Assembly (NCBI GenBank): GCA_016841045.1
Contig: JAENZX010000025.1
Coordinates: 1 to 49,576, forward strand
Length of the DNA: 49,576 nt
Direction: 5' to 3'
Origin: Thermincola carboxydiphila
GTDB taxonomy: Bacteria; Bacillota; Thermincolia; Thermincolales; UBA2595
Under the pieces are notes generated by a model. It worked only from the letters and a program-made list of their open reading frames with translations. It searched no databases and had not been told where the DNA came from. A program made the translations under genes and the position numbers. Below, in pieces: positions 1-49,576 of this stretch (its first letter is position 1; each line of letters opens with the position of its first letter).

Positions 1-5
1 GCCAG

Positions 6-785
6 GTGAGCAGCCTGCGGACACAAAGTGTGGGTTATAAGTGGCCAATTAAGAATTCCCGGAAGTTTAGTGGTGATGGGCCACTGAACGGCCCAGTAAA
101 AACTTATCAGTTGTCCGAGGAAGAATTAGAGCGTTACAGGAAAACGGAAACCCAAAAACAAAAGGAGGGACGAGAAGTGAGCCCAAAAGGCGCAAAGAGT
201 GAAAAAATGCCGGCACCGGCAAAAGACTATCTCGAAGAGTTAATCATCAAGTTTAATGGCAGCGTCAACGCTATCGCCAAAAATGAAGGCGTCAGCTGGC
301 CAGTGGCAAACGGCTGGCTAAAAGAGCATGGGCTAACGGAATTAGCCAAGGCACAAAGAAACATGCTGCCTCTGAAAGCATCAGAGCCGCCGGTAACAGA
401 ACCAAAGGCTGAGCCTCAGACAGAGAACACCGACCCGAGTCTGGACAGGCTGGCTGCACTGCGCGACATAGCCGCATCAGATGCCGGTGAAGGGGTGACC
501 CCTCAAGATGATTTACATACAGAACAGGGTGATTCGTATATGGTATTAGGTGAACCGGAGCCATGGGAACCGGACCTGCCGGAGCCGCCGCAGGAGCCAG
601 ACGATGAGGATAAGCCTTATCAGCTGATTGCTGCAGGTGGACTCAAGGGTTTCGATACTCCGGAAGAAGCCGCAGAACATGTACGGCTCAATTATCCACT
701 GAAAGACGTATTGGCCGGCAGGGTGCAGCTGTATCATAAACTGCCCTTGGTGATGGGAGTCATGGTGAAAGTTGAGGCGAGCTAA
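6..785 (+). CDS. Phage HTH-like protein, start uncertain
   Basis: Unrecognised 259-residue protein. Residues about 77-111 (from LEELIIKFNG to WLKEHGL) look like a small helix-turn-helix of the kind that scans for a 'gvs...v..WLK' recognition helix. The following 100 residues are Pro/Glu-rich and probably disordered, and the last 55 form a small folded tail (KPYQLIAAGGLKGF). The frame is open to the left edge of the window, so the gene may begin before it. A second start is attractive: GTG at 177 sits behind aaaggagg, which would give a 202-residue product that keeps the HTH. It lies 5 bp upstream of the PAPS-reductase gene and is probably co-transcribed with it. A DNA-binding role is inferred only. 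Confidence 0.6.
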   Translation: MSSLRTQSVGYKWPIKNSRKFSGDGPLNGPVKTYQLSEEELERYRKTETQKQKEGREVSPKGAKSEKMPAPAKDYLEELIIKFNGSVNAIAKNEGVSWPVANGWLKEHGLTELAKAQRNMLPLKASEPPVTEPKAEPQTENTDPSLDRLAALRDIAASDAGEGVTPQDDLHTEQGDSYMVLGEPEPWEPDLPEPPQEPDDEDKPYQLIAAGGLKGFDTPEEAAEHVRLNYPLKDVLAGRVQLYHKLPLVMGVMVKVEAS

Positions 786-790
786 GACAT

Positions 791-2077
791 ATGTTTATTA
801 GCTACGCAGACCTTGAAAAAGAGCAGGCCCGCGATTTAGACTATAAAATCGCCACAGCCATAGCCGCTATAAAATCAGCTGTTAAAGTATGCCGTCATCG
901 CATGGCAATAGCCTTTTCGGCAGGCAAAGACTCTACCGTCCTCTGGCATCTCATTGAAACATATTTTCCGGAGATAAAAAACAGGCTAGTAGTTATATAC
1001 GGGAACACAGGCGTTGAATACCCGGAATGCGTGAAGTTTGCCAGACAATTGGCAAGGGATTGGGGCAAAGGCATATTTTATCAGGCCATTCCTGGTAGGA
1101 CGGAGGAAGAAGGCTTAAAGTACGAAGCACAAAAAGCGGTTTTGGATTTCCTCACAAGAACAAACCGCGTTCAAGAAGTGCTTAAACCAGACGGCAAACT
1201 TAAAAGCACAAGGGCCTTAGAAGCTATGTGTCCTCCCGGCATACGCGAAGCGGTTGAACAAGAAGGGCTTATTTGGCCTGCCGGGACCCGAAAAGGATAT
1301 TGGTGGTGTGTTGACCAATATGGCTGGCCGCTGCTGGGAAAAGCAAAGTCAAAGCTTAAGGCCCACCGTATTAACATTGACTGTTTCCTCCGGTTCTCCA
1401 AGAGCCAGAGTGAGGACCAAACATTGCTTAATTACTATGAACTGCTTAAGCAATGCAAATTCTCTCAGGCTTGCTGTGATATCTTGAAAAAAGAACCGAG
1501 TGAGCGGCTGCAGGCAGAGCTTGATGTCGATGTGATTTTCAAGGGACTTATGGCAGCGGAGAGCAGGCCACGGCAGACTAACTTTATCACCCGCGGCTAC
1601 CTGTTCAAGTCTCATCGGCCACACCTGGGAGGAAAAAACGGGGACCCGTTCTGGCATTGTAATCCTCTGCAGATTTGGACTGATGACGATATTTGGGCCT
1701 ATATTAACCGATTCAACGTTCCATACTCTTCCCTGTATGACATGGGGTGGACGGACAAAAACGGTCACTATCACAAAATCAAGCGTAATGGCTGTATGGG
1801 TTGCGGAACTGATTTGCTTTATCCGAATAATCACATGGCTATGCTGAGACGGACCCACCCTAACCAATGGATGAAATTCATGAGCAAGGGCATGGCCGAG
1901 CAGATTAGGAATATCCAGATAGCCAGGAGAAACGGGCAGGTATCGATTTTGGACGTATACGAGGCGAAGGACCTGCTGGAAATAAGGCCTTGTGCATTTG
2001 ACCGAATAGACCATTTAGTATGGGATGATGAGACACTGGAAGATGAGGTGCAAGGTTTTGACCCGGAAGTGGCTTGA
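791..2077 (+). CDS. Phage PAPS-reductase-family (PP-loop) protein
   Basis: Member of the phosphoadenosine-phosphosulfate reductase / PP-loop ATP pyrophosphatase family. The PP-loop SAGKDS is at residues 43-48, an ES..R element typical of PAPS reductases is near residues 257-261, and four cysteines (CC at 228-229 and CMGC at 335-338) are arranged like the [4Fe-4S] site of APS reductases and DndC-like proteins. The family activates a substrate with ATP or handles adenylyl-sulfate. In phages the same fold is thought to serve nucleic-acid modification or sulfur metabolism, and the substrate cannot be told here. Its 428 residues are longer than assimilatory CysH (about 240). No dnd partner genes are visible. 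It heads a run of tightly packed small phage genes. Confidence 0.88.
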   Translation: MFISYADLEKEQARDLDYKIATAIAAIKSAVKVCRHRMAIAFSAGKDSTVLWHLIETYFPEIKNRLVVIYGNTGVEYPECVKFARQLARDWGKGIFYQAIPGRTEEEGLKYEAQKAVLDFLTRTNRVQEVLKPDGKLKSTRALEAMCPPGIREAVEQEGLIWPAGTRKGYWWCVDQYGWPLLGKAKSKLKAHRINIDCFLRFSKSQSEDQTLLNYYELLKQCKFSQACCDILKKEPSERLQAELDVDVIFKGLMAAESRPRQTNFITRGYLFKSHRPHLGGKNGDPFWHCNPLQIWTDDDIWAYINRFNVPYSSLYDMGWTDKNGHYHKIKRNGCMGCGTDLLYPNNHMAMLRRTHPNQWMKFMSKGMAEQIRNIQIARRNGQVSILDVYEAKDLLEIRPCAFDRIDHLVWDDETLEDEVQGFDPEVA

Positions 2078-2098
2078 TTTTAGAGGGGAGGCCTGACC

Positions 2099-2203
2099 AT
2101 GTCCAAGACAATATTACTAATCTTCACTCATTGGGCGGTATTCATGCTGGGTGTGATGCTAACTGCTTTGTGTGTTGCCGGTAAAGACAAGAAGGAGGCC
2201 TGA
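2099..2203 (+). CDS. Small single-span membrane protein (DUF3789-like)
   Basis: A 34-residue peptide (starts MSKTILLIFTHW, ends GKDKKEA) with one hydrophobic span at about residues 4-27 and a basic/acidic tail. Size and layout resemble the DUF3789 family of tiny phage membrane proteins. The Shine-Dalgarno site gaggggagg lies 7 bp upstream. Its start junction (2087-2101) is copied exactly at the start of the next gene (2194-2208). Function unknown. Confidence 0.6.
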   Translation: MSKTILLIFTHWAVFMLGVMLTALCVAGKDKKEA

Positions 2204-2205
2204 CC

Positions 2206-2313
2206 ATGGCCTGTAAAAAATGCCAGAAGTGCGGCTGGCTGAAGATTGACTGGTGTGGCGGGATGAAAATATTTGACCCGGCAAGGTGTCCGGTAAGGAA
2301 GGCGGCGGGATAG
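2206..2313 (+). CDS. Cys-rich mini-protein
   Basis: A 35-residue peptide with five cysteines (C3, C6, C9, C17, C28) including CKKCQKC, suggesting a single metal site. The ATG follows gaaggaggcctgacc, the same junction used by the upstream gene, two bases after that gene's stop. No family recognised; the role is unknown. Spacing, Shine-Dalgarno site and position in the array support translation. Confidence 0.55.
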   Translation: MACKKCQKCGWLKIDWCGGMKIFDPARCPVRKAAG

Positions 2314-2487
2314 ATTATCCACTACGCAAAGAACAGAATCCCTGACCCGAGGTGGCAGGACAGGCCATGCAAGGTGTTAATCCGGTCCGGAGGTAGGGGG
2401 CCAAGGAATGTATTGGTACAGACGGATATTGGAAAGGTGGTAGTACCAAGGTGGAATGTGAGGGAGACGAGGGAAGGGGGAGTGTGA
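2314..2487 (+). CDS. Small basic phage protein with probable ATT start
   Basis: Open frame of 57 residues beginning directly after the stop of the previous gene and reading IIHYAKNRIPDPRW, then a PCKVLIRSGGRGPRNVLV segment and VVVPRWNVR. The segment is protein-like, with a predicted small beta-sheet, and the frame has no ATG, GTG or TTG ahead of this block. aaggaagg lies about 11 bp before the ATT at 2314, so translation probably starts at ATT, a rare but known bacterial initiator. The gene ends 3 bp before the next ATG. Standard gene callers would miss it. Function unknown. Confidence 0.55.
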   Translation: MIHYAKNRIPDPRWQDRPCKVLIRSGGRGPRNVLVQTDIGKVVVPRWNVRETREGGV

Positions 2488-2490
2488 GAG

Positions 2491-2769
2491 ATGCCTGATT
2501 TACTACAGTCCAAAAAAGTCAAAACCCGAAAAGCGCATACCTGCCAGGGTTGCGGGCGGCGAATTGAAAAAGGCGAAACGGTGCAGGCGGATACCCTGGC
2601 GGATGGCGGCGAAATATACCGGCTTTACCACTGTGACGAGTGCCAGGGGTATCTACAGAAGCACTGCAACCACTGCCCGGACCACAGCGAGACATGTATA
2701 GGGGTGCACTATCCAATTGGGCAGATTAGGGAGTGCCGGAAGGAGCGTGAAGCCGATGCCAAAGGTTGA
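2491..2769 (+). CDS. Zinc-ribbon phage protein
   Basis: A 92-residue protein with a classical two-knuckle zinc ribbon: CQGC near residues 19-22 and CDEC near 48-51, followed by more Cys and His residues (HCNHCPDHSETC). The first half (KTRKAHTCQGCGRRIEKGE) is typical of phage-encoded zinc fingers that bind nucleic acid or proteins. It overlaps the next gene by 14 bp, so the two are translationally coupled. Exact role unknown. Confidence 0.75.
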   Translation: MPDLLQSKKVKTRKAHTCQGCGRRIEKGETVQADTLADGGEIYRLYHCDECQGYLQKHCNHCPDHSETCIGVHYPIGQIRECRKEREADAKG

Positions 2770-2917
2770 GGTAGCCACCTGCACCAGATGCGGGAACGTC
2801 ACCCATACGGCAGAAGTAGTGTCGGGCGTGAGAATATGCTTCAAGTGTGATGAGGAGATATATCAGGTATTGGCCGCTATGGAGAGCAGGCGGCTGAGTG
2901 AGAGGTGGGCGAGTTGA
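2756..2917 (+). CDS. Small zinc-finger protein
   Basis: A 53-residue protein starting MPKVEVATCTRCG, with CxxC pairs (CTRC and CFKC) that form a zinc ribbon, then a short helix (EEIYQVLAAMESRRL). The ATG at 2756 is chosen over an in-frame upstream start because ggaagg lies just before it. It overlaps its neighbours at both ends: the stop TGA is inside TTGA, which supplies the TTG start of the next gene. Function unknown. Confidence 0.65.
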   Translation: MPKVEVATCTRCGNVTHTAEVVSGVRICFKCDEEIYQVLAAMESRRLSERWAS

Positions 2918-3156
2918 TATATACGCCAACCAAGGGATATTTCGACCTGACTGAGAGGCCAAAATCCATGTCAGCTAAGTTTCACAAAAAGCTACAGGAG
3001 ACGCAAATGACGCTCATTGCTGAAGTTGAGAAATACAAAGACCCGGAAGTCAGGAAGAATAATTCTGCGACCTATCAGAAATTAGTCCAATACATGGCTG
3101 AGTTGCAGTCAATTGTACTCAATCATTACCCACATGAAATGTTGTTTAAGGACTGA
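2914..3156 (+). CDS. Hypothetical phage protein
   Basis: An 80-residue protein of unknown function, predicted mostly helical (KFHKKLQETQMTLIAEVEKY and later). TTG at 2914 is preferred as start because it overlaps the upstream stop and follows gaggtgggcgag; a GTG at 2905 lies inside that Shine-Dalgarno site. The 16-bp initiation segment at 2902-2917 is repeated exactly at 3155-3170 in front of the next gene. Confidence 0.6.
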   Translation: MIYTPTKGYFDLTERPKSMSAKFHKKLQETQMTLIAEVEKYKDPEVRKNNSATYQKLVQYMAELQSIVLNHYPHEMLFKD

Positions 3157-3166
3157 GGTGGGCGAG

Positions 3167-3400
3167 TTGAACTGCCTTAATGAAATGGATGAGGTCACTC
3201 GTAAGCGGTGTGGTGAATGTGACTATATGAATAATGATGTGGCTATAAACAAAAAGAGACCAAACTGCAAAGATTCTTATAAGCAGATAGAGTGTGAAGT
3301 TTATCTCCGGACACACAAGCTAGAAAATAGAGTTAAATACCTCAGAGGAGAAATTGGACCAATATTTTTTTGTGGTAAAGAGAGGACTGATGCCAATTGA
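3167..3400 (+). CDS. Cys-rich phage protein
   Basis: A 77-residue protein with six cysteines (CLNEM, CGEC, C in NCKD, IEC, FFCGK), likely metal-binding. TTG at 3167 is used behind gaggtgggcgag, the duplicated start cassette shared with the preceding gene. Its stop overlaps the TTG start of the next gene as TTGA. No family recognised. Confidence 0.6.
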   Translation: MNCLNEMDEVTRKRCGECDYMNNDVAINKKRPNCKDSYKQIECEVYLRTHKLENRVKYLRGEIGPIFFCGKERTDAN

Positions 3401-3867
3401 AGCAACCAAAATTAACAGTAGTGCCATGTACGATTGCTGAAGCCAATGAGTACATCAGAATATATCACAGACACCACAAACCGTTGAAGGTAGGGTACTA
3501 TTTTGCGGTTGCTGTAGCTGATGAAGCAGGAGAGATAAGAGGGGTTGCCATGGTTGGACGGCCGGTAGCTCGGGCCTTGGAAGATGGGTGGACAGTGGAG
3601 GTTAGGAGAGTGGCAACAGACGGGTGCCCGAATGCATGTTCAGCTTTATACGGAGCCTGCAGGCGCGCAGCATTCGCCATGGGATATCGAATGGTGATTA
3701 CTTATACCCTGAACACGGAGCCAGGAACGAGCCTGAGGGCGGCGGGTTGGAAATGTATTGGGGAGATACGAGGAAAAACATGGAATTGCCCAAGCAGACC
3801 CAGGGTGGACAAGCATCCGCTACAGACAAAATTACGATGGGAAGTAGATGCCAATGCAGGAGTATAA
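3397..3867 (+). CDS. XF1762-family GNAT-like protein
   Basis: A 156-residue protein of the phage 'XF1762' type, related to GCN5 N-acetyltransferases. Visible features are the N-terminal IYHRHHKP segment, the beta-strands FAVAVADEAGEIRGVAMVGRP, the VRRVATDGCPNACSALYGAC core where acetyl-CoA binding would be expected, and the AAGWKCIGE terminal strand. Such proteins recur in phage early regions next to resolvase and methylase genes; the substrate is unknown. The TTG start overlaps the upstream stop. It overlaps the RusA gene by 20 bp. Confidence 0.75.
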   Translation: MKQPKLTVVPCTIAEANEYIRIYHRHHKPLKVGYYFAVAVADEAGEIRGVAMVGRPVARALEDGWTVEVRRVATDGCPNACSALYGACRRAAFAMGYRMVITYTLNTEPGTSLRAAGWKCIGEIRGKTWNCPSRPRVDKHPLQTKLRWEVDANAGV

Positions 3868-4270
3868 ATTCACCGTCCCCGGTCGGCCGGTACCGGCGGT
3901 AAGGATGACCCAGAGAGAGGTTAGGGCGGCAAAGTTAGCCCTGAAAGGTCGCTGGCCTGACTCGAAAAGCCTGACCGACAAGATTAACGCGATACACCGG
4001 TATTGGAATTACAAAGAGACTGTCGCCTGGGTGGCCAGGTCGGCCGGGGTGAAGATGCTGAAGGGCAGGGCAAGCATATCGGTTACAGCCTATGTATGCG
4101 GCGGCACTGTCGGGGACTGGGATAATTATGGGAAGTCCGTTAGTGATGCGCTAAAAGGGATAGCCTGGAAGGATGACAATGGTCGGTATCTGAAGGGCGG
4201 CCCGGCGGAAGTGGAGTTTTGTGACACTAAGGCCGAGGAGCGGACGGAAATAGTTGTGAGGGAGGCGTGA
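3848..4270 (+). CDS. rusA: RusA-family Holliday-junction resolvase
   Basis: A 140-residue protein with the RusA layout: an N-terminal strand FTVPGRPVPAVRMT (the FTVPG..P signature), then GDWDNYGKSVSDALKG at residues 89-104 and WKDD at 107-110. These carry the acidic residues (D90, D92, D100, D109, D110) that bind magnesium in RusA, and the conserved lysine K96. The enzyme cuts Holliday junctions symmetrically and in phages resolves recombination or replication intermediates before packaging. The length equals the usual 120-140 residues. Confidence 0.88.
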   Translation: MPMQEYKFTVPGRPVPAVRMTQREVRAAKLALKGRWPDSKSLTDKINAIHRYWNYKETVAWVARSAGVKMLKGRASISVTAYVCGGTVGDWDNYGKSVSDALKGIAWKDDNGRYLKGGPAEVEFCDTKAEERTEIVVREA

Positions 4271-4273
4271 TAA

Positions 4274-5059
4274 TTGACACTAAAGGTGAAAGCCCATCAA
4301 ATAAAAAATGCTCTAAGTAAGAAGCATAGAGACGATTTCTTTTTGACAGAAGTTAAAAATGGACCTTCCTGGAGTGGTAATAACCTATTGATACTAGATG
4401 CCCTGGCAATAAAGAAAAGCTGGAGCAAGCCGTGTATCACAGGATATGAAATAAAGGTAGATAGAGGCGACTTTTTGCGGGACCAGAAATATGTCCACTA
4501 TCTACAGTATTGCCACAAATTTTCATTCGTCTGTCCGAAGGGACTCATAAAACCAGATGAACTTGACCCGGCCATAGGCTTAATTTGGTACAACCCGGAA
4601 ACCGGCGGATTGCATTCTCGAAGAGCGGCGGTCTATAGACCGATGGAACAGTTGCCAGAAACGCTATTAATGTACATAATCATGAGCCGACTAGAGTCGG
4701 ACAGGCACCCTTTTTTCAGTGACAAGCGAGAGTTTTTTGAAGAGTGGTTACAGGATAAACGCGATCGGCGGGAACTTGGTTGGAAGGTGCAAAATAAGTT
4801 AATGACTCAAATAAAAGATGCCGAAAAACGAGCCAGGGAGGCAGAGGCTAAAGCTGATGGTTTGGAGCATAAAGCCAATAAATATGAAAAGCTAATAGAA
4901 CTACTGAGAACTGCTGGAGTTAATACTCATGGATGGCGATGGGAAGAGGATTTAATTGAACGTTTGAAGTCTGGAAGCGGGAAACATGTTCAGATGGTTG
5001 TAGATAATATAGTAAGGCAATTGGAGAGTCTACAGAAAATGGTTGACAGTGAAATGTAG
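4274..5059 (+). CDS. MmcB-like PD-(D/E)xK nuclease-fold protein
   Basis: A 261-residue protein with a PD-(D/E)xK-like core: D42 in LLILDALAIKK, E59 and K61 in YEIKVDRGDF, then the Y..C..FSFVCP strand at about 77-88. This resembles MmcB-family DNA repair proteins. Residues about 170-215 form a charged coiled coil (KDAEKRAREAEAKADGLEHK), and the C-terminus is helical. It is probably a phage recombination or repair nuclease working alongside RusA. The start is TTG at 4274; the AUG-less start has only a modest Shine-Dalgarno site (gggaggcg) 9 bp upstream. Confidence 0.72.
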   Translation: MTLKVKAHQIKNALSKKHRDDFFLTEVKNGPSWSGNNLLILDALAIKKSWSKPCITGYEIKVDRGDFLRDQKYVHYLQYCHKFSFVCPKGLIKPDELDPAIGLIWYNPETGGLHSRRAAVYRPMEQLPETLLMYIIMSRLESDRHPFFSDKREFFEEWLQDKRDRRELGWKVQNKLMTQIKDAEKRAREAEAKADGLEHKANKYEKLIELLRTAGVNTHGWRWEEDLIERLKSGSGKHVQMVVDNIVRQLESLQKMVDSEM

Positions 5060-5073
5060 GGGAGGCGGAGTGA

Positions 5074-5220
5074 ATGAGGGTGGATACCTACAGATTCATG
5101 CAACAAGTCTGCCGAAAATGTAAAAAGTATACCGGCAGTAAACCTGTGTTTGGCAAGTGCATGGCAACAAAAACGGATATATACAGATGCGCCGGGAGGC
5201 GCATGAGGGAGGCGGAGTGA
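5074..5220 (+). CDS. Small Cys-containing phage protein
   Basis: A 48-residue protein (MRVDTYRFMQQVCRKCKKY...) with CRKC and two later cysteines (GKC, YRC), a likely mini zinc ribbon. ATG at 5074 follows ggggaggcgg. The junction gggaggcggagtga occurs exactly at its start (5060-5073) and again at its end (5207-5220), where it starts the next gene. Function unknown. Confidence 0.6.
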   Translation: MRVDTYRFMQQVCRKCKKYTGSKPVFGKCMATKTDIYRCAGRRMREAE

Positions 5221-5448
5221 GTGTATGATTTATTTTTCTCAGACATCGCGGTAGACTTACTTATCTGGGCATATCAGGAAAACAACAGAGTCAAGGCATC
5301 AAAACTTATGCGAGCGGCGTGCAGAATAGAGCAGAAATTCCGCGTGCTACAAGTAGGCTGTTACCCCAGAAGCCTGAAAACGATTAAGGGAATTGCTTTA
5401 ATGCACCCGCCACCGGGAAGAATTATAAGGGAAGGTGAAACGCCATGA
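5221..5448 (+). CDS. Hypothetical phage protein
   Basis: A 75-residue protein, helical at the N-terminus (DIAVDLLIWAYQENNRVKAS) and basic in the middle. GTG at 5221 follows the duplicated gggaggcggagtga cassette directly after the upstream stop. It overlaps the next gene by 4 bp (ATGA). No family recognised. Confidence 0.6.
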   Translation: MYDLFFSDIAVDLLIWAYQENNRVKASKLMRAACRIEQKFRVLQVGCYPRSLKTIKGIALMHPPPGRIIREGETP

Positions 5449-5711
5449 CCCGAGCCGAACAAATGCGCCTCTACCGGGAGCAGCTGCGCAAAGAAGGCCG
5501 GTGCACCAGGTGCGGCGAACCGGCAGACAAAAAGCCGAATGGCGAATATTACAGCCAATGCCTCAGCTGTCGGGACGAAGTGAAGAAGTATGGCGAGGAA
5601 TTCAGGGCCAAGTATCCGGATTACAACAGGCAGTATTGGGCTGAGAACAAAGACAATATCAACCAGAGGCGGAGGGAAGTATATGCCGAGGGTAAAACCA
5701 AAGCTTCATGA
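5445..5711 (+). CDS. Zinc-ribbon phage protein
   Basis: An 88-residue protein with RCTRCGEPADKKPNGEYYSQC..C: a CxxC...CxxC ribbon at about residues 20-45, then a basic helix (EEFRAKYPDYNRQYW, NQRRREVY). This sequence style is common among small phage and HNH-like zinc proteins of Bacillota, but no HNH catalytic histidine is seen. ATG at 5445 overlaps the upstream stop as ATGA. It overlaps the following gene by 29 bp. Confidence 0.65.
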   Translation: MTRAEQMRLYREQLRKEGRCTRCGEPADKKPNGEYYSQCLSCRDEVKKYGEEFRAKYPDYNRQYWAENKDNINQRRREVYAEGKTKAS

Positions 5712-5883
5712 GCAGATTCAAAAAGAGATGGGTAAGCCGGTTGCCCAGGAGGAAGTTGACCGGGTGACGCATGGAAAGATAATCTTCTATGTGCAGGACG
5801 GGAAGCTTTTGAGGGGCGAAGGCAGGAATAGTTGGCTGGTGGAAGATGAGAAAGAGGATCCGTCGATGAGGGGGTTCAGATGA
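5683..5883 (+). CDS. Small basic phage protein
   Basis: A 66-residue protein of unknown function (MPRVKPKLHEQIQKEMG..., then a beta-hairpin KIIFYVQDGKLLRGEG). ATG at 5683 follows cggaggga; an earlier in-frame start lacks a Shine-Dalgarno site. Its stop overlaps the Dam start (ATGA), so the two are likely translationally coupled. Confidence 0.6.
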   Translation: MPRVKPKLHEQIQKEMGKPVAQEEVDRVTHGKIIFYVQDGKLLRGEGRNSWLVEDEKEDPSMRGFR

Positions 5884-6707
5884 AGCCGGTCCTAAAATAC
5901 CAGGGAGCAAAATGGAACCTGGCCAAATGGATAATATCACACTTTCCCCCGCATAGGACGTACCTCGAACCGTTTTCCGGAAGCGCGGCCGTGCTGTTCA
6001 ATAAAAAACCAAGCGTTGTAGAGACAATAAACGATATTGATGGAAACGTGGTGAATTTTTTTAAAGTGCTTCGGGAAAGGCGAGACGAGTTAGCGGAGGT
6101 AATTGAGTTTACTCCTTATGCCAGGGAAGAATATGAGTCGATTCAAGCCAGTTGCGCGGATGAAACATATTTTTTTCGTACTGGCGATGAACTGGAAGAT
6201 GCCAGGAGGTTTTTAATCAGACCCTGGCAGAGCAGGGGAAGCAAAACGAGTGACCGGAACAGTTGGAGGCATGATATTCAGGGCAGGGGCGCGAGGTGTC
6301 CATCTGAATGGCTGAGATTGCCGAGCATTATTAGAGAAGCCGGGTTAAGGCTCAAACATGTGCAAATTGAAAACCAACCGGCCGTAAAATTAATTTCACG
6401 ATATGCGTTTCCGGAAGTCTTAATATATGCTGACCCTCCTTATGTGTTATCCACCAGAAACCAAAGAATCTATGCTCATGAAATGACCGACCAAGACCAC
6501 ATAGAATTGCTTAATGCTTTAGGCAGTCATCCTGGGCCCGTAATATTAAGTGGATACGCTTGTGGCCTATATGATAAGAGGCTAAAGCATTGGGAACGAG
6601 TTGCGACGAAGGCGCTAGCTGAAAAAGGGCAAACAAGAGAAGAAGTGTTATGGCTCAACCCAGTGTGTGCAGAAGCAAACAGAAATCTATTTACTACCGC
6701 CAAATAG
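5880..6707 (+). CDS. dam: DNA adenine methylase (Dam/D12 class)
   Basis: A 275-residue N6-adenine methyltransferase. KYQGAKWNL at the N-terminus binds AdoMet, motif I is YLEPFSGSAAV (28-38), ND in INDIDGNVV follows at about 51-55, and the catalytic motif IV DPPY is at 185-188. The length and order match the D12/Dam class. In a phage it probably methylates the phage genome to evade host restriction or to time replication and packaging. The recognition site is not known (GATC is typical of the class). It is the last gene before a rho-independent terminator, so it closes the early operon. Confidence 0.92.
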   Translation: MKPVLKYQGAKWNLAKWIISHFPPHRTYLEPFSGSAAVLFNKKPSVVETINDIDGNVVNFFKVLRERRDELAEVIEFTPYAREEYESIQASCADETYFFRTGDELEDARRFLIRPWQSRGSKTSDRNSWRHDIQGRGARCPSEWLRLPSIIREAGLRLKHVQIENQPAVKLISRYAFPEVLIYADPPYVLSTRNQRIYAHEMTDQDHIELLNALGSHPGPVILSGYACGLYDKRLKHWERVATKALAEKGQTREEVLWLNPVCAEANRNLFTTAK

Positions 6708-6734
6708 AATAACAATCTGACTGACCAGTAAGCT

Positions 6735-6774
6735 GGAGGTCACTAACTCTTTAGGGAGTGGTGGCCTCTTTTTA
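6735..6774 (+). terminator. Rho-independent terminator after dam
   Basis: Imperfect hairpin made by gaggtcactaactc and ggagtggtggcctc (several G-U pairs), followed by a run of Ts. It separates the early gene array from the late-regulator gene. Confidence 0.7.
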
Positions 6775-6803
6775 TACAAGCGGAATCCGAAAGGGGGAGA
6801 AAA

Positions 6804-7349
6804 ATGTTTAAGTTAATCAGGGAGTACAAAGCTACGCTGAAGATGGTCGAGAAGGCCAGGGAGACGGCAAACGAGCATGATGAGCCTATCCTGGGCAATG
6901 TGGCGACCGGGTTGCGGTATTCGATTGAATATATGGTCATGGGCAAAATACCGGGGAACCGGCGCGGGATAACCAATCTGTCGTATGAGCAAAGGGAAGT
7001 GCCATGGGACCCGGAAAATCATCAGTTTGTCAAAATGGCCGCTCTACAGAAAAAACCGGTATCTGCCCTGAGTCCGGCCCAGCAGGAGCTCCTGGATGAT
7101 TTACTGGATATTTTGACTCCCCGAGAAAAAGAAGCATTCGAGTTGGTCAGGGGTCAGGGATATTCTTATAACGAAACGGCCCAATTAATGAAAATAACCA
7201 AAGCATCAGCACAGCACTTCGTGATTCGTGCCGAGAAAAAGCTGCATCTTGTCATACGCCAACCACCTAATAGTAGAGAGAGAATTTCTGACGAGAAACC
7301 AGTTTTAAAAAAACCTGTTCAACGGGTTTTATTTGCTGAAGTGATGTGA
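6804..7349 (+). CDS. Sigma-like (region 4) phage late regulator
   Basis: A 181-residue protein whose residues 92-150 carry a sigma-70 region 4-type helix-turn-helix: LTPREKEAFELVRGQGYSYN, then ETAQLMKITKASAQHFVIRA and EKKL. The N-terminal 50 residues are helical. It sits directly upstream of the packaging genes, in the position of ArpU/Xpf-type regulators that switch on late transcription in Bacillota phages. The Shine-Dalgarno site is aaaggggga. It probably directs RNA polymerase to the late promoter; that target is not identified here. Confidence 0.75.
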   Translation: MFKLIREYKATLKMVEKARETANEHDEPILGNVATGLRYSIEYMVMGKIPGNRRGITNLSYEQREVPWDPENHQFVKMAALQKKPVSALSPAQQELLDDLLDILTPREKEAFELVRGQGYSYNETAQLMKITKASAQHFVIRAEKKLHLVIRQPPNSRERISDEKPVLKKPVQRVLFAEVM

Positions 7350-7534
7350 GGTTAATGTCTAATATTCGATTCCCAGATGACAAAGAAATAGAGAGGTCTG
7401 TTCGTAGGTTTAATGGTTTCTGGTACCGGCTCCGGAAGAAGCAGGAGGCAGAGCGTGAGAAAAAAGAGAGGGATAAAAAGCTCCTGTTCGATAGCAATAA
7501 AAAAGGGGAAATATTGGACAAAAATAAAACCTGA
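7346..7534 (+). CDS. Small basic hypothetical protein
   Basis: A protein of up to 62 residues, starting at GTG 7346 that overlaps the upstream stop (GTGA), or at ATG 7355. It is very basic and helical (YRLRKKQEAEREKKERDKK). No family recognised. The next 100 bp (7535-7640) hold no clear gene. Confidence 0.5.
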   Translation: MRLMSNIRFPDDKEIERSVRRFNGFWYRLRKKQEAEREKKERDKKLLFDSNKKGEILDKNKT

Positions 7535-7648
7535 TGTGAGTAAGTGTGGAGGGGTCTTTTGTTCAAAAGATTTCACTAAAAAGATATTTTGGACAAGTAA
7601 GATGGTGGATGGTGAAGCATTGTTGTAAAAACAAGGGAAGTGATTCAA

Positions 7649-7936
7649 TTGGCAAGGAAATGGTTTAAAGTTGGGACAGTTTATGGCCACTGTGGAGCTG
7701 GCCAGGGGATAGATGTATGCATTCCCATTTATGCTGCAAATGTGATGCAGGCCAGATGCAGGGTTATCAAGATGAGCGGTGTAAAGAAGAGATTTAAATA
7801 TATGTGGAACGTCGAAGAAGTTACCAATGAGTTTGAACTTAAGGCCATCAGGAAGCGGTGGATTGAGTTTAAGCTTAGGATGTGGGCCCGGGAAAGGGCC
7901 AGGAAAACAAGAAGGTTTAAGAGAAGAGTTGGGTAA
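7649..7936 (+). CDS. Hypothetical phage protein
   Basis: A 95-residue protein, unknown. The first half is beta-like (FKVGTVYGHCGAGQGIDVC), the second half strongly basic and helical (KAIRKRWIEFKLRMWARERA, RKTRRFKRR), so nucleic-acid binding is possible. TTG at 7649 is preferred to GTG at 7640 because the Shine-Dalgarno site agggaag touches the GTG. Its stop lies inside the terminator of the antisense unit described below. Confidence 0.55.
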   Translation: MARKWFKVGTVYGHCGAGQGIDVCIPIYAANVMQARCRVIKMSGVKKRFKYMWNVEEVTNEFELKAIRKRWIEFKLRMWARERARKTRRFKRRVG

Positions 7937-7960
7937 AATAAAAAATCCGCATCCAGCGGG
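7936..7960 (-). terminator. Minus-strand terminator of the small antisense unit
   Basis: Read on the - strand, CCGC-TGGAT-GCGG is followed by ATTTTTTATTTT, a compact rho-independent terminator. It ends the transcript that would start near 8133 and carry the 25-residue peptide. Confidence 0.6.
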
Positions 7961-7993
7961 TAATTTCATATATTTATAATTATTGTGGCCTAA

Positions 7994-8019
7994 CACCGGA
8001 AGGTTTTAACCTTCTGGTG
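7994..8019. other. Hairpin in the 3' UTR of the antisense unit
   Basis: caccggaagg and ccttctggtg can pair over 10 bp (one G-U pair) around ttttaa. It has no T-run on either strand, so it is more likely an RNA-stability or pairing element than a terminator. It lies just beyond the stop of the minus-strand peptide. Confidence 0.55.
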
Positions 8020-8032
8020 CATGGGGCTGTTA

Positions 8033-8110
8033 CTACTGTAATATAAGGCTAATGATGGTTATAATGCTCATACAGAACACCATTAGCGCAAGTAGGTAAC
8101 TACCTCCCAT
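8033..8110 (-). CDS. 25-residue hydrophobic peptide (toxin- or holin-like)
   Basis: On the - strand, ATG at 8110 begins a 25-residue peptide (MGGSYLLALM... to SLILQ) that is a single membrane span with no charged residue. aaggggg lies 8 bp upstream. A GTG at 8119 would add three residues but touches the Shine-Dalgarno site. The peptide has its own extended -10 promoter and terminator, and the RNA of about 195 nt has a long structured 3' UTR. This is the usual design of type I toxin mRNAs or holin-like toxins. No known family (TxpA, BsrG, Fst) is recognised by sequence. Confidence 0.5.
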   Translation of the reverse strand: MGGSYLLALMVFCMSIITIISLILQ

Positions 8111-8139
8111 AGTGGCCACCCCCTTATTTTATTGCAACC

Positions 8140-8168
8140 ATTATACCAAATAAAAAGAAATAGCTGAA
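8140..8168 (-). promoter_or_regulatory. Extended -10 promoter for the antisense peptide
   Basis: On the - strand TGG-TATAAT (perfect -10 at 8145-8140 with an upstream TG) lies about 15 bp before the Shine-Dalgarno site. The best -35 is a weak TTCAGC 17 bp upstream, which an extended -10 tolerates. Confidence 0.55.
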
Positions 8169-8237
8169 CAGGAAAATAAAGAGGAATACACCTTCTTTTG
8201 TCGAAGATGGAAGAAAACGGCAGGAGGAGGTGGAACG

Positions 8238-8420
8238 ATGCCGGAGTGTAAAGACGTTATTTACTATGTTATTTCGGTTGTCGGTATTATGGTAACAGGC
8301 TATTTTAGTTATTTATTATATAAGGTGTCTCAAAGAATGGCTGAAATTGCAGATGAAACTAAGCGTATACAAGAACGAATGTCTATAAATGATGAAGTCA
8401 GAATGACATATGGAAAATAG
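8238..8420 (+). CDS. Small membrane protein
   Basis: A 60-residue protein with one span at about residues 8-27 (YYVISVVGIMVTGYFSYLLY) and a charged cytoplasmic tail (EIADETKRIQERM). ATG follows aggaggtgg. Between the late regulator and terminase it could be a small membrane accessory protein; the function is unknown. It ends at a terminator. Confidence 0.6.
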   Translation: MPECKDVIYYVISVVGIMVTGYFSYLLYKVSQRMAEIADETKRIQERMSINDEVRMTYGK

Positions 8421-8429
8421 AGTGCACTT

Positions 8430-8457
8430 AGAGCTCCTAACCGGGCTCTTTTCTTTA
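8430..8457 (+). terminator. Terminator before terminase genes
   Basis: Short stem agagc...gctct followed by tttctttat. It precedes the terminase operon. Confidence 0.55.
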
Positions 8458-8502
8458 TACCCAAGTCAAACAATATCCCCCGGAGGTGGGCGGTGATGTA
8501 AC

Positions 8503-9276
8503 GTGGCAAGAGAACGAGACCCAAATAGAGATAAGGCGTATCAAATATGGTTGGAACATAAAGGAAATATCACCAACCGCAGGATTGCAGAAACCCTCGG
8601 AGTGAATGAGAAAAAAGTTGCTGTCTGGAAGCAGCGTGACCAATGGGGTAAACAATCAGGGTGTGTTGTACAACAAAAAAAGAAGGGAAAGAAAAATGTT
8701 GTACAACGAAAGGCCGGTGCCCCAAAAGGCAACAAGAATGCGGTTAACCATGGAGCCCCCAAAGGCAATAAAAACAATGAAAAACACGGCTTTTTCGCAA
8801 AGATATTCCCTGATGATCCAGACGTGCGGAATATCGTTGAGCATATAGGCGAACAAATCCAAAACCCGCTTGATATCCTCTGGGACCAGATAGTTATTCA
8901 GTACACAGCCATAGCCAGGGCCCAGAAGTTGATGTATGTCAGGGATCAGGATGATATCAAGAAGCACCTCAAAAAGGTACAGACAGGTAAGGTCAACATG
9001 AAGGAATGGGAATTCCAGTATCCCTGGGACCGTCACGCTAACTTCCTACAGGCTCAGGCTAGGGCAATATCGGCCCTGCTTAGCACCATAGAGAAGTATC
9101 AAAAGATGCTGCCCAAGACACTGGAGAACGAGGAACAGCGGCTTAAGGTTGATAAACTGAAGGCTGAGATTAACAACCTCAATAACACCGGCAATGAAGA
9201 TGCCGATGATTGGGTGAAGGCTATCCAGGAGGTAGCCGAACGGCGGAAGGCTCAGGTGAAGGCCAATGAGCAATAA
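8503..9276 (+). CDS. terS: Terminase small subunit
   Basis: A 257-residue protein opening with ARERDPNRDKAYQIWLEHKG and then a helix-turn-helix (NRRIAETLGVNEKKVAVWKQ) that recognises the phage pac/cos DNA. A Lys/Gly/Asn-rich linker with GAPKGNKNA repeats follows, a typical sequence of Bacillota small terminases, and the C-terminal helices are for oligomerisation. It acts with TerL to start packaging. GTG start at 8503. It overlaps terL by 11 bp. Confidence 0.85.
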   Translation: MARERDPNRDKAYQIWLEHKGNITNRRIAETLGVNEKKVAVWKQRDQWGKQSGCVVQQKKKGKKNVVQRKAGAPKGNKNAVNHGAPKGNKNNEKHGFFAKIFPDDPDVRNIVEHIGEQIQNPLDILWDQIVIQYTAIARAQKLMYVRDQDDIKKHLKKVQTGKVNMKEWEFQYPWDRHANFLQAQARAISALLSTIEKYQKMLPKTLENEEQRLKVDKLKAEINNLNNTGNEDADDWVKAIQEVAERRKAQVKANEQ

Positions 9277-10702
9277 GCCGTATAATGTTGTAGTTGACCT
9301 ACTTGACCTATATTGGGATGAACCGGTTGCTTTTTCTGAGGATATGTTGGGGTTTTACCCGGATGAAGAGCAGGCTGCAGTAATGATAGATGTTGCAAGG
9401 CATGGCAAGGTTAGTGCCAGATCAGGTCAGGGTGTAGGGAAGACCGCTTTAGAGGCGGTCTTAATTATTTGGTTTTTATGCTGTCGGCCATTTCCGCGGG
9501 TAGTGGCCACAGCTCCAACGAAACAGCAGCTGTATGATGTGCTTTGGGCAGAAGTTGCCAAGTGGCTAAGCAATTCCAAGGTTGAGCGGCTGCTGAAGTG
9601 GACCAAGACAAAAGTATATATGGTTGGCTATGAAGACCGCTGGTTTGCCACTACTAGAACGGCTACCAGGCCCGAGAACATGCAGGGCTATCATGAAGAC
9701 CATATGCTTTTCATCGTTGTTGAGGCATCCGGTGTTGCTGATCCGATACTCGAGGCAATCATCGGTACCTTGTCGGGAATTGAAAACAAGCTTCTGATGT
9801 GTGGTAACCCTACTAAACTCAGTGGGGTATTTTACGATAGTCATAACCGAGATAGGGCTGATTATAAAACCCATAAGATATCGGCCAGGACATCAAATCG
9901 TACCTCAAAAGAAAACATTGCTATGCTGGAGCGGAAGTACGGTAAAGACTCTGACGTGGTACGTGTCAGGGTAGACGGTGAGTTTCCCAAGGCTGAGGCT
10001 GATTCGTTTATTGCCCTTGAAATTGCCGAACTGGCCGCACAGTGTAAGGTGGCCTTAGCCGGTGGAGTATTGCATCTAGGGGTTGACGTTGCCAGGTTCG
10101 GTGATGATGAGACTGTCATAGCCCCGCGGATAGGCGGCAAGGTGTTTAACCTAAGATGTTACAACAAACAGGATACCATGGTTACGACAGGATGGGTATT
10201 GTCTGCAGCTGCAGAGTTCCTTAGCTTATTCCCCAATATTGTACAGGTACAGATTAAAGTAGATGATGACGGTGTCGGCGGTGGAGTTACCGATCGGCTA
10301 AATGAGGTTATAGCAGAGAGCAGCTTCCCGGTACCGTATATTGTTATCCCGGTACACAACGGCGGCAAGGCCAATGATGAGCATTATGATAACATGGGTA
10401 CAGAGTGCTGGGCGGTAGTCAGGGAACTGCTACAGCAAAACTTCTCTCGGCATATGCAGGGCAACGAACCATTTGTCGAGCTGCCTGATGATGAGATGCT
10501 TATCAGTCAGCTGACCACCAGGAAGTACCGCATGACCAGCCGCGGAAAAATTGCGCTGGAGCGAAAAGAGGACATGAAAAAGCGAGGGCTTAAGTCACCT
10601 GACCGGGCTGATGCGGTAGCATTGGCGTTTGTTGAAGGTGTGGTCATGGCCTATGATGAGATTCACGAAGATCCCGACTATGATATCCACATAGAAGAGT
10701 AG
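9266..10702 (+). CDS. terL: Terminase large subunit
   Basis: A 478-residue packaging motor. Walker A is SGQGVGKT (53-60), Walker B is MLFIVVEA (147-154) with the catalytic acid E153, and the C-terminal RNase-H-fold nuclease has GVDVARFGDDE (272-282) and KVDDDGVGGG (331-340) with metal-binding aspartates. It translocates DNA into the prohead by ATP hydrolysis and cuts concatemers. The length is normal for the family. It follows terS with overlap and precedes the portal gene by 8 bp. Confidence 0.93.
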   Translation: MSNKPYNVVVDLLDLYWDEPVAFSEDMLGFYPDEEQAAVMIDVARHGKVSARSGQGVGKTALEAVLIIWFLCCRPFPRVVATAPTKQQLYDVLWAEVAKWLSNSKVERLLKWTKTKVYMVGYEDRWFATTRTATRPENMQGYHEDHMLFIVVEASGVADPILEAIIGTLSGIENKLLMCGNPTKLSGVFYDSHNRDRADYKTHKISARTSNRTSKENIAMLERKYGKDSDVVRVRVDGEFPKAEADSFIALEIAELAAQCKVALAGGVLHLGVDVARFGDDETVIAPRIGGKVFNLRCYNKQDTMVTTGWVLSAAAEFLSLFPNIVQVQIKVDDDGVGGGVTDRLNEVIAESSFPVPYIVIPVHNGGKANDEHYDNMGTECWAVVRELLQQNFSRHMQGNEPFVELPDDEMLISQLTTRKYRMTSRGKIALERKEDMKKRGLKSPDRADAVALAFVEGVVMAYDEIHEDPDYDIHIEE

Positions 10703-10710
10703 GTGAGACG

Positions 10711-12267
10711 ATGGTATCAATATTAAAACCACTGGCAGAGCGGGTATTAAAAGATGACCTGTCCGTGATGCAGGAGAGTATCAATAAGCTTACCGAAGCT
10801 GTGAGCAGCCTGCAGATAGAGGAACGCGGGTGGATAAATGTATCCCAGTCTTTTGTTCCATGGGAAGTGACAGGCGAAGAACGGCAAAGGGTTATAGAAA
10901 AGCTCCGTAACGTGGCAAAGAAAAACCCGCTGGCCGGACGCATTGTGGAAATCAAATGCCATTTTACTATGGGCCAGGGTATCAGCTTTAAAGCTGAGGA
11001 CCCGGAAGTACAGGAAGTACTCAAGGAGTTCTGGAAGGATGAATCAAATAAGTGGTTCCAGCGACAGACTCAGCTCTCCGACGATCTGGAAATCGATGGG
11101 GAGTTTTTTCTGCGGTTTTTTACAAACGAAATCACTGGCCGGGTCCAGGTGCGGTGCATTCCAGCCTGGCAGATAACTGATATCGTAACTGACCAGGAGG
11201 ATGCAGAAACACCACTATTCTATAAACGCGAATGGGTAGAGCAAAAATGGGACCCGGAATCCAAGTTGTATGTCATCGTCAAATACCATACCGGGACAGA
11301 TGCAGACTATATCCCGGCAAATGAAATTCTGCATGTTAAAGTTGGTACCCCGCTGTATGCTAAGTTTGGCAACTCACCACTTTACCGGGTGTACAACTGG
11401 ATTAATGCATATACCGAATGGCTGGAGGATAGGGCCAAGTTAAACAAAGCCAGGGCAGCATTTGCCTGGAAAAAGAAGGTGAAAAGCATTGTATCCGGAG
11501 TGGCTAATGCAGCGGCTAACGCCATATCGGCACTAAATAAGATTGTTACCGGTACAGAAAAAGCAACACCTCCTAAGATTGGTGGGGTTATCGTCGAGAA
11601 TGATGGCGTCGAGTGGAGTATCGTTAACTCTGATGTTAAGGCAGACAATGCCAGCGAAGATGGCAGGGCCATTAAACTGATGATTATAGCCGGAAGCGGG
11701 ATATTTGAACACTGGTTCGGTGATTCCAAGATATCTACCCGTGCCGGTGCTGATTCAATGGAAATACCGATGGTCCGGATGTTCGAGTGGCGCCAGAAGT
11801 TTTTTGAGGAAGCGGTCTTTAGGCCAATATTCCGGCGTGTAATCCGCGCGGCGATTGATGCTGGCAAACTGCCAGAGAAAACCAAGGTAACTCGACAGGA
11901 AGAGGGCAAAGAGTACGAACTAGATATAGACACTGAACAAGTTAATATCGACATTGACTTCCCGCCGTTGGTGGCTAAGGACATCGATAAGATGACCACT
12001 GCCATAATTAAGCAGATTCAGGAGGGGCTTAAGTCTAAGCAAACTGGTGCTATGGAACTGGGTGTTGAGGATTGGGAGATGGAAAAACTCCTGATGATGG
12101 AAGAAGAAGAGGAAAGGGCCAATAAAGCGCGGGAAGATGAAACCAATAAATACCCGCCGTTTAACCCTCCTAAGCCTAATGACAAGGGTAATGACAAAGG
12201 TACAGATAATGGTACCGACGATGGTAATAAGCCTGTGCCTCCCGATGATGAGAGCGGTGATGAGTAA
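10711..12267 (+). CDS. Phage portal protein
   Basis: A 518-residue protein in the portal position, between terL and the MuF gene. The portal-like core includes ADYIPANEILHVKVGTPLYAK and the WLEDRAKLNKARAAFAWKKK segment. The C-terminus is a disordered Asp/Asn/Gly/Lys/Pro-rich tail (KGNDKGTDNGTDDGN). Portals form the dodecameric vertex through which DNA enters and leaves the head. The stop overlaps the next ATG (TAATG). Assignment is by context and general sequence rather than by a single motif. Confidence 0.85.
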   Translation: MVSILKPLAERVLKDDLSVMQESINKLTEAVSSLQIEERGWINVSQSFVPWEVTGEERQRVIEKLRNVAKKNPLAGRIVEIKCHFTMGQGISFKAEDPEVQEVLKEFWKDESNKWFQRQTQLSDDLEIDGEFFLRFFTNEITGRVQVRCIPAWQITDIVTDQEDAETPLFYKREWVEQKWDPESKLYVIVKYHTGTDADYIPANEILHVKVGTPLYAKFGNSPLYRVYNWINAYTEWLEDRAKLNKARAAFAWKKKVKSIVSGVANAAANAISALNKIVTGTEKATPPKIGGVIVENDGVEWSIVNSDVKADNASEDGRAIKLMIIAGSGIFEHWFGDSKISTRAGADSMEIPMVRMFEWRQKFFEEAVFRPIFRRVIRAAIDAGKLPEKTKVTRQEEGKEYELDIDTEQVNIDIDFPPLVAKDIDKMTTAIIKQIQEGLKSKQTGAMELGVEDWEMEKLLMMEEEEERANKAREDETNKYPPFNPPKPNDKGNDKGTDNGTDDGNKPVPPDDESGDE

Positions 12268-13538
12268 TGCCACCGTCTGATATTGATAAGCTGGAGAAAC
12301 TCCATGATAAGCTCAACCGTAAACTGGAGAAGTGGGAGCGGAAAAAGCTTAAGGCCCTACTCAAAAGCTTCCGGGAAGCAGAGAAGGAGATAAAGGCCCT
12401 GCTGGTGGACGCGGCTGAATGGGAAAAGGTCCGGCTTGAATCACTCCTGGCCGAGGTTGACCGTATCATTGATAAGCTTGACCATAAAGCTGAAATGTGG
12501 GTTAAGGGCCAGGGCGATGTGCAGCCTGGGGATGTGGCCGCAAACCTGTCTCAGTACCCGGCACTGACCGGTGGAGAAGCAGCCTTAACATCGATCGGTA
12601 TATCAGCTACATTTACAGCTGTACACATGCCGGTGCTGTCCTATATGCAGGATTACAATCTGGGTCTCATAAAGAATGTTACCCATCAACTGAGGGAGCA
12701 GATAAAAGAGCATCTTAAGCGCGGGTACATAATGGGTGATAGTATCCCAGACATAGCCAAGCGGCTGCGTGACACTAAGCTGAATAAGGGTGTGTGGCCA
12801 ACTATTGAAAAACGGGCCGAGGTAATAGCCAGGACTGAAATACTCCGGGCAAGTAACCAGGGGGCTCTTACGGTATATAAGCAGTATGATGTTAAGCGGG
12901 TGCGCTGGCTGACGGCTGCAGATGAGCGAGTGTGCTCGGTGTGCGGTCCGTTGCACCGAAGGGTGTTCCCAATTGACCAGATACCGTTCGGTGGACCCCC
13001 GGCTCATCCACGGTGTCGATGCTTTGCTACAGCTAATATTGCAACGTCTGAAGAAGAGGGCAGATTGTTGGATGATGAAGCTAGGCAAAATGCTGAGGAA
13101 TTTAAGGTGAGGGAAAATGAAAAGAGCGCTAAGAGGCAGGAAAAAGTTGCTGAGAAAATTAAGTTAGAGGAAGAATACCGGGCAGATATTAAGTCAGGTA
13201 AATATAAATTAACTGTAAGGGAAAATATTCAAAAGAGGCACATAGAAGGGACAAAAGAGTATCTGGATTACGTTGCAAGGCTCGAACAAAAGGGAAGCAA
13301 AGTTAAACCTAGTATTCTGTCTGTAGATGCCCAGGCATTGATTAACAGATTTGCGGGAACCGGTAGGATTATTGTTCAGAAAAAGGGGGGACCTCCTAAA
13401 GAAGTAATAGACGCTGGTACAGTAGTCGGTAAGTACTTTGATGAAGGTAGTGGGAAATTTCTTGAAAGTACCAGGGCAATGATAGTATACTCAAGTAAAG
13501 GGATACATGTTTATCCCGCCGCCCCAGCCAAGGAGTGA
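12267..13538 (+). CDS. MuF minor head protein fused to type 50 polymorphic toxin
   Basis: A 423-residue protein. Residues about 140-255 are the MuF/SPP1 gp7 head-morphogenesis domain, with RAEVIARTEILRASNQGAL, DERVCSVCGPLHRRVF and the terminal HPRCRC metal-binding pattern. Residues 256-310 are a charged linker. Residues about 311-423 match the polymorphic toxin type 50 (Ntox50) pattern: KRHIEGTKEY, FAGTGRIIV, an iG-type turn, and YSSKGIHVYP near the end. Such C-terminal domains are predicted toxins delivered with the virion or used in lysogen competition. A small acidic gene 6 bp downstream is the probable immunity protein. Confidence 0.85.
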   Translation: MPPSDIDKLEKLHDKLNRKLEKWERKKLKALLKSFREAEKEIKALLVDAAEWEKVRLESLLAEVDRIIDKLDHKAEMWVKGQGDVQPGDVAANLSQYPALTGGEAALTSIGISATFTAVHMPVLSYMQDYNLGLIKNVTHQLREQIKEHLKRGYIMGDSIPDIAKRLRDTKLNKGVWPTIEKRAEVIARTEILRASNQGALTVYKQYDVKRVRWLTAADERVCSVCGPLHRRVFPIDQIPFGGPPAHPRCRCFATANIATSEEEGRLLDDEARQNAEEFKVRENEKSAKRQEKVAEKIKLEEEYRADIKSGKYKLTVRENIQKRHIEGTKEYLDYVARLEQKGSKVKPSILSVDAQALINRFAGTGRIIVQKKGGPPKEVIDAGTVVGKYFDEGSGKFLESTRAMIVYSSKGIHVYPAAPAKE

Positions 13539-13544
13539 TTATAG

Positions 13545-13766
13545 ATGACGGAACTGATTAACAAGTTAAATAGCTTAAAATACAAAAAGGTAAAAATGAC
13601 TTATAGTGATGGCGAGGAAGTAATTTGTAAACCGTTGCAGTACCTTGAAGAGGATTACGAATCATACCTAGTCGAGGTCTTGGAGCAGTCTACAAACTTT
13701 CCGCCAGGGCAGCTTCTTGAAGTAGAAGGGGATGAAATCAAATCGATTATTGAAATAACTCAATAA
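13545..13766 (+). CDS. Probable immunity protein for the MuF toxin
   Basis: A 73-residue acidic protein (MTELINKLNSLKYKKVKMTYSDG...), with an Sm-like beta pattern (KVKMTYSDGEEVICKPL, ESYLVEVLE). It has no known phage-head family. It lies 6 bp after the toxin-fused MuF gene and just before a terminator, exactly where immunity genes of polymorphic toxins sit. Assignment is by context, size and charge; no immunity family is recognised. Confidence 0.6.
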   Translation: MTELINKLNSLKYKKVKMTYSDGEEVICKPLQYLEEDYESYLVEVLEQSTNFPPGQLLEVEGDEIKSIIEITQ

Positions 13767-13793
13767 CTAAATGCAGCATAACCATAGAGGATT

Positions 13794-13820
13794 AAAAGGC
13801 CAGTAGGCCTTTTTCTTTTT
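13794..13820 (+). terminator. Terminator after the toxin-immunity pair
   Basis: aaaaggcc-agta-ggcctttttctttttg forms an 8-bp stem with a T-rich tail. It may lower, but not stop, read-through into the protease gene. Confidence 0.75.
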
Positions 13821-13841
13821 GCACAGAAAGGACGTGATTAT

Positions 13842-13907
13842 ATGGCGAAAAGGTGCAGGGCACCAACCAATACTTTTGTCCAATCAAATTGGAGGTGGAG
13901 ATTTTGA
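13842..13907 (+). CDS. Short leader peptide before the protease gene
   Basis: ATG at 13842 behind gaaaggacg starts a 21-residue basic and aromatic peptide (MAKRCRAPTN... WRWRF). Its stop (TTTTGA) overlaps the TTG start of the protease/scaffold gene, so translation of the leader may pass ribosomes on to that weak start. It could also be a remnant of a lost gene. Confidence 0.4.
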   Translation: MAKRCRAPTNTFVQSNWRWRF

Positions 13908-15322
13908 AAAAATTGTATAAGGCATTACAAAACTTAATAAGTCAGGGTAAACCGATACCTGAGGACCTAAAAGAAGCCATGTCTTTCGGGGATATACGTG
14001 ACAAGCTGATTGATATGATTGACCCGAAAAATGAACAGGGGAACCGAACTTACCGTTATTGGATCAGTAATGACCGTATTTTCCCTGACCATGTAATTGT
14101 TGAAGATGAACATGAGAAAAAACATTATCGAGTGGGATATTCGGTAGATGCTCAGGAAAACATCACCATAGGTCAGTGGCAAGAAGTCGAACAGGTATGG
14201 CAGGTTAAGCCGGGAGGGGCCACAGTACCTTCACCAGATTCTACACCCATTAAAGAGTCAGCCCAGGAAAATGATATAACCGGACCCTCGTGTTTACTGG
14301 AGGCCATGGCCGAACCTGACGGAAAATCGTTCCGAGTCACGGTGGTAAAGCCCGGCTGGAACAGGACTTTGGACGGTAAGCCCGGCGATAAGTATTACAC
14401 TGTACAAGCTTGCACATCATTGGTGCCACTGTTAGAAAATCGCAAGGCTTATGCTGATCATCCGACAAAACAGGAAGAAAACATGCGGCCCGAGAGGTCT
14501 ATCAGGGATCTGGTGGGTTATTATAGTGATGCCAGACAGGAGACTGATGGTCGGGTTACAGCATTGCTCCATGTTATCGAATCTGCTTCATGGCTTCGTT
14601 CCCTTCTTAAAGAAGCAGGACACTTAGTGGGACCCAGTATTAATGGTCATGGTCTGACCCGCATTGGGGATGCTGATGGCCGACGTGGGAAAATCGTTGA
14701 TTCTGTTACTTCTCTTCGTTCAGTTGACATTGTCACAGAGGCGGGGGCAGGAGGCAGTATAGATGCGCTTGTTGCGAGTGCGCGAAATGTAAAGGAGGAT
14801 GATACCGTGGATTGGAGCAAAATCTCAATTGACGAACTACGTCAAAACAGACCTGACCTGGTAAAAGTCATCGGTCAGGACCGCCTTAAAGAGGCAAAGG
14901 ATGAGTTTAAGACAGAGTTTGAGTCCCTGAAGGAGAGCGTTCAGGCAGTAGATGCTGAGAACAAAAAGCTGCGTGAAGAACTGACCGTAGAGCGCATTAA
15001 GGTTGCTGTGAAATCGAAGATTGGTGATCTGCTCCGTGAGAGCAAGCTGCCGGATGTGTCCCAGCGCAGGCTGGCAACCGTACTCGAAACCCGCGACTTT
15101 ACAAAAGAGGGTGCCATCGATGAGGAAGCCTTAAAAGAGGCTGTCAATGCCGCTGTCACCGAAGAGCGCGAATATCTGGCAAAGATAACCGAATCCGGCA
15201 AGGTAACCGGTATGGGCGGAGGCGGAGAAAAGCCCAATGTTGTTGAGCATGCCGCCAAAATACAGGACAAGTTTGACGGCCTCTTCGGTGTTGAGGCCAA
15301 GAAGGATGACACTCAAGAGTAA
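13904..15322 (+). CDS. Prohead protease fused to scaffold
   Basis: A 472-residue protein. After an N-terminal extension of about 120 residues comes a serine-protease domain with YADHP (probable catalytic His) and VGPSINGHG (probable catalytic Ser), ending at VDIVTEAGAGGS, as in Mu gpI-type prohead proteases. The last 170 residues are a charged coiled-coil scaffold (FESLKESVQAVDAENKKLRE). The enzyme matures the capsid and removes the scaffold. TTG at 13904 is preferred because ggaggtgg lies 7 bp upstream; a GTG at 13853 has no Shine-Dalgarno site. Confidence 0.83.
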   Translation: MKKLYKALQNLISQGKPIPEDLKEAMSFGDIRDKLIDMIDPKNEQGNRTYRYWISNDRIFPDHVIVEDEHEKKHYRVGYSVDAQENITIGQWQEVEQVWQVKPGGATVPSPDSTPIKESAQENDITGPSCLLEAMAEPDGKSFRVTVVKPGWNRTLDGKPGDKYYTVQACTSLVPLLENRKAYADHPTKQEENMRPERSIRDLVGYYSDARQETDGRVTALLHVIESASWLRSLLKEAGHLVGPSINGHGLTRIGDADGRRGKIVDSVTSLRSVDIVTEAGAGGSIDALVASARNVKEDDTVDWSKISIDELRQNRPDLVKVIGQDRLKEAKDEFKTEFESLKESVQAVDAENKKLREELTVERIKVAVKSKIGDLLRESKLPDVSQRRLATVLETRDFTKEGAIDEEALKEAVNAAVTEEREYLAKITESGKVTGMGGGGEKPNVVEHAAKIQDKFDGLFGVEAKKDDTQE

Positions 15323-15350
15323 AATCTTGTAGAAATGGAGGGGAAGCTGA

Positions 15351-15689
15351 ATGAAGAACCATGTTCAAAAGGGCCGGTACCTTTGGCTCAATGTCGGGGT
15401 CGGAGTCAAATCAGGGGACCCGGTAGCTGTCGGCCAGATTACTGGTGTGGCAACTATCGATGCTGATGCAAACGGTTATGCCACTGTTGATACTGAAGAG
15501 GTTTATGATCTGTCAGTGGCTGCAGTGGATGCCGGCGGAAACAGTGCTGTGGCAATCGGTGATAGCATCTATTATGTAGATGCCGACACACCGAAGCTTA
15601 GTAAGAAAAATACCGGTGTTTTATTCGGCACCGCCCTGGAGGTAATCAATGCCGGGGCAACTGATACCATTAATGTCAAACTTAAGTAA
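15351..15689 (+). CDS. Capsid cement protein (DUF2190)
   Basis: A 112-residue protein of the DUF2190 type: GVGVKSGDPVAVGQITGVA, VYDLSVAAVDAGGNSAVAIG, and GVLFGTALEVINAGATDTIN. DUF2190 proteins decorate and stabilise the capsid surface. The position between the protease/scaffold and the major capsid gene is typical. Confidence 0.85.
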   Translation: MKNHVQKGRYLWLNVGVGVKSGDPVAVGQITGVATIDADANGYATVDTEEVYDLSVAAVDAGGNSAVAIGDSIYYVDADTPKLSKKNTGVLFGTALEVINAGATDTINVKLK

Positions 15690-15703
15690 GGAGGGGATGA
15701 CCA

Positions 15704-16717
15704 GTGCTTGAGAGATTAAATGAAGCACAACAGGCAAAACTTAATGAAGCCCTGGAAATAGGCAGTATCAGAAGAGTATATGAAGTACTGGCAGAATCGG
15801 CCAGTACTTCTGACTTTCCGTTCCTGCTAGCCAATACACTGAACAAAGTTCTGCAGAGGGCATACAGGGCTGTACCTGACCAGTGGCGGCAGATTGTTAA
15901 TATTGCTACCCTGGTTGACTTTAAGCCGAAGGAAATCATTCGGATGTCGGAAGCAGATGACCTGGAAGAAATCATGGGTGAACCCGGAGAATACAAGGAC
16001 AGCAGCCTGGAAGAAGCCAGGGAGACCTATAGCCTGGCTATCTACGGCCGGACGTTCTCTGTGCTTTGGAAGGCAATCATTAACGATGACCTGGATGCTA
16101 TCCGGAAGATGCCTGATAGATTTGGTAGGGCTGCAGCAAGACTGTTGAATCAGCTGGTTTTCGGCATTCTGGAGTCAAACCCAAACATGGGCGATAGTAA
16201 AGCCTTGTTCCATGCAGATCATGGCAATCTTGGGGACAAAGTCCTGAGTGAGACAAGTTTGACAGCTGCCATTACTGCCATGAGGAACCAGGTTGATGAC
16301 AAGGGCAATAAGATTTACGTTGAGCCGAAGTATGTTGCCGTACCGACTACCGAGCTTGAATGGACGCTCCGGAAGCTGTTGAACGGGGAGTACATCCCTA
16401 CCGATGCCGCCAATGCCAAGGTCATTCGTGAACTGAATCTGCAGCCGATTTATTGCCATTGGTTGACAGATCCAAATGCCTGGTACGTGATTGCTGACCC
16501 GGGCTCTATCGATACTATAGAAGTCGGTTTCCTTCGCGGTGTTGGAGAGTCCCCGCAGTTGTTCCTGAAGTCTCCCGGCTGGACAACCTTAAGCGGGATG
16601 GCTGTTGACCCGTTCAGTATGGATGATGAGCCTATCAAGTATAAGGTTCGTCATATCACCAAGGCTAAGGCTGCTGACTGGAGGGGCGTGTACAAGTCCA
16701 CCGGCACAGTACAATAG
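15704..16717 (+). CDS. Major capsid protein (Mu gpT-like)
   Basis: A 337-residue protein resembling the Mu gpT major head subunit: TLVDFKPKEIIRMSEADDLE, YSLAIYGRTFSVLWKAIIND, LFHADHGNLGDKVLSE, and YVAVPTTELEWTLRKLLNGE. HK97-fold head subunits form the icosahedral shell. GTG at 15704 has aaggagggg upstream. A strong hairpin follows the stop, as after many capsid genes. Confidence 0.85.
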   Translation: MLERLNEAQQAKLNEALEIGSIRRVYEVLAESASTSDFPFLLANTLNKVLQRAYRAVPDQWRQIVNIATLVDFKPKEIIRMSEADDLEEIMGEPGEYKDSSLEEARETYSLAIYGRTFSVLWKAIINDDLDAIRKMPDRFGRAAARLLNQLVFGILESNPNMGDSKALFHADHGNLGDKVLSETSLTAAITAMRNQVDDKGNKIYVEPKYVAVPTTELEWTLRKLLNGEYIPTDAANAKVIRELNLQPIYCHWLTDPNAWYVIADPGSIDTIEVGFLRGVGESPQLFLKSPGWTTLSGMAVDPFSMDDEPIKYKVRHITKAKAADWRGVYKSTGTVQ

Positions 16718-16730
16718 GTATAAGTAATTA

Positions 16731-16755
16731 TGGGAGGGGCACCGAGCCCCTCCCA
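16731..16755 (+). terminator. Strong hairpin after capsid gene
   Basis: tgggaggggc-accga-gcccctccca makes a perfect 10-bp stem. There is no T-run (acattt follows), so it probably stabilises the capsid mRNA 3' end or acts as a partial terminator. Confidence 0.65.
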
Positions 16756-16780
16756 ACATTTGAATAAGGAGTGATCGTGG

Positions 16781-17110
16781 ATGGCAGAAAAGAGCAAAGA
16801 GGCCGATAAAACTAAAAAACAAGAGGAAGCAAAAGATGGCGAGGCTAAAACAACTGCTGAACCTCAAGGCAAAGAAGAAGATAAAAAAATAATTAAGATC
16901 CAAAAGCCTTGTGTAGGGCGGATTGTCCATTTTGCAATCGAAAAAGATGAAATCCTCCCGGCAATTATCGTTGGGGTGAATGATGATGAAACGGTTAACC
17001 TAAGAGTGTTTACCAACGGAGAGTTTGCTCAGGCGGCAATGCTCCTGAGGAATGTCAAGGAAGGCACAAAGGAAAAACAGTGGAGTTGGCCGCCCAGGGA
17101 CGGTGAGTAA
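16781..17110 (+). CDS. Hypothetical head protein
   Basis: A 109-residue protein: a Lys/Glu-rich disordered N-terminal third, then a compact beta domain (VGRIVHFAIEKDEILPAIIV, VNLRVFTNGE). The position after the capsid gene suggests a head-associated or completion role, which is inferred. The ATG at 16781 has ataaggagtgat upstream. Confidence 0.6.
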   Translation: MAEKSKEADKTKKQEEAKDGEAKTTAEPQGKEEDKKIIKIQKPCVGRIVHFAIEKDEILPAIIVGVNDDETVNLRVFTNGEFAQAAMLLRNVKEGTKEKQWSWPPRDGE

Positions 17111-17113
17111 CAT

Positions 17114-17440
17114 ATGACCGATATTGAACTGGTTCGGTTAAATGTGCAGGACCAGACGGAACCTTTTACTTTTCATGATGAAATAATAACTGACCTGTTG
17201 TCCCAGTCAGGCAACGATGTTAACTTGGTAAGTGCTCAGTTGTGGCTTGCCCGGGCCGGAAATGCGGCATTGCGCAATTTTAAGTTTTCCGTTGATGGTC
17301 GGACAGTTGATAAGACCATGACTGCCAAGGAATGCCGGGAGCAGGCAACTGTATTTAAGGAGATGGCCATGCTCTGCCCAGGTGATGAAATAGCGGAGAT
17401 AACCTGGACAGATGCGTTTGACCCGCCCGAGGAGGTGTAG
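17114..17440 (+). CDS. Head-tail connector (gp6-like)
   Basis: A 108-residue helical protein (LVRLNVQDQTEPFTFHDEII, TDLLSQSGNDVNLVSAQLWL) matching the pattern of head-tail adaptor proteins that follow the capsid genes. Such proteins form a ring under the portal. Assignment is by size, helical pattern and order. Confidence 0.65.
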   Translation: MTDIELVRLNVQDQTEPFTFHDEIITDLLSQSGNDVNLVSAQLWLARAGNAALRNFKFSVDGRTVDKTMTAKECREQATVFKEMAMLCPGDEIAEITWTDAFDPPEEV

Positions 17441-17443
17441 GCC

Positions 17444-17824
17444 ATGCTTAGTGACGCTGACATCTCTTATATCCGCGAATGCATGGACGATGTAGCCGGT
17501 GACATAGAGGAACCCATAACCTATAGGCAATATACCGGCACTGTAGAAGGTGACCAGGTGATGGGTACGGCATATTCAGCTGATTATAATGACCTATCCA
17601 TTACGGCCAGTGTCCGGGAGCTGTCACTGGAAGAAGTGCAGGCCTCAGGCGGTACCTATGTCCTTGGTGATATTCAGGTGAAAATCAGGCAGACTGTGTT
17701 GGCAAATCAGCCAGCATATGCAGACCGGATTAAGTATCTTGGGGCATCGTTTAAGCCGAAAAGCATTGGCCATGCATTCCTGGGCGGTACAATCAATTGG
17801 GTTATCCGGGCAGGTAAAGAGTAA
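17444..17824 (+). CDS. Head closure / head-tail protein
   Basis: A 126-residue protein with beta-rich content (ITYRQYTGTVEGDQVMGTAY, YVLGDIQVKIRQTVL). Its place between the adaptor and the HK97 gp10-like protein fits the head-closure (stopper) role. It overlaps the next gene by 1 bp (TAATG). No catalytic motif. Confidence 0.6.
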   Translation: MLSDADISYIRECMDDVAGDIEEPITYRQYTGTVEGDQVMGTAYSADYNDLSITASVRELSLEEVQASGGTYVLGDIQVKIRQTVLANQPAYADRIKYLGASFKPKSIGHAFLGGTINWVIRAGKE

Positions 17825-18405
17825 TGGCACAAAATAAGTTGTTTGAAATAAGGTTTCGCGGAATAAAAGAGGCTATGGAACTTGCCAAGACACGTGAAAT
17901 ACTCTTGGGTATCAATATACGGGTAGCTGTGATACGGACGGTGCTTTGGGGAGCAGGTAAGGTAGCGGAAGATTGCCCAGTAGATACTGGCCGGCTGAGA
18001 AGCAGCATTTTTGGCTATTTGGCTGAAACCTACGGCATTATGCTGCAAGGTTCCGATCCCAAAGCAATTAAGGATGGCATAAGTCAGTCAACAACCAAGG
18101 TCGATGGACTGCAGGGCCGGATAGGGACCAATGTGAGTTACGCGCTATTCGTAGACCTGGGCAAGAGTGGTAGCGGGAGGAAAAAGCCTCTCACCGTGAA
18201 GCAGCTGCGGTATCTGTTTTATAAGGGCATCCTAAAGAGGGTGCCTGGTAGCAAAAAAGTGGTTTATACCTATAAAAGAAAAGGAACCCGGGGTAAAGGG
18301 TTCTTTCGAAGCAACATTCCTCTTATTGACAGATATTTTCACACTCAGATGGAGGAAGCTGTCAAAGCGACAAAGGAAGGACGGGAATTATCCGTCACGT
18401 TTTAA
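17824..18405 (+). CDS. HK97 gp10-like tail component
   Basis: A 193-residue protein of the gp10 type: an N-terminal helix, then CPVDTGRLRSSIF, and later IGTNVSYALFVDLGKSG (the 'YA.yvE.G'-like turn). The 'D/P-VDTGRLR-S' element is diagnostic of this family, which is required for head-tail joining. Its 3' end overlaps the convergent small gene on the - strand by 18 bp. Confidence 0.8.
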   Translation: MAQNKLFEIRFRGIKEAMELAKTREILLGINIRVAVIRTVLWGAGKVAEDCPVDTGRLRSSIFGYLAETYGIMLQGSDPKAIKDGISQSTTKVDGLQGRIGTNVSYALFVDLGKSGSGRKKPLTVKQLRYLFYKGILKRVPGSKKVVYTYKRKGTRGKGFFRSNIPLIDRYFHTQMEEAVKATKEGRELSVTF

Positions 18406-18561
18406 AGGAATCACATCAGCAGGCTTGTCCTGCTTCTTATCTTTTCCATATACACTCCTGGTAATTTCGCCCAAATCATGCTCTATAACAACTGTTTCAA
18501 GGCCCGGGGTTCTTTTGTCATGGACAATGAATTTCCGGGTATCTGCTTTTTTATCTTTCAA
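18388..18561 (-). CDS. Small opposite-strand phage gene
   Basis: A 57-residue protein on the - strand (MKDKKADTRKFIVHDKRTPG, later VVIEHDLGEITRSVYG). TTG at 18561 follows gggaggtg with good spacing. The sequence is balanced and protein-like, and it fills the only 220-bp gap between late genes 17824-18405 and 18629-19159. A possible promoter on the - strand is TTGGCA-N17-TATCGA near 18580-18610 (weak -10). It is transcribed against the late operon, so it may be a lysogenic accessory gene (moron) or regulator. Function unknown. Confidence 0.6.
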   Translation of the reverse strand: MKDKKADTRKFIVHDKRTPGLETVVIEHDLGEITRSVYGKDKKQDKPADVIPLKRDG

Positions 18562-18628
18562 ATCAGCACCTCCCAAAGGGTTGATTCGATAAACTGATAC
18601 CTGAATCCTGCCAAGAGGTGAAAATGTA

Positions 18629-19159
18629 ATGAACAATACCATGATTAGTATTGGTAAATACATAGAAAATAACTACACCAGTTTCGGCTTATCTGCGGTC
18701 AGCGAACTGCAACTGATTGAACATAGCAAACAGGCTCTGCCGGATGGGGCTAAACGATTGATAATGCTGGCACTCCGGACGATGACAGATAGTGAGCTGG
18801 GGGTGCCGATAGGCTATCGCATTGCAGGAGGGCTTAAAGGGGAGCGGTTCCTGACCGTCATAGAGTTTGAATGTAAGACCAGAAACCCCGAACCGAGCAA
18901 AGACTTCTATTGGAATAAGGTCCGCCAGATGCGGGACAAAGTATACGAAGCTCTGGCTGGTACCGGAAGGAGCGGGATAGTAATTCCGCGCTATGACTGG
19001 GCTGACCCGGTAAACCCGGTGGAGGCCGGGGAAATCTGGTTTGAGGTAAACCCGAAAAAAAACAGGCCAACGGAAGATCCTTTGGAAGATCCTGAGGATG
19101 TTAATAATAAATCAATCTTCTTAACATATCAGGTCCATTGGTGGAGACCGGTAGCATAA
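18629..19159 (+). CDS. Tail terminator-like protein
   Basis: A 176-residue protein in the tail-terminator slot, between gp10 and the tail-tube genes. It has an alpha/beta layout with VIEFECKTRNPEPSKDFYWN, KVRQMRDKVYEAL, and a final beta strand IFLTYQVHWWRPV. ATG at 18629 follows gaggtg. Tail terminators cap the tube and fix its length. The assignment rests on order. Confidence 0.6.
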   Translation: MNNTMISIGKYIENNYTSFGLSAVSELQLIEHSKQALPDGAKRLIMLALRTMTDSELGVPIGYRIAGGLKGERFLTVIEFECKTRNPEPSKDFYWNKVRQMRDKVYEALAGTGRSGIVIPRYDWADPVNPVEAGEIWFEVNPKKNRPTEDPLEDPEDVNNKSIFLTYQVHWWRPVA

Positions 19160-19181
19160 CAGTAAGGGAGGTTAATGTTGT

Positions 19182-19604
19182 ATGACTATTAGGAAAAAGG
19201 TTGGAAATGATGGGGACATGGTTATCCTATATGCCCAAGACCCTGCTAATCCTGACCAGTTTGTCCCGGTTAAGGCCACGCCAAACGGTGATGGTACGTA
19301 TAGTTTGGATACTCAACTAAAGGGAAGTAAAGCGGAAGAATATGAGTCCGTTACCGTTGACAATACTGTCGGTGGAGTTGGACTTACCGCACTCACCTAC
19401 GGCACAAACACAAAGGCAATGATTACTGTTGAGGGCGCAACTTTTCGTTTCCGCATAGACGGTGGTGCGCCAACATCTACTGTAGGACATCAGGCTCAAG
19501 TTGGCGATGTAATTCAACTTACGTCCAATGAAGATATAGCTAATTTTAAAGCTATACGTGACACAGCAACCGATGCGACAATACACGTAACTTACTCTAG
19601 TTAG
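19182..19604 (+). CDS. Hypothetical structural protein
   Basis: A 140-residue beta-rich protein with NGDGTYSLDT-like turns (residues 39-48) and a second half (AMITVEGATFRFRIDGGAPT) like a small Ig-like or jelly-roll domain. It begins the AT-rich accessory block and is probably a virion decoration; no family is certain. Confidence 0.5.
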   Translation: MTIRKKVGNDGDMVILYAQDPANPDQFVPVKATPNGDGTYSLDTQLKGSKAEEYESVTVDNTVGGVGLTALTYGTNTKAMITVEGATFRFRIDGGAPTSTVGHQAQVGDVIQLTSNEDIANFKAIRDTATDATIHVTYSS

Positions 19605-19614
19605 GGGTGAGGAC

Positions 19615-20613
19615 ATGGTTGATATTTTAAGAAGTACAGGCAGTTCAATATTGACTGTTGATTCAGATGCCCAAGCTCCCGCAGGTTCGGTGTATATAGT
19701 TCGTAATCTTGCCCCAACTGCTCCTGTAATATCTGGTGTAGCAGGAGATACGCTTATTACAATCATAGTAGATTCAGCCGCAACAGACGTAGAAGATGGC
19801 ACAGTCAATTTGTACAACGTCTATGTAGACGGTGTTCTTCACGCACAAGACGTGACCATTCTCCAAGGTGCATCTTATGATGTTACCGGCTTGACGAACG
19901 GAACTGAATATGACATTACGTTAAAGGCTAAGGATTCGGCAGAAGCATTATCAGATGCGTCAAATACGGTTACGGCAACACCTGCTACAGGAATAACAGC
20001 ATTTATTGACCCAAGTTTTGAGACAATGGATTTTACTGGTGATATGACCATCGGATGGCTGGCACAAAACAGTGCAAACTCAACAATAAACATTATAAGT
20101 CCCACCGGTGGTCAAACTCCTCCCGATGGGGCTAAGGCAGTAAAAATTGTAACAACTGGAGATGGAGCAAGTTCACAAAACAGTGCTTTTTTACAAGAGA
20201 TTCCAAGTAGCAAAAAAGATTTACTTGCTAATTTTGCTTGTAGTTTTCATATTATAAGTGCAGAGAGCACCGCAAAAGCTAGCATACCATACAATAACGG
20301 CAACAAGGCTTATGTCAGATTAGAAGTTTATGCTTATGATGCATTAGATGCAAATATTACTAATACTGCTGACGGTAATCATATAATTTATTTCTACGGA
20401 TATGGTGGGTCAGGTGCTTTTGGAACTTACAATACTGATATTAATTTTGATGCCTGGATACGCAAAGCCTTTGACCTTAAAGCACATATAACAAACATTC
20501 TAAATTCAGGTAAAACATGGGCAGATGTAGACCATATTGAATTCAGATGTCGGTCTGGAATGATTAACTATGCTGGTACATTCAGTGTGTTGTTTGACTT
20601 ATTTGAAGGATAA
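19615..20613 (+). CDS. Fibronectin type III protein
   Basis: A 332-residue protein. Residues about 40-120 form an Fn3-like domain (APVISGVAGDTLITI, YDVTGLTNGTEYDITLKAKD, SNTVTATPA). Residues 130-330 look like a carbohydrate-binding jelly roll (FIDPSFETMDFTGD, VKIVTTGDGASSQNS, HIEFRCRSG). Phages carry Fn3 and sugar-binding domains on virion surfaces to hold cell-wall or capsule sugars. The base composition is clearly more AT-rich than the flanking head and tail genes, pointing to separate acquisition. Confidence 0.7.
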   Translation: MVDILRSTGSSILTVDSDAQAPAGSVYIVRNLAPTAPVISGVAGDTLITIIVDSAATDVEDGTVNLYNVYVDGVLHAQDVTILQGASYDVTGLTNGTEYDITLKAKDSAEALSDASNTVTATPATGITAFIDPSFETMDFTGDMTIGWLAQNSANSTINIISPTGGQTPPDGAKAVKIVTTGDGASSQNSAFLQEIPSSKKDLLANFACSFHIISAESTAKASIPYNNGNKAYVRLEVYAYDALDANITNTADGNHIIYFYGYGGSGAFGTYNTDINFDAWIRKAFDLKAHITNILNSGKTWADVDHIEFRCRSGMINYAGTFSVLFDLFEG

Positions 20614-20671
20614 TGCAAATTTACCAGCGAATACCTCCAAAACTAAATAAATGGTAATGGAGGTAAATTCT

Positions 20672-22369
20672 ATGGTAAAAAGATATTTAATACCAATTAT
20701 TATTATTGCTTTATATATTTTTGGTTGCTCAGGAAATGAGGTGAAAAATATGTCAATATCAGCCCCAGCGGTTGATTTTATATACCAGACAGAAAATGAA
20801 AAAGAACTAGTTGTTTCTGGCACATTGCCAAATGGGGCGACACACCTTAAAGTTTATTTCAGTTTAGTGCAAGGGCAATTGGGGAATATAAGTTACACTG
20901 CTTTACCGGACACTCCTTTTTCTACAGCTCTTGCAAACAATAAATATTATGCCACTGTAAGAGCTATTAATCAGAGCACAGGTGAAGAAAGCACTAATAC
21001 CAATCAATTAATTGTACTGCCTTATAAAAAGTTATCTCACGGTTTAGAAGGACTAACTTTTGGACAAGACGAAGGTGCTTCATTATTATATGCTGAAGGT
21101 GATTTGGCAGGGTTTATGTACGGGCCTAATAATACCGTATATGCAAGAGTTTGCGGGGCACATGTACTTGTGAGAAGCCACGATTGGGGCGAAACATGGG
21201 AAAAAGTCTGTGATATGCCGGGTAACTCAGGACAATGTTATGCTTACGGTGGATTTGCGGTTGACTCAAAAGGTTATCTTTACTTTGCCAATTATCCTGA
21301 TATTCTTATTTCACGTGATGACGGGCAAACATTTGAAGATACAGGAGTTGACTTACAAGACCCTTCATCTTTTTGGGCAACAAACTGGAATATTACAGAA
21401 TTAATGCCGGGAGAACATCCTGATTTTCCTGATGGGGGAATATTTCTTAGTGTTTATGCGTCAACGGTCAGGGGGGTATTAAGTGGTGATATAGTTGGCA
21501 CACATATTTATTACAGTACAGATGCCAACAGGGAAATATGGACTGATTATGATGCGAGTGCATTATGTGCCAGACATATCCACGGATTTAAAATTAATCC
21601 ATATGAACCTACTGATTGGTGGTTGTCTAATGGAGATATGTGGTACGATGAGCAAAACAATATTCACGCAGACCCTTCCGCATGGACGCTATTAAGGACA
21701 CAGGATAAAATGGCAACCTGGCAAAGCGTTAGCCATGTTCAGGGGCCAACAGGACAGGCATTTTATCCGAATGGAGATTTATTAATTACTGATGATTTAC
21801 AAGCATCTCAAGGAGGACGCATATGGCGAGTAACCAGGGACACTTTGCAAAAAACAGAACTTTTTAATCCTGCGTCTATTGATGCCGGATTTAATGATGT
21901 TCTTATGTATGATGCGAGATTCATAGAAAACACTGAAACTGTTTTTGTAACTATGCACAATGATAATGTTGCAACTTGTGACACTGGAATATTAACCAAT
22001 ATTAATGGGTCTTTCGTTCCGCTTCTTTGGTTGCCCGGTGATTATCATAATAGAACAGGGAAACAAAACACGGTGAGATTTTCACACGACTCTAGGTCAA
22101 TGATACCTTCTGACGTGCCTTATGTCTTTGCGGATGGTTTAGGTGGTATAAGGATACCTATTAAAAATGCTACACTTGAAACATTAGGTACAGTAAACGG
22201 ACAAACCATAAAAAAACCAGTTTTTGGCGTGTCGGATGTTCAATATCCATACATAAGAAAAAGGACTGAAAGTGAAGTTTTAGCCTTCAACCTTCAGCCT
22301 GTAGACCAAACAAAACATAAACACCGCTGGAAAAGAGCAGATGGAACTGTGTTTGGAATTGAGGATTGA
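20672..22369 (+). CDS. Asp-box (BNR) beta-propeller lipoprotein
   Basis: A 565-residue protein. Residues 1-19 are a lipoprotein signal peptide (MVKRYLIPIIIIALYIFGC), with the lipid-carrying Cys at 19. An Fn3-like domain (about 33-115) follows, then a propeller with sialidase-type Asp boxes SHDWGETW (169-176) and SRDDGQTF (214-221). A second start at 20750, behind gaggtg and in frame, would make a 539-residue protein without the signal peptide. The gene is AT-rich, sits between tail genes, and ends at two tandem terminators. It may be a lysogen surface protein (moron) or, from the inner start, a virion protein. Sialidase activity is not shown: the catalytic residues cannot be judged. Confidence 0.72.
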   Translation: MVKRYLIPIIIIALYIFGCSGNEVKNMSISAPAVDFIYQTENEKELVVSGTLPNGATHLKVYFSLVQGQLGNISYTALPDTPFSTALANNKYYATVRAINQSTGEESTNTNQLIVLPYKKLSHGLEGLTFGQDEGASLLYAEGDLAGFMYGPNNTVYARVCGAHVLVRSHDWGETWEKVCDMPGNSGQCYAYGGFAVDSKGYLYFANYPDILISRDDGQTFEDTGVDLQDPSSFWATNWNITELMPGEHPDFPDGGIFLSVYASTVRGVLSGDIVGTHIYYSTDANREIWTDYDASALCARHIHGFKINPYEPTDWWLSNGDMWYDEQNNIHADPSAWTLLRTQDKMATWQSVSHVQGPTGQAFYPNGDLLITDDLQASQGGRIWRVTRDTLQKTELFNPASIDAGFNDVLMYDARFIENTETVFVTMHNDNVATCDTGILTNINGSFVPLLWLPGDYHNRTGKQNTVRFSHDSRSMIPSDVPYVFADGLGGIRIPIKNATLETLGTVNGQTIKKPVFGVSDVQYPYIRKRTESEVLAFNLQPVDQTKHKHRWKRADGTVFGIED

Positions 22370-22402
22370 TATTCAACAAACCAAGAGCTTTAGTTTAACA
22401 TT

Positions 22403-22430
22403 GAGAGGCCCAGTGCCTCTTATTTATTTT
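22403..22430 (+). terminator. Terminator 1 after the lipoprotein gene
   Basis: agaggc-ccagt-gcctct followed by tatttatttt. Confidence 0.65.
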
Positions 22431-22436
22431 GCGTCC

Positions 22437-22465
22437 AAAAGTCCTCTGTGGGCTTTTTATTTATT
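22437..22465 (+). terminator. Terminator 2 after the lipoprotein gene
   Basis: aaaagtcc-tctgt-gggctttttatttatt; a second stem directly after the first, so the accessory block is well insulated from the tail-tube genes. Confidence 0.65.
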
Positions 22466-22483
22466 GAAAGGAGGGAGTCAAGA

Positions 22484-22648
22484 ATGTCCGTCTTTAAGAA
22501 GCAGTGCAACAAATGCAAAAAGTTCGACTTCGTGTTCGGCGCCAAGCCTGACAAAGAAGTCGAAGTAATCTGCCCAAACTGTGGGGGGAAATCCAAAGTT
22601 GACCCGGCTGAGCTTACCGAGGTCAAAGAGAAAGGAGCTGATAAGTAA
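22484..22648 (+). CDS. Small zinc-ribbon protein
   Basis: A 54-residue protein with CNKCKK and CPNCGG, a two-knuckle zinc ribbon of about 30 residues (SVFKKQCNKCKKFDFVFGAK). ATG at 22484 follows aaaggaggga. The stop overlaps the tail-tube start (TAATG). It might be a late regulator or small virion protein; unknown. Confidence 0.65.
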   Translation: MSVFKKQCNKCKKFDFVFGAKPDKEVEVICPNCGGKSKVDPAELTEVKEKGADK

Positions 22649-23337
22649 TGCCAGGTGTACTGAGCGTAAAGGAAAGTGATTTTACTATCATAGCCACCGC
22701 TGAACTGTATGGAGCTATAGACGAAATTCAGGCCTTTGGTTATGATCCTAAAGGCGAGATTAAAAAGTATGATGGTGGTCTGGGGTATGAAGGTACCAAG
22801 TATATCTCTGCGGTGTATCAGGATGCAGACGGAGACTTCTCAGTGCAGAACACTATTGCCCAAAAGAACCTGCTTGCCTATCTCCAACACGTTGCCCCGG
22901 CTAACTATGTCGGTTTCCACTTAAAGAACGCTAAGACGTTCTATATCGTGGCCCATGCCCGTGACGATATCGGTGACCTGATTAACGCCAGTTTTGTAGA
23001 AGGAGCAAGGATTACCCAAAAACCGACCAGATATAATGACGGCCAGCTGCAGGTCAACTTTAACGCACCCAGTGCCATGGACCTGGCCAAAGAGATTGCC
23101 ATTGAAACATTTGACGGCAATGCGATCCCGGTAACATCACTCACTCTTGGGGAAACGGCCATTGCCGACCCGCTTGAGCGTAACGTTATGCTGGTGCTGA
23201 AGGATACGGCTACTGTAAAGGGCAAGGTGTTGGTTGAAGGTACAGATTATACTGCTACTACTTCAGCAGTTACCCTTACTACCGGACTGGGTACCGGTGA
23301 AAAGGCACTGGTTGTCTATCTTAAGGCCGGTGCGTAA
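22648..23337 (+). CDS. Major tail tube protein
   Basis: A 229-residue protein in the slot immediately before the tail-chaperone genes. It is beta-rich with regular strands (YISAVYQDADGDFSVQNTIA, QKNLLAYLQHVAPANYVGFH, YTATTSAVTLTTGLGTGEK). Siphovirus tube subunits stack as hexameric rings. The assignment rests on order and size. A strong terminator hairpin follows, as is typical of abundantly expressed tube genes. Confidence 0.7.
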   Translation: MPGVLSVKESDFTIIATAELYGAIDEIQAFGYDPKGEIKKYDGGLGYEGTKYISAVYQDADGDFSVQNTIAQKNLLAYLQHVAPANYVGFHLKNAKTFYIVAHARDDIGDLINASFVEGARITQKPTRYNDGQLQVNFNAPSAMDLAKEIAIETFDGNAIPVTSLTLGETAIADPLERNVMLVLKDTATVKGKVLVEGTDYTATTSAVTLTTGLGTGEKALVVYLKAGA

Positions 23338-23361
23338 TCAGTTTTAAGGCAGGGCTAATAT

Positions 23362-23408
23362 GACGGACCAGCTACCTCCGCGGCGGGTCCGTCTCCTGCT
23401 TTATTTAT
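23362..23408 (+). terminator. Terminator after tail-tube gene
   Basis: gacggacc...ggtccgtc, an 8-bp perfect stem with a 16-nt loop, followed after a few bases by ttatttatt. Probably a partial terminator that lowers expression of the chaperone and tape-measure genes. Confidence 0.6.
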
Positions 23409-23446
23409 TATGCGGAGGCAATATGAAATGCGGAGGATGATTTGTA

Positions 23447-24184
23447 ATGACTGAGCTTGAAAAGAAGTTTGTAGAACAACGGCTAACAAATATAAAGAAC
23501 GGGGAATATGCCCCGCTGATAGATGGACTACCTGATTTGCTTTTCGTTAAACTTGATAACAGGGTTAAAGGTATCACGTCCCGGACGTACTCCAAAAAGT
23601 TAATGGAGTATATCAAGGAGGGCCTGCCGTCAGAGGCGCTTCTGCCGCAGTTGCTGAAGCAGGCTTGTGCTGATGCCGGACTTGATATAAAGGTTCTCAA
23701 CAAGAAAATGGAACTGATGAAGAAGATCCACGAAGAGGCACCCGGTGATTTGCAGGGGCCTTATGACAGCCTGACTCCGGAAGAAGTGGCACAACTCACT
23801 GATGAGGAGCGGGAAGCCCGGCAGAAGGGCATTGCCGAACGTGGTAGGCGGATATTGGAGTTTACCATGAACCTCTACTCCCCGGAAGAAAAGGAAATGC
23901 TCGAGCAGATCCAGCAGATAGAGGCGATAGAACGCAACCTGCGGAATAACACAGCAGAGAGATACGCCAGACAGGATCAGGCTTTACTTGAGCTGTTAGA
24001 TGGCTGCCGGAGGGTAGATAAGCCCGAGCAGCCGTATTTTGCCTCAACTGACGAGATAACGGCACTGGATGAAACCAACCGCGAAGCCCTTGTGCAGCTG
24101 TTCATGAAATGGCAGCAGTTTAAGGAGGGCAAACTTCCGGAATACTTTCGTGCCGATAGTGCTACACAGCAGAGAATGGGCTGA
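23447..24184 (+). CDS. Tail assembly chaperone, frame-0 product (gpG-like)
   Basis: A 245-residue helical, acidic protein between the tail-tube and tape-measure genes, the position of gpG-type chaperones that coat the tape measure before tube assembly. The last codons overlap a second frame (24107-24467) that is conserved-looking but has no start signal, so ribosomes probably shift near codon 234 to make a longer gpGT-like product. No enzyme motif. Confidence 0.7.
   Translation: MTELEKKFVEQRLTNIKNGEYAPLIDGLPDLLFVKLDNRVKGITSRTYSKKLMEYIKEGLPSEALLPQLLKQACADAGLDIKVLNKKMELMKKIHEEAPGDLQGPYDSLTPEEVAQLTDEEREARQKGIAERGRRILEFTMNLYSPEEKEMLEQIQQIEAIERNLRNNTAERYARQDQALLELLDGCRRVDKPEQPYFASTDEITALDETNREALVQLFMKWQQFKEGKLPEYFRADSATQQRMG
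24120..24151 (+). other. Candidate programmed +1 frameshift site (TTT CGT)
   Basis: Frame-0 codons here are TAC TTT CGT GCC; TTT at 24146-24148 can slip +1 to TTC, which the same tRNA-Phe reads, with CGT as the slow A-site codon. The UUU-CGU core equals that of the influenza PA-X shift site. aaggaggg lies about 19 bp upstream. After the shift the reading frame continues at GTG 24150. Confidence 0.55.
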
Positions 24185-24467
24185 TATATGGAAGGCTCAG
24201 AAGGTCAATGTATTCGGCTTAACAGTAACTGAGTATACAGCTGACCAATTAAGTCTGATAAACATCACCCGGGAGTATAACAACATCTTCCGGGCTGTAT
24301 CCAAGGCGGTTTGTTCAAAGTGTGAAGTCCGGAAACCAGAATGTCAAGATACATGCCCGCATTGGCCAAGGCTGGAGATGCAAGGAAACTACTACTGGTT
24401 CCGGAAGTGGTGGAGCAAATGGAAACCGGGACAGCCCCGGAAGAAGTACAGTCACGGTTGGGTGTGA
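24150..24467 (+). CDS. Tail assembly chaperone, frameshift extension (gpT-like)
   Basis: A 105-residue second-frame segment (REWADIWKAQKVNVFGLTV, then CSKCEVRKPECQDTC) with four cysteines. GTG at 24150 has no Shine-Dalgarno site at a usable distance, so a +1 frameshift from the upstream frame, giving a 339-residue fusion, is more likely than independent initiation. In lambda-like phages the extended product recruits tail-tube subunits to the tape measure. It runs up to a terminator 14 bp after the stop. Confidence 0.65.
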   Translation: MPIVLHSREWADIWKAQKVNVFGLTVTEYTADQLSLINITREYNNIFRAVSKAVCSKCEVRKPECQDTCPHWPRLEMQGNYYWFRKWWSKWKPGQPRKKYSHGWV

Positions 24468-24481
24468 AATCGTTAATTAGT

Positions 24482-24506
24482 CCTGCATTATGTGCAGGTT
24501 TTTCTT
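24482..24506 (+). terminator. Terminator before tape measure
   Basis: cctgca-ttatg-tgcagg followed by tttttcttta. Confidence 0.7.
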
Positions 24507-24619
24507 TATGTAGGCACCCGTCTGCAGCGGGGGAGGGTGACCCGCCCTCCGGCCTACTCCAATAATGGGTAATGCACAGTGGGTAAGTGCTTTCACTTTA
24601 CCGCAAAAGGGGTGAAAGC

Positions 24620-27600
24620 ATGTCCGAGGACATAATTGGCGTAAGTATAAAGGCCTTTGAAGAGTTTGAAGATGCATTCAATAAGTTCCATGATGGCTTA
24701 AACAAAACTGAACAGGGAGAAAAGCGGATAGTAGAGTCAACCGAATCTGTTAATAAGGCCATGTCCACTATGATTAAAATATTAACTGACATGGCTCAGG
24801 AACAGAAAAAAGGAACCGATACTTCTGAGAGGTTCTACGAAGCATTCAGGCAGCTTGCTTCCGCTGAAAAGGCCGCCGAACAGCAGATAGAAAAACTCAG
24901 TACTGCTCTCAACGAACAGGGAGACGAACTTAAAAAGGCTCAGGCTGAAATAAAGCGACTTAATGACCAGATGGACAATAACAGGAAATCATCACAGAAT
25001 ATGCGGGGTTCTATAGATGATCTCCTCGGAGTACTCGGACAGGTCGGCATCCTGTATGCCTTTAGCCAGGGCCTTCGCGAGATACTGCGGGTAGGTACTG
25101 AATTAGAAGCCCAATTGACCAAAGTTTCTGCTATCACGAAGGAGTCCATAAGCAGCTTTGAGGGATTTATCTATGGCAATAAGGGCAGTTTATTTGCACC
25201 GGCAGAGCAGGCTGAGGCAATGATTGACCTAGGCGCCGCCGGTATGCAATCCGCTGATATGCTTATGGCCCTGCCAGAGGTTTTTGACCTGGCAACCGCC
25301 GGTCTTGTTGATTTAGAGCAGGCTACTGTCCCTGTGCTGAACGTACTGAAGACATTTGAAGAGCCCATAGAAAACACGACGCACATTGTCGATGCTTTTG
25401 TTGAAGCGGCCAACCGTTCAGCTTTGCAGGTTGAAGACCTGAGCCTGTCCATGGCTATGTCCTCGGCAGCTGCTAAACTGGCCGGAATGGATTATCAGGA
25501 ACTTACAACCATCCTTATGATTCTCCGGGATGCTGGTTTACAGGCATCTGACGCCGGTACCTCGGTCAAGTCTGCAATACTGGCCATGATGAACCCCAGC
25601 AAGGAAGCCATTGAATATATGGACCAGCTGGGGATTTCTATTTATGATGTTCAGGGCAATATGAAGGACTGGGCCGATATCGTTGGGGAGTTTGAACGAG
25701 GCCTTGCCGGTCTGACGGAACAGGAGCGCAACCTGGTATTATCAACAATAGCTGGGTCAGACGGTATCAGGGCATTGTCCCTGAGTATGGGCAAGGGCAG
25801 CAGTTATATCAGACAGACCACCAATGAACTCAAGAATGCAGATGGTGCCGCCAGAGAAGTTGCAGCTGTCATGGAAGAGACTTTTGATGCTACCCTGAAA
25901 CGGACTAACAACAACCTACAGCTTATGGCAGCCACTATCTTTAATGATGTTGAACCGGCATTGACTTCCATACTAGGGGTGTTCAACGATGTGGTAGAAG
26001 GCCTGACACAGATGGACGAAGGCACCAGGAAGATGGTAGAGGGCCTGGTTGGCACTGCAGGCTTGGCAATGGCACTGCTTTTTATCATTGATATAGTTAA
26101 AAGGCTTACAATTGCCATGAGGGCGTTGTTTGTCGGCATGGGCCCCTGGGGCTGGGTCATCTTGGCCGTGTCAGGTGTGGCCATGGGGTTGATGCAGGCA
26201 GCCGGAGCAGCTGAGGAGGCAAAGCGGAAACAGGAAGAGTTGAACCGTGAGGCCGAGGAATATAACCGGATCCAGAGGGAAGGCATAGATAAGTCACAGA
26301 TAGAGCAGACCAAACAGCGGATTGCTGAAATGGATAAGGAGATTGCCAAACTCCGGGAGCTGAAGGCGGCAAGAGAAGAAACACTGCGCAATCTCCAAGG
26401 TAAGACCGGTGAAAATATGGCCGCTGGGCTTGCTATGGGTCGGGCTTCAGCTGAGATAAAGGACTATAACAAACAGATTGACGATCTGATAAAGAAGAGA
26501 AATATCCTCAATGAAGCAACGGAAAAGGCTATCGCCCTGGACACTGATTTAGCACAAAAAACGGCCAACAAGGCCATTCAGACAAAAATAGAGATAGAAT
26601 CCACGGTTAAGCTCATTGATGAGTATGTGAACCTTGAAAAACAGGGGAAACTCACCGGGGACCAACAGCAGAGGCTTGCAGAGCTGGCCGGGACATTGGG
26701 CGACAAATATCCATACCTAATCGCTCAGATTGATGAGCATGGCCGGGCAACCCGTCTGAACACTAAGGAGCTTGAAAACCAGAAAACTGTGTTGAAGGCT
26801 CTGGCTCAGGCTGAAATCGATAACGCCAGGGCTACAATGCAGGCAAACCTGGCTAAAACTCAAACAGTGCTTGACCAGGCCAAGAAAAGGATACGGATTC
26901 TCATTCAGGAGCAGGAAACATTGCGTAGGATGGCTGCTTTTATCGGCGATGGTATCGGTGGTCAGGCAGAAGCACAGATGACTGATTATGTTAGTGAACA
27001 GATCAGAAGACAGCAGGATGAGATAAACAATGCCAGTGCAGCGGTTGAAATATATAAGGCCGGCCTGGAATCGCTGAACAATATTAAAGTAGGTCCGGCA
27101 CCTGTTAAAACCCTGGGAACCACTGGCTCAGGTAAGGGGTCAAAATCTACCGGCCCTGACCCGTTCACTGAGGCCATGAACTTGTTTAACTACCAAAAAG
27201 AGTTATCCGACATGTCCACTGATGCCCAGATAGCCAACCTTAAACGGATCCGTGATGCATTTATCCAGAGCGGGAAGTGGACACTTGAACAGCACCGGCA
27301 GATTGATACCCAAATAGTCCAATTACAGCGGCAACGGATGCAGGAGCAGCTCAATTATTCCCGAACATGGATTGAGACCGAGCGGTCCCTAAACAGGCTG
27401 ACAACTGAAGAGGAAATAGCTGCCTGGGAGCGGGTGAAGGCCAAGTATAAGCTCACCCGTGAAGAAATGATGCAGATTGACGTAACCATCTATCAGTTGC
27501 AGGACCAGGCCAGACAGGAGCAGGTTGAAAAGGCCAAGGCGTGGATAGATGAGCAGGTGTTTTATGACCGGATGTCGGTTGAGGAACAGATATCAGCCTG

Positions 27601-28759
27601 GGAGAGGCTTAAAACCACCTACAGTTTGACCGCTGAAGAAATCAAAGACGTTGACCGTAATATCTATTCCCTCCGGAAGGAAATGCTCTCAGATTATATG
27701 TCAGACCTGCGAGAATCCTATTCCCAGGAACGGGATGATAAGCTGGAGCGGCTCCGGGAAGAGGAAGAGGCTGAGCTTGATTCCTTAAACCGCCGGCGCA
27801 AGGCTTATGAAAAGGCGCATAAGGCCAGAATGGACCAGCTAAACGCAGAGACTGAAGCCGCAGTAAAGGCACTCCAGGAGCAGATAGAGGCTATTGAGCA
27901 GCAGGGCAGGGATGAGGACCAGGCCAAAAAAGAGGAGGACCGTAACCAGCGACTGCTGGACCTGCAGGCTGAATATGAGAAATACCGCAATGCCACTTCT
28001 GCTGCCGGTATCGCGAAACGTGAAGAGATAGAGCAGGAGATAGCCGATATCCAGTGGGAAATTCAGAGGGAAGCCAATGAGCGGGCGCGTCAGGAGCAGA
28101 TTGATGCTCTTCAGGAAGAAATGGACAATATAAGGGACCAGGCTGAACAGAAGAAGGAACAATGGCAGGCTGACTATGAGGCACAGCAGGAGCACTTTGC
28201 AGAGGAGCAGGAGAGTATCCGCGATCATTATGCCGAAATTGAAGAAGAAACCCGGAAGCACTATAAAAACCTCTTGAACGAGGCAAATTTACAGGCCGAA
28301 GCGGCTAAGGCACTGCAACAGCAGAAACAAAACGAGACAATCACCATGTTGCAGGGTTTTGGCCCGTTGTATAAATCTGCAGGCTCGCTTCTGGGGAGCA
28401 TGTTTGCTGATGGAATCAGGTCACAGTTTGCTGCTGTTGTTTCAGCTGCACGGTCTTTGGCCGAGGCAGCCAGTGATTACCTTGAACTGCATTCACCAGC
28501 CAAGAAAGGGCCGTTGTCTACCCTTGATGAATGGTGGAGGCCAATGGGTCAAATGTTGGCCGGGGGGATGGACCGGGGCCCTGTGGAATCTGCGGCTGGC
28601 GGAATAGCCGGGGCCGCAGCTGCCGGAGGCGGTGGAAACTTTACGCTGGAAGTGTATATTGAAAACTTCTATGGCACCCAGGAAAACATTGATGAGTTAA
28701 GCGCAGGATTGAGACGGGTTTATGACTGGAAAAACAGATCCAGAGGGAGGCGGGGCTAG
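24620..28759 (+). CDS. Tail tape measure protein (TP901 type)
   Basis: A 1379-residue protein. The N-terminal 120 residues are helical and charged. Residues about 140-450 are the TP901-type core (KVSAITKESISSFEGF, AALPEVFD-like, DAGLQASDAGTSVKSAILAM). Hydrophobic spans follow at about 470-550 (GLAMALLFIIDIVKRL, MGPWGWVILAVSGVAMGLM). The C-terminal half is a long coiled coil (SYSQERDDKLERLREEEEAE). ATG at 24620 follows aaaaggggtg. Tail length scales with this protein (about 0.15 nm per residue), so a tail near 200 nm is expected. It also helps DNA pass the membrane. Confidence 0.92.
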   Translation: MSEDIIGVSIKAFEEFEDAFNKFHDGLNKTEQGEKRIVESTESVNKAMSTMIKILTDMAQEQKKGTDTSERFYEAFRQLASAEKAAEQQIEKLSTALNEQGDELKKAQAEIKRLNDQMDNNRKSSQNMRGSIDDLLGVLGQVGILYAFSQGLREILRVGTELEAQLTKVSAITKESISSFEGFIYGNKGSLFAPAEQAEAMIDLGAAGMQSADMLMALPEVFDLATAGLVDLEQATVPVLNVLKTFEEPIENTTHIVDAFVEAANRSALQVEDLSLSMAMSSAAAKLAGMDYQELTTILMILRDAGLQASDAGTSVKSAILAMMNPSKEAIEYMDQLGISIYDVQGNMKDWADIVGEFERGLAGLTEQERNLVLSTIAGSDGIRALSLSMGKGSSYIRQTTNELKNADGAAREVAAVMEETFDATLKRTNNNLQLMAATIFNDVEPALTSILGVFNDVVEGLTQMDEGTRKMVEGLVGTAGLAMALLFIIDIVKRLTIAMRALFVGMGPWGWVILAVSGVAMGLMQAAGAAEEAKRKQEELNREAEEYNRIQREGIDKSQIEQTKQRIAEMDKEIAKLRELKAAREETLRNLQGKTGENMAAGLAMGRASAEIKDYNKQIDDLIKKRNILNEATEKAIALDTDLAQKTANKAIQTKIEIESTVKLIDEYVNLEKQGKLTGDQQQRLAELAGTLGDKYPYLIAQIDEHGRATRLNTKELENQKTVLKALAQAEIDNARATMQANLAKTQTVLDQAKKRIRILIQEQETLRRMAAFIGDGIGGQAEAQMTDYVSEQIRRQQDEINNASAAVEIYKAGLESLNNIKVGPAPVKTLGTTGSGKGSKSTGPDPFTEAMNLFNYQKELSDMSTDAQIANLKRIRDAFIQSGKWTLEQHRQIDTQIVQLQRQRMQEQLNYSRTWIETERSLNRLTTEEEIAAWERVKAKYKLTREEMMQIDVTIYQLQDQARQEQVEKAKAWIDEQVFYDRMSVEEQISAWERLKTTYSLTAEEIKDVDRNIYSLRKEMLSDYMSDLRESYSQERDDKLERLREEEEAELDSLNRRRKAYEKAHKARMDQLNAETEAAVKALQEQIEAIEQQGRDEDQAKKEEDRNQRLLDLQAEYEKYRNATSAAGIAKREEIEQEIADIQWEIQREANERARQEQIDALQEEMDNIRDQAEQKKEQWQADYEAQQEHFAEEQESIRDHYAEIEEETRKHYKNLLNEANLQAEAAKALQQQKQNETITMLQGFGPLYKSAGSLLGSMFADGIRSQFAAVVSAARSLAEAASDYLELHSPAKKGPLSTLDEWWRPMGQMLAGGMDRGPVESAAGGIAGAAAAGGGGNFTLEVYIENFYGTQENIDELSAGLRRVYDWKNRSRGRRG

Positions 28760-29547
28760 TGCCTGAACTCGGTATGACTTACAGGGGAAAACATTCCTTT
28801 AGAGACTATGGGATGAGGATCAGTAAACTGTCCCGCCCTGTTATGCCGCAAGTCCGGGAAGTGCTTGAAGAGATTGCCGGCCGTGACGGGTCTTATGACT
28901 TTTCCGCGGCCAATCCGGCTCTTCGGCCTACTTATAAAGATCAAGATATTCCTATGGAGTGCAACCTGGTCGAGGAAACTGGCGACTTCCAACTGTTTCG
29001 ACAGAAGCTACGCATCATCAGCGACTGGCTGGCACCACATAAAGGAGCAGGTTACTTAGAGTTTGATGATGACCCGGGGATGTATTATTACGGCAAGTTC
29101 AACAATCTGGTGTCCTTAGACCAGTTTGCTGCTGATGGAGAGTTCCCGCTTAACTTCCGATGTGACCCTTTCGTTTATGGCGACGAGGTGACGGTTTCAA
29201 AAGAGATGACGGCCGGGGACAACTCCATGGTCATTAGCCATGCCGGATTAAAAGAAAGTCCATGCATTATATCTATTACCGGTCGAACGATATCTACTGT
29301 GCATACGGTTAACCCTGTTCTGACTATTGGTTCGTTGTCGATTAACTTTACCGGCACCTTGCAACAAGGCGTTGAGTTACTTATTGATACGGAGAGCCCC
29401 TCAGCAGAGATTAGCGGGGTTAATAATATCGGAAACATTGCCGGTGCTTATGATCTTAAATTACAGCCAGGGGAGAGTATAGTTTCCTACTCAGATTCAG
29501 GTTGTAATGCTGCGCTGGTGGCTATCACATACAGGCCGAGGTGGTAA
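28759..29547 (+). CDS. Distal tail protein (Dit)
   Basis: A 262-residue protein in the Dit slot after the tape measure. It begins YRGKHSFRDYGMRISKLSRP and has a GRDGSYDFS motif, with LRIISDWLAPHKGAGYLEFD and YYYGKFNN later, all typical of siphovirus Dit proteins, which form the hub between tube and baseplate. Start GTG 28759 overlaps the tape-measure stop. It is followed by the Tal-like gene after 3 bp. Confidence 0.85.
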   Translation: MPELGMTYRGKHSFRDYGMRISKLSRPVMPQVREVLEEIAGRDGSYDFSAANPALRPTYKDQDIPMECNLVEETGDFQLFRQKLRIISDWLAPHKGAGYLEFDDDPGMYYYGKFNNLVSLDQFAADGEFPLNFRCDPFVYGDEVTVSKEMTAGDNSMVISHAGLKESPCIISITGRTISTVHTVNPVLTIGSLSINFTGTLQQGVELLIDTESPSAEISGVNNIGNIAGAYDLKLQPGESIVSYSDSGCNAALVAITYRPRW

Positions 29548-29550
29548 GTA

Positions 29551-32500
29551 ATGCTTACGGTATTGGACAAAAACACAGAGGTGGTTCTGGCGTACCTCGA
29601 AAAAGCCAAGAATGTTTGTGTTTCGGAAAAGATTAATGGCGAATACATCCTCACCTTTTGGCTGCCCCGGTCTGACCCGAAATGGCAGTATATAGAGACG
29701 GAAAACTATGTGCGGTGTGAGGGCCAGCTTTTCATTATCCGGACAACTGAAGAGGAGAGGGATGCTTCTGGGCGGTTAACGGCTAATGTCCAGTGTGAGC
29801 ATGTATACACCGAATTGATAGATGAATACCAGGACCAGCTGCTTAACTTTGCTGGTACCTCAGCCGAGTTTGCTCTCACACAGATACTCCAGGGAACACG
29901 GTTCACCATTGGCACGGTAGATGACTTTGGTTTAAATGACCTATTTGACCTGGGCGAAACTAACAAGCTGGATTGTACTGAACAGGTGAAGGATACCTGG
30001 GGCGGGGAGTTCAAATGGGACAACCGTGAATGCAATCTGCTGACTGAGCGGGGTGCAGATAACGGCGTCCAGTTCCGGTATGCAAAGAACCTCAAATCGA
30101 TTAAGCGGACCGTAGACAGCAAGAACCTTATCACGCGGCTGTACGGTTATGGTAGGGACGGGCTTACGATTGAGGGCCTTGATACTTCAGCATGGACCCA
30201 GGATGAAAAAGACAGGTTATTGGTTGGTGTTACGGTTGATGGCAGCGGAATCATCACAAGTAAGTATATCGACAGTAAATATATCAATAATTATCCTATC
30301 CCGAAGTGCGGTAAAAAGGAAATTAACGATATCAGTGACCAAAAGACCCTGCTGGAGAAAATGCAAGACTATATGACTGCCAATGAGGTGCCCAAGGTTA
30401 CATATGAAGTGGACTTTATCGAGCTGAAGAAGCTCGGCTATAAGTTTGAGGATGTTGCCCTGGGTGATACCGTCACAGCCATTGATGAGCCATTGCAGGC
30501 CAATATAAAGGCCCGGATATATGAGTATGAATATTATCCCTATGAAGCTGAGCGAAGCAAGGTACGGCTTGCCAACTTCCGGGAGAATATCACTGACCTA
30601 TTGGGAGAGTTCCAGGATAGCAAGGATCTGGTTGACCGGTGGAAGTCATCGACCGGGAAGGTAAGCTCCAGCATGCTTGAAGGAGCTATTAATGTCCTGA
30701 TTAACCAGCTGATTGCCAGCGGTGCATACGCATCAGCACAAGTGGTGGACGGTAAAGGCTGTCTGTTTGAGAACACTAAGATTGATAGTCCGGACTATGG
30801 GGCTTTGTACATTGGCCCAGGGATATTTGCTATTGCCGATGAAAAAGTGGACGGCAACTGGAATTGGAGGACATTTGGTAAGGGCAGCGGGTTTACCGCT
30901 GACCAACTTATCGCCGGGAAGATACTTACCTCGCTGGTGCGCATTGAGGGGAGCACTCATTTTTATTGGGATGGGGACACCTTGTACTGCATTGACCCAG
31001 CTGACCCTAACAGGCAGATAAGAATCAATAAAGACGGTATCAAATACACTATTGATGGAGGCGTCACGATAAACAATGCTCTCGACTATGACGGCCTTCA
31101 CGTGGGAACGCAACCGGGCACGACATACGGCTTGGACAACGACACCGCCGCCCTTTTCCACTACGACACCCACCTGAAAAGCACCCGTGGCATTGCCCCT
31201 GTTGGCACTCCTGTAGCAACACTTCGTCCCGGTGAAGGCAGATTTGGCGGTGCTGTAGCAGTTGAAGAAGGGACAACAAACAAATTATTACAAAGTCAAA
31301 ATTTTGCTGATGCTGTATGGACAAAAACTGGCTCTCCTGTAATAACATCTAATTCAACTAAAGCACCTGACGGAACTATAACAGCTGACATTATTGAAGA
31401 TGATAATAACGCGGGGTATGAATATATAACTCAAACCGCTACATGTGGTGATTCAGAAACATGGACAGCATCTTTGTATATTAAAAAAGATGAAAATATT
31501 TCACGGTTTCCAGAATTACAATTGTATTTTTCCGGTGTTACAACTATCTATTATCTTGCTCAATTAAATACTAAAACGGGAGAAACAATAGTAAGAGCGG
31601 GATATGAGACTCCCACAGTCGAAGTTAAAGATATTGGCGATTATTGGAGATTGTGTATAACCGGAACTAATAGTGTAACTGGAAATACAACTGTAGGATT
31701 TAGATTACATCCTGCATTAACAAGTGTTTGGGGGGGCGTAGAATCTACGGTAACAGGTTCATGTATAATTTGGGGGGCACAATTAGAAAAGAAATCTTTT
31801 GCAACAAGTTATGTCCAGACAACTACTACAGAAGTAACACGTGACAACGGTTTATTACAATACTCAAAATCAGTATTAAATCTTGCAGAAGGTACAATAT
31901 ATGGATTTTTTAAAATGTCTAATGTCGATAGTACAAATTATCAAGCACTATTGACTATTGGTTCAACATCTCCGCGATTTTTAATAATGAAGAATATGAC
32001 AACAAATGCACTTAGAATTTGGGAACATGATGGAACATCAGAAATAGAGATTGGAGATGCTACTGTATTAACAACTGATAACTGGTATTCTTTTGCATAT
32101 ACCTGGGGCCCTGCTGGTCGTGCATTGTATCTAAATGGAGAACTGGTGGCAACGAATCCAAAAACTGGGCCTATTGGGTTTAGCTACGCTGACGGAAATA
32201 TACAGATAGGCACTTGGCTAAACGGTAGTTTTCTCAACGGCCTCATTGACGAACTACGCATCGATACCGTCCAGCGCACAGCCGAAGAGATAAAAGCCTG
32301 GCACGAATCGGGTGTACCGTTTGTTGATGAAGGGCAGACACAGATAGCGGATAATACCATTGTTACAGCAGAAGGGTTAAAGGTGCTGCATAATGACGGG
32401 TCATATTCAACTTTCACGTGGGAAGGGCCGATGAGGGTTATTGCTGGTGAGAATAAGCCATATTTTTATCTTTGGGACTACCAGCAACTTGAACATCCTG

Positions 32501-32916
32501 ACCCTAAAAATTATACCTGGACTGACAGTTATGATGGTTCATGGAGTGACCCTGCCGGATGGTACTTATGGAGTAAAGAAGAATGTGACCAGAAACTACC
32601 GCCAGTAACCGTGCAATTGCCGGCCGCTTTTGTAGGCAAGCAATTTAAAGTATTTCCTACCGGGCGAGTTGGGTATCAAACTCAACTCGCCCTTGAATAT
32701 ATGTTTTTTACAGCGACCAATATGGGTTGGTATGATTTGTGGTATGATTATCGTGCGTGTGTTATTGAGGTAATACCTGATTCTTATGATTATGAAAATG
32801 CAACTTTTCAGGTAAGAGCTTATGTACATGTAAAATTTGATGGAAATTCGAGTAGTGGCTCAAAGCGTAGGCAATATCTAATTTCTATTGATTTTGATGT
32901 TTTGGTTACTTATTAA
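29551..32916 (+). CDS. Tail-associated (Tal) protein with sugar-binding insert
   Basis: A 1121-residue protein. Residues 1-370 are the prophage tail/minor structural N-terminal region (MLTVLDKNTEVVLAYLEKAK, IIRTTEEERDASGRLTANVQ). Residues 370-515 are the usual linker (FTADQLIAGKILTSLVRIEG). Residues about 516-925 are an insert: LHVGTQPGTTYGL, a sugar-binding-like domain (about 570-760), and a LamG-like jelly roll ending NGLIDELRIDTVQRTAEEI. The C-terminus (925-1121) is a beta domain with many aromatics. The insert core is AT-rich, unlike its GC-richer ends. It forms the tail tip and probably binds the host. Confidence 0.85.
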   Translation: MLTVLDKNTEVVLAYLEKAKNVCVSEKINGEYILTFWLPRSDPKWQYIETENYVRCEGQLFIIRTTEEERDASGRLTANVQCEHVYTELIDEYQDQLLNFAGTSAEFALTQILQGTRFTIGTVDDFGLNDLFDLGETNKLDCTEQVKDTWGGEFKWDNRECNLLTERGADNGVQFRYAKNLKSIKRTVDSKNLITRLYGYGRDGLTIEGLDTSAWTQDEKDRLLVGVTVDGSGIITSKYIDSKYINNYPIPKCGKKEINDISDQKTLLEKMQDYMTANEVPKVTYEVDFIELKKLGYKFEDVALGDTVTAIDEPLQANIKARIYEYEYYPYEAERSKVRLANFRENITDLLGEFQDSKDLVDRWKSSTGKVSSSMLEGAINVLINQLIASGAYASAQVVDGKGCLFENTKIDSPDYGALYIGPGIFAIADEKVDGNWNWRTFGKGSGFTADQLIAGKILTSLVRIEGSTHFYWDGDTLYCIDPADPNRQIRINKDGIKYTIDGGVTINNALDYDGLHVGTQPGTTYGLDNDTAALFHYDTHLKSTRGIAPVGTPVATLRPGEGRFGGAVAVEEGTTNKLLQSQNFADAVWTKTGSPVITSNSTKAPDGTITADIIEDDNNAGYEYITQTATCGDSETWTASLYIKKDENISRFPELQLYFSGVTTIYYLAQLNTKTGETIVRAGYETPTVEVKDIGDYWRLCITGTNSVTGNTTVGFRLHPALTSVWGGVESTVTGSCIIWGAQLEKKSFATSYVQTTTTEVTRDNGLLQYSKSVLNLAEGTIYGFFKMSNVDSTNYQALLTIGSTSPRFLIMKNMTTNALRIWEHDGTSEIEIGDATVLTTDNWYSFAYTWGPAGRALYLNGELVATNPKTGPIGFSYADGNIQIGTWLNGSFLNGLIDELRIDTVQRTAEEIKAWHESGVPFVDEGQTQIADNTIVTAEGLKVLHNDGSYSTFTWEGPMRVIAGENKPYFYLWDYQQLEHPDPKNYTWTDSYDGSWSDPAGWYLWSKEECDQKLPPVTVQLPAAFVGKQFKVFPTGRVGYQTQLALEYMFFTATNMGWYDLWYDYRACVIEVIPDSYDYENATFQVRAYVHVKFDGNSSSGSKRRQYLISIDFDVLVTY

Positions 32917-32933
32917 TAAAAGGGGTGATATTA

Positions 32934-33206
32934 ATGAACAAGGTTATTGTACACACTAAAACAGGAAGCATTATTGGCGTGAATGATAAAGGTAAAACAA
33001 TAAAGGAATTATTGCCTCATATAGCCCCTGAGCATATACATATGTTCCAAGAAATAGATGCTGATATTAGTGCTGAAGATGCAAATTTATACCAAGTCAA
33101 TCAAGGCAAAGTTGTGCCCAAGGAAGAAGCAAAACTATTGTTGGCAGTTAAAGAAATACAACAGTTATTAATCCGCAAAGGCGAAACATTGAAAAATATA
33201 TTATAA
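32934..33206 (+). CDS. Small tail-end accessory protein
   Basis: A 90-residue protein (MNKVIVHTKTGSIIGVNDKG..., later EIQQLLIRKGETLKN) with a beta-hairpin and a C-terminal helix. ATG at 32934 follows aaaaggggtga. It closes the tail operon; a role as a tail-fibre assembly chaperone is possible but unproven. Confidence 0.6.
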   Translation: MNKVIVHTKTGSIIGVNDKGKTIKELLPHIAPEHIHMFQEIDADISAEDANLYQVNQGKVVPKEEAKLLLAVKEIQQLLIRKGETLKNIL

Positions 33207-33220
33207 TTTAAACAAATTAA

Positions 33221-33254
33221 GGGAGGGTGCTCAATTTAATCAAACACCCTCCTT
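33221..33254. terminator. Bidirectional terminator
   Basis: ggagggtg...caccctcc, an 8-bp stem with a 15-nt loop, between the convergent tail gene and the minus-strand secreted-protein gene. The + side has only TT after it, so it is weak. Confidence 0.5.
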
Positions 33255-33275
33255 GTATGTTGCCAATTTACATTG

Positions 33276-33896
33276 CTAATTAACAGATTTATCTAATTCC
33301 ATCAAATCAATTAACGCATCACCTCTGAGTCGCTCATATTCTTCAAAATAATCAATAGTAAGTGCTGTTCGTGGAAATTTACCTTCTATCCCATTTACGA
33401 CTTGGGTGTAATCTTGTCTGATTTGAACTAGTTGTTGATATTCTTTATTCATTCCAACAGTATCTTTATACAAAGCCAAATTACGTTCAAATCTTTTAAC
33501 AGTTGCTAACCATCCCTTCGCTCTTTCTATATGAGTATTTGAGTAAAGATTATCATACATAAATGCATCAGTGAGATGATATTCAATTTCATACAGTCCT
33601 TGAATAGCGAAGGACAATTCATTAATAAAGTCTTCTTTAGAGTTGTAAGTCCTTAGTTCGCTCTGTGGGGTAGCAATATGTACAGTTTTTGTGTCATCAT
33701 CCCATCTGACATTCATATTAAGTGATTCTGCAACGGTTCTGATGGGGACCAATGTTCTGCCTTTTACAATTTGCGGTGGAACGTCTGTTTTTGTCTCTAC
33801 TCCATTGACGATTAACTTGATAGGGTCGGTTGCGAGGGCTGTCCCAGTCATTAACAGTAACCCTGCAATTGTTAAGCAAATAATCATTTTTTTCAA
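33276..33896 (-). CDS. Secreted copper-amine-oxidase-N domain protein
   Basis: A 206-residue protein on the - strand. Residues 1-22 are a signal peptide (KKMIICLTIAGLLLMTGTA, then LA). Residues about 26-75 form the copper amine oxidase N-terminal-like (stalk) domain: IKLIVNGVETKTDV, GRTLVPIRTVAESLNMNV, DDDTKTVHIA. The C-terminal 120 residues are helical. TTG start at 33896 behind aaaggagtg. It faces away from the lysis genes and has its own promoter, so it probably is expressed in the lysogen (lysogenic conversion). No enzyme motif: the domain is a wall or matrix-binding module in other secreted proteins. Confidence 0.8.
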   Translation of the reverse strand: MKKMIICLTIAGLLLMTGTALATDPIKLIVNGVETKTDVPPQIVKGRTLVPIRTVAESLNMNVRWDDDTKTVHIATPQSELRTYNSKEDFINELSFAIQGLYEIEYHLTDAFMYDNLYSNTHIERAKGWLATVKRFERNLALYKDTVGMNKEYQQLVQIRQDYTQVVNGIEGKFPRTALTIDYFEEYERLRGDALIDLMELDKSVN

Positions 33897-33918
33897 AGCA
33901 AATCACTCCTTTAAATTA

Positions 33919-33947
33919 ATTATAGCTTAAAATTTTGTCGGATAATA
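33919..33947 (-). promoter_or_regulatory. Promoter of the secreted-protein gene
   Basis: Perfect TATAAT on the - strand at 33924-33919, 13 bp before the Shine-Dalgarno site aaaggag. The -35 region (tattat) is poor. Confidence 0.5.
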
Positions 33948-34020
33948 CCCTATTAATCAGACTAAATAGGTTGTTTGCTATATTTTACCATAGAAGGGGT
34001 GTGATTACAATAATTTACAT

Positions 34021-34050
34021 TAGAGGCCGGGAGGCTTCTATTTTATTTTG
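34021..34050 (+). terminator. Terminator upstream of the lysis genes
   Basis: tagaggcc-ggga-ggcttcta followed by ttttatttt. One G-U pair. It would stop transcripts coming from the left before the BhlA-like gene. Confidence 0.6.
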
Positions 34051-34071
34051 TTACCAAAGGAGGCTGGTGTG

Positions 34072-34329
34072 GTGGAACAGGCTTTAATAAACAAGGCTTG
34101 GGTTGAAGCGGGCATCTTTGGAGTGTTATTTGTAGTGCTGTTTATTTACACAATTCGCGATGGTCGGAGGCGTGAAGATAAGATGTCAGACGAACACAGG
34201 CGCAGGGAAGAGGTCCTTATGGCGCACAACGAACGTATCACATCAGCCTTTGCCGACCTGGAAGAGAAAGTCACAAACCAGATTGAGAAGGGTATTGGCG
34301 AAATCAAAGAGGTCATCAAAAGTAAGTAA
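34072..34329 (+). CDS. BhlA/UviB-like holin
   Basis: An 85-residue protein of the BhlA/UviB (bacteriocin-type holin) family: a single membrane span near residues 8-25 (WVEAGIFGVLFVVLFIYTIR), then a strongly charged cytoplasmic helix (GRRREDKMSDEHRRREEVLM). GTG at 34072 is chosen because aaaggagg is 8 bp upstream; GTG at 34069 is an alternative. It is encoded directly upstream of the amidase. Such proteins make membrane pores or control lysis timing. Confidence 0.75.
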   Translation: MEQALINKAWVEAGIFGVLFVVLFIYTIRDGRRREDKMSDEHRRREEVLMAHNERITSAFADLEEKVTNQIEKGIGEIKEVIKSK

Positions 34330-34436
34330 ACACCCCTACCCTGGCCGGTACGCGATTGCCGGGGAGCCGAGAGGAATCCGGCTGGCCAGTGTGGTCTTAA
34401 CGGCCAGGCCGGGGACAAAAAGAAAGGTGATTTATT

Positions 34437-35885
34437 ATGAGTAAACCCGTGAAACTGTTTTATAAAGGTGAGCCAATACAGGTCCAGGGCGATAACGAGA
34501 GCGGTACCACAATGGTGCCGCTTCGTGCTTTTGCTGAGGCACTAGGGCATAAGGTGACCTGGCGACCCCCGGATGAGGTGTGGCTTGACGGTGATCCGCC
34601 AGTGAGACCAGTTCCGGAAGGACTGACTTTATCCGGTGAATTCTTTGTCATCGATGCCGGTCATGGTGGCGGTGACCCGGGAGCGGTGGACGGTATTAAT
34701 CCTGCAGAAGGAGATGCGATAAGCACCAAAGAAGCTGAACTCAATTTCCTGTATGCCGTCAAGTTGGCCTCCACACTGAAAGCCCTGGGTGCTGGTGTGG
34801 CCCTAACCCGGACGAAGCAGGAGGAATACCTGTCACCCCAGCAGCGAGCAGCCAGAGCAAATGACCGATACCCGCACGCGACAGCTTTTATTAGCTGGCA
34901 CAACAATTCGTTTAAAAACGCAAGCGCTTGCGGTTTTGAGGTCTTGCACTACTATACTACCGGGAACAGCTACCGTATGGCTAAATCTATAGTTGCACAG
35001 GCCAAAGCTGCAGGCATCCCACTGCACGGTGACGGCCTGGTTGATGGCCGGAAAATCGTTGTATTGAACTCAACAGATATGTCAGCCATACTCATCGAGG
35101 CCGGGTTTATATCTAATCCCCAGGAGGAGATAAACCTACATGATCAGGGCTACATGGAGCGGGTCATTATGGCTGTTGTCCGCGGCATTGTGGATGTTTA
35201 CGGGAAAAAACTGCAGCCGCAGATTGATTACCGCAAATTCCGCCATAAAGGCACCGACATACACCTGGCGGTTGTCCGAAATCCACAACTAAAAACAGCT
35301 GCCGCAGATCCCGGGAAGCGTCTCAATGTGGCAGCTGTGGCCAAACAGTACGGCGCAAAGCTGGCCATAACCGGAGGGTATTCTTGGCATCGCAAAGAGG
35401 ATGACACACACTGGCCGGTAACGCCGGTAATAGATAATCATGTGAGCGTAGGCAAGCCTGGGCCGCTGGAGGTACCCAGGGCGGCATTGTGCCAAGATGT
35501 CGACGGTTCCCTGCTTATTCGCAAGGCTCAGACTCCGGAAGAATTGTTGATATATAAAAACGCACTTGGCGCCGGGCCCATGCTTGCCGTAGACGGCAAG
35601 CGGCAGATTGGCCATGATGAGAAGTTTCTGGCCGACATCATGGAGGGGAAGAATCCCCGAGCAGCTGCCGGGCTAATTGATGAGCACACCCTTGTTTTGG
35701 TGGCTGTCGAGGGCCGTACATTAACTGATGCCGGGCTTACCCTGGAAGACCTGGCAGATTTTCTGGTCGCCTTTGGATGCAAGGTGGTAATGAACCTCGA
35801 TGGTGGGGGTTCCGTGAACCTGTGGATTGACGGTAAATGGATTGTCAAAGGTAGGGACATTGTTAATATCCTGATGGTGCTGTGA
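34437..35885 (+). CDS. Amidase-phosphodiester glycosidase fusion endolysin
   Basis: A 482-residue protein with three parts. Residues 1-52 resemble a copper-amine-oxidase-N stalk (TTMVPLRAFAEALGHKVTW). Residues about 67-262 are N-acetylmuramoyl-L-alanine amidase (Amidase_3) with zinc-binding DAGHGGGDPGA, SWHNNS and catalytic AILIEAGFISN. Residues 269-482 match the phosphodiester-glycosidase (NAGPA-like) fold: LAVVRNPQL, GAGPMLAVDGKRQI, VMNLDGGGSVNLWIDG. The amidase cuts the stem peptide from murein. The second domain could remove a phosphodiester-linked sugar, maybe on wall polymers. It lies in the lysis module between two membrane proteins. Confidence 0.85.
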   Translation: MSKPVKLFYKGEPIQVQGDNESGTTMVPLRAFAEALGHKVTWRPPDEVWLDGDPPVRPVPEGLTLSGEFFVIDAGHGGGDPGAVDGINPAEGDAISTKEAELNFLYAVKLASTLKALGAGVALTRTKQEEYLSPQQRAARANDRYPHATAFISWHNNSFKNASACGFEVLHYYTTGNSYRMAKSIVAQAKAAGIPLHGDGLVDGRKIVVLNSTDMSAILIEAGFISNPQEEINLHDQGYMERVIMAVVRGIVDVYGKKLQPQIDYRKFRHKGTDIHLAVVRNPQLKTAAADPGKRLNVAAVAKQYGAKLAITGGYSWHRKEDDTHWPVTPVIDNHVSVGKPGPLEVPRAALCQDVDGSLLIRKAQTPEELLIYKNALGAGPMLAVDGKRQIGHDEKFLADIMEGKNPRAAAGLIDEHTLVLVAVEGRTLTDAGLTLEDLADFLVAFGCKVVMNLDGGGSVNLWIDGKWIVKGRDIVNILMVL

Positions 35886-35946
35886 TGATGTCGAGTAGTA
35901 GGATAGGGCCGTGTGATACTACGGCCACACGAAAGGAGAGATTTAT

Positions 35947-36279
35947 ATGTTTGCTGAGGCGGATCTGGCGATCTTTATCGTCCTGGTGGTACAGCTTTTT
36001 AAACAAAGGGCGAAGCTAAATAAAATAACTGTCGGCCTGGTACTGTTTGCAGTGGGAGCCCTGGTTGGACTGACAAATGCGGCCCTGATTATGCTGCCAT
36101 GGGTATGGGCGAAAACCGGGGCAGCTGCCGGTGTAGCACTTGCCATTAAGGCCGGCGGGTACTATGGTATATTCCAGTTGGTTAAGAACGATTTGGCAGA
36201 TAAAAAAGATGACAATCCTCCCGATATGCCGGTGCCCCCGGAATTCACCGCCCCGGAAGAAAACAAGATACAAATATAA
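35947..36279 (+). CDS. Phage holin
   Basis: A 110-residue protein with two or three membrane spans (ADLAIFIVLVVQLFKQRAKL, VGLVLFAVGALVGLTNAALI, AAGVALAIKAGGYYGIFQLV) and a proline-rich acidic tail. The position after the amidase fits a holin. It ends with a strong terminator. ATG at 35947 follows aaaggagag. Confidence 0.7.
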   Translation: MFAEADLAIFIVLVVQLFKQRAKLNKITVGLVLFAVGALVGLTNAALIMLPWVWAKTGAAAGVALAIKAGGYYGIFQLVKNDLADKKDDNPPDMPVPPEFTAPEENKIQI

Positions 36280-36295
36280 TACAGTTAATCATTAA

Positions 36296-36326
36296 AGCCC
36301 TCAGCTGATGCCGGGGGCTTTTTTCG
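36296..36326 (+). terminator. Terminator of the prophage late operon
   Basis: agccc...gggct plus tttttt, a compact stem just after the holin gene. It probably marks the end of the late transcript. Confidence 0.75.
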
Positions 36327-36362
36327 TTATTTCATTTATGTGGTTTAAATAACATTATTTAC

Positions 36363-36426
36363 TTGACAAATTGGTGATAAAAATGTAAAATTTTTAATAT
36401 AAAGGCTGTTAATGTTTTTCCATTAA
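36363..36426 (+). promoter_or_regulatory. Sigma-A promoter and candidate operator for the XRE-M78 operon
   Basis: TTGACA (36363-36368), 17-bp spacer, TAAAAT (36386-36391). In the leader is a dyad TTAATG-N6-CATTAA (36409-36426), a candidate operator for the XRE protein, giving autoregulation. The dyad lies just after the likely transcription start. Confidence 0.7.
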
Positions 36427-36459
36427 TGTGTCTAAAATGTTAAGTGGGGTGAAATGTAA

Positions 36460-37092
36460 ATGGATGCCCAAGAAACTCTCAATACGTTTTTTTCTGATGA
36501 AGCTAAGAAGCAGCTGGTAGCTAGAATTCATGCAGCTTGCCGAATGGTTAGAGAGCAATGTTTGCCTGAATTCGCAGATACTCCAAACCGCGCCAAAGTA
36601 TATGGTAGAACTGCATTGCACTTTTTTGTGGACAGGTTGCTGGCAGAAGCAATCAACTTAGGGTTATTGCCGTTTAAAATTACAGAAAAAAAAGTAAAGG
36701 CAAATGGATATTGGTATATGGAGTATTCGTCGGATAAGGTTAAATGGCAGGTCAAGCGTGTAAAAAGAAGGGGCCAGTTACCAAAAGGTTCAAGCTTTCG
36801 CGTTTCAAACAGCGTCTACAACCAATTATTTTTTGATTTCGGACCAGAATTTCAGTTTAATTCTGAAGAAAATAGTTTGCCTTTTGCCATTGTAACATAT
36901 GGTCACAACAATTTCTATCCACAATTTGTTATGGTTGGTTTTCCTGAACCAAATTATCGTGAGTGGGCAGCGACATGTGATATTACCAACGTTTCTATAA
37001 TAGACTTAGAAGAAAGAATATATGAGGATAACGCTCCGAAACTTAAAAAAGAATTTCTTCAAAATAAAGTTCAAGAAACTCTCGAGGGTTGA
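36460..37092 (+). CDS. Hypothetical protein paired with XRE-M78 gene
   Basis: An unrecognised 210-residue protein, starting MDAQETLNTFFSDEAKKQLV. The first 70 residues are helical, a basic strand-rich middle follows (KWQVKRVKRRGQLP, RVSNSVYNQLFFDFG), and the end is acidic. It is the first gene of a two-gene operon and is directly followed by the XRE-metallopeptidase gene. Paired genes of this kind are predicted toxin-antitoxin modules, and it could be the toxin. ATG follows aagtggggtg. No catalytic motif stands out. Confidence 0.6.
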   Translation: MDAQETLNTFFSDEAKKQLVARIHAACRMVREQCLPEFADTPNRAKVYGRTALHFFVDRLLAEAINLGLLPFKITEKKVKANGYWYMEYSSDKVKWQVKRVKRRGQLPKGSSFRVSNSVYNQLFFDFGPEFQFNSEENSLPFAIVTYGHNNFYPQFVMVGFPEPNYREWAATCDITNVSIIDLEERIYEDNAPKLKKEFLQNKVQETLEG

Positions 37093-37097
37093 GATTT

Positions 37098-38240
37098 ATG
37101 TCAATTAAAAATAATAACATGAAAGCATATCCTTTGCCGGAGCGAATTAAGGAAGCTAGGTTAGCCCACGGATATACCCAAATTGAAATGGCAGAATTAC
37201 TAGGTGTGACCAGACAGGCTATATGTCAGTATGAAAGCGGAAGTAGCCATCCCAAACCTGAAGTTATTGGTTTACTTCAGGACTTAGGTTTTCCATTAGA
37301 TTATTTTTATAAAGATGTGGCATATCAAATCAATACACCTATTTTTTTCAGGAGCTTTAAAACAGCTGAAAAACGAGAACGAGAAATGTTACGAGTAAGA
37401 ATTAGATGGATGGTTGAAATTTATTTCTATCTAAAAAGCTTTTTTGATTTTGCGGAGTTAAAGCTTATTAGAAAAGAACAAGAATTTTATTCACAAGAGG
37501 AAATTGAAAAAATAGCTTTAGAACTTCGAAAACTTTGGGGTCTTGGTTTAGGTCCCATCAGTAATGTAAACTTGCTTTTGGAAAACAACGGTATTATATT
37601 GTCAAAAATTAGCTTGGGGAAGCGTAAAGTTGATGCTTGTTCTATCGTTAATACTTCCCAATATGAGTTTCGCCCGTTAATTTGCCTCACAGCAGATAAA
37701 TCATCGGCAGTCCGGTCCAGGTTTGATGCTGCTCACGAACTAGGCCATTTTGTTTTGCATTCTTGGGTAGACGAAGAGTACTTATCTGTAAAAGAAAATC
37801 AAGATCGCATTGAAAAAGAGGCACACTCTTTTGCTGGAGCGTTCCTTCTACCGTTAGAAACATTTTCTCATGAAGCTTATTCGCTAACATCGATTGATTC
37901 TTTTATTAACCTTAAACGTCGGTGGAAGGTATCTATTGCTGCAATGATCAGAAGATGTTACGATAATAATTTAATTAATAAAAGTCAATATGAATATTTG
38001 CAGCGGCAAATGAGTGTTAGACGATACAGAGCCACTGAGCCTTTAGATGATGTGTTACCAGACGAGCAACCACAGGTTTTAAGAAAAGCAATAGAAATGT
38101 TAATAGAACACGAAGTTCAGTCACCTGAAGAAATAAGAGAGAGTATTAAACTCCCAATAGAACAATTGGAGATGTTACTAGCAATTGATAAACAATTATT
38201 GAGGAAGAAACAGGAACCTCATTTAAAACTAGTAAAATGA
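37098..38240 (+). CDS. XRE HTH - ImmA/IrrE metallopeptidase fusion
   Basis: A 380-residue protein. Residues about 13-70 are an XRE helix-turn-helix (RIKEARLAHGYTQIEMAELL, GVTRQAICQYESGSS). After a helical linker, the M78 (ImmA/IrrE) zinc-peptidase domain has AAHELGHFVLH (HExxH) and KEAHSFAGAFLLP with the third ligand. In this family the HTH part binds the operon promoter and the peptidase cleaves a repressor or toxin. It is coupled to the upstream gene (stop and start 5 bp apart) and followed by a strong terminator, so the pair forms a closed unit. ATG at 37098 is preferred over the overlapping TTG at 37089. Confidence 0.85.
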   Translation: MSIKNNNMKAYPLPERIKEARLAHGYTQIEMAELLGVTRQAICQYESGSSHPKPEVIGLLQDLGFPLDYFYKDVAYQINTPIFFRSFKTAEKREREMLRVRIRWMVEIYFYLKSFFDFAELKLIRKEQEFYSQEEIEKIALELRKLWGLGLGPISNVNLLLENNGIILSKISLGKRKVDACSIVNTSQYEFRPLICLTADKSSAVRSRFDAAHELGHFVLHSWVDEEYLSVKENQDRIEKEAHSFAGAFLLPLETFSHEAYSLTSIDSFINLKRRWKVSIAAMIRRCYDNNLINKSQYEYLQRQMSVRRYRATEPLDDVLPDEQPQVLRKAIEMLIEHEVQSPEEIRESIKLPIEQLEMLLAIDKQLLRKKQEPHLKLVK

Positions 38241-38246
38241 ATAACA

Positions 38247-38286
38247 AAAAACCAGTTCTTGTGAAAGGGAACTGGTTTTTTGTTAT
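38247..38286 (+). terminator. Terminator of the XRE-M78 operon
   Basis: aaccagttc-ttgtgaaag-ggaactggtt followed by ttttgttat. Very strong stem. Confidence 0.85.
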
Positions 38287-38407
38287 TCATTTTACATCGT
38301 TATTGATGAAGCACCCCCACAGACTGCTAACTTAAATAACCTAAAGCCAATTGAATAACTGAAAGTCGATGTTTGTGTAATATAAAACTGCCAAAATAAT
38401 TATAAAA

Positions 38408-38436
38408 TTGACATATTGTAATTATTCTGGTAAAAT
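38408..38436 (+). promoter_or_regulatory. Sigma-A promoter with extended -10
   Basis: TTGACA at 38408-38413, 17-bp spacer, then TGG-TAAAAT (38431-38436). It drives the RHH/TM gene. Confidence 0.8.
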
Positions 38437-38462
38437 TTAAGCAAATTAGGAGGTGGACAAAC

Positions 38463-38870
38463 ATGGCAACTATTAATGAAGAGTTTAAATTGAAATCTAG
38501 TCACACTATTAGAGTTAATGATCAACTGATAAAAATTTGTGAAGAAACAGGGTTATCACTTAGCCAAATAGTGGAGAATTCTTTGGTTAATTATTGCACG
38601 TTTGATGATGAGCAAAAAATAAAATTCTTAGTAGATAATGATCCAGATAAAGTGGAGGCATCTGAACTGAAAAGACCTAAGTTTAATTATGCGGAAAGGG
38701 CGAAAGATGTTGCATTACAAGAAGTGGGAAATAAGCCTTTGGGTAGGTCCAGTGAGAAGATATTAATAGCAATAGGATTAGCCTTACTCGCAGCTTTATT
38801 TTTTAAGTTCATAGGCAAAGACTCTTCTTTTACGGAAGGAGGTGAAAACAATGGCATTAGGCGTAGTTAA
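38463..38870 (+). CDS. Ribbon-helix-helix-like membrane-anchored protein
   Basis: A 135-residue protein. Residues about 13-46 (HTIRVNDQLIKICEETGLSL, SQIVENSLVNY) fit an Arc/MetJ-type ribbon-helix-helix fold. Residues about 100-117 are a membrane span (ILIAIGLALLAALFFKFIG), followed by a short tail. A DNA-binding-like domain tied to the membrane is unusual. The next small membrane gene starts inside its 3' end. The Shine-Dalgarno site is aggaggtgg. Confidence 0.65.
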   Translation: MATINEEFKLKSSHTIRVNDQLIKICEETGLSLSQIVENSLVNYCTFDDEQKIKFLVDNDPDKVEASELKRPKFNYAERAKDVALQEVGNKPLGRSSEKILIAIGLALLAALFFKFIGKDSSFTEGGENNGIRRS

Positions 38871-39000
38871 TGGTCCAGGTAGCGGTTTTCCTGTTCATGT
38901 ATGGGAGATAATCTTGGTTCTTGTAGCGACTTTTATGACAGGATGGTTACTTAGGGGCCAAAATGAAAAGAGCACCCATAACCCGGTTTCTAGGCTTTAA
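38851..39000 (+). CDS. Small single-span membrane protein
   Basis: A 49-residue protein (MALGVVNGPG..., VWEIILVLVATFMTGWLLRG) with one span. ATG at 38851 follows ggaaggaggtgaaaac, an almost perfect Shine-Dalgarno site. It overlaps the upstream gene by 20 bp in another frame. Downstream RNA can fold into two hairpins, so this may be part of a regulated small-peptide unit. Function unknown. Confidence 0.6.
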   Translation: MALGVVNGPGSGFPVHVWEIILVLVATFMTGWLLRGQNEKSTHNPVSRL

Positions 39001-39043
39001 GATGCTCTTGCCTGAGCGATGGGACTAGCGCTCCCACCGCTCA
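38968..39043 (+). other. Structured 3' region of the small membrane gene
   Basis: Two stems: aagagca (38968-38974) with tgctctt (39003-39009), and gagcg-a-tggga (39014-39024) with tccca-c-cgctc (39032-39042). There is no T-run, so it is more likely a regulatory or processing RNA than a terminator. Confidence 0.5.
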
Positions 39044-39106
39044 CCTCTATTTAGTTTATTGTAACATAGCATACAATATTGACACAATATTAACAGCTAT
39101 AACATT

Positions 39107-39114
39107 GGTAAAAT
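39107..39114 (+). promoter_or_regulatory. Extended -10 promoter for the zinc-ribbon gene
   Basis: TGG-TAAAAT at 39106-39114 lies 20 bp before the ATG at 39135. A TTGACA is present at 39079 but too far (24 bp) from the -10. Confidence 0.45.
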
Positions 39115-39134
39115 AGATGATAGGGGTATATCAA

Positions 39135-39272
39135 ATGGAAGACCATGTCTATATGACTTCATGCCCATTTTGTAGAGTGCTTTTGTTTCTGACGGATATT
39201 GAGGCCATGAACGGCTACGCTAAGTGCCACGATTGTGGGCGACTACTTAAGGTGGCGAAGGTGATTAGATAA
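39135..39272 (+). CDS. Small zinc-ribbon protein
   Basis: A 45-residue protein with CPFC (residues 10-13) and CHDC (31-34), a minimal zinc ribbon. The ATG at 39135 follows taggggta, a modest Shine-Dalgarno site. It is flanked by its own promoter-like -10 and by a terminator, so it looks like an independent small gene. Function unknown. Confidence 0.6.
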   Translation: MEDHVYMTSCPFCRVLLFLTDIEAMNGYAKCHDCGRLLKVAKVIR

Positions 39273-39298
39273 TAATTAAATATCTTTCTGGAAGTGCG

Positions 39299-39326
39299 AG
39301 CCTCGGCTAATGTTGGGGCTTTTTTG
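39299..39326 (+). terminator. Terminator after the zinc-ribbon gene
   Basis: agcctc-ggctaatgtt-ggggct followed by ttttttg. Confidence 0.7.
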
Positions 39327-39443
39327 TTTGTTTATAAAAATCCAAAATTACCTACTCCAGCGCGAGTGGGTTATCTGTTTCAATCAACTTACTTCCTAAT
39401 TATGCCTGCAATAAAACAGAAATGGGAGCAAATTTTATTAATC

Positions 39444-39692
39444 TTATTTTGTGATAACACTTATGATTTCTGTGTAGGTGAACCATCCTATTAAACTAAT
39501 ATATGCCATAGTACTTATTGCTGCAATTAGGTTTAACCTGAAATTATAAACTCTTCTGCGCTTCGGTTTTATGCCAGACATAATATTGACCACTATAGCG
39601 GAAACTACCAAGAGTACTCCGTAAATTAAAAATCCCAGCAGCATAATTCCTCCGTCGGTAAAGAATAATATGTGTTTCAATAGTTCCCACAT
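39444..39692 (-). CDS. Small membrane protein, minus strand
   Basis: An 82-residue protein on the - strand with two spans (GIMLLGFLIYGVLLVVSAIV and NLIAAISTMAYISLIGWFTY) and a basic loop between them (KPKRRRVYNF). ATG at 39692 follows gaggagg with 8-bp spacing. The surrounding + strand has no competing gene. It is divergent from the HTH gene to its right. Function unknown; perhaps an accessory membrane gene of the mobile element. Confidence 0.6.
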   Translation of the reverse strand: MWELLKHILFFTDGGIMLLGFLIYGVLLVVSAIVVNIMSGIKPKRRRVYNFRLNLIAAISTMAYISLIGWFTYTEIISVITK

Positions 39693-39827
39693 ACGTTTTC
39701 CTCCTCTACGTTTATTTGTAAGAAAGTATTCAGGTGATTTGTACGTCGATGCTAGTTAATTTCTGGTAAAATGTCGGAATTTTTGTCAAGGATATCCCGG
39801 TCCAGTGGAGAAGTATTTGACCTGGTG

Positions 39828-40064
39828 ATGGTGATGGAAAACAACCTGAAGGCCTGGAGGGAATCCCGGGGACTTTCTCAGCAGCAGGTAGCAGATATAT
39901 TCAGGCAGAAGTATGGTAAGTCATCGGTTAGGAAGCAAACTATCAGCCGGTGGGAGCGGGGACGACGAGACGGGAAGTTGAGTCTGCCTGATTTAGAAAA
40001 TGCTTTTATACTGGCTAAAATATATAATTGCAAAGTAGATGATCTATTCTGCCTGGAGGATTAA
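39828..40064 (+). CDS. XRE-family HTH regulator
   Basis: About 78 residues (MVMENNLKAWRESRGLSQQQ onward), an XRE helix-turn-helix: LSQQQVADIFRQKYGKSSVR, then KQTISRWERGRRDGK, and a final helical segment. A more upstream ATG (39771) overlaps the promoter -10 (TAAAAT 39767-39772), so ATG 39828 or 39834 is the likely start. It ends at a terminator, so it is a separate unit. It may be the repressor of the small-gene island, which is inferred. Confidence 0.65.
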   Translation: MVMENNLKAWRESRGLSQQQVADIFRQKYGKSSVRKQTISRWERGRRDGKLSLPDLENAFILAKIYNCKVDDLFCLED

Positions 40065-40078
40065 CCTCCGGGCTTTTT
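40051..40078 (+). terminator. Terminator of the XRE gene
   Basis: gcctggagg-attaa-cctccgggc followed by tttttgc. The stem overlaps the stop codon of the XRE gene. Confidence 0.75.
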
Positions 40079-40103
40079 GCTTTCTATGATAGGTGTCATA
40101 TTT

Positions 40104-40412
40104 ATGTCAGTAGATAAATATAATTTAACTGTAATCCAAATGGATGACTTAAAAAAGGAGTTGGTGTCAATGGAATGTCTTGATAAGCTAATCCGGAAAT
40201 GCATTACTGTTTCCTTGGGGCAATTTCGTTACGGTGAAGCGAAAGGAGGGGGGAATTTCAGCCGGTATATACAGACCTTGATCACAAAAGAGCTTGCAAA
40301 AGATGAAATTGTTAATCCTGATTTTGTCCGTCAGGCATTAAGAGAAGGTGCTGGGCTAAATGCACGACAAAAAAAGCCAGCGAATACGCTGACCTGGACT
40401 TTCCCAAAATAA
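40104..40412 (+). CDS. Hypothetical small protein, start uncertain
   Basis: An unrecognised protein of 102 residues from ATG 40104, or 80 from ATG 40170, which follows aaaaaaggag and is the better-supported start. It contains KCITVSLGQFRYGEAKGGG and NFSRYIQTLITKEL, loosely like a helix-turn-helix or RHH-type DNA-binding protein. Two hairpins (gcccc/ggggc near 40417 and atgctc/gagcat near 40454) follow before the membrane-gene operon; the rest of 40413-40539 shows nothing else. Confidence 0.5.
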   Translation: MSVDKYNLTVIQMDDLKKELVSMECLDKLIRKCITVSLGQFRYGEAKGGGNFSRYIQTLITKELAKDEIVNPDFVRQALREGAGLNARQKKPANTLTWTFPK

Positions 40413-40605
40413 AATAGCCCCATGGATTTAACCAGGGGCATACCTTCCCTCAATGCTCATAAAGAGCATATGCGTGAACTGTTAAAATAATACCTGTCTT
40501 ATCTGATTTTAGCCTAAAGCAAATTTTGCCAACTGCATCATGGTTATTCCTATAATCCAAAGCGGCATATCTGACTCACCTCTTATTCTAGTCTGGCCAT
40601 TGGAG

Positions 40606-40722
40606 GTGTTATTTATTAAAAAACTTCTGTGGGATATTTTCTGGATACTGGTTTGGTGTACCGGGTTCTCACTGGTTATTTACGATCTGTTTTTAAAAAG
40701 GAGGAATCGGCATGGCCGTTGA
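40606..40722 (+). CDS. Small membrane protein of the ATPase island
   Basis: A protein of 36-39 residues with one span (WDIFWILVWCTGFSLVIYDL) and a basic tail (LKRRNRHGR). GTG 40606 is in the Shine-Dalgarno site itself (ggaggtg), so ATT at 40615, 9 bp after ggaggt, is a real alternative start. A longer in-frame ATG at 40540 has no Shine-Dalgarno site. Its stop overlaps the next gene. It opens the compact operon that ends with the large ATPase. Confidence 0.5.
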   Translation: MLFIKKLLWDIFWILVWCTGFSLVIYDLFLKRRNRHGR

Positions 40723-40852
40723 GGTCCTGAATTGGGTTTTCTCTCAACACTGGTGGCTGTGGTTTAAGACAATATCGTCAATCGGTGCTCCCATCGTTTG
40801 CGTGGTAGGAATTGTGTGGTTCGTTTATGACCGATATACAGGAGGGATATAA
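40712..40852 (+). CDS. Small membrane protein of the ATPase island
   Basis: A 46-residue protein (starts MAVEVLNWVF) with one span (IGAPIVCVVGIVWFVYD). ATG at 40712 follows aaaaaggagg. Its TAA touches the next ATG. Together with its neighbours it looks like a set of membrane or pilus-type small subunits; the exact role is unknown. Confidence 0.6.
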   Translation: MAVEVLNWVFSQHWWLWFKTISSIGAPIVCVVGIVWFVYDRYTGGI

Positions 40853-41167
40853 ATGAAGACGGTTGCCTTAGAATGGACACCATTTTTTGAGGGCTCCATC
40901 GTACCAAAACAGGAGCAATCAAATATTAACTTCCTGGCTGCAGGTGCCGGCCTGGGCATAGCAGAGGCGCTTCATCCCTTTAAGCTTATTATCGCAGAAT
41001 GTTCTGACCCAGTTTGTTTTGTTGGCGGGGCCATCGGGCTCTACAGGGTGGCCACAGGTGACCGGGAAGGTGGTTTTAAGCAGGTGCTAAATGCAGCGAT
41101 TGCCCAGATAGGATTCTTTGTATGGCCGAAGATACAGCTGGCAATAAGAATGAACCTGGGAGTGTGA
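40853..41167 (+). CDS. Hypothetical membrane-associated protein
   Basis: A 104-residue protein with hydrophobic stretches (NFLAAGAGLGIAEALHPFKL, IGFFVWPKIQLAIRMNLGV) and a central loop. ATG 40853 follows ggaggg and immediately abuts the upstream stop. Looks like a small conjugation-type membrane protein (VirB2/VirB3-like in size), an inference. Confidence 0.55.
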   Translation: MKTVALEWTPFFEGSIVPKQEQSNINFLAAGAGLGIAEALHPFKLIIAECSDPVCFVGGAIGLYRVATGDREGGFKQVLNAAIAQIGFFVWPKIQLAIRMNLGV

Positions 41168-41170
41168 GAT

Positions 41171-41422
41171 ATGGCTGCGTGGGTTTTAAAACTTCTGGCA
41201 GCTGGCGGCCTTGGAGTAGGTTTAGCCAAAGCCAGCGGCCCGGTGCTTATCAAACTGTTAGCCGGTACCTTTGAAGTAACTGCCGGTGTGCTGGATGTAT
41301 TAGGTTACATCATGTTTATAGCATTTATTCTTGGGTCTAAGAAGGGGGGAGAAAAAGTTGGTGTTATCTGGCCGCTTTCCATCATCCTTGAAGCCGTGGC
41401 GGTTAGTCTCTGGAAGAGTTGA
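41171..41422 (+). CDS. Hypothetical membrane protein
   Basis: An 83-residue, largely hydrophobic protein with two spans (AGGLGVGLAKASGPVLIKLL; GVLDVLGYIMFIAFILG). The 3' end overlaps the ATPase gene, whose likely start lies within it. Probably a partner of the ATPase in the membrane. Confidence 0.6.
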   Translation: MAAWVLKLLAAGGLGVGLAKASGPVLIKLLAGTFEVTAGVLDVLGYIMFIAFILGSKKGGEKVGVIWPLSIILEAVAVSLWKS

Positions 41423-43874
41423 GCGGCGGCAGCTGACTACGTTCCGGCTGGTACCGGGAAGAAATACAAGTAATAAAGGTAGTTACCGGGTGTTGCATGC
41501 AATTCATGACTTAGGTGATCTAAAACAATCCCTCTGGGCTAGGATATCATTTCGCCCCTTCCGGATACTGGAGAGAGAACATATATGGTGGGACATGATT
41601 ATTACCCCTGACCATGCCAGGTTTTACATTACTCTACCTGCAGGTGAATGGTCTGAATGGGCCAAGGCAAAAATTGAACGAAGATGGGACGGTATAGTTA
41701 TATCGGAAGCTACTGACGAAGATATGGAATTACTGCATATCTCAGAAAATGCTGAGGTATGTAGACTCAATCTAAAACGCCACAACATGTTTTCCCTGGC
41801 TGTTGACCGCCGTGAAGAGACTCACCCTATAGGAGACCTGTTGGGAATTATTGATGATTTGAAGGAAAATGAAAAGGTAAGGTTGGCAGTTAAAATGGAT
41901 CCGGTTGACCGGTTGCGTTGGCAGAAGGCGGCAGAATCAGCGCATAAAAGATTCCGGGATGGTAAGATGCCTAAACGCGGAGGGTCCAAACTGGGGGATA
42001 TAATTAAGGATGCACTCCATTTAATTATGTGGTTTATATCTGAATTGTTTTTTACATTGCCTCGGCTTTTTCCGGGAGGAAGCAACACTGAAAATGTTAT
42101 TAACTTTAACCGTGATGACAGGCAAAGAACTGAGGTTTTGGTTAATGGCCGCTTATCCAGGTCCACATTTGAAAAGGCCAATCTACCGGTATTCAGTTGT
42201 GAATGCTATCTAATGGCCCATGCGAACAATGACGTAAGGGCGGAAGCTCTGGTAGCTTCTGCGACCGGCGCCTTAGCTTCGGAGATGGATGAAAATAATG
42301 AGTGGGTAAAGATTCATTATCGCTCTTCTGAAAAGAAAAAAATTATTAAACGAGTTAATGAACGGCGGTTTCGGTTTATGCGAATTGATAAGACAGTGCT
42401 AAGTACCAAAGAACTGGGTAAGGTTGCCCAGTTACCTAGTGCAGGAGTGCAGGATCAGTACCGAAAACAGGTAATGGCTTCTGAAAAACTGTCCATTGAT
42501 TTACCGGCGGCAATAACCGGTGAAGGTATACCTTACGGTGTATCCGAGAGCAGAGGCAAAAAGGTAGCCGTGAACTTCCCGGTGAAAGTCCCGGATGAAA
42601 CTGTCAAGGTATCCGTATTCATCGGTGAGAGCGGCAGCGGTAAAAGTACAGCTGTCATTAACCGGGCCCTGGGGGCATTGGAAAAAGGGAAAAGTGTTTT
42701 TATGTACGATTTCACTAACCGGCGGCCCCTGGATCAGTTACTTAATGCAGTGCCGGCAGATTTCCCGGAAGATCATATAGTCTGCCTTAACTATGGTAAC
42801 CGTGCTTGGCCGATAGGAACGGCATGGAATGAAGTGGCCTATGGGATAAAAGGAGGTTGGGAAGACGTTCTGGCCAGTGAATTCTGGGTATTCTTCAGCA
42901 GATATGCAGATGATGGCGTTGCCAGGACCAGACGATGGATGAAGAAGGCTGCTCTTGCTTGTGCTGAGGCCCAATGCCTGAACCCGTTAAATGTCACCCT
43001 GATGCTATTGTCAAAGAAATTCCGGGCAAAGGTGTTACAAAAGGTTGAGGACCCTATTCTTAAGGCAACCTGGGCACAGTGGGAAAAGGCAAGTGAAGCC
43101 AATCAAATAACCATGGCAGAACCGATATTGTCACGGATAGATTACTTATTAGACAACAGGGCCCTGAAACATTCTATTTGCCAGCAGCCTAAACTGGGGG
43201 CCGACGGTAAACCTCTTCTCGATTTCAGGAAGTGGGCTGACGGTGATGAGCGCGGACCGTACCTGGTACTTATTCATGTCCCTAAGACTGTTTTCAGCGC
43301 TTCCGGTCTTGATGCTATGATGGCCTGGCTGAATGCCAAAGAGTGGCTGATGACCTTGACCAGGGATGATAAGTACCCGGAGTGCCTGATAATAAAAGAT
43401 GAGGTTCATCAGATACCGTCCCTTGCAGCCAAAGCAGAAGAGCAAATAGTAGAAAGCAGAAAATACCGGGTGGGTCCGGTGTGGGTGTTTCACTCACTGG
43501 CCCAGGTGGAGAAAATCAGCCCCAGCATGATTAAGATACTGAAGGCAAATAATCCCCATATCCATCTGCTTAAGAGCGATGAGGATACATATAAGCTTTT
43601 ACGGACACAGTTGCTGCCATTTACCGTTGAAGATGATCTGCTACCAATGGAGCGGCACTGGGCAGTGAATCGGTGGCATGTTGACGGGAAACCGCAGGTG
43701 TTTATGTGTAAACTGAATAGGCCTCCTAAGAAGGTGAAAGATCGGTCATACCTATGGGAATTACACTCAAGAGTCTATGGTAGGCCGTTAGAAGAAGTGG
43801 TTAAGGAGATATCCGAAAATGAAATGGCCCTATTTGAGGTCGAGGAGAAGAAGGGGCAAAAGAAAAAGGCATGA
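41358..43874 (+). CDS. Large FtsK/VirD4/HerA-like ATPase
   Basis: About 838 residues. An N-terminal domain (LVPGRNTSNKGSYRVLHAIH, then HIWWDMIITPDHARFYI) is followed by a hydrophobic stretch (LHLIMWFISELFFTLPRLF, near 42020-42070), the Walker A GESGSGKST (near 42625) and a Walker B CLIIKDEVHQIP (near 43385). A sensor-like segment PVWVFHSLAQVEKISPSM follows. This is the FtsK/HerA/VirD4 DNA-pumping fold, probably membrane-bound. No relaxase is present nearby. Start: TTG 41358 or GTG 41361 follows gggggag; ATG 41331 lies inside the upstream gene. Confidence 0.7.
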   Translation: MVLSGRFPSSLKPWRLVSGRVERRQLTTFRLVPGRNTSNKGSYRVLHAIHDLGDLKQSLWARISFRPFRILEREHIWWDMIITPDHARFYITLPAGEWSEWAKAKIERRWDGIVISEATDEDMELLHISENAEVCRLNLKRHNMFSLAVDRREETHPIGDLLGIIDDLKENEKVRLAVKMDPVDRLRWQKAAESAHKRFRDGKMPKRGGSKLGDIIKDALHLIMWFISELFFTLPRLFPGGSNTENVINFNRDDRQRTEVLVNGRLSRSTFEKANLPVFSCECYLMAHANNDVRAEALVASATGALASEMDENNEWVKIHYRSSEKKKIIKRVNERRFRFMRIDKTVLSTKELGKVAQLPSAGVQDQYRKQVMASEKLSIDLPAAITGEGIPYGVSESRGKKVAVNFPVKVPDETVKVSVFIGESGSGKSTAVINRALGALEKGKSVFMYDFTNRRPLDQLLNAVPADFPEDHIVCLNYGNRAWPIGTAWNEVAYGIKGGWEDVLASEFWVFFSRYADDGVARTRRWMKKAALACAEAQCLNPLNVTLMLLSKKFRAKVLQKVEDPILKATWAQWEKASEANQITMAEPILSRIDYLLDNRALKHSICQQPKLGADGKPLLDFRKWADGDERGPYLVLIHVPKTVFSASGLDAMMAWLNAKEWLMTLTRDDKYPECLIIKDEVHQIPSLAAKAEEQIVESRKYRVGPVWVFHSLAQVEKISPSMIKILKANNPHIHLLKSDEDTYKLLRTQLLPFTVEDDLLPMERHWAVNRWHVDGKPQVFMCKLNRPPKKVKDRSYLWELHSRVYGRPLEEVVKEISENEMALFEVEEKKGQKKKA

Positions 43875-43903
43875 CATATTAATAGGAAGTATGTAATTAT
43901 TAT

Positions 43904-43984
43904 GGGCTAATTCAGCCCAATACTTTTTAGCCTAAAATTAGCCCATTTTTGCACACTTATTATTTATTTAGCCCATTTTTGGGC
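43904..43984. repeat. Repeat and hairpin cluster between the ATPase and tRNA-Leu
   Basis: gggct-aattc-agccc (43904-43918) and gccca-tttt-tgggc (43971-43984) are palindromes, and the 14-mer ttagcccatttttg is repeated at 43938-43951 and 43968-43981. These repeated gccca/tgggc cores may be recombinase-binding or terminator elements at the element's end. Confidence 0.5.
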
Positions 43985-43987
43985 AAC

Positions 43988-44009
43988 AAAAAAAGGGCCT
44001 TCAGCCCTT
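43988..44009 (-). terminator. Terminator of tRNA-Leu (minus strand)
   Basis: On the - strand GGGC-TGAAG-GCCC followed by a run of seven Ts. Confidence 0.8.
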
Positions 44010-44021
44010 GATATCATTCAT

Positions 44022-44109
44022 TGGTGCGGTCGAGAGGACTTGAACCTCCACACCCCAATGGGCACTAGAACCTGAATCTAGCGCGTCTGCCAATTCCGCC
44101 ACGACCGCA
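44022..44109 (-). tRNA. tRNA-Leu (CAG)
   Basis: 88 nt including the CCA. The acceptor stem TGCGGTC pairs with GACCGCA. The anticodon stem CTAGA/TCTAG holds the loop TTCAGGT, anticodon CAG. A long variable arm is present, as in leucine tRNAs. The 3' end faces the mobile element to the left, so this gene is the likely integration target. Confidence 0.95.
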
Positions 44110-44281
44110 TCTCGTATTTGGTACATTAACGATAATAGCATAAACAAAAACAAAAGTCAACTGAAAACCTTACTAATGTACATCCACAATTGACTGCAAT
44201 TTGTGGTAAGATTGGAACGTATTTTTTCACCGGGATGTGGAAAACTAAAGTGTGATGTATTCAAATAAAGGGGGGGATAGT

Positions 44282-44449
44282 ATGGTCCGGAAGGTTGTCG
44301 GCAGAATCAGCCGTGAAATGAACCGTGAGATGGTTAATTACAGTGGTCCCAAAACCGCAGGCGGTGCCAGGCGCCGCAGGTCGGGAAGAGTATCTGCTCC
44401 TAAATTTGCAGGACTGGGCACTGTTTACCGTGATGATGAAGACATTTAA
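44282..44449 (+). CDS. Small basic chromosomal protein
   Basis: A 55-residue, arginine-rich protein (MVRKVVGRISREMNREMVNY, then GGARRRRSGRVSAP) of unknown function. ATG at 44282 follows aaaggggggg; an upstream ATG (44252) has no Shine-Dalgarno site. The upstream DNA has TGG-TAAGAT near 44206, a possible -10 extended promoter. Confidence 0.55.
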   Translation: MVRKVVGRISREMNREMVNYSGPKTAGGARRRRSGRVSAPKFAGLGTVYRDDEDI

Positions 44450-44526
44450 CAGGCACATTTACATTTGACAGGCACATTTGCGAGAGGCAGAACTTAATGT
44501 CCGCATAGAGCTTCTATAATTACAGT

Positions 44527-44582
44527 AAGGGGCAGTGGTACCACCGGAAATCCGGCAATTTCCGGCAGAAACCTGCCCCCTT
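44527..44582. other. Structured element (three-way-junction-like)
   Basis: aaggggcag pairs with ctgcccccttc; inside lie gtggtaccac (a palindrome) and ccggaaat...atttccgg (a perfect 8-bp stem). The result is a three-arm structure. It is downstream of the minus-strand 27-residue gene, so it may be its 3' UTR. A TATAAT at 44514-44519 precedes it on the + strand. Confidence 0.5.
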
Positions 44583-44597
44583 CAATTGAAGAAGTGC

Positions 44598-44681
44598 TCA
44601 TAAGATAAAATATATCAATATTCCCCAAAAGATAAAACAAAACAACAGGGCTCCGATCAGACCGTAATTAAGTTTCAGCAT
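44598..44681 (-). CDS. 27-residue membrane peptide
   Basis: On the - strand ATG at 44681 starts a 27-residue peptide (MLKLNYGLIG..., FCFIFWGILIYFIL) with one span. gaggtggg lies 9 bp upstream. Its mRNA would continue into the structured element at 44527-44582. Function unknown; small membrane peptides of this type can be stress proteins or toxins. Confidence 0.5.
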   Translation of the reverse strand: MLKLNYGLIGALLFCFIFWGILIYFIL

Positions 44682-44798
44682 AAAATTTCCCACCTCAGTA
44701 ACAGTATTACTCGAAAATTACCAAATGATACCTGTCACTTTTATCCGGTGAAAGGAAATTTCAAGAATATAAGAGGGTCTTTTGTTTACCCCTTAAAG

Positions 44799-44837
44799 AA
44801 CAAAAGTTTCTATCGAAACTTTAAGGAAACTTTTGTT
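44799..44837. repeat. 12-bp perfect inverted repeat
   Basis: aacaaaagtttc (44799-44810) and gaaacttttgtt (44826-44837) are exact complements with a 15-bp spacer. No T-run follows on either strand. Confidence 0.7.
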
Positions 44838-44844
44838 GATATCC

Positions 44845-44895
44845 GGAAATTATACTTTGAGGTTATCTATAATTTTACCTCAAAGTATAATTTCC
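44845..44895. repeat. 19-bp perfect inverted repeat
   Basis: ggaaattatactttgaggt (44845-44863) and its exact complement (44877-44895) flank a 13-bp spacer, with no T-run after either end, so this is not a simple terminator. It lies 7 bp from the 12-bp repeat and just before the tRNA-Gln terminator. The remaining bases of 44690-44800 show no gene. Confidence 0.75.
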
Positions 44896-44903
44896 TAAAT
44901 ATT

Positions 44904-44925
44904 AAAAAAACGGCTTCAAGCCGTT
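44904..44925 (-). terminator. Terminator of tRNA-Asp/Tyr/Gln operon
   Basis: On the - strand ACGGCTT-G-AAGCCGT followed by seven Ts. Confidence 0.8.
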
Positions 44926-44938
44926 ACGTTCACTTTAA

Positions 44939-45014
44939 TGGCTGGGGCGGCAGGACTCGAACCTACGCATGGCGGAGTCAAAGTCCGCTGCCTTACCAAC
45001 TTGGCTACGCCCCA
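44939..45014 (-). tRNA. tRNA-Gln (TTG)
   Basis: 76 nt with CCA. Acceptor TGGGGCG pairs with CGCCCCA; the anticodon loop CTTTGAC in stem GCGGA/TCCGC holds TTG. Last gene of the minus-strand tRNA operon, followed by a terminator. Confidence 0.95.
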
Positions 45015-45074
45015 ATAATTTAATTATAAATAATTAACAGTTAACAATTGTCAATTGCCCGTTATTAATTGTAA

Positions 45075-45160
45075 TGGTGGAGGGGGCAGGATTTGAACCT
45101 GCGAAGGCTGAGCCGGCAGATTTACAGTCTGCTCCCTTTGACCACTCGGGAACCCCTCCA
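45075..45160 (-). tRNA. tRNA-Tyr (GTA)
   Basis: 86 nt with CCA and a long variable arm. Acceptor TGGAGGG pairs with CCCTCCA; the anticodon loop CTGTAAA between GCAGA and TCTGC carries GTA. Confidence 0.95.
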
Positions 45161-45164
45161 TATA

Positions 45165-45242
45165 TGGCGGAGCAGACGGGACTCGAACCCGCGACCTCCG
45201 GCGTGACAGGCCGGCATCCTAGACCGACTAGACCACTGCTCC
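45165..45242 (-). tRNA. tRNA-Asp (GTC)
   Basis: 78 nt with CCA. Acceptor GGAGCAG pairs with CTGCTCC; the loop CTGTCAC in stem CCGGC/GCCGG holds GTC. First gene of the operon, 4 bp before tRNA-Tyr. Confidence 0.95.
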
Positions 45243-45283
45243 TGACCTTTGGTGAGACCGCACTAAGCGGAGTCACAGAACAT

Positions 45284-45312
45284 ATTATAGCGAATTATAT
45301 TATGGTCGTCAA
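45284..45312 (-). promoter_or_regulatory. Promoter of the tRNA operon
   Basis: On the - strand TTGACG (45312-45307), 17-bp spacer, TATAAT (45289-45284), about 40 bp before tRNA-Asp. Near-consensus sigma-A promoter. Confidence 0.85.
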
Positions 45313-45335
45313 GAGCAAAAACAAAGGAAATAATT

Positions 45336-45367
45336 AAAAAAAAAAGAGTCCAGTGTTTCCACTGGAC
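45336..45367 (-). terminator. Minus-strand terminator with no known gene
   Basis: On the - strand GTCCAGTG-GAAA-CACTGGAC followed by TC and nine Ts. No protein gene lies upstream on that strand, so it probably ends a small RNA (about 45340-45424). Confidence 0.65.
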
Positions 45368-45424
45368 GGGGAGAGATAGAACTCACCAAAGCGGAGTATT
45401 AGTATTATGAGCAGGCCTGGTGAA
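45340..45424 (-). ncRNA. Candidate minus-strand small RNA
   Basis: On the - strand a stem CACCA/TGGTG (45418-45422 with 45384-45388) is followed by the strong terminator hairpin above. TATATT (45431-45426) is a possible -10, but the -35 is poor. No family recognised. Confidence 0.4.
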
Positions 45425-45480
45425 AAATATACTCAAAATGCAAATTTTTTTTTGAAAACGTTAAGTTTTTCACTAACTTC

Positions 45481-45509
45481 TTGATGTCACTACGGGGGTA
45501 GTATATAAT
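45481..45509 (+). promoter_or_regulatory. Promoter and operator of the BlaI-like gene
   Basis: TTGATG (45481-45486), 17-bp spacer, TATAAT (45504-45509). The spacer holds the dyad ACTAC-GGGG-GTAGT (45489-45502), a likely BlaI-type operator, so the repressor probably controls its own operon. The same half-sites occur at 46939-46958. Confidence 0.8.
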
Positions 45510-45542
45510 AAAATCAAGAATACAAAAATTGGGGGGATCAGG

Positions 45543-45923
45543 ATGTCTCCTGAAAACACGCTGGGTCCTTTGGAAGCTGATATTATGCAGGTCATCTGGA
45601 AACGTCAGATGGTAACAGTCCAGGATGTTTTTGAGGCGCTTTCGGCAGAGAGGTCAATTGCGTATAATACTGTCATGACTGTTATGACAAGGCTTGCTCA
45701 AAAGGGGATTCTCTACAGGCAGAAACAGGGACGCGCCTATGTCTATTGTCCTACCACTACCAGGGCTGAAGTTGCCAAAAGCATGCTTCAGTATGTGGTT
45801 GACAAGATTTTCGGAGGCTCACGGGCACCGGTCTTTTCACACCTGCTGGAAGATAAGAGCCTGAGTGATGATGAACTTGCTTACCTGAAAGCAATTGTGG
45901 AGGAGAAGAAGAGGGAGGAATAA
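45543..45923 (+). CDS. BlaI/MecI-family transcriptional repressor
   Basis: A 126-residue protein of the BlaI/MecI/CopY family: a winged helix (LGPLEADIMQVIWKRQMVTV, AYNTVMTVMTRLAQKGILYR, QGRAYVYCP), then a dimerisation helix. It binds a dyad operator and is released by cleavage or by metal. The partner M56 peptidase is encoded 4 bp downstream. Shine-Dalgarno ggggggatcagg. The true inducer is unknown: no beta-lactamase gene is visible. Confidence 0.9.
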   Translation: MSPENTLGPLEADIMQVIWKRQMVTVQDVFEALSAERSIAYNTVMTVMTRLAQKGILYRQKQGRAYVYCPTTTRAEVAKSMLQYVVDKIFGGSRAPVFSHLLEDKSLSDDELAYLKAIVEEKKREE

Positions 45924-45927
45924 TCCC

Positions 45928-46869
45928 ATGGATGTGGCAGTATCACTGATTTATAATAATATATTGCCCAGCATCCTCTCCGGGGCAGCTGCCCTGCTGG
46001 TGGTCTTCATTATCATGCTGATCCTCAACATCAGGGGCAGTTCCCTCAGTTCCAACCTTAGATTTAAGCTGTTGGAACTTCCGCTGATAAAGGCTTTTCT
46101 GGTTTTGTTGGGCCTGAATCTTTCCGGACTGCGTGTTTCCTGGTATACGGTAGCATTTGTCTACGGCTGGGGTGTGGCGTGTTTTGTTTACCGGTGGATT
46201 ACTTATGAAAAATTTAAGACAGAGGTTTTTCATAGTGAGAAACTGGATGACGAGAGAACGAAAAAGATCGAGTACATGATTAAAAACATTGCCGCAAAAG
46301 TTGATACAAAACCCCCGAAACTGGTATTGGTAAAAAATTATTACCCTTCACCCTTTGTCCTTGGTTTTTTTAACCCGATGCTTGTCCTGCCCCAGCACCT
46401 TGCTGACAACCTTAATGATGACGAGATGGAGGCATTATTGGCACACGAGGTTGCCCATATGGCCCGCTGGGATAACCTTTATATCTGGCAGGCTGTTTTG
46501 TTCAGGGATATCATGTTTTTTAATCCCGTTGTCCAGTTGGTTTATACTTACCTTCTAAAAGAGAAGGAAAAGAACTGTGACGACCTGGCCATCAGTATTA
46601 CCGGGAAACCTGTCCAGTTTGCCGAAATGCTGCTTAAGGTCTATAACCTGATGAAAGAACGGACGGCTACCAAAACCATTATGACAAATACCATCATGCA
46701 GAGTTTGGTTGGTTCCACTTCACTTTTCAGTGAACGTGTCGAACGAATTGTCCGTCTGCCCAAAGACTATTTTGAGGTATCTCCGGGGCGCCAGCTGATA
46801 TATTATCTTAAAATTGTGCTTGTGGTTTGTGTGACAGTTGCCCTTTTCAGCATAAATATATTTGGCTGA
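45928..46869 (+). CDS. M56 (BlaR1-like) membrane zinc peptidase
   Basis: A 313-residue membrane protein. Three or four spans lie in the first 90 residues and one at the end; HEVAH (172-176) is the zinc-binding motif and KEKEKNCDDLA (about 210-220) holds the third ligand. There is no extracellular penicillin-binding sensor domain, unlike BlaR1 and MecR1. Paired with BlaI, it should cleave the repressor on a signal. ATG at 45928 follows gggagg; a GTG at 45895 lies inside the repressor gene. Confidence 0.88.
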   Translation: MDVAVSLIYNNILPSILSGAAALLVVFIIMLILNIRGSSLSSNLRFKLLELPLIKAFLVLLGLNLSGLRVSWYTVAFVYGWGVACFVYRWITYEKFKTEVFHSEKLDDERTKKIEYMIKNIAAKVDTKPPKLVLVKNYYPSPFVLGFFNPMLVLPQHLADNLNDDEMEALLAHEVAHMARWDNLYIWQAVLFRDIMFFNPVVQLVYTYLLKEKEKNCDDLAISITGKPVQFAEMLLKVYNLMKERTATKTIMTNTIMQSLVGSTSLFSERVERIVRLPKDYFEVSPGRQLIYYLKIVLVVCVTVALFSINIFG

Positions 46870-46938
46870 TAATTGGACTCGACCGGATAATTGGATTTGG
46901 TTTATATTTTGGCTTTGTGCCAAATTTTTTTGAAGTTA

Positions 46939-46958
46939 TTTACTACGATAGTAGTAAA
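46939..46958 (+). promoter_or_regulatory. Second BlaI-type operator with promoter elements
   Basis: TTTACTAC-GATA-GTAGTAAA: 8-bp half-sites, centred between a possible -35 TTGAAG (46930-46935) and -10 (TAGTAA, 46952-46957). Core ACTAC-N4-GTAGT matches the operator of the BlaI-like gene. It lies 34 bp before the start of the next gene. Confidence 0.65.
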
Positions 46959-46991
46959 TATGCGGCGCTGATTATATCGGAGGTGAGCCGG

Positions 46992-47681
46992 ATGCATTAT
47001 CTGCTGGCCGCATGCAGCAGGGAAATGGCAGGAATCATTTCAGGCAGGACTGACAGGAAGTCAACCATATTATGGACAATCCTTATTGTTACCTTTGGTG
47101 TGTTTATCCCCATGAGCCAGGCCCCTTATTGGCTTAAGGAGACTCCCCTGATTACTGTTCACCTGATTATGATACCCCTGATAATTTCCTATTGGTATAT
47201 ATTCTCCGGACCCGGCAGGAAGGGGCCTGCACTGGGAAACGGCAGTCCTGCCACATTTTATGGCCGGGTTTTTGCCGGATTTATCGTGTGTTATTTTCCC
47301 TATATCCTGATATGTTATACCGGTCTGCTGACCCTGAACTATGTACTTTACATGAATGGCCAGTGGCAGGGGATATATATTTATTCAGCACCGGCTCTGT
47401 TTGCCTTTTTCTTCTGTGGAGCGGCCGCGGTATTCTTTGGTCTGGTCAGCGGTTACCTTTTGACACAGCGGATCCCGGGCATAAAACATGCCCGGCTGGC
47501 AGGAGGCCTGATCTGTACATTCGCATTTTTGGTCCTGTTATCAGGGGCATTTAAGATTTCATTTACCTGGAACTTTGTATTGACCATGTTCCTGGCATTA
47601 ATTGCAGCAGATTTAATTTTGTTTAAGGTCATTCAGAAAAACCTTCAATATCAGTCAGCGTGTGAGGCTTCACTTAAGTGA
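46992..47681 (+). CDS. Six-span membrane protein, BlaI-regulated
   Basis: A 229-residue integral membrane protein with about six spans (ILWTILIVTFGVFIPMSQA, PLITVHLIMIPLIISYWYI, YFPYILICYTGLLTLNYVLY, LFAFFFCGAAAVFFGLVSG, LICTFAFLVLLSGAFKISF, NFVLTMFLALIAADLILF). No family recognised; it resembles an ABC-2-type permease in layout. ATG at 46992 follows ggaggtgag; the longer frame upstream overlaps the operator, so it is not the start. It may be an effector of the BlaI/M56 system. Confidence 0.65.
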   Translation: MHYLLAACSREMAGIISGRTDRKSTILWTILIVTFGVFIPMSQAPYWLKETPLITVHLIMIPLIISYWYIFSGPGRKGPALGNGSPATFYGRVFAGFIVCYFPYILICYTGLLTLNYVLYMNGQWQGIYIYSAPALFAFFFCGAAAVFFGLVSGYLLTQRIPGIKHARLAGGLICTFAFLVLLSGAFKISFTWNFVLTMFLALIAADLILFKVIQKNLQYQSACEASLK

Positions 47682-47695
47682 GGTCTTTTTCTTTT
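47664..47695 (+). terminator. Terminator of the membrane-protein gene
   Basis: aggcttcactt-aagtgaggtct with two G-U pairs, then ttttcttttt. The stem includes the stop codon. Confidence 0.65.
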
Positions 47696-47768
47696 GCGGG
47701 ACGGGCTGCACAAATATATTCTCTCTTAACTGCCTATAATATATTAATAATGTCAAGGGAGGTATATC

Positions 47769-48080
47769 GTGAAAAACCTGTTAAAAAAATCGATTCTGAT
47801 TGGTATGGGGGCAATCTCCATTACCCGGGAGAAGGCAGAAAAGCTTGCCCGGGAATTTGAGGAAAAGGGTGAAGTGACATCAGATGAGGCCAGGCAGTTT
47901 GCTGATGAGCTCGTACAAAAAGGCGAACAGGAGCGCAGTAACCTTAAGGAAGCGGTTAAAAGGGAAGTAGACAACCTCATTCGTACAGCGGGACTGGTAA
48001 CCAAACAGGAATTCGACCAATTGGATATCAGGGTCAGACAGTTGGAATTGCAGGCATCCAAAGGAGATGCCGGAAATTAA
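47769..48080 (+). CDS. Phasin-like protein
   Basis: A 103-residue helical protein resembling phasins (granule-associated proteins) or coiled-coil regulators: an N-terminal helix (KNLLKKSILIGMGAISITRE), then amphipathic coiled coil (KAEKLAREFEEKGEVTSDEA, GEQERSNLKEAVKREVDNLI). GTG start behind aagggagg; a TATAAT (47735-47740) 20 bp upstream is a possible -10. It precedes the UbiB-like kinase with a terminator between them, an arrangement also found in other Clostridia. Confidence 0.7.
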   Translation: MKNLLKKSILIGMGAISITREKAEKLAREFEEKGEVTSDEARQFADELVQKGEQERSNLKEAVKREVDNLIRTAGLVTKQEFDQLDIRVRQLELQASKGDAGN

Positions 48081-48118
48081 GTTAAAGGCCGGCCTGAAAA
48101 ATGTTCAGCCGGCAGGAC

Positions 48119-48150
48119 GGGGGCAGCTTAGTGCCCTTTTCCTTTTTAAG
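48119..48150 (+). terminator. Terminator between phasin and UbiB
   Basis: gggca-gcttag-tgccc followed by ttttccttttt. An upstream inverted repeat (gccggc...gccggc at 48087-48113) strengthens the structure. Confidence 0.65.
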
Positions 48151-48161
48151 GTGGTGGGATT

Positions 48162-49576
48162 TTGAAGTCATTATTTACCAACAGGTACAGGCATATCGCA
48201 CGGTACAGGGAAATCGTGAACATCCTCAGCAAGCACGGTCTCGGACATTTACTGGAAGCCGTCGGCCTCTCCAAAGGGTTGGGTTTTCCGGGTAAAAAAC
48301 AAAACATGGAAGACATTCCCCTGAATACAGCTCAGCGGCTGCGGGTGGTACTGGAGGAACTGGGACCGACCTTTATAAAACTGGGGCAGATTCTGAGTAC
48401 CAGGCCGGACCTGCTGCCACCGGATTACATAACTGAACTGGAGATGCTCCAGGACAGGGTTCCTGCAGTAAGTTTTGCTGAAATCATAAGTACCATTGAA
48501 GCAGAAACAGGCTCCCCGGCAGCCGGGATTTTTGCCTCACTAAACGAGGAGCCACTAGCAACGGCCTCAATAGGGCAGGTACATGAGGCCTGGCTTCATA
48601 CGGGTGAGCATATTGTTGTCAAGGTGCAGAAGGCCGGAATACGCCGGGTTATTGAAACCGACCTGGAGATATTGTATGATATGGCCCGGGTCCTGGAAGC
48701 CCGTACTAAATGGGGCAGTTTCTACAAGGTTGTGGATATGGTTGACGAGTTTGCCGCTTCCATTAAAGAGGAGTTGGATTATACCATTGAAGCCAGGAAT
48801 GCGGAAAAACTGGCTGCCAATTTCAGCGACGACCCCGGGATATATGTGCCCAGGGTTTATTGGGATTATTCTTCCCACCGAATTTTAGCACTGGAGTATA
48901 TTGAAGGGATCAAAATAAGCTGTGACGAAAAACTTGTTACTGCAGGAATTGACAGGAAGGCACTGGCCCTGAGAGTTGCCAACGCGGTGTTTAAACAACT
49001 GCTTGTGGATGGCTTTTTTCATGCTGACCCCCATCCCGGCAACCTGGTGGCAGGCTCCGAAGGCCGGGTAATTTTCCTGGACTTTGGGATGGTGGGCAGA
49101 CTTGACGAGTGGATGAGGGACCGCCTGGGGATGATGTTACTGCACATTGTAAGAAAAGATGTTGGCGGCATTATCAGGGTCCTCATGGATATAGGATATG
49201 CACAGGAAAAAATTGATAAAAAGAAACTGCGGCGCGACATTTACCGCCTCTTTGAAAAGTACTACAACAGGCCGCTGGGAGAGGTGAGGATAGGTGATGC
49301 CCTTCGTGAATTACTGGGAATGTCATTTGTTTACCGAATCAGGGTTCCGGTGGAGCTGGTGCTGATGGTAAGGTCGCTGGTGCTTCTGGAGGGGATTGTT
49401 GAGCGGCTGGATCCTGAAATCAGTGTTATTGACCTGGCAGAACCTTTCGGAAGAAAGCTGGTCAGGGAGAAATTCTCTCCGGAAAACTTGTCCAGAGCGG
49501 CCCTGGAATATCTCCTGGAGATTTCCGCTATTTCCCTGAGCCTCCCCCGGCAGGTCAGTGCATTTCTAGAAACAGT
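48162..49576 (+). CDS. AarF/UbiB-family kinase (C-terminus cut off)
   Basis: At least 471 residues, truncated by the window. This is an ABC1/ADCK/UbiB protein-kinase-like protein: KLGQ at 73-76 (the KxGQ motif), EPLATASIGQVHEA (Ala-rich loop), VVKVQKAGI with the catalytic lysine, HADPHPGNL (catalytic loop) and FLDFGMVG (metal-binding DFG). UbiB proteins support ubiquinone or lipid-quinone synthesis and possibly lipid handling. The start TTG 48162 follows gtggtggg. In Gram-positive bacteria the exact role is uncertain. Confidence 0.92.
   Translation, partial: MKSLFTNRYRHIARYREIVNILSKHGLGHLLEAVGLSKGLGFPGKKQNMEDIPLNTAQRLRVVLEELGPTFIKLGQILSTRPDLLPPDYITELEMLQDRVPAVSFAEIISTIEAETGSPAAGIFASLNEEPLATASIGQVHEAWLHTGEHIVVKVQKAGIRRVIETDLEILYDMARVLEARTKWGSFYKVVDMVDEFAASIKEELDYTIEARNAEKLAANFSDDPGIYVPRVYWDYSSHRILALEYIEGIKISCDEKLVTAGIDRKALALRVANAVFKQLLVDGFFHADPHPGNLVAGSEGRVIFLDFGMVGRLDEWMRDRLGMMLLHIVRKDVGGIIRVLMDIGYAQEKIDKKKLRRDIYRLFEKYYNRPLGEVRIGDALRELLGMSFVYRIRVPVELVLMVRSLVLLEGIVERLDPEISVIDLAEPFGRKLVREKFSPENLSRAALEYLLEISAISLSLPRQVSAFLET

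Follow-up and report, generated by a model that had tools for sequence, protein, structure and literature searches.

The window analysed here, a complete contig of 49,576 nucleotides from Thermincola carboxydiphila, is filled for the most part by a tailed prophage, and the contig end falls inside that prophage. PHROG matches to TerS, TerL, portal, head protease, major head protein, tape measure, tail and endolysin genes lie to the left of an operon that forms the last unit of the prophage, beyond the lysis genes. The operon consists of four short, mostly membrane-type ORFs and a large ATPase gene beside tRNA-Leu, an arrangement that had been reported in a preliminary description and is confirmed here. 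All genes of the operon are open and the ATPase, 838 aa in length, is intact. The features are as follows.

6..43874, + strand: tailed prophage (PHROG matches), left side cut by the contig end
34437-35885: endolysin (PHROG match), with structural genes to its left
40077..40412, + strand: possible ribbon-helix-helix (RHH) regulator, 111 aa, positional counterpart of SPP1 gp31
40540..40722, + strand: short one-helix membrane protein, 60 aa (one hydrophobic segment, Kyte-Doolittle)
40712..40852, + strand: short one-helix membrane protein, 46 aa (hydropathy), with a strong Shine-Dalgarno sequence, AAAGGAGG
40853..41167, + strand: VirB2/T4SS-pilin-like protein, 104 aa (profile match), counterpart of SPP1 gp31.1, TP-84 gp47 and SPO1 gp29.1
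41171..41422, + strand: hydrophobic protein, 83 aa, 2-3 helices (hydropathy), in the position of SPP1 gp31.2
41331-43874, + strand: ATPase ORF, with its best-supported start at TTG 41358 behind AAGGGGGGAG, giving 838 aa
41358..43874, + strand: VirB4-like ATPase, 838 aa (phrog_5156), counterpart of SPP1 gp32 and SPO1 gp27.4
43903..43919, + strand: candidate operon terminator (consensus scan alone)
44022-44108, - strand: tRNA-Leu(CAG) (ARAGORN), whose 3' end is the likely right prophage boundary

Of the four small proteins, three have a clear hydrophobic segment on the Kyte-Doolittle scale; in the 104-aa ORF the segment is weaker and a hairpin-like pair of helices is predicted. The true start of the 60-aa ORF is uncertain; a GTG at 40606, the start chosen in the preliminary description, is in the same frame. 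This protein had no Pfam match and only a weak match to phrog_8477 (E = 0.016). Relatives of the 83-, 60- and 46-aa proteins were not detectable, and a profile of the gp31.2-type protein matched neither the 83-aa ORF nor any other ORF of the window; a gp31.2-like gene between pilin and ATPase was not seen in the TP-84/D6E group either. Upstream of the operon, the 111-aa ORF ranked best of the 668 window ORFs for a phage RHH profile, at an E-value that is not significant (0.054), and contains a motif, GNFSRYIQTLITKEL, similar to NFSGYVKKLIxxDM in the phage proteins.

By its sequence, the 104-aa ORF was assigned to the T4SS-pilin/VirB2-like family. A profile built from 18 phage and plasmid relatives, without the window sequence, matched it with an E-value of 1.1e-5 among the 668 ORFs, the next best reaching 0.22. 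Its score was 20.8 bits; 2000 shuffles reached 9.1 at most, and the reversed sequence 0.4. The ORF also matched phrog_5422 (E = 0.0014), and some members of the family exceed the cutoff of Pfam T4SS_pilin and show weak matches, below cutoff, to TrbC/VirB2. AlphaFold2 models the protein as two helices in a hairpin, the shape to be expected of a VirB2-like pilin, though a hairpin by itself proves nothing; Foldseek with this model gave no significant PDB match, only meaningless two-helix matches.

The ATPase matches phrog_5156 over its full length (E = 1.3e-163) and is 24% identical to SPP1 gp32 over 838 columns (E = 8e-57). Its sequence contains Walker A (GESGSGKS) and Walker B-like (IIKDE) motifs and an ESRKYRVG segment. 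Matches were found in 69 phage records, 59 of which cover at least 80% of the protein, with identities of about 20-27%; the homologues include SPO1 gp27.4, TP-84 gp48, GBK2 gp32 and proteins of 000TH010, Ray17, D6E, MMB025, LysYB1, BboS-125, FADO and phage G. The nearest relative (28%) is encoded on a plasmid of Alicyclobacillus dauci. Searches of Pfam, NCBIfam and PDB sequences returned nothing above cutoff, and single-protein scans of genome and viral contig collections with the window or A. dauci ATPase returned no relatives. Matches to epidermal growth factor receptor entries and the MsbA label on D6E were set aside as spurious.

An AlphaFold2 model of the ATPase (pLDDT 78) gave VirB4/TrwK of R388 as the best whole-length Foldseek match (E = 1.3e-15), a match with a high rmsd. 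For the motor domain, VirB4 of T. pseudethanolicus (Thermoanaerobacter) came first (Z 25.8), followed within about 2 Z units by a DndH domain, TrwB and HerA. The predicted fold appears closest to that of VirB4, a reading that for the N-terminal half is drawn from fold topology only, and the correspondence to the VirB4-type ATPase of conjugative T4SS/ICE lies in this predicted fold, not in a sequence profile. The likeness to a miniature DNA- or protein-transport machine suggested in the preliminary description is borne out by the VirB4-type fold and the VirB2/T4SS-pilin-like small protein.

Other components of transfer systems were not found. The preliminary description saw no relaxase, and neither a MOBC-type relaxase nor a ParM-like gene was found in the window. 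A PF13814 search of the whole genome gave no match, but control genomes gave none either. The operon has no ORF for a VirB6-like multi-helix pore, including a CedA/TedA-like channel, or for a VirD4 coupling protein; the left part of the prophage is absent from the contig. That missing part could hold relaxase or actin genes.

The right end of the prophage was examined by comparison with related genomes. DNA homology to G007 and G001 begins at window position 44021 and extends to the host side only, while that to G004 begins at about 44005, some 16 bases further out. A homology break at the 3' end of the tRNA fits a prophage boundary there and makes one likely, as support short of proof, because the left flanks, too, differ among the relatives. 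No attL copy of the tRNA-Leu end was found with up to 1 mismatch allowed. A 26-bp match in contig C36 probably represents an att site that belongs to some other element and adjoins a different tRNA-Leu gene; the gene adjoining tRNA-Leu in G004, through which the left flank was sought, led only to a 44% paralogue inside another contig; and an integrase at the start of contig C8 is not in a phage context. The earlier remark that no integrase is seen holds for the contig but is uninformative: the window is the whole contig, so that an integrase further left would escape notice, and the missing gene is an effect of the contig end that says nothing about the element.

The terminal position of the operon recurs elsewhere. 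In an independent prophage in an Anoxybacillus MAG (locus L061) the ATPase gene stops just before a 5'-truncated kamA (the lysine 2,3-aminomutase gene), so that it borders directly on the host gene that is interrupted. The phages D6E and MMB025 have an integrase gene close behind the ATPase gene; integration of a phage with this order would put the ATPase at one prophage end and the integrase at the other, the arrangement expected here. The idea that the tRNA-Leu neighbourhood is a separate island was rejected; the operon belongs to the prophage.

The survey of ATPase neighbourhoods that the preliminary description had proposed showed that 26 of 31 other loci have a pilin-family gene on the strand of the ATPase gene, 0.3-2.6 kb upstream of it. 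The per-locus E-values are optimistic because the profile was iterated on these loci; reversed-sequence controls gave no match below 0.09. The loci come from nine or more distinct phage groups. Other neighbours vary. Replic_Relax (PF13814), a family recognised as the MobC relaxase (PMC5357655), lies 3' of the ATPase gene in SPO1, FADO and a Laceyella plasmid, and was placed there by profile matches in BcoS-136 and L063. An M23 peptidase gene is present within 1 kb upstream in six loci (A. dauci, MMB025, BboS-125, BcoS-136, L052 and L053), and ParM-like actin genes are near the ATPase gene in 13 of the 31. Homologues are found mostly in tailed phages and not always in relaxase-bearing conjugative elements, a relaxase-type gene lying beside the ATPase gene in only 5 of the 31 loci.

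Nearly all carriers of the module infect spore-formers, and the host of the window has Spo0A. Among herellevirus-type records, about 20 of 97 from Bacillus or Lysinibacillus have a homologue, compared to none of about 500 from non-sporulating hosts (Staphylococcus, Enterococcus, Listeria, Lactobacillus, Brochothrix and Mammaliicoccus), a contrast that describes the pattern only, the records being mutually dependent. The Microcystis phage MaeS, which carries both pilin and ATPase, is an exception to the restriction. A role of the module in sporulating cells is possible.

We read the window operon as one copy, resident in a prophage, of an accessory module that is widespread among tailed phages of Bacillota, and consider it rather probable that the module acts as a minimal T4SS-like channel moving DNA. 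The VirB2-like protein, with one or more of the tiny membrane proteins, would form a membrane channel or a short pilus base, and the VirB4-like ATPase, a hexamer by analogy, would dock on it. By analogy to VirB4 systems and to Ced/Ted (PMC9905601), the ATPase would handle pilins and drive assembly, macromolecule transport or both. The gene content, the prophage setting, the homology, the predicted folds and the conserved order of the genes are observed; from them we infer a single complex of these proteins that moves DNA, most likely the phage genome on its way to another cell or through the envelope, and early expression like that in SPP1. Two features favour DNA as the cargo: the DNA-motor fold and the genes of relaxase type that neighbour the module in relatives. 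The missing VirB6-like pore is the main weakness of the channel reading. A bolder form of it, in which the tailed phages that infect spore-forming Bacillota possess a complete minimal conjugation machine of their own (VirB2 pilin, VirB4 motor and sometimes peptidase, relaxase and ParM) and use it to hand on their genome directly to another cell, or to the forespore, with no virion involved, is rather doubtful.

An alternative that we regard as unlikely is that the operon encodes a superinfection exclusion or anti-phage device, in which membrane proteins and a HerA/FtsK-type motor block or expel the DNA of competing phages. The module genes of SPP1 are non-essential and early, the window operon adjoins an RmrT/RmrA-type pair, which are candidate defence genes, and the motor fold is also similar to that of HerA antiphage ATPases. 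Against this, PADLOC gave only a weak, partial match in the P-loop region (mad8, E = 6e-4), no nuclease, SIR2 or DUF4297 partner adjoins the ATPase gene, and the partners found in relatives (pilin, relaxase, peptidase) speak for transport.

It is quite unlikely that the motor serves instead, with ParM-like actin and RHH proteins, to position phage DNA or move it across the septum, for example into the forespore. The ParM-like genes near the ATPase gene, the spore-forming hosts, the Spo0A of the present host and the herellevirus pattern would suit such a role, but the window has no ParM-like gene, MaeS has the pilin and ATPase outside the spore-formers, the host restriction may reflect simple lineage inheritance, and a pilin-like protein is not needed for genome positioning or spore capture. 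A role in exporting effectors encoded by the phage, whether to the envelope or to adjacent cells, is less credible again, and we think it improbable: VirB4-type systems move proteins too and most module members lack a relaxase-like gene, but no conserved candidate cargo lies beside the operon and a relaxase-type gene is found 3' of the ATPase gene in several lineages. That the operon is a degraded conjugative element, or a satellite that was inserted beside the prophage and uses it, is very improbable despite the adjoining tRNA-Leu, the T4SS-type ATPase and the lack of an integrase in the contig, since every gene is open, the operon is the prophage's own last unit, the same module occurs in intact temperate and lytic tailed phages (among the latter SPP1, SPO1 and TP-84), the L061 prophage has it in the same terminal position, and the contig stops short of the left part of the prophage.

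The proposed channel in a phage is not without precedent. The preliminary description also raised the possibility of a new secretion-like system; the operon is transport-like, but it is not wholly new as a type, as a gp31.1/31.2/32 translocon was proposed for SPP1 in 2018 (PMC6316719) and the window operon is a further member of that module. What is new here is that the set is identified as VirB2 plus VirB4, that it has variants with a relaxase, a peptidase or an actin, and that it is almost confined to phages of spore-formers. Beyond the 2018 re-annotation, our literature search returned nothing further on the module and no report of transport measured for any of its members. The module is present in SPP1 and SPO1, both classical model phages, and its genes have long been in the databases; the recognition that at least nine phage groups share a VirB2/VirB4-type set replaces a vague annotation with a claim open to test. 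If tailed phages do run a conjugation-like channel, it would give them a route for DNA or proteins without a virion. The window adds a prophage copy in a host lineage outside the Bacillales phages, where the module mostly occurs.

Compared with known systems, the operon is neither an ordinary conjugative element nor an inovirus, as had been stated at first. It is surrounded by tailed-phage genes, and searches of Pfam and PHROG gave no match to the Zot (pI) family of inoviruses. Unlike HerA antiphage systems, it showed no nuclease, SIR2 or DUF4297 partner in a PADLOC scan. With Gram-positive conjugative T4SS it shares the VirB4 fold and a pilin-like protein, and some relatives also share the peptidase and relaxase, whereas VirB6, VirD4, a peptidase and a MOBC relaxase were not found in the window, and the operon is carried by a tailed phage. 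The crenarchaeal Ced/Ted systems import DNA with few genes, a VirB2-like pilin and a VirB4/HerA-like ATPase, and no known relaxase (PMC9905601). Pilin and ATPase are common to these systems and the window operon, but Ced/Ted are cellular, not viral, and have a VirB6-like pore (CedA/TedA) that was not found here. Among phages, SPO1 has the pilin-like gp29.1, three tiny membrane proteins and the ATPase gp27.4 (26% identity), and adds a ParM-like gp27.9 and a Replic_Relax (MOBC-type) gp27.3, neither of which is seen in the window.

The closest parallel in gene order is SPP1. In its 2018 re-annotation gp32 was found to resemble TrwB, VirB4 and FtsK and was proposed as a possible transmembrane translocon with gp31.1 and/or gp31.2; gp31.1 was listed with unknown function, and gp31.2 and gp32 are non-essential (PMC6316719). 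SPP1 is strictly lytic, unlike the prophage of the window, which in addition has two extra one-helix ORFs before the pilin gene and an 83-aa protein without sequence match to gp31.2. In SPP1, as in GBK2, 000TH010 and Ray17, an RHH-like gene, a VirB2-like protein (about 120 aa), a second small membrane protein and the ATPase (about 840 aa) follow the lysis genes. The window operon agrees with this gp31.1-gp32 type in its full-length ATPase, its upstream pilin-like gene and its place in a tailed phage beyond the lysis genes.

A close relative of the window ATPase is present in decayed form at locus L002 (G046:C13), in a genome from another family. The remnant shares 62-68% identity with the stretch of the window ATPase ORF that spans residues 759-820, and it contains a stop codon.

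Relatives were also found in other phages. Bacillus phage G encodes two adjacent conjugation-type ATPases, gp155 and gp156 (L080, 2198-6340). The first, gp155, has a match to the P-loop domain of TraG, and gp156 is a member of the window ATPase family. Microcystis phage MaeS (L079, 3197-6187) carries both a pilin-like gene and an ATPase and, as MaeS is a cyanophage, this set also occurs beyond Bacillota.

The accessory region of the window prophage contains, after the endolysin and before the T4SS-like operon, a gene pair with PADLOC matches:

36460-38240, RmrT/RmrA-type gene pair

The match to RmrT had an E-value of 3e-17 and that to RmrA, with an HTH and an ImmA-type peptidase, an E-value of 2e-123. 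This pair is a candidate for a defence or regulatory role. The phage probably modifies its own DNA because it carries the following genes:

791-2077, PAPS-reductase-like protein
3397-3867, Mom-like DNA modification protein
5880-6707, DNA methyltransferase

Elsewhere in the host genome, an integrase adjoins tRNA-Leu and a 26-bp copy of the tRNA end lies ~16 kb away (G000:C36:8584-24502); this is probably a second element, inserted in a different tRNA-Leu gene. On another contig (G000:C61:13986-16418), three tyrosine recombinase genes in tandem on the same strand resemble known three-recombinase mobile elements.
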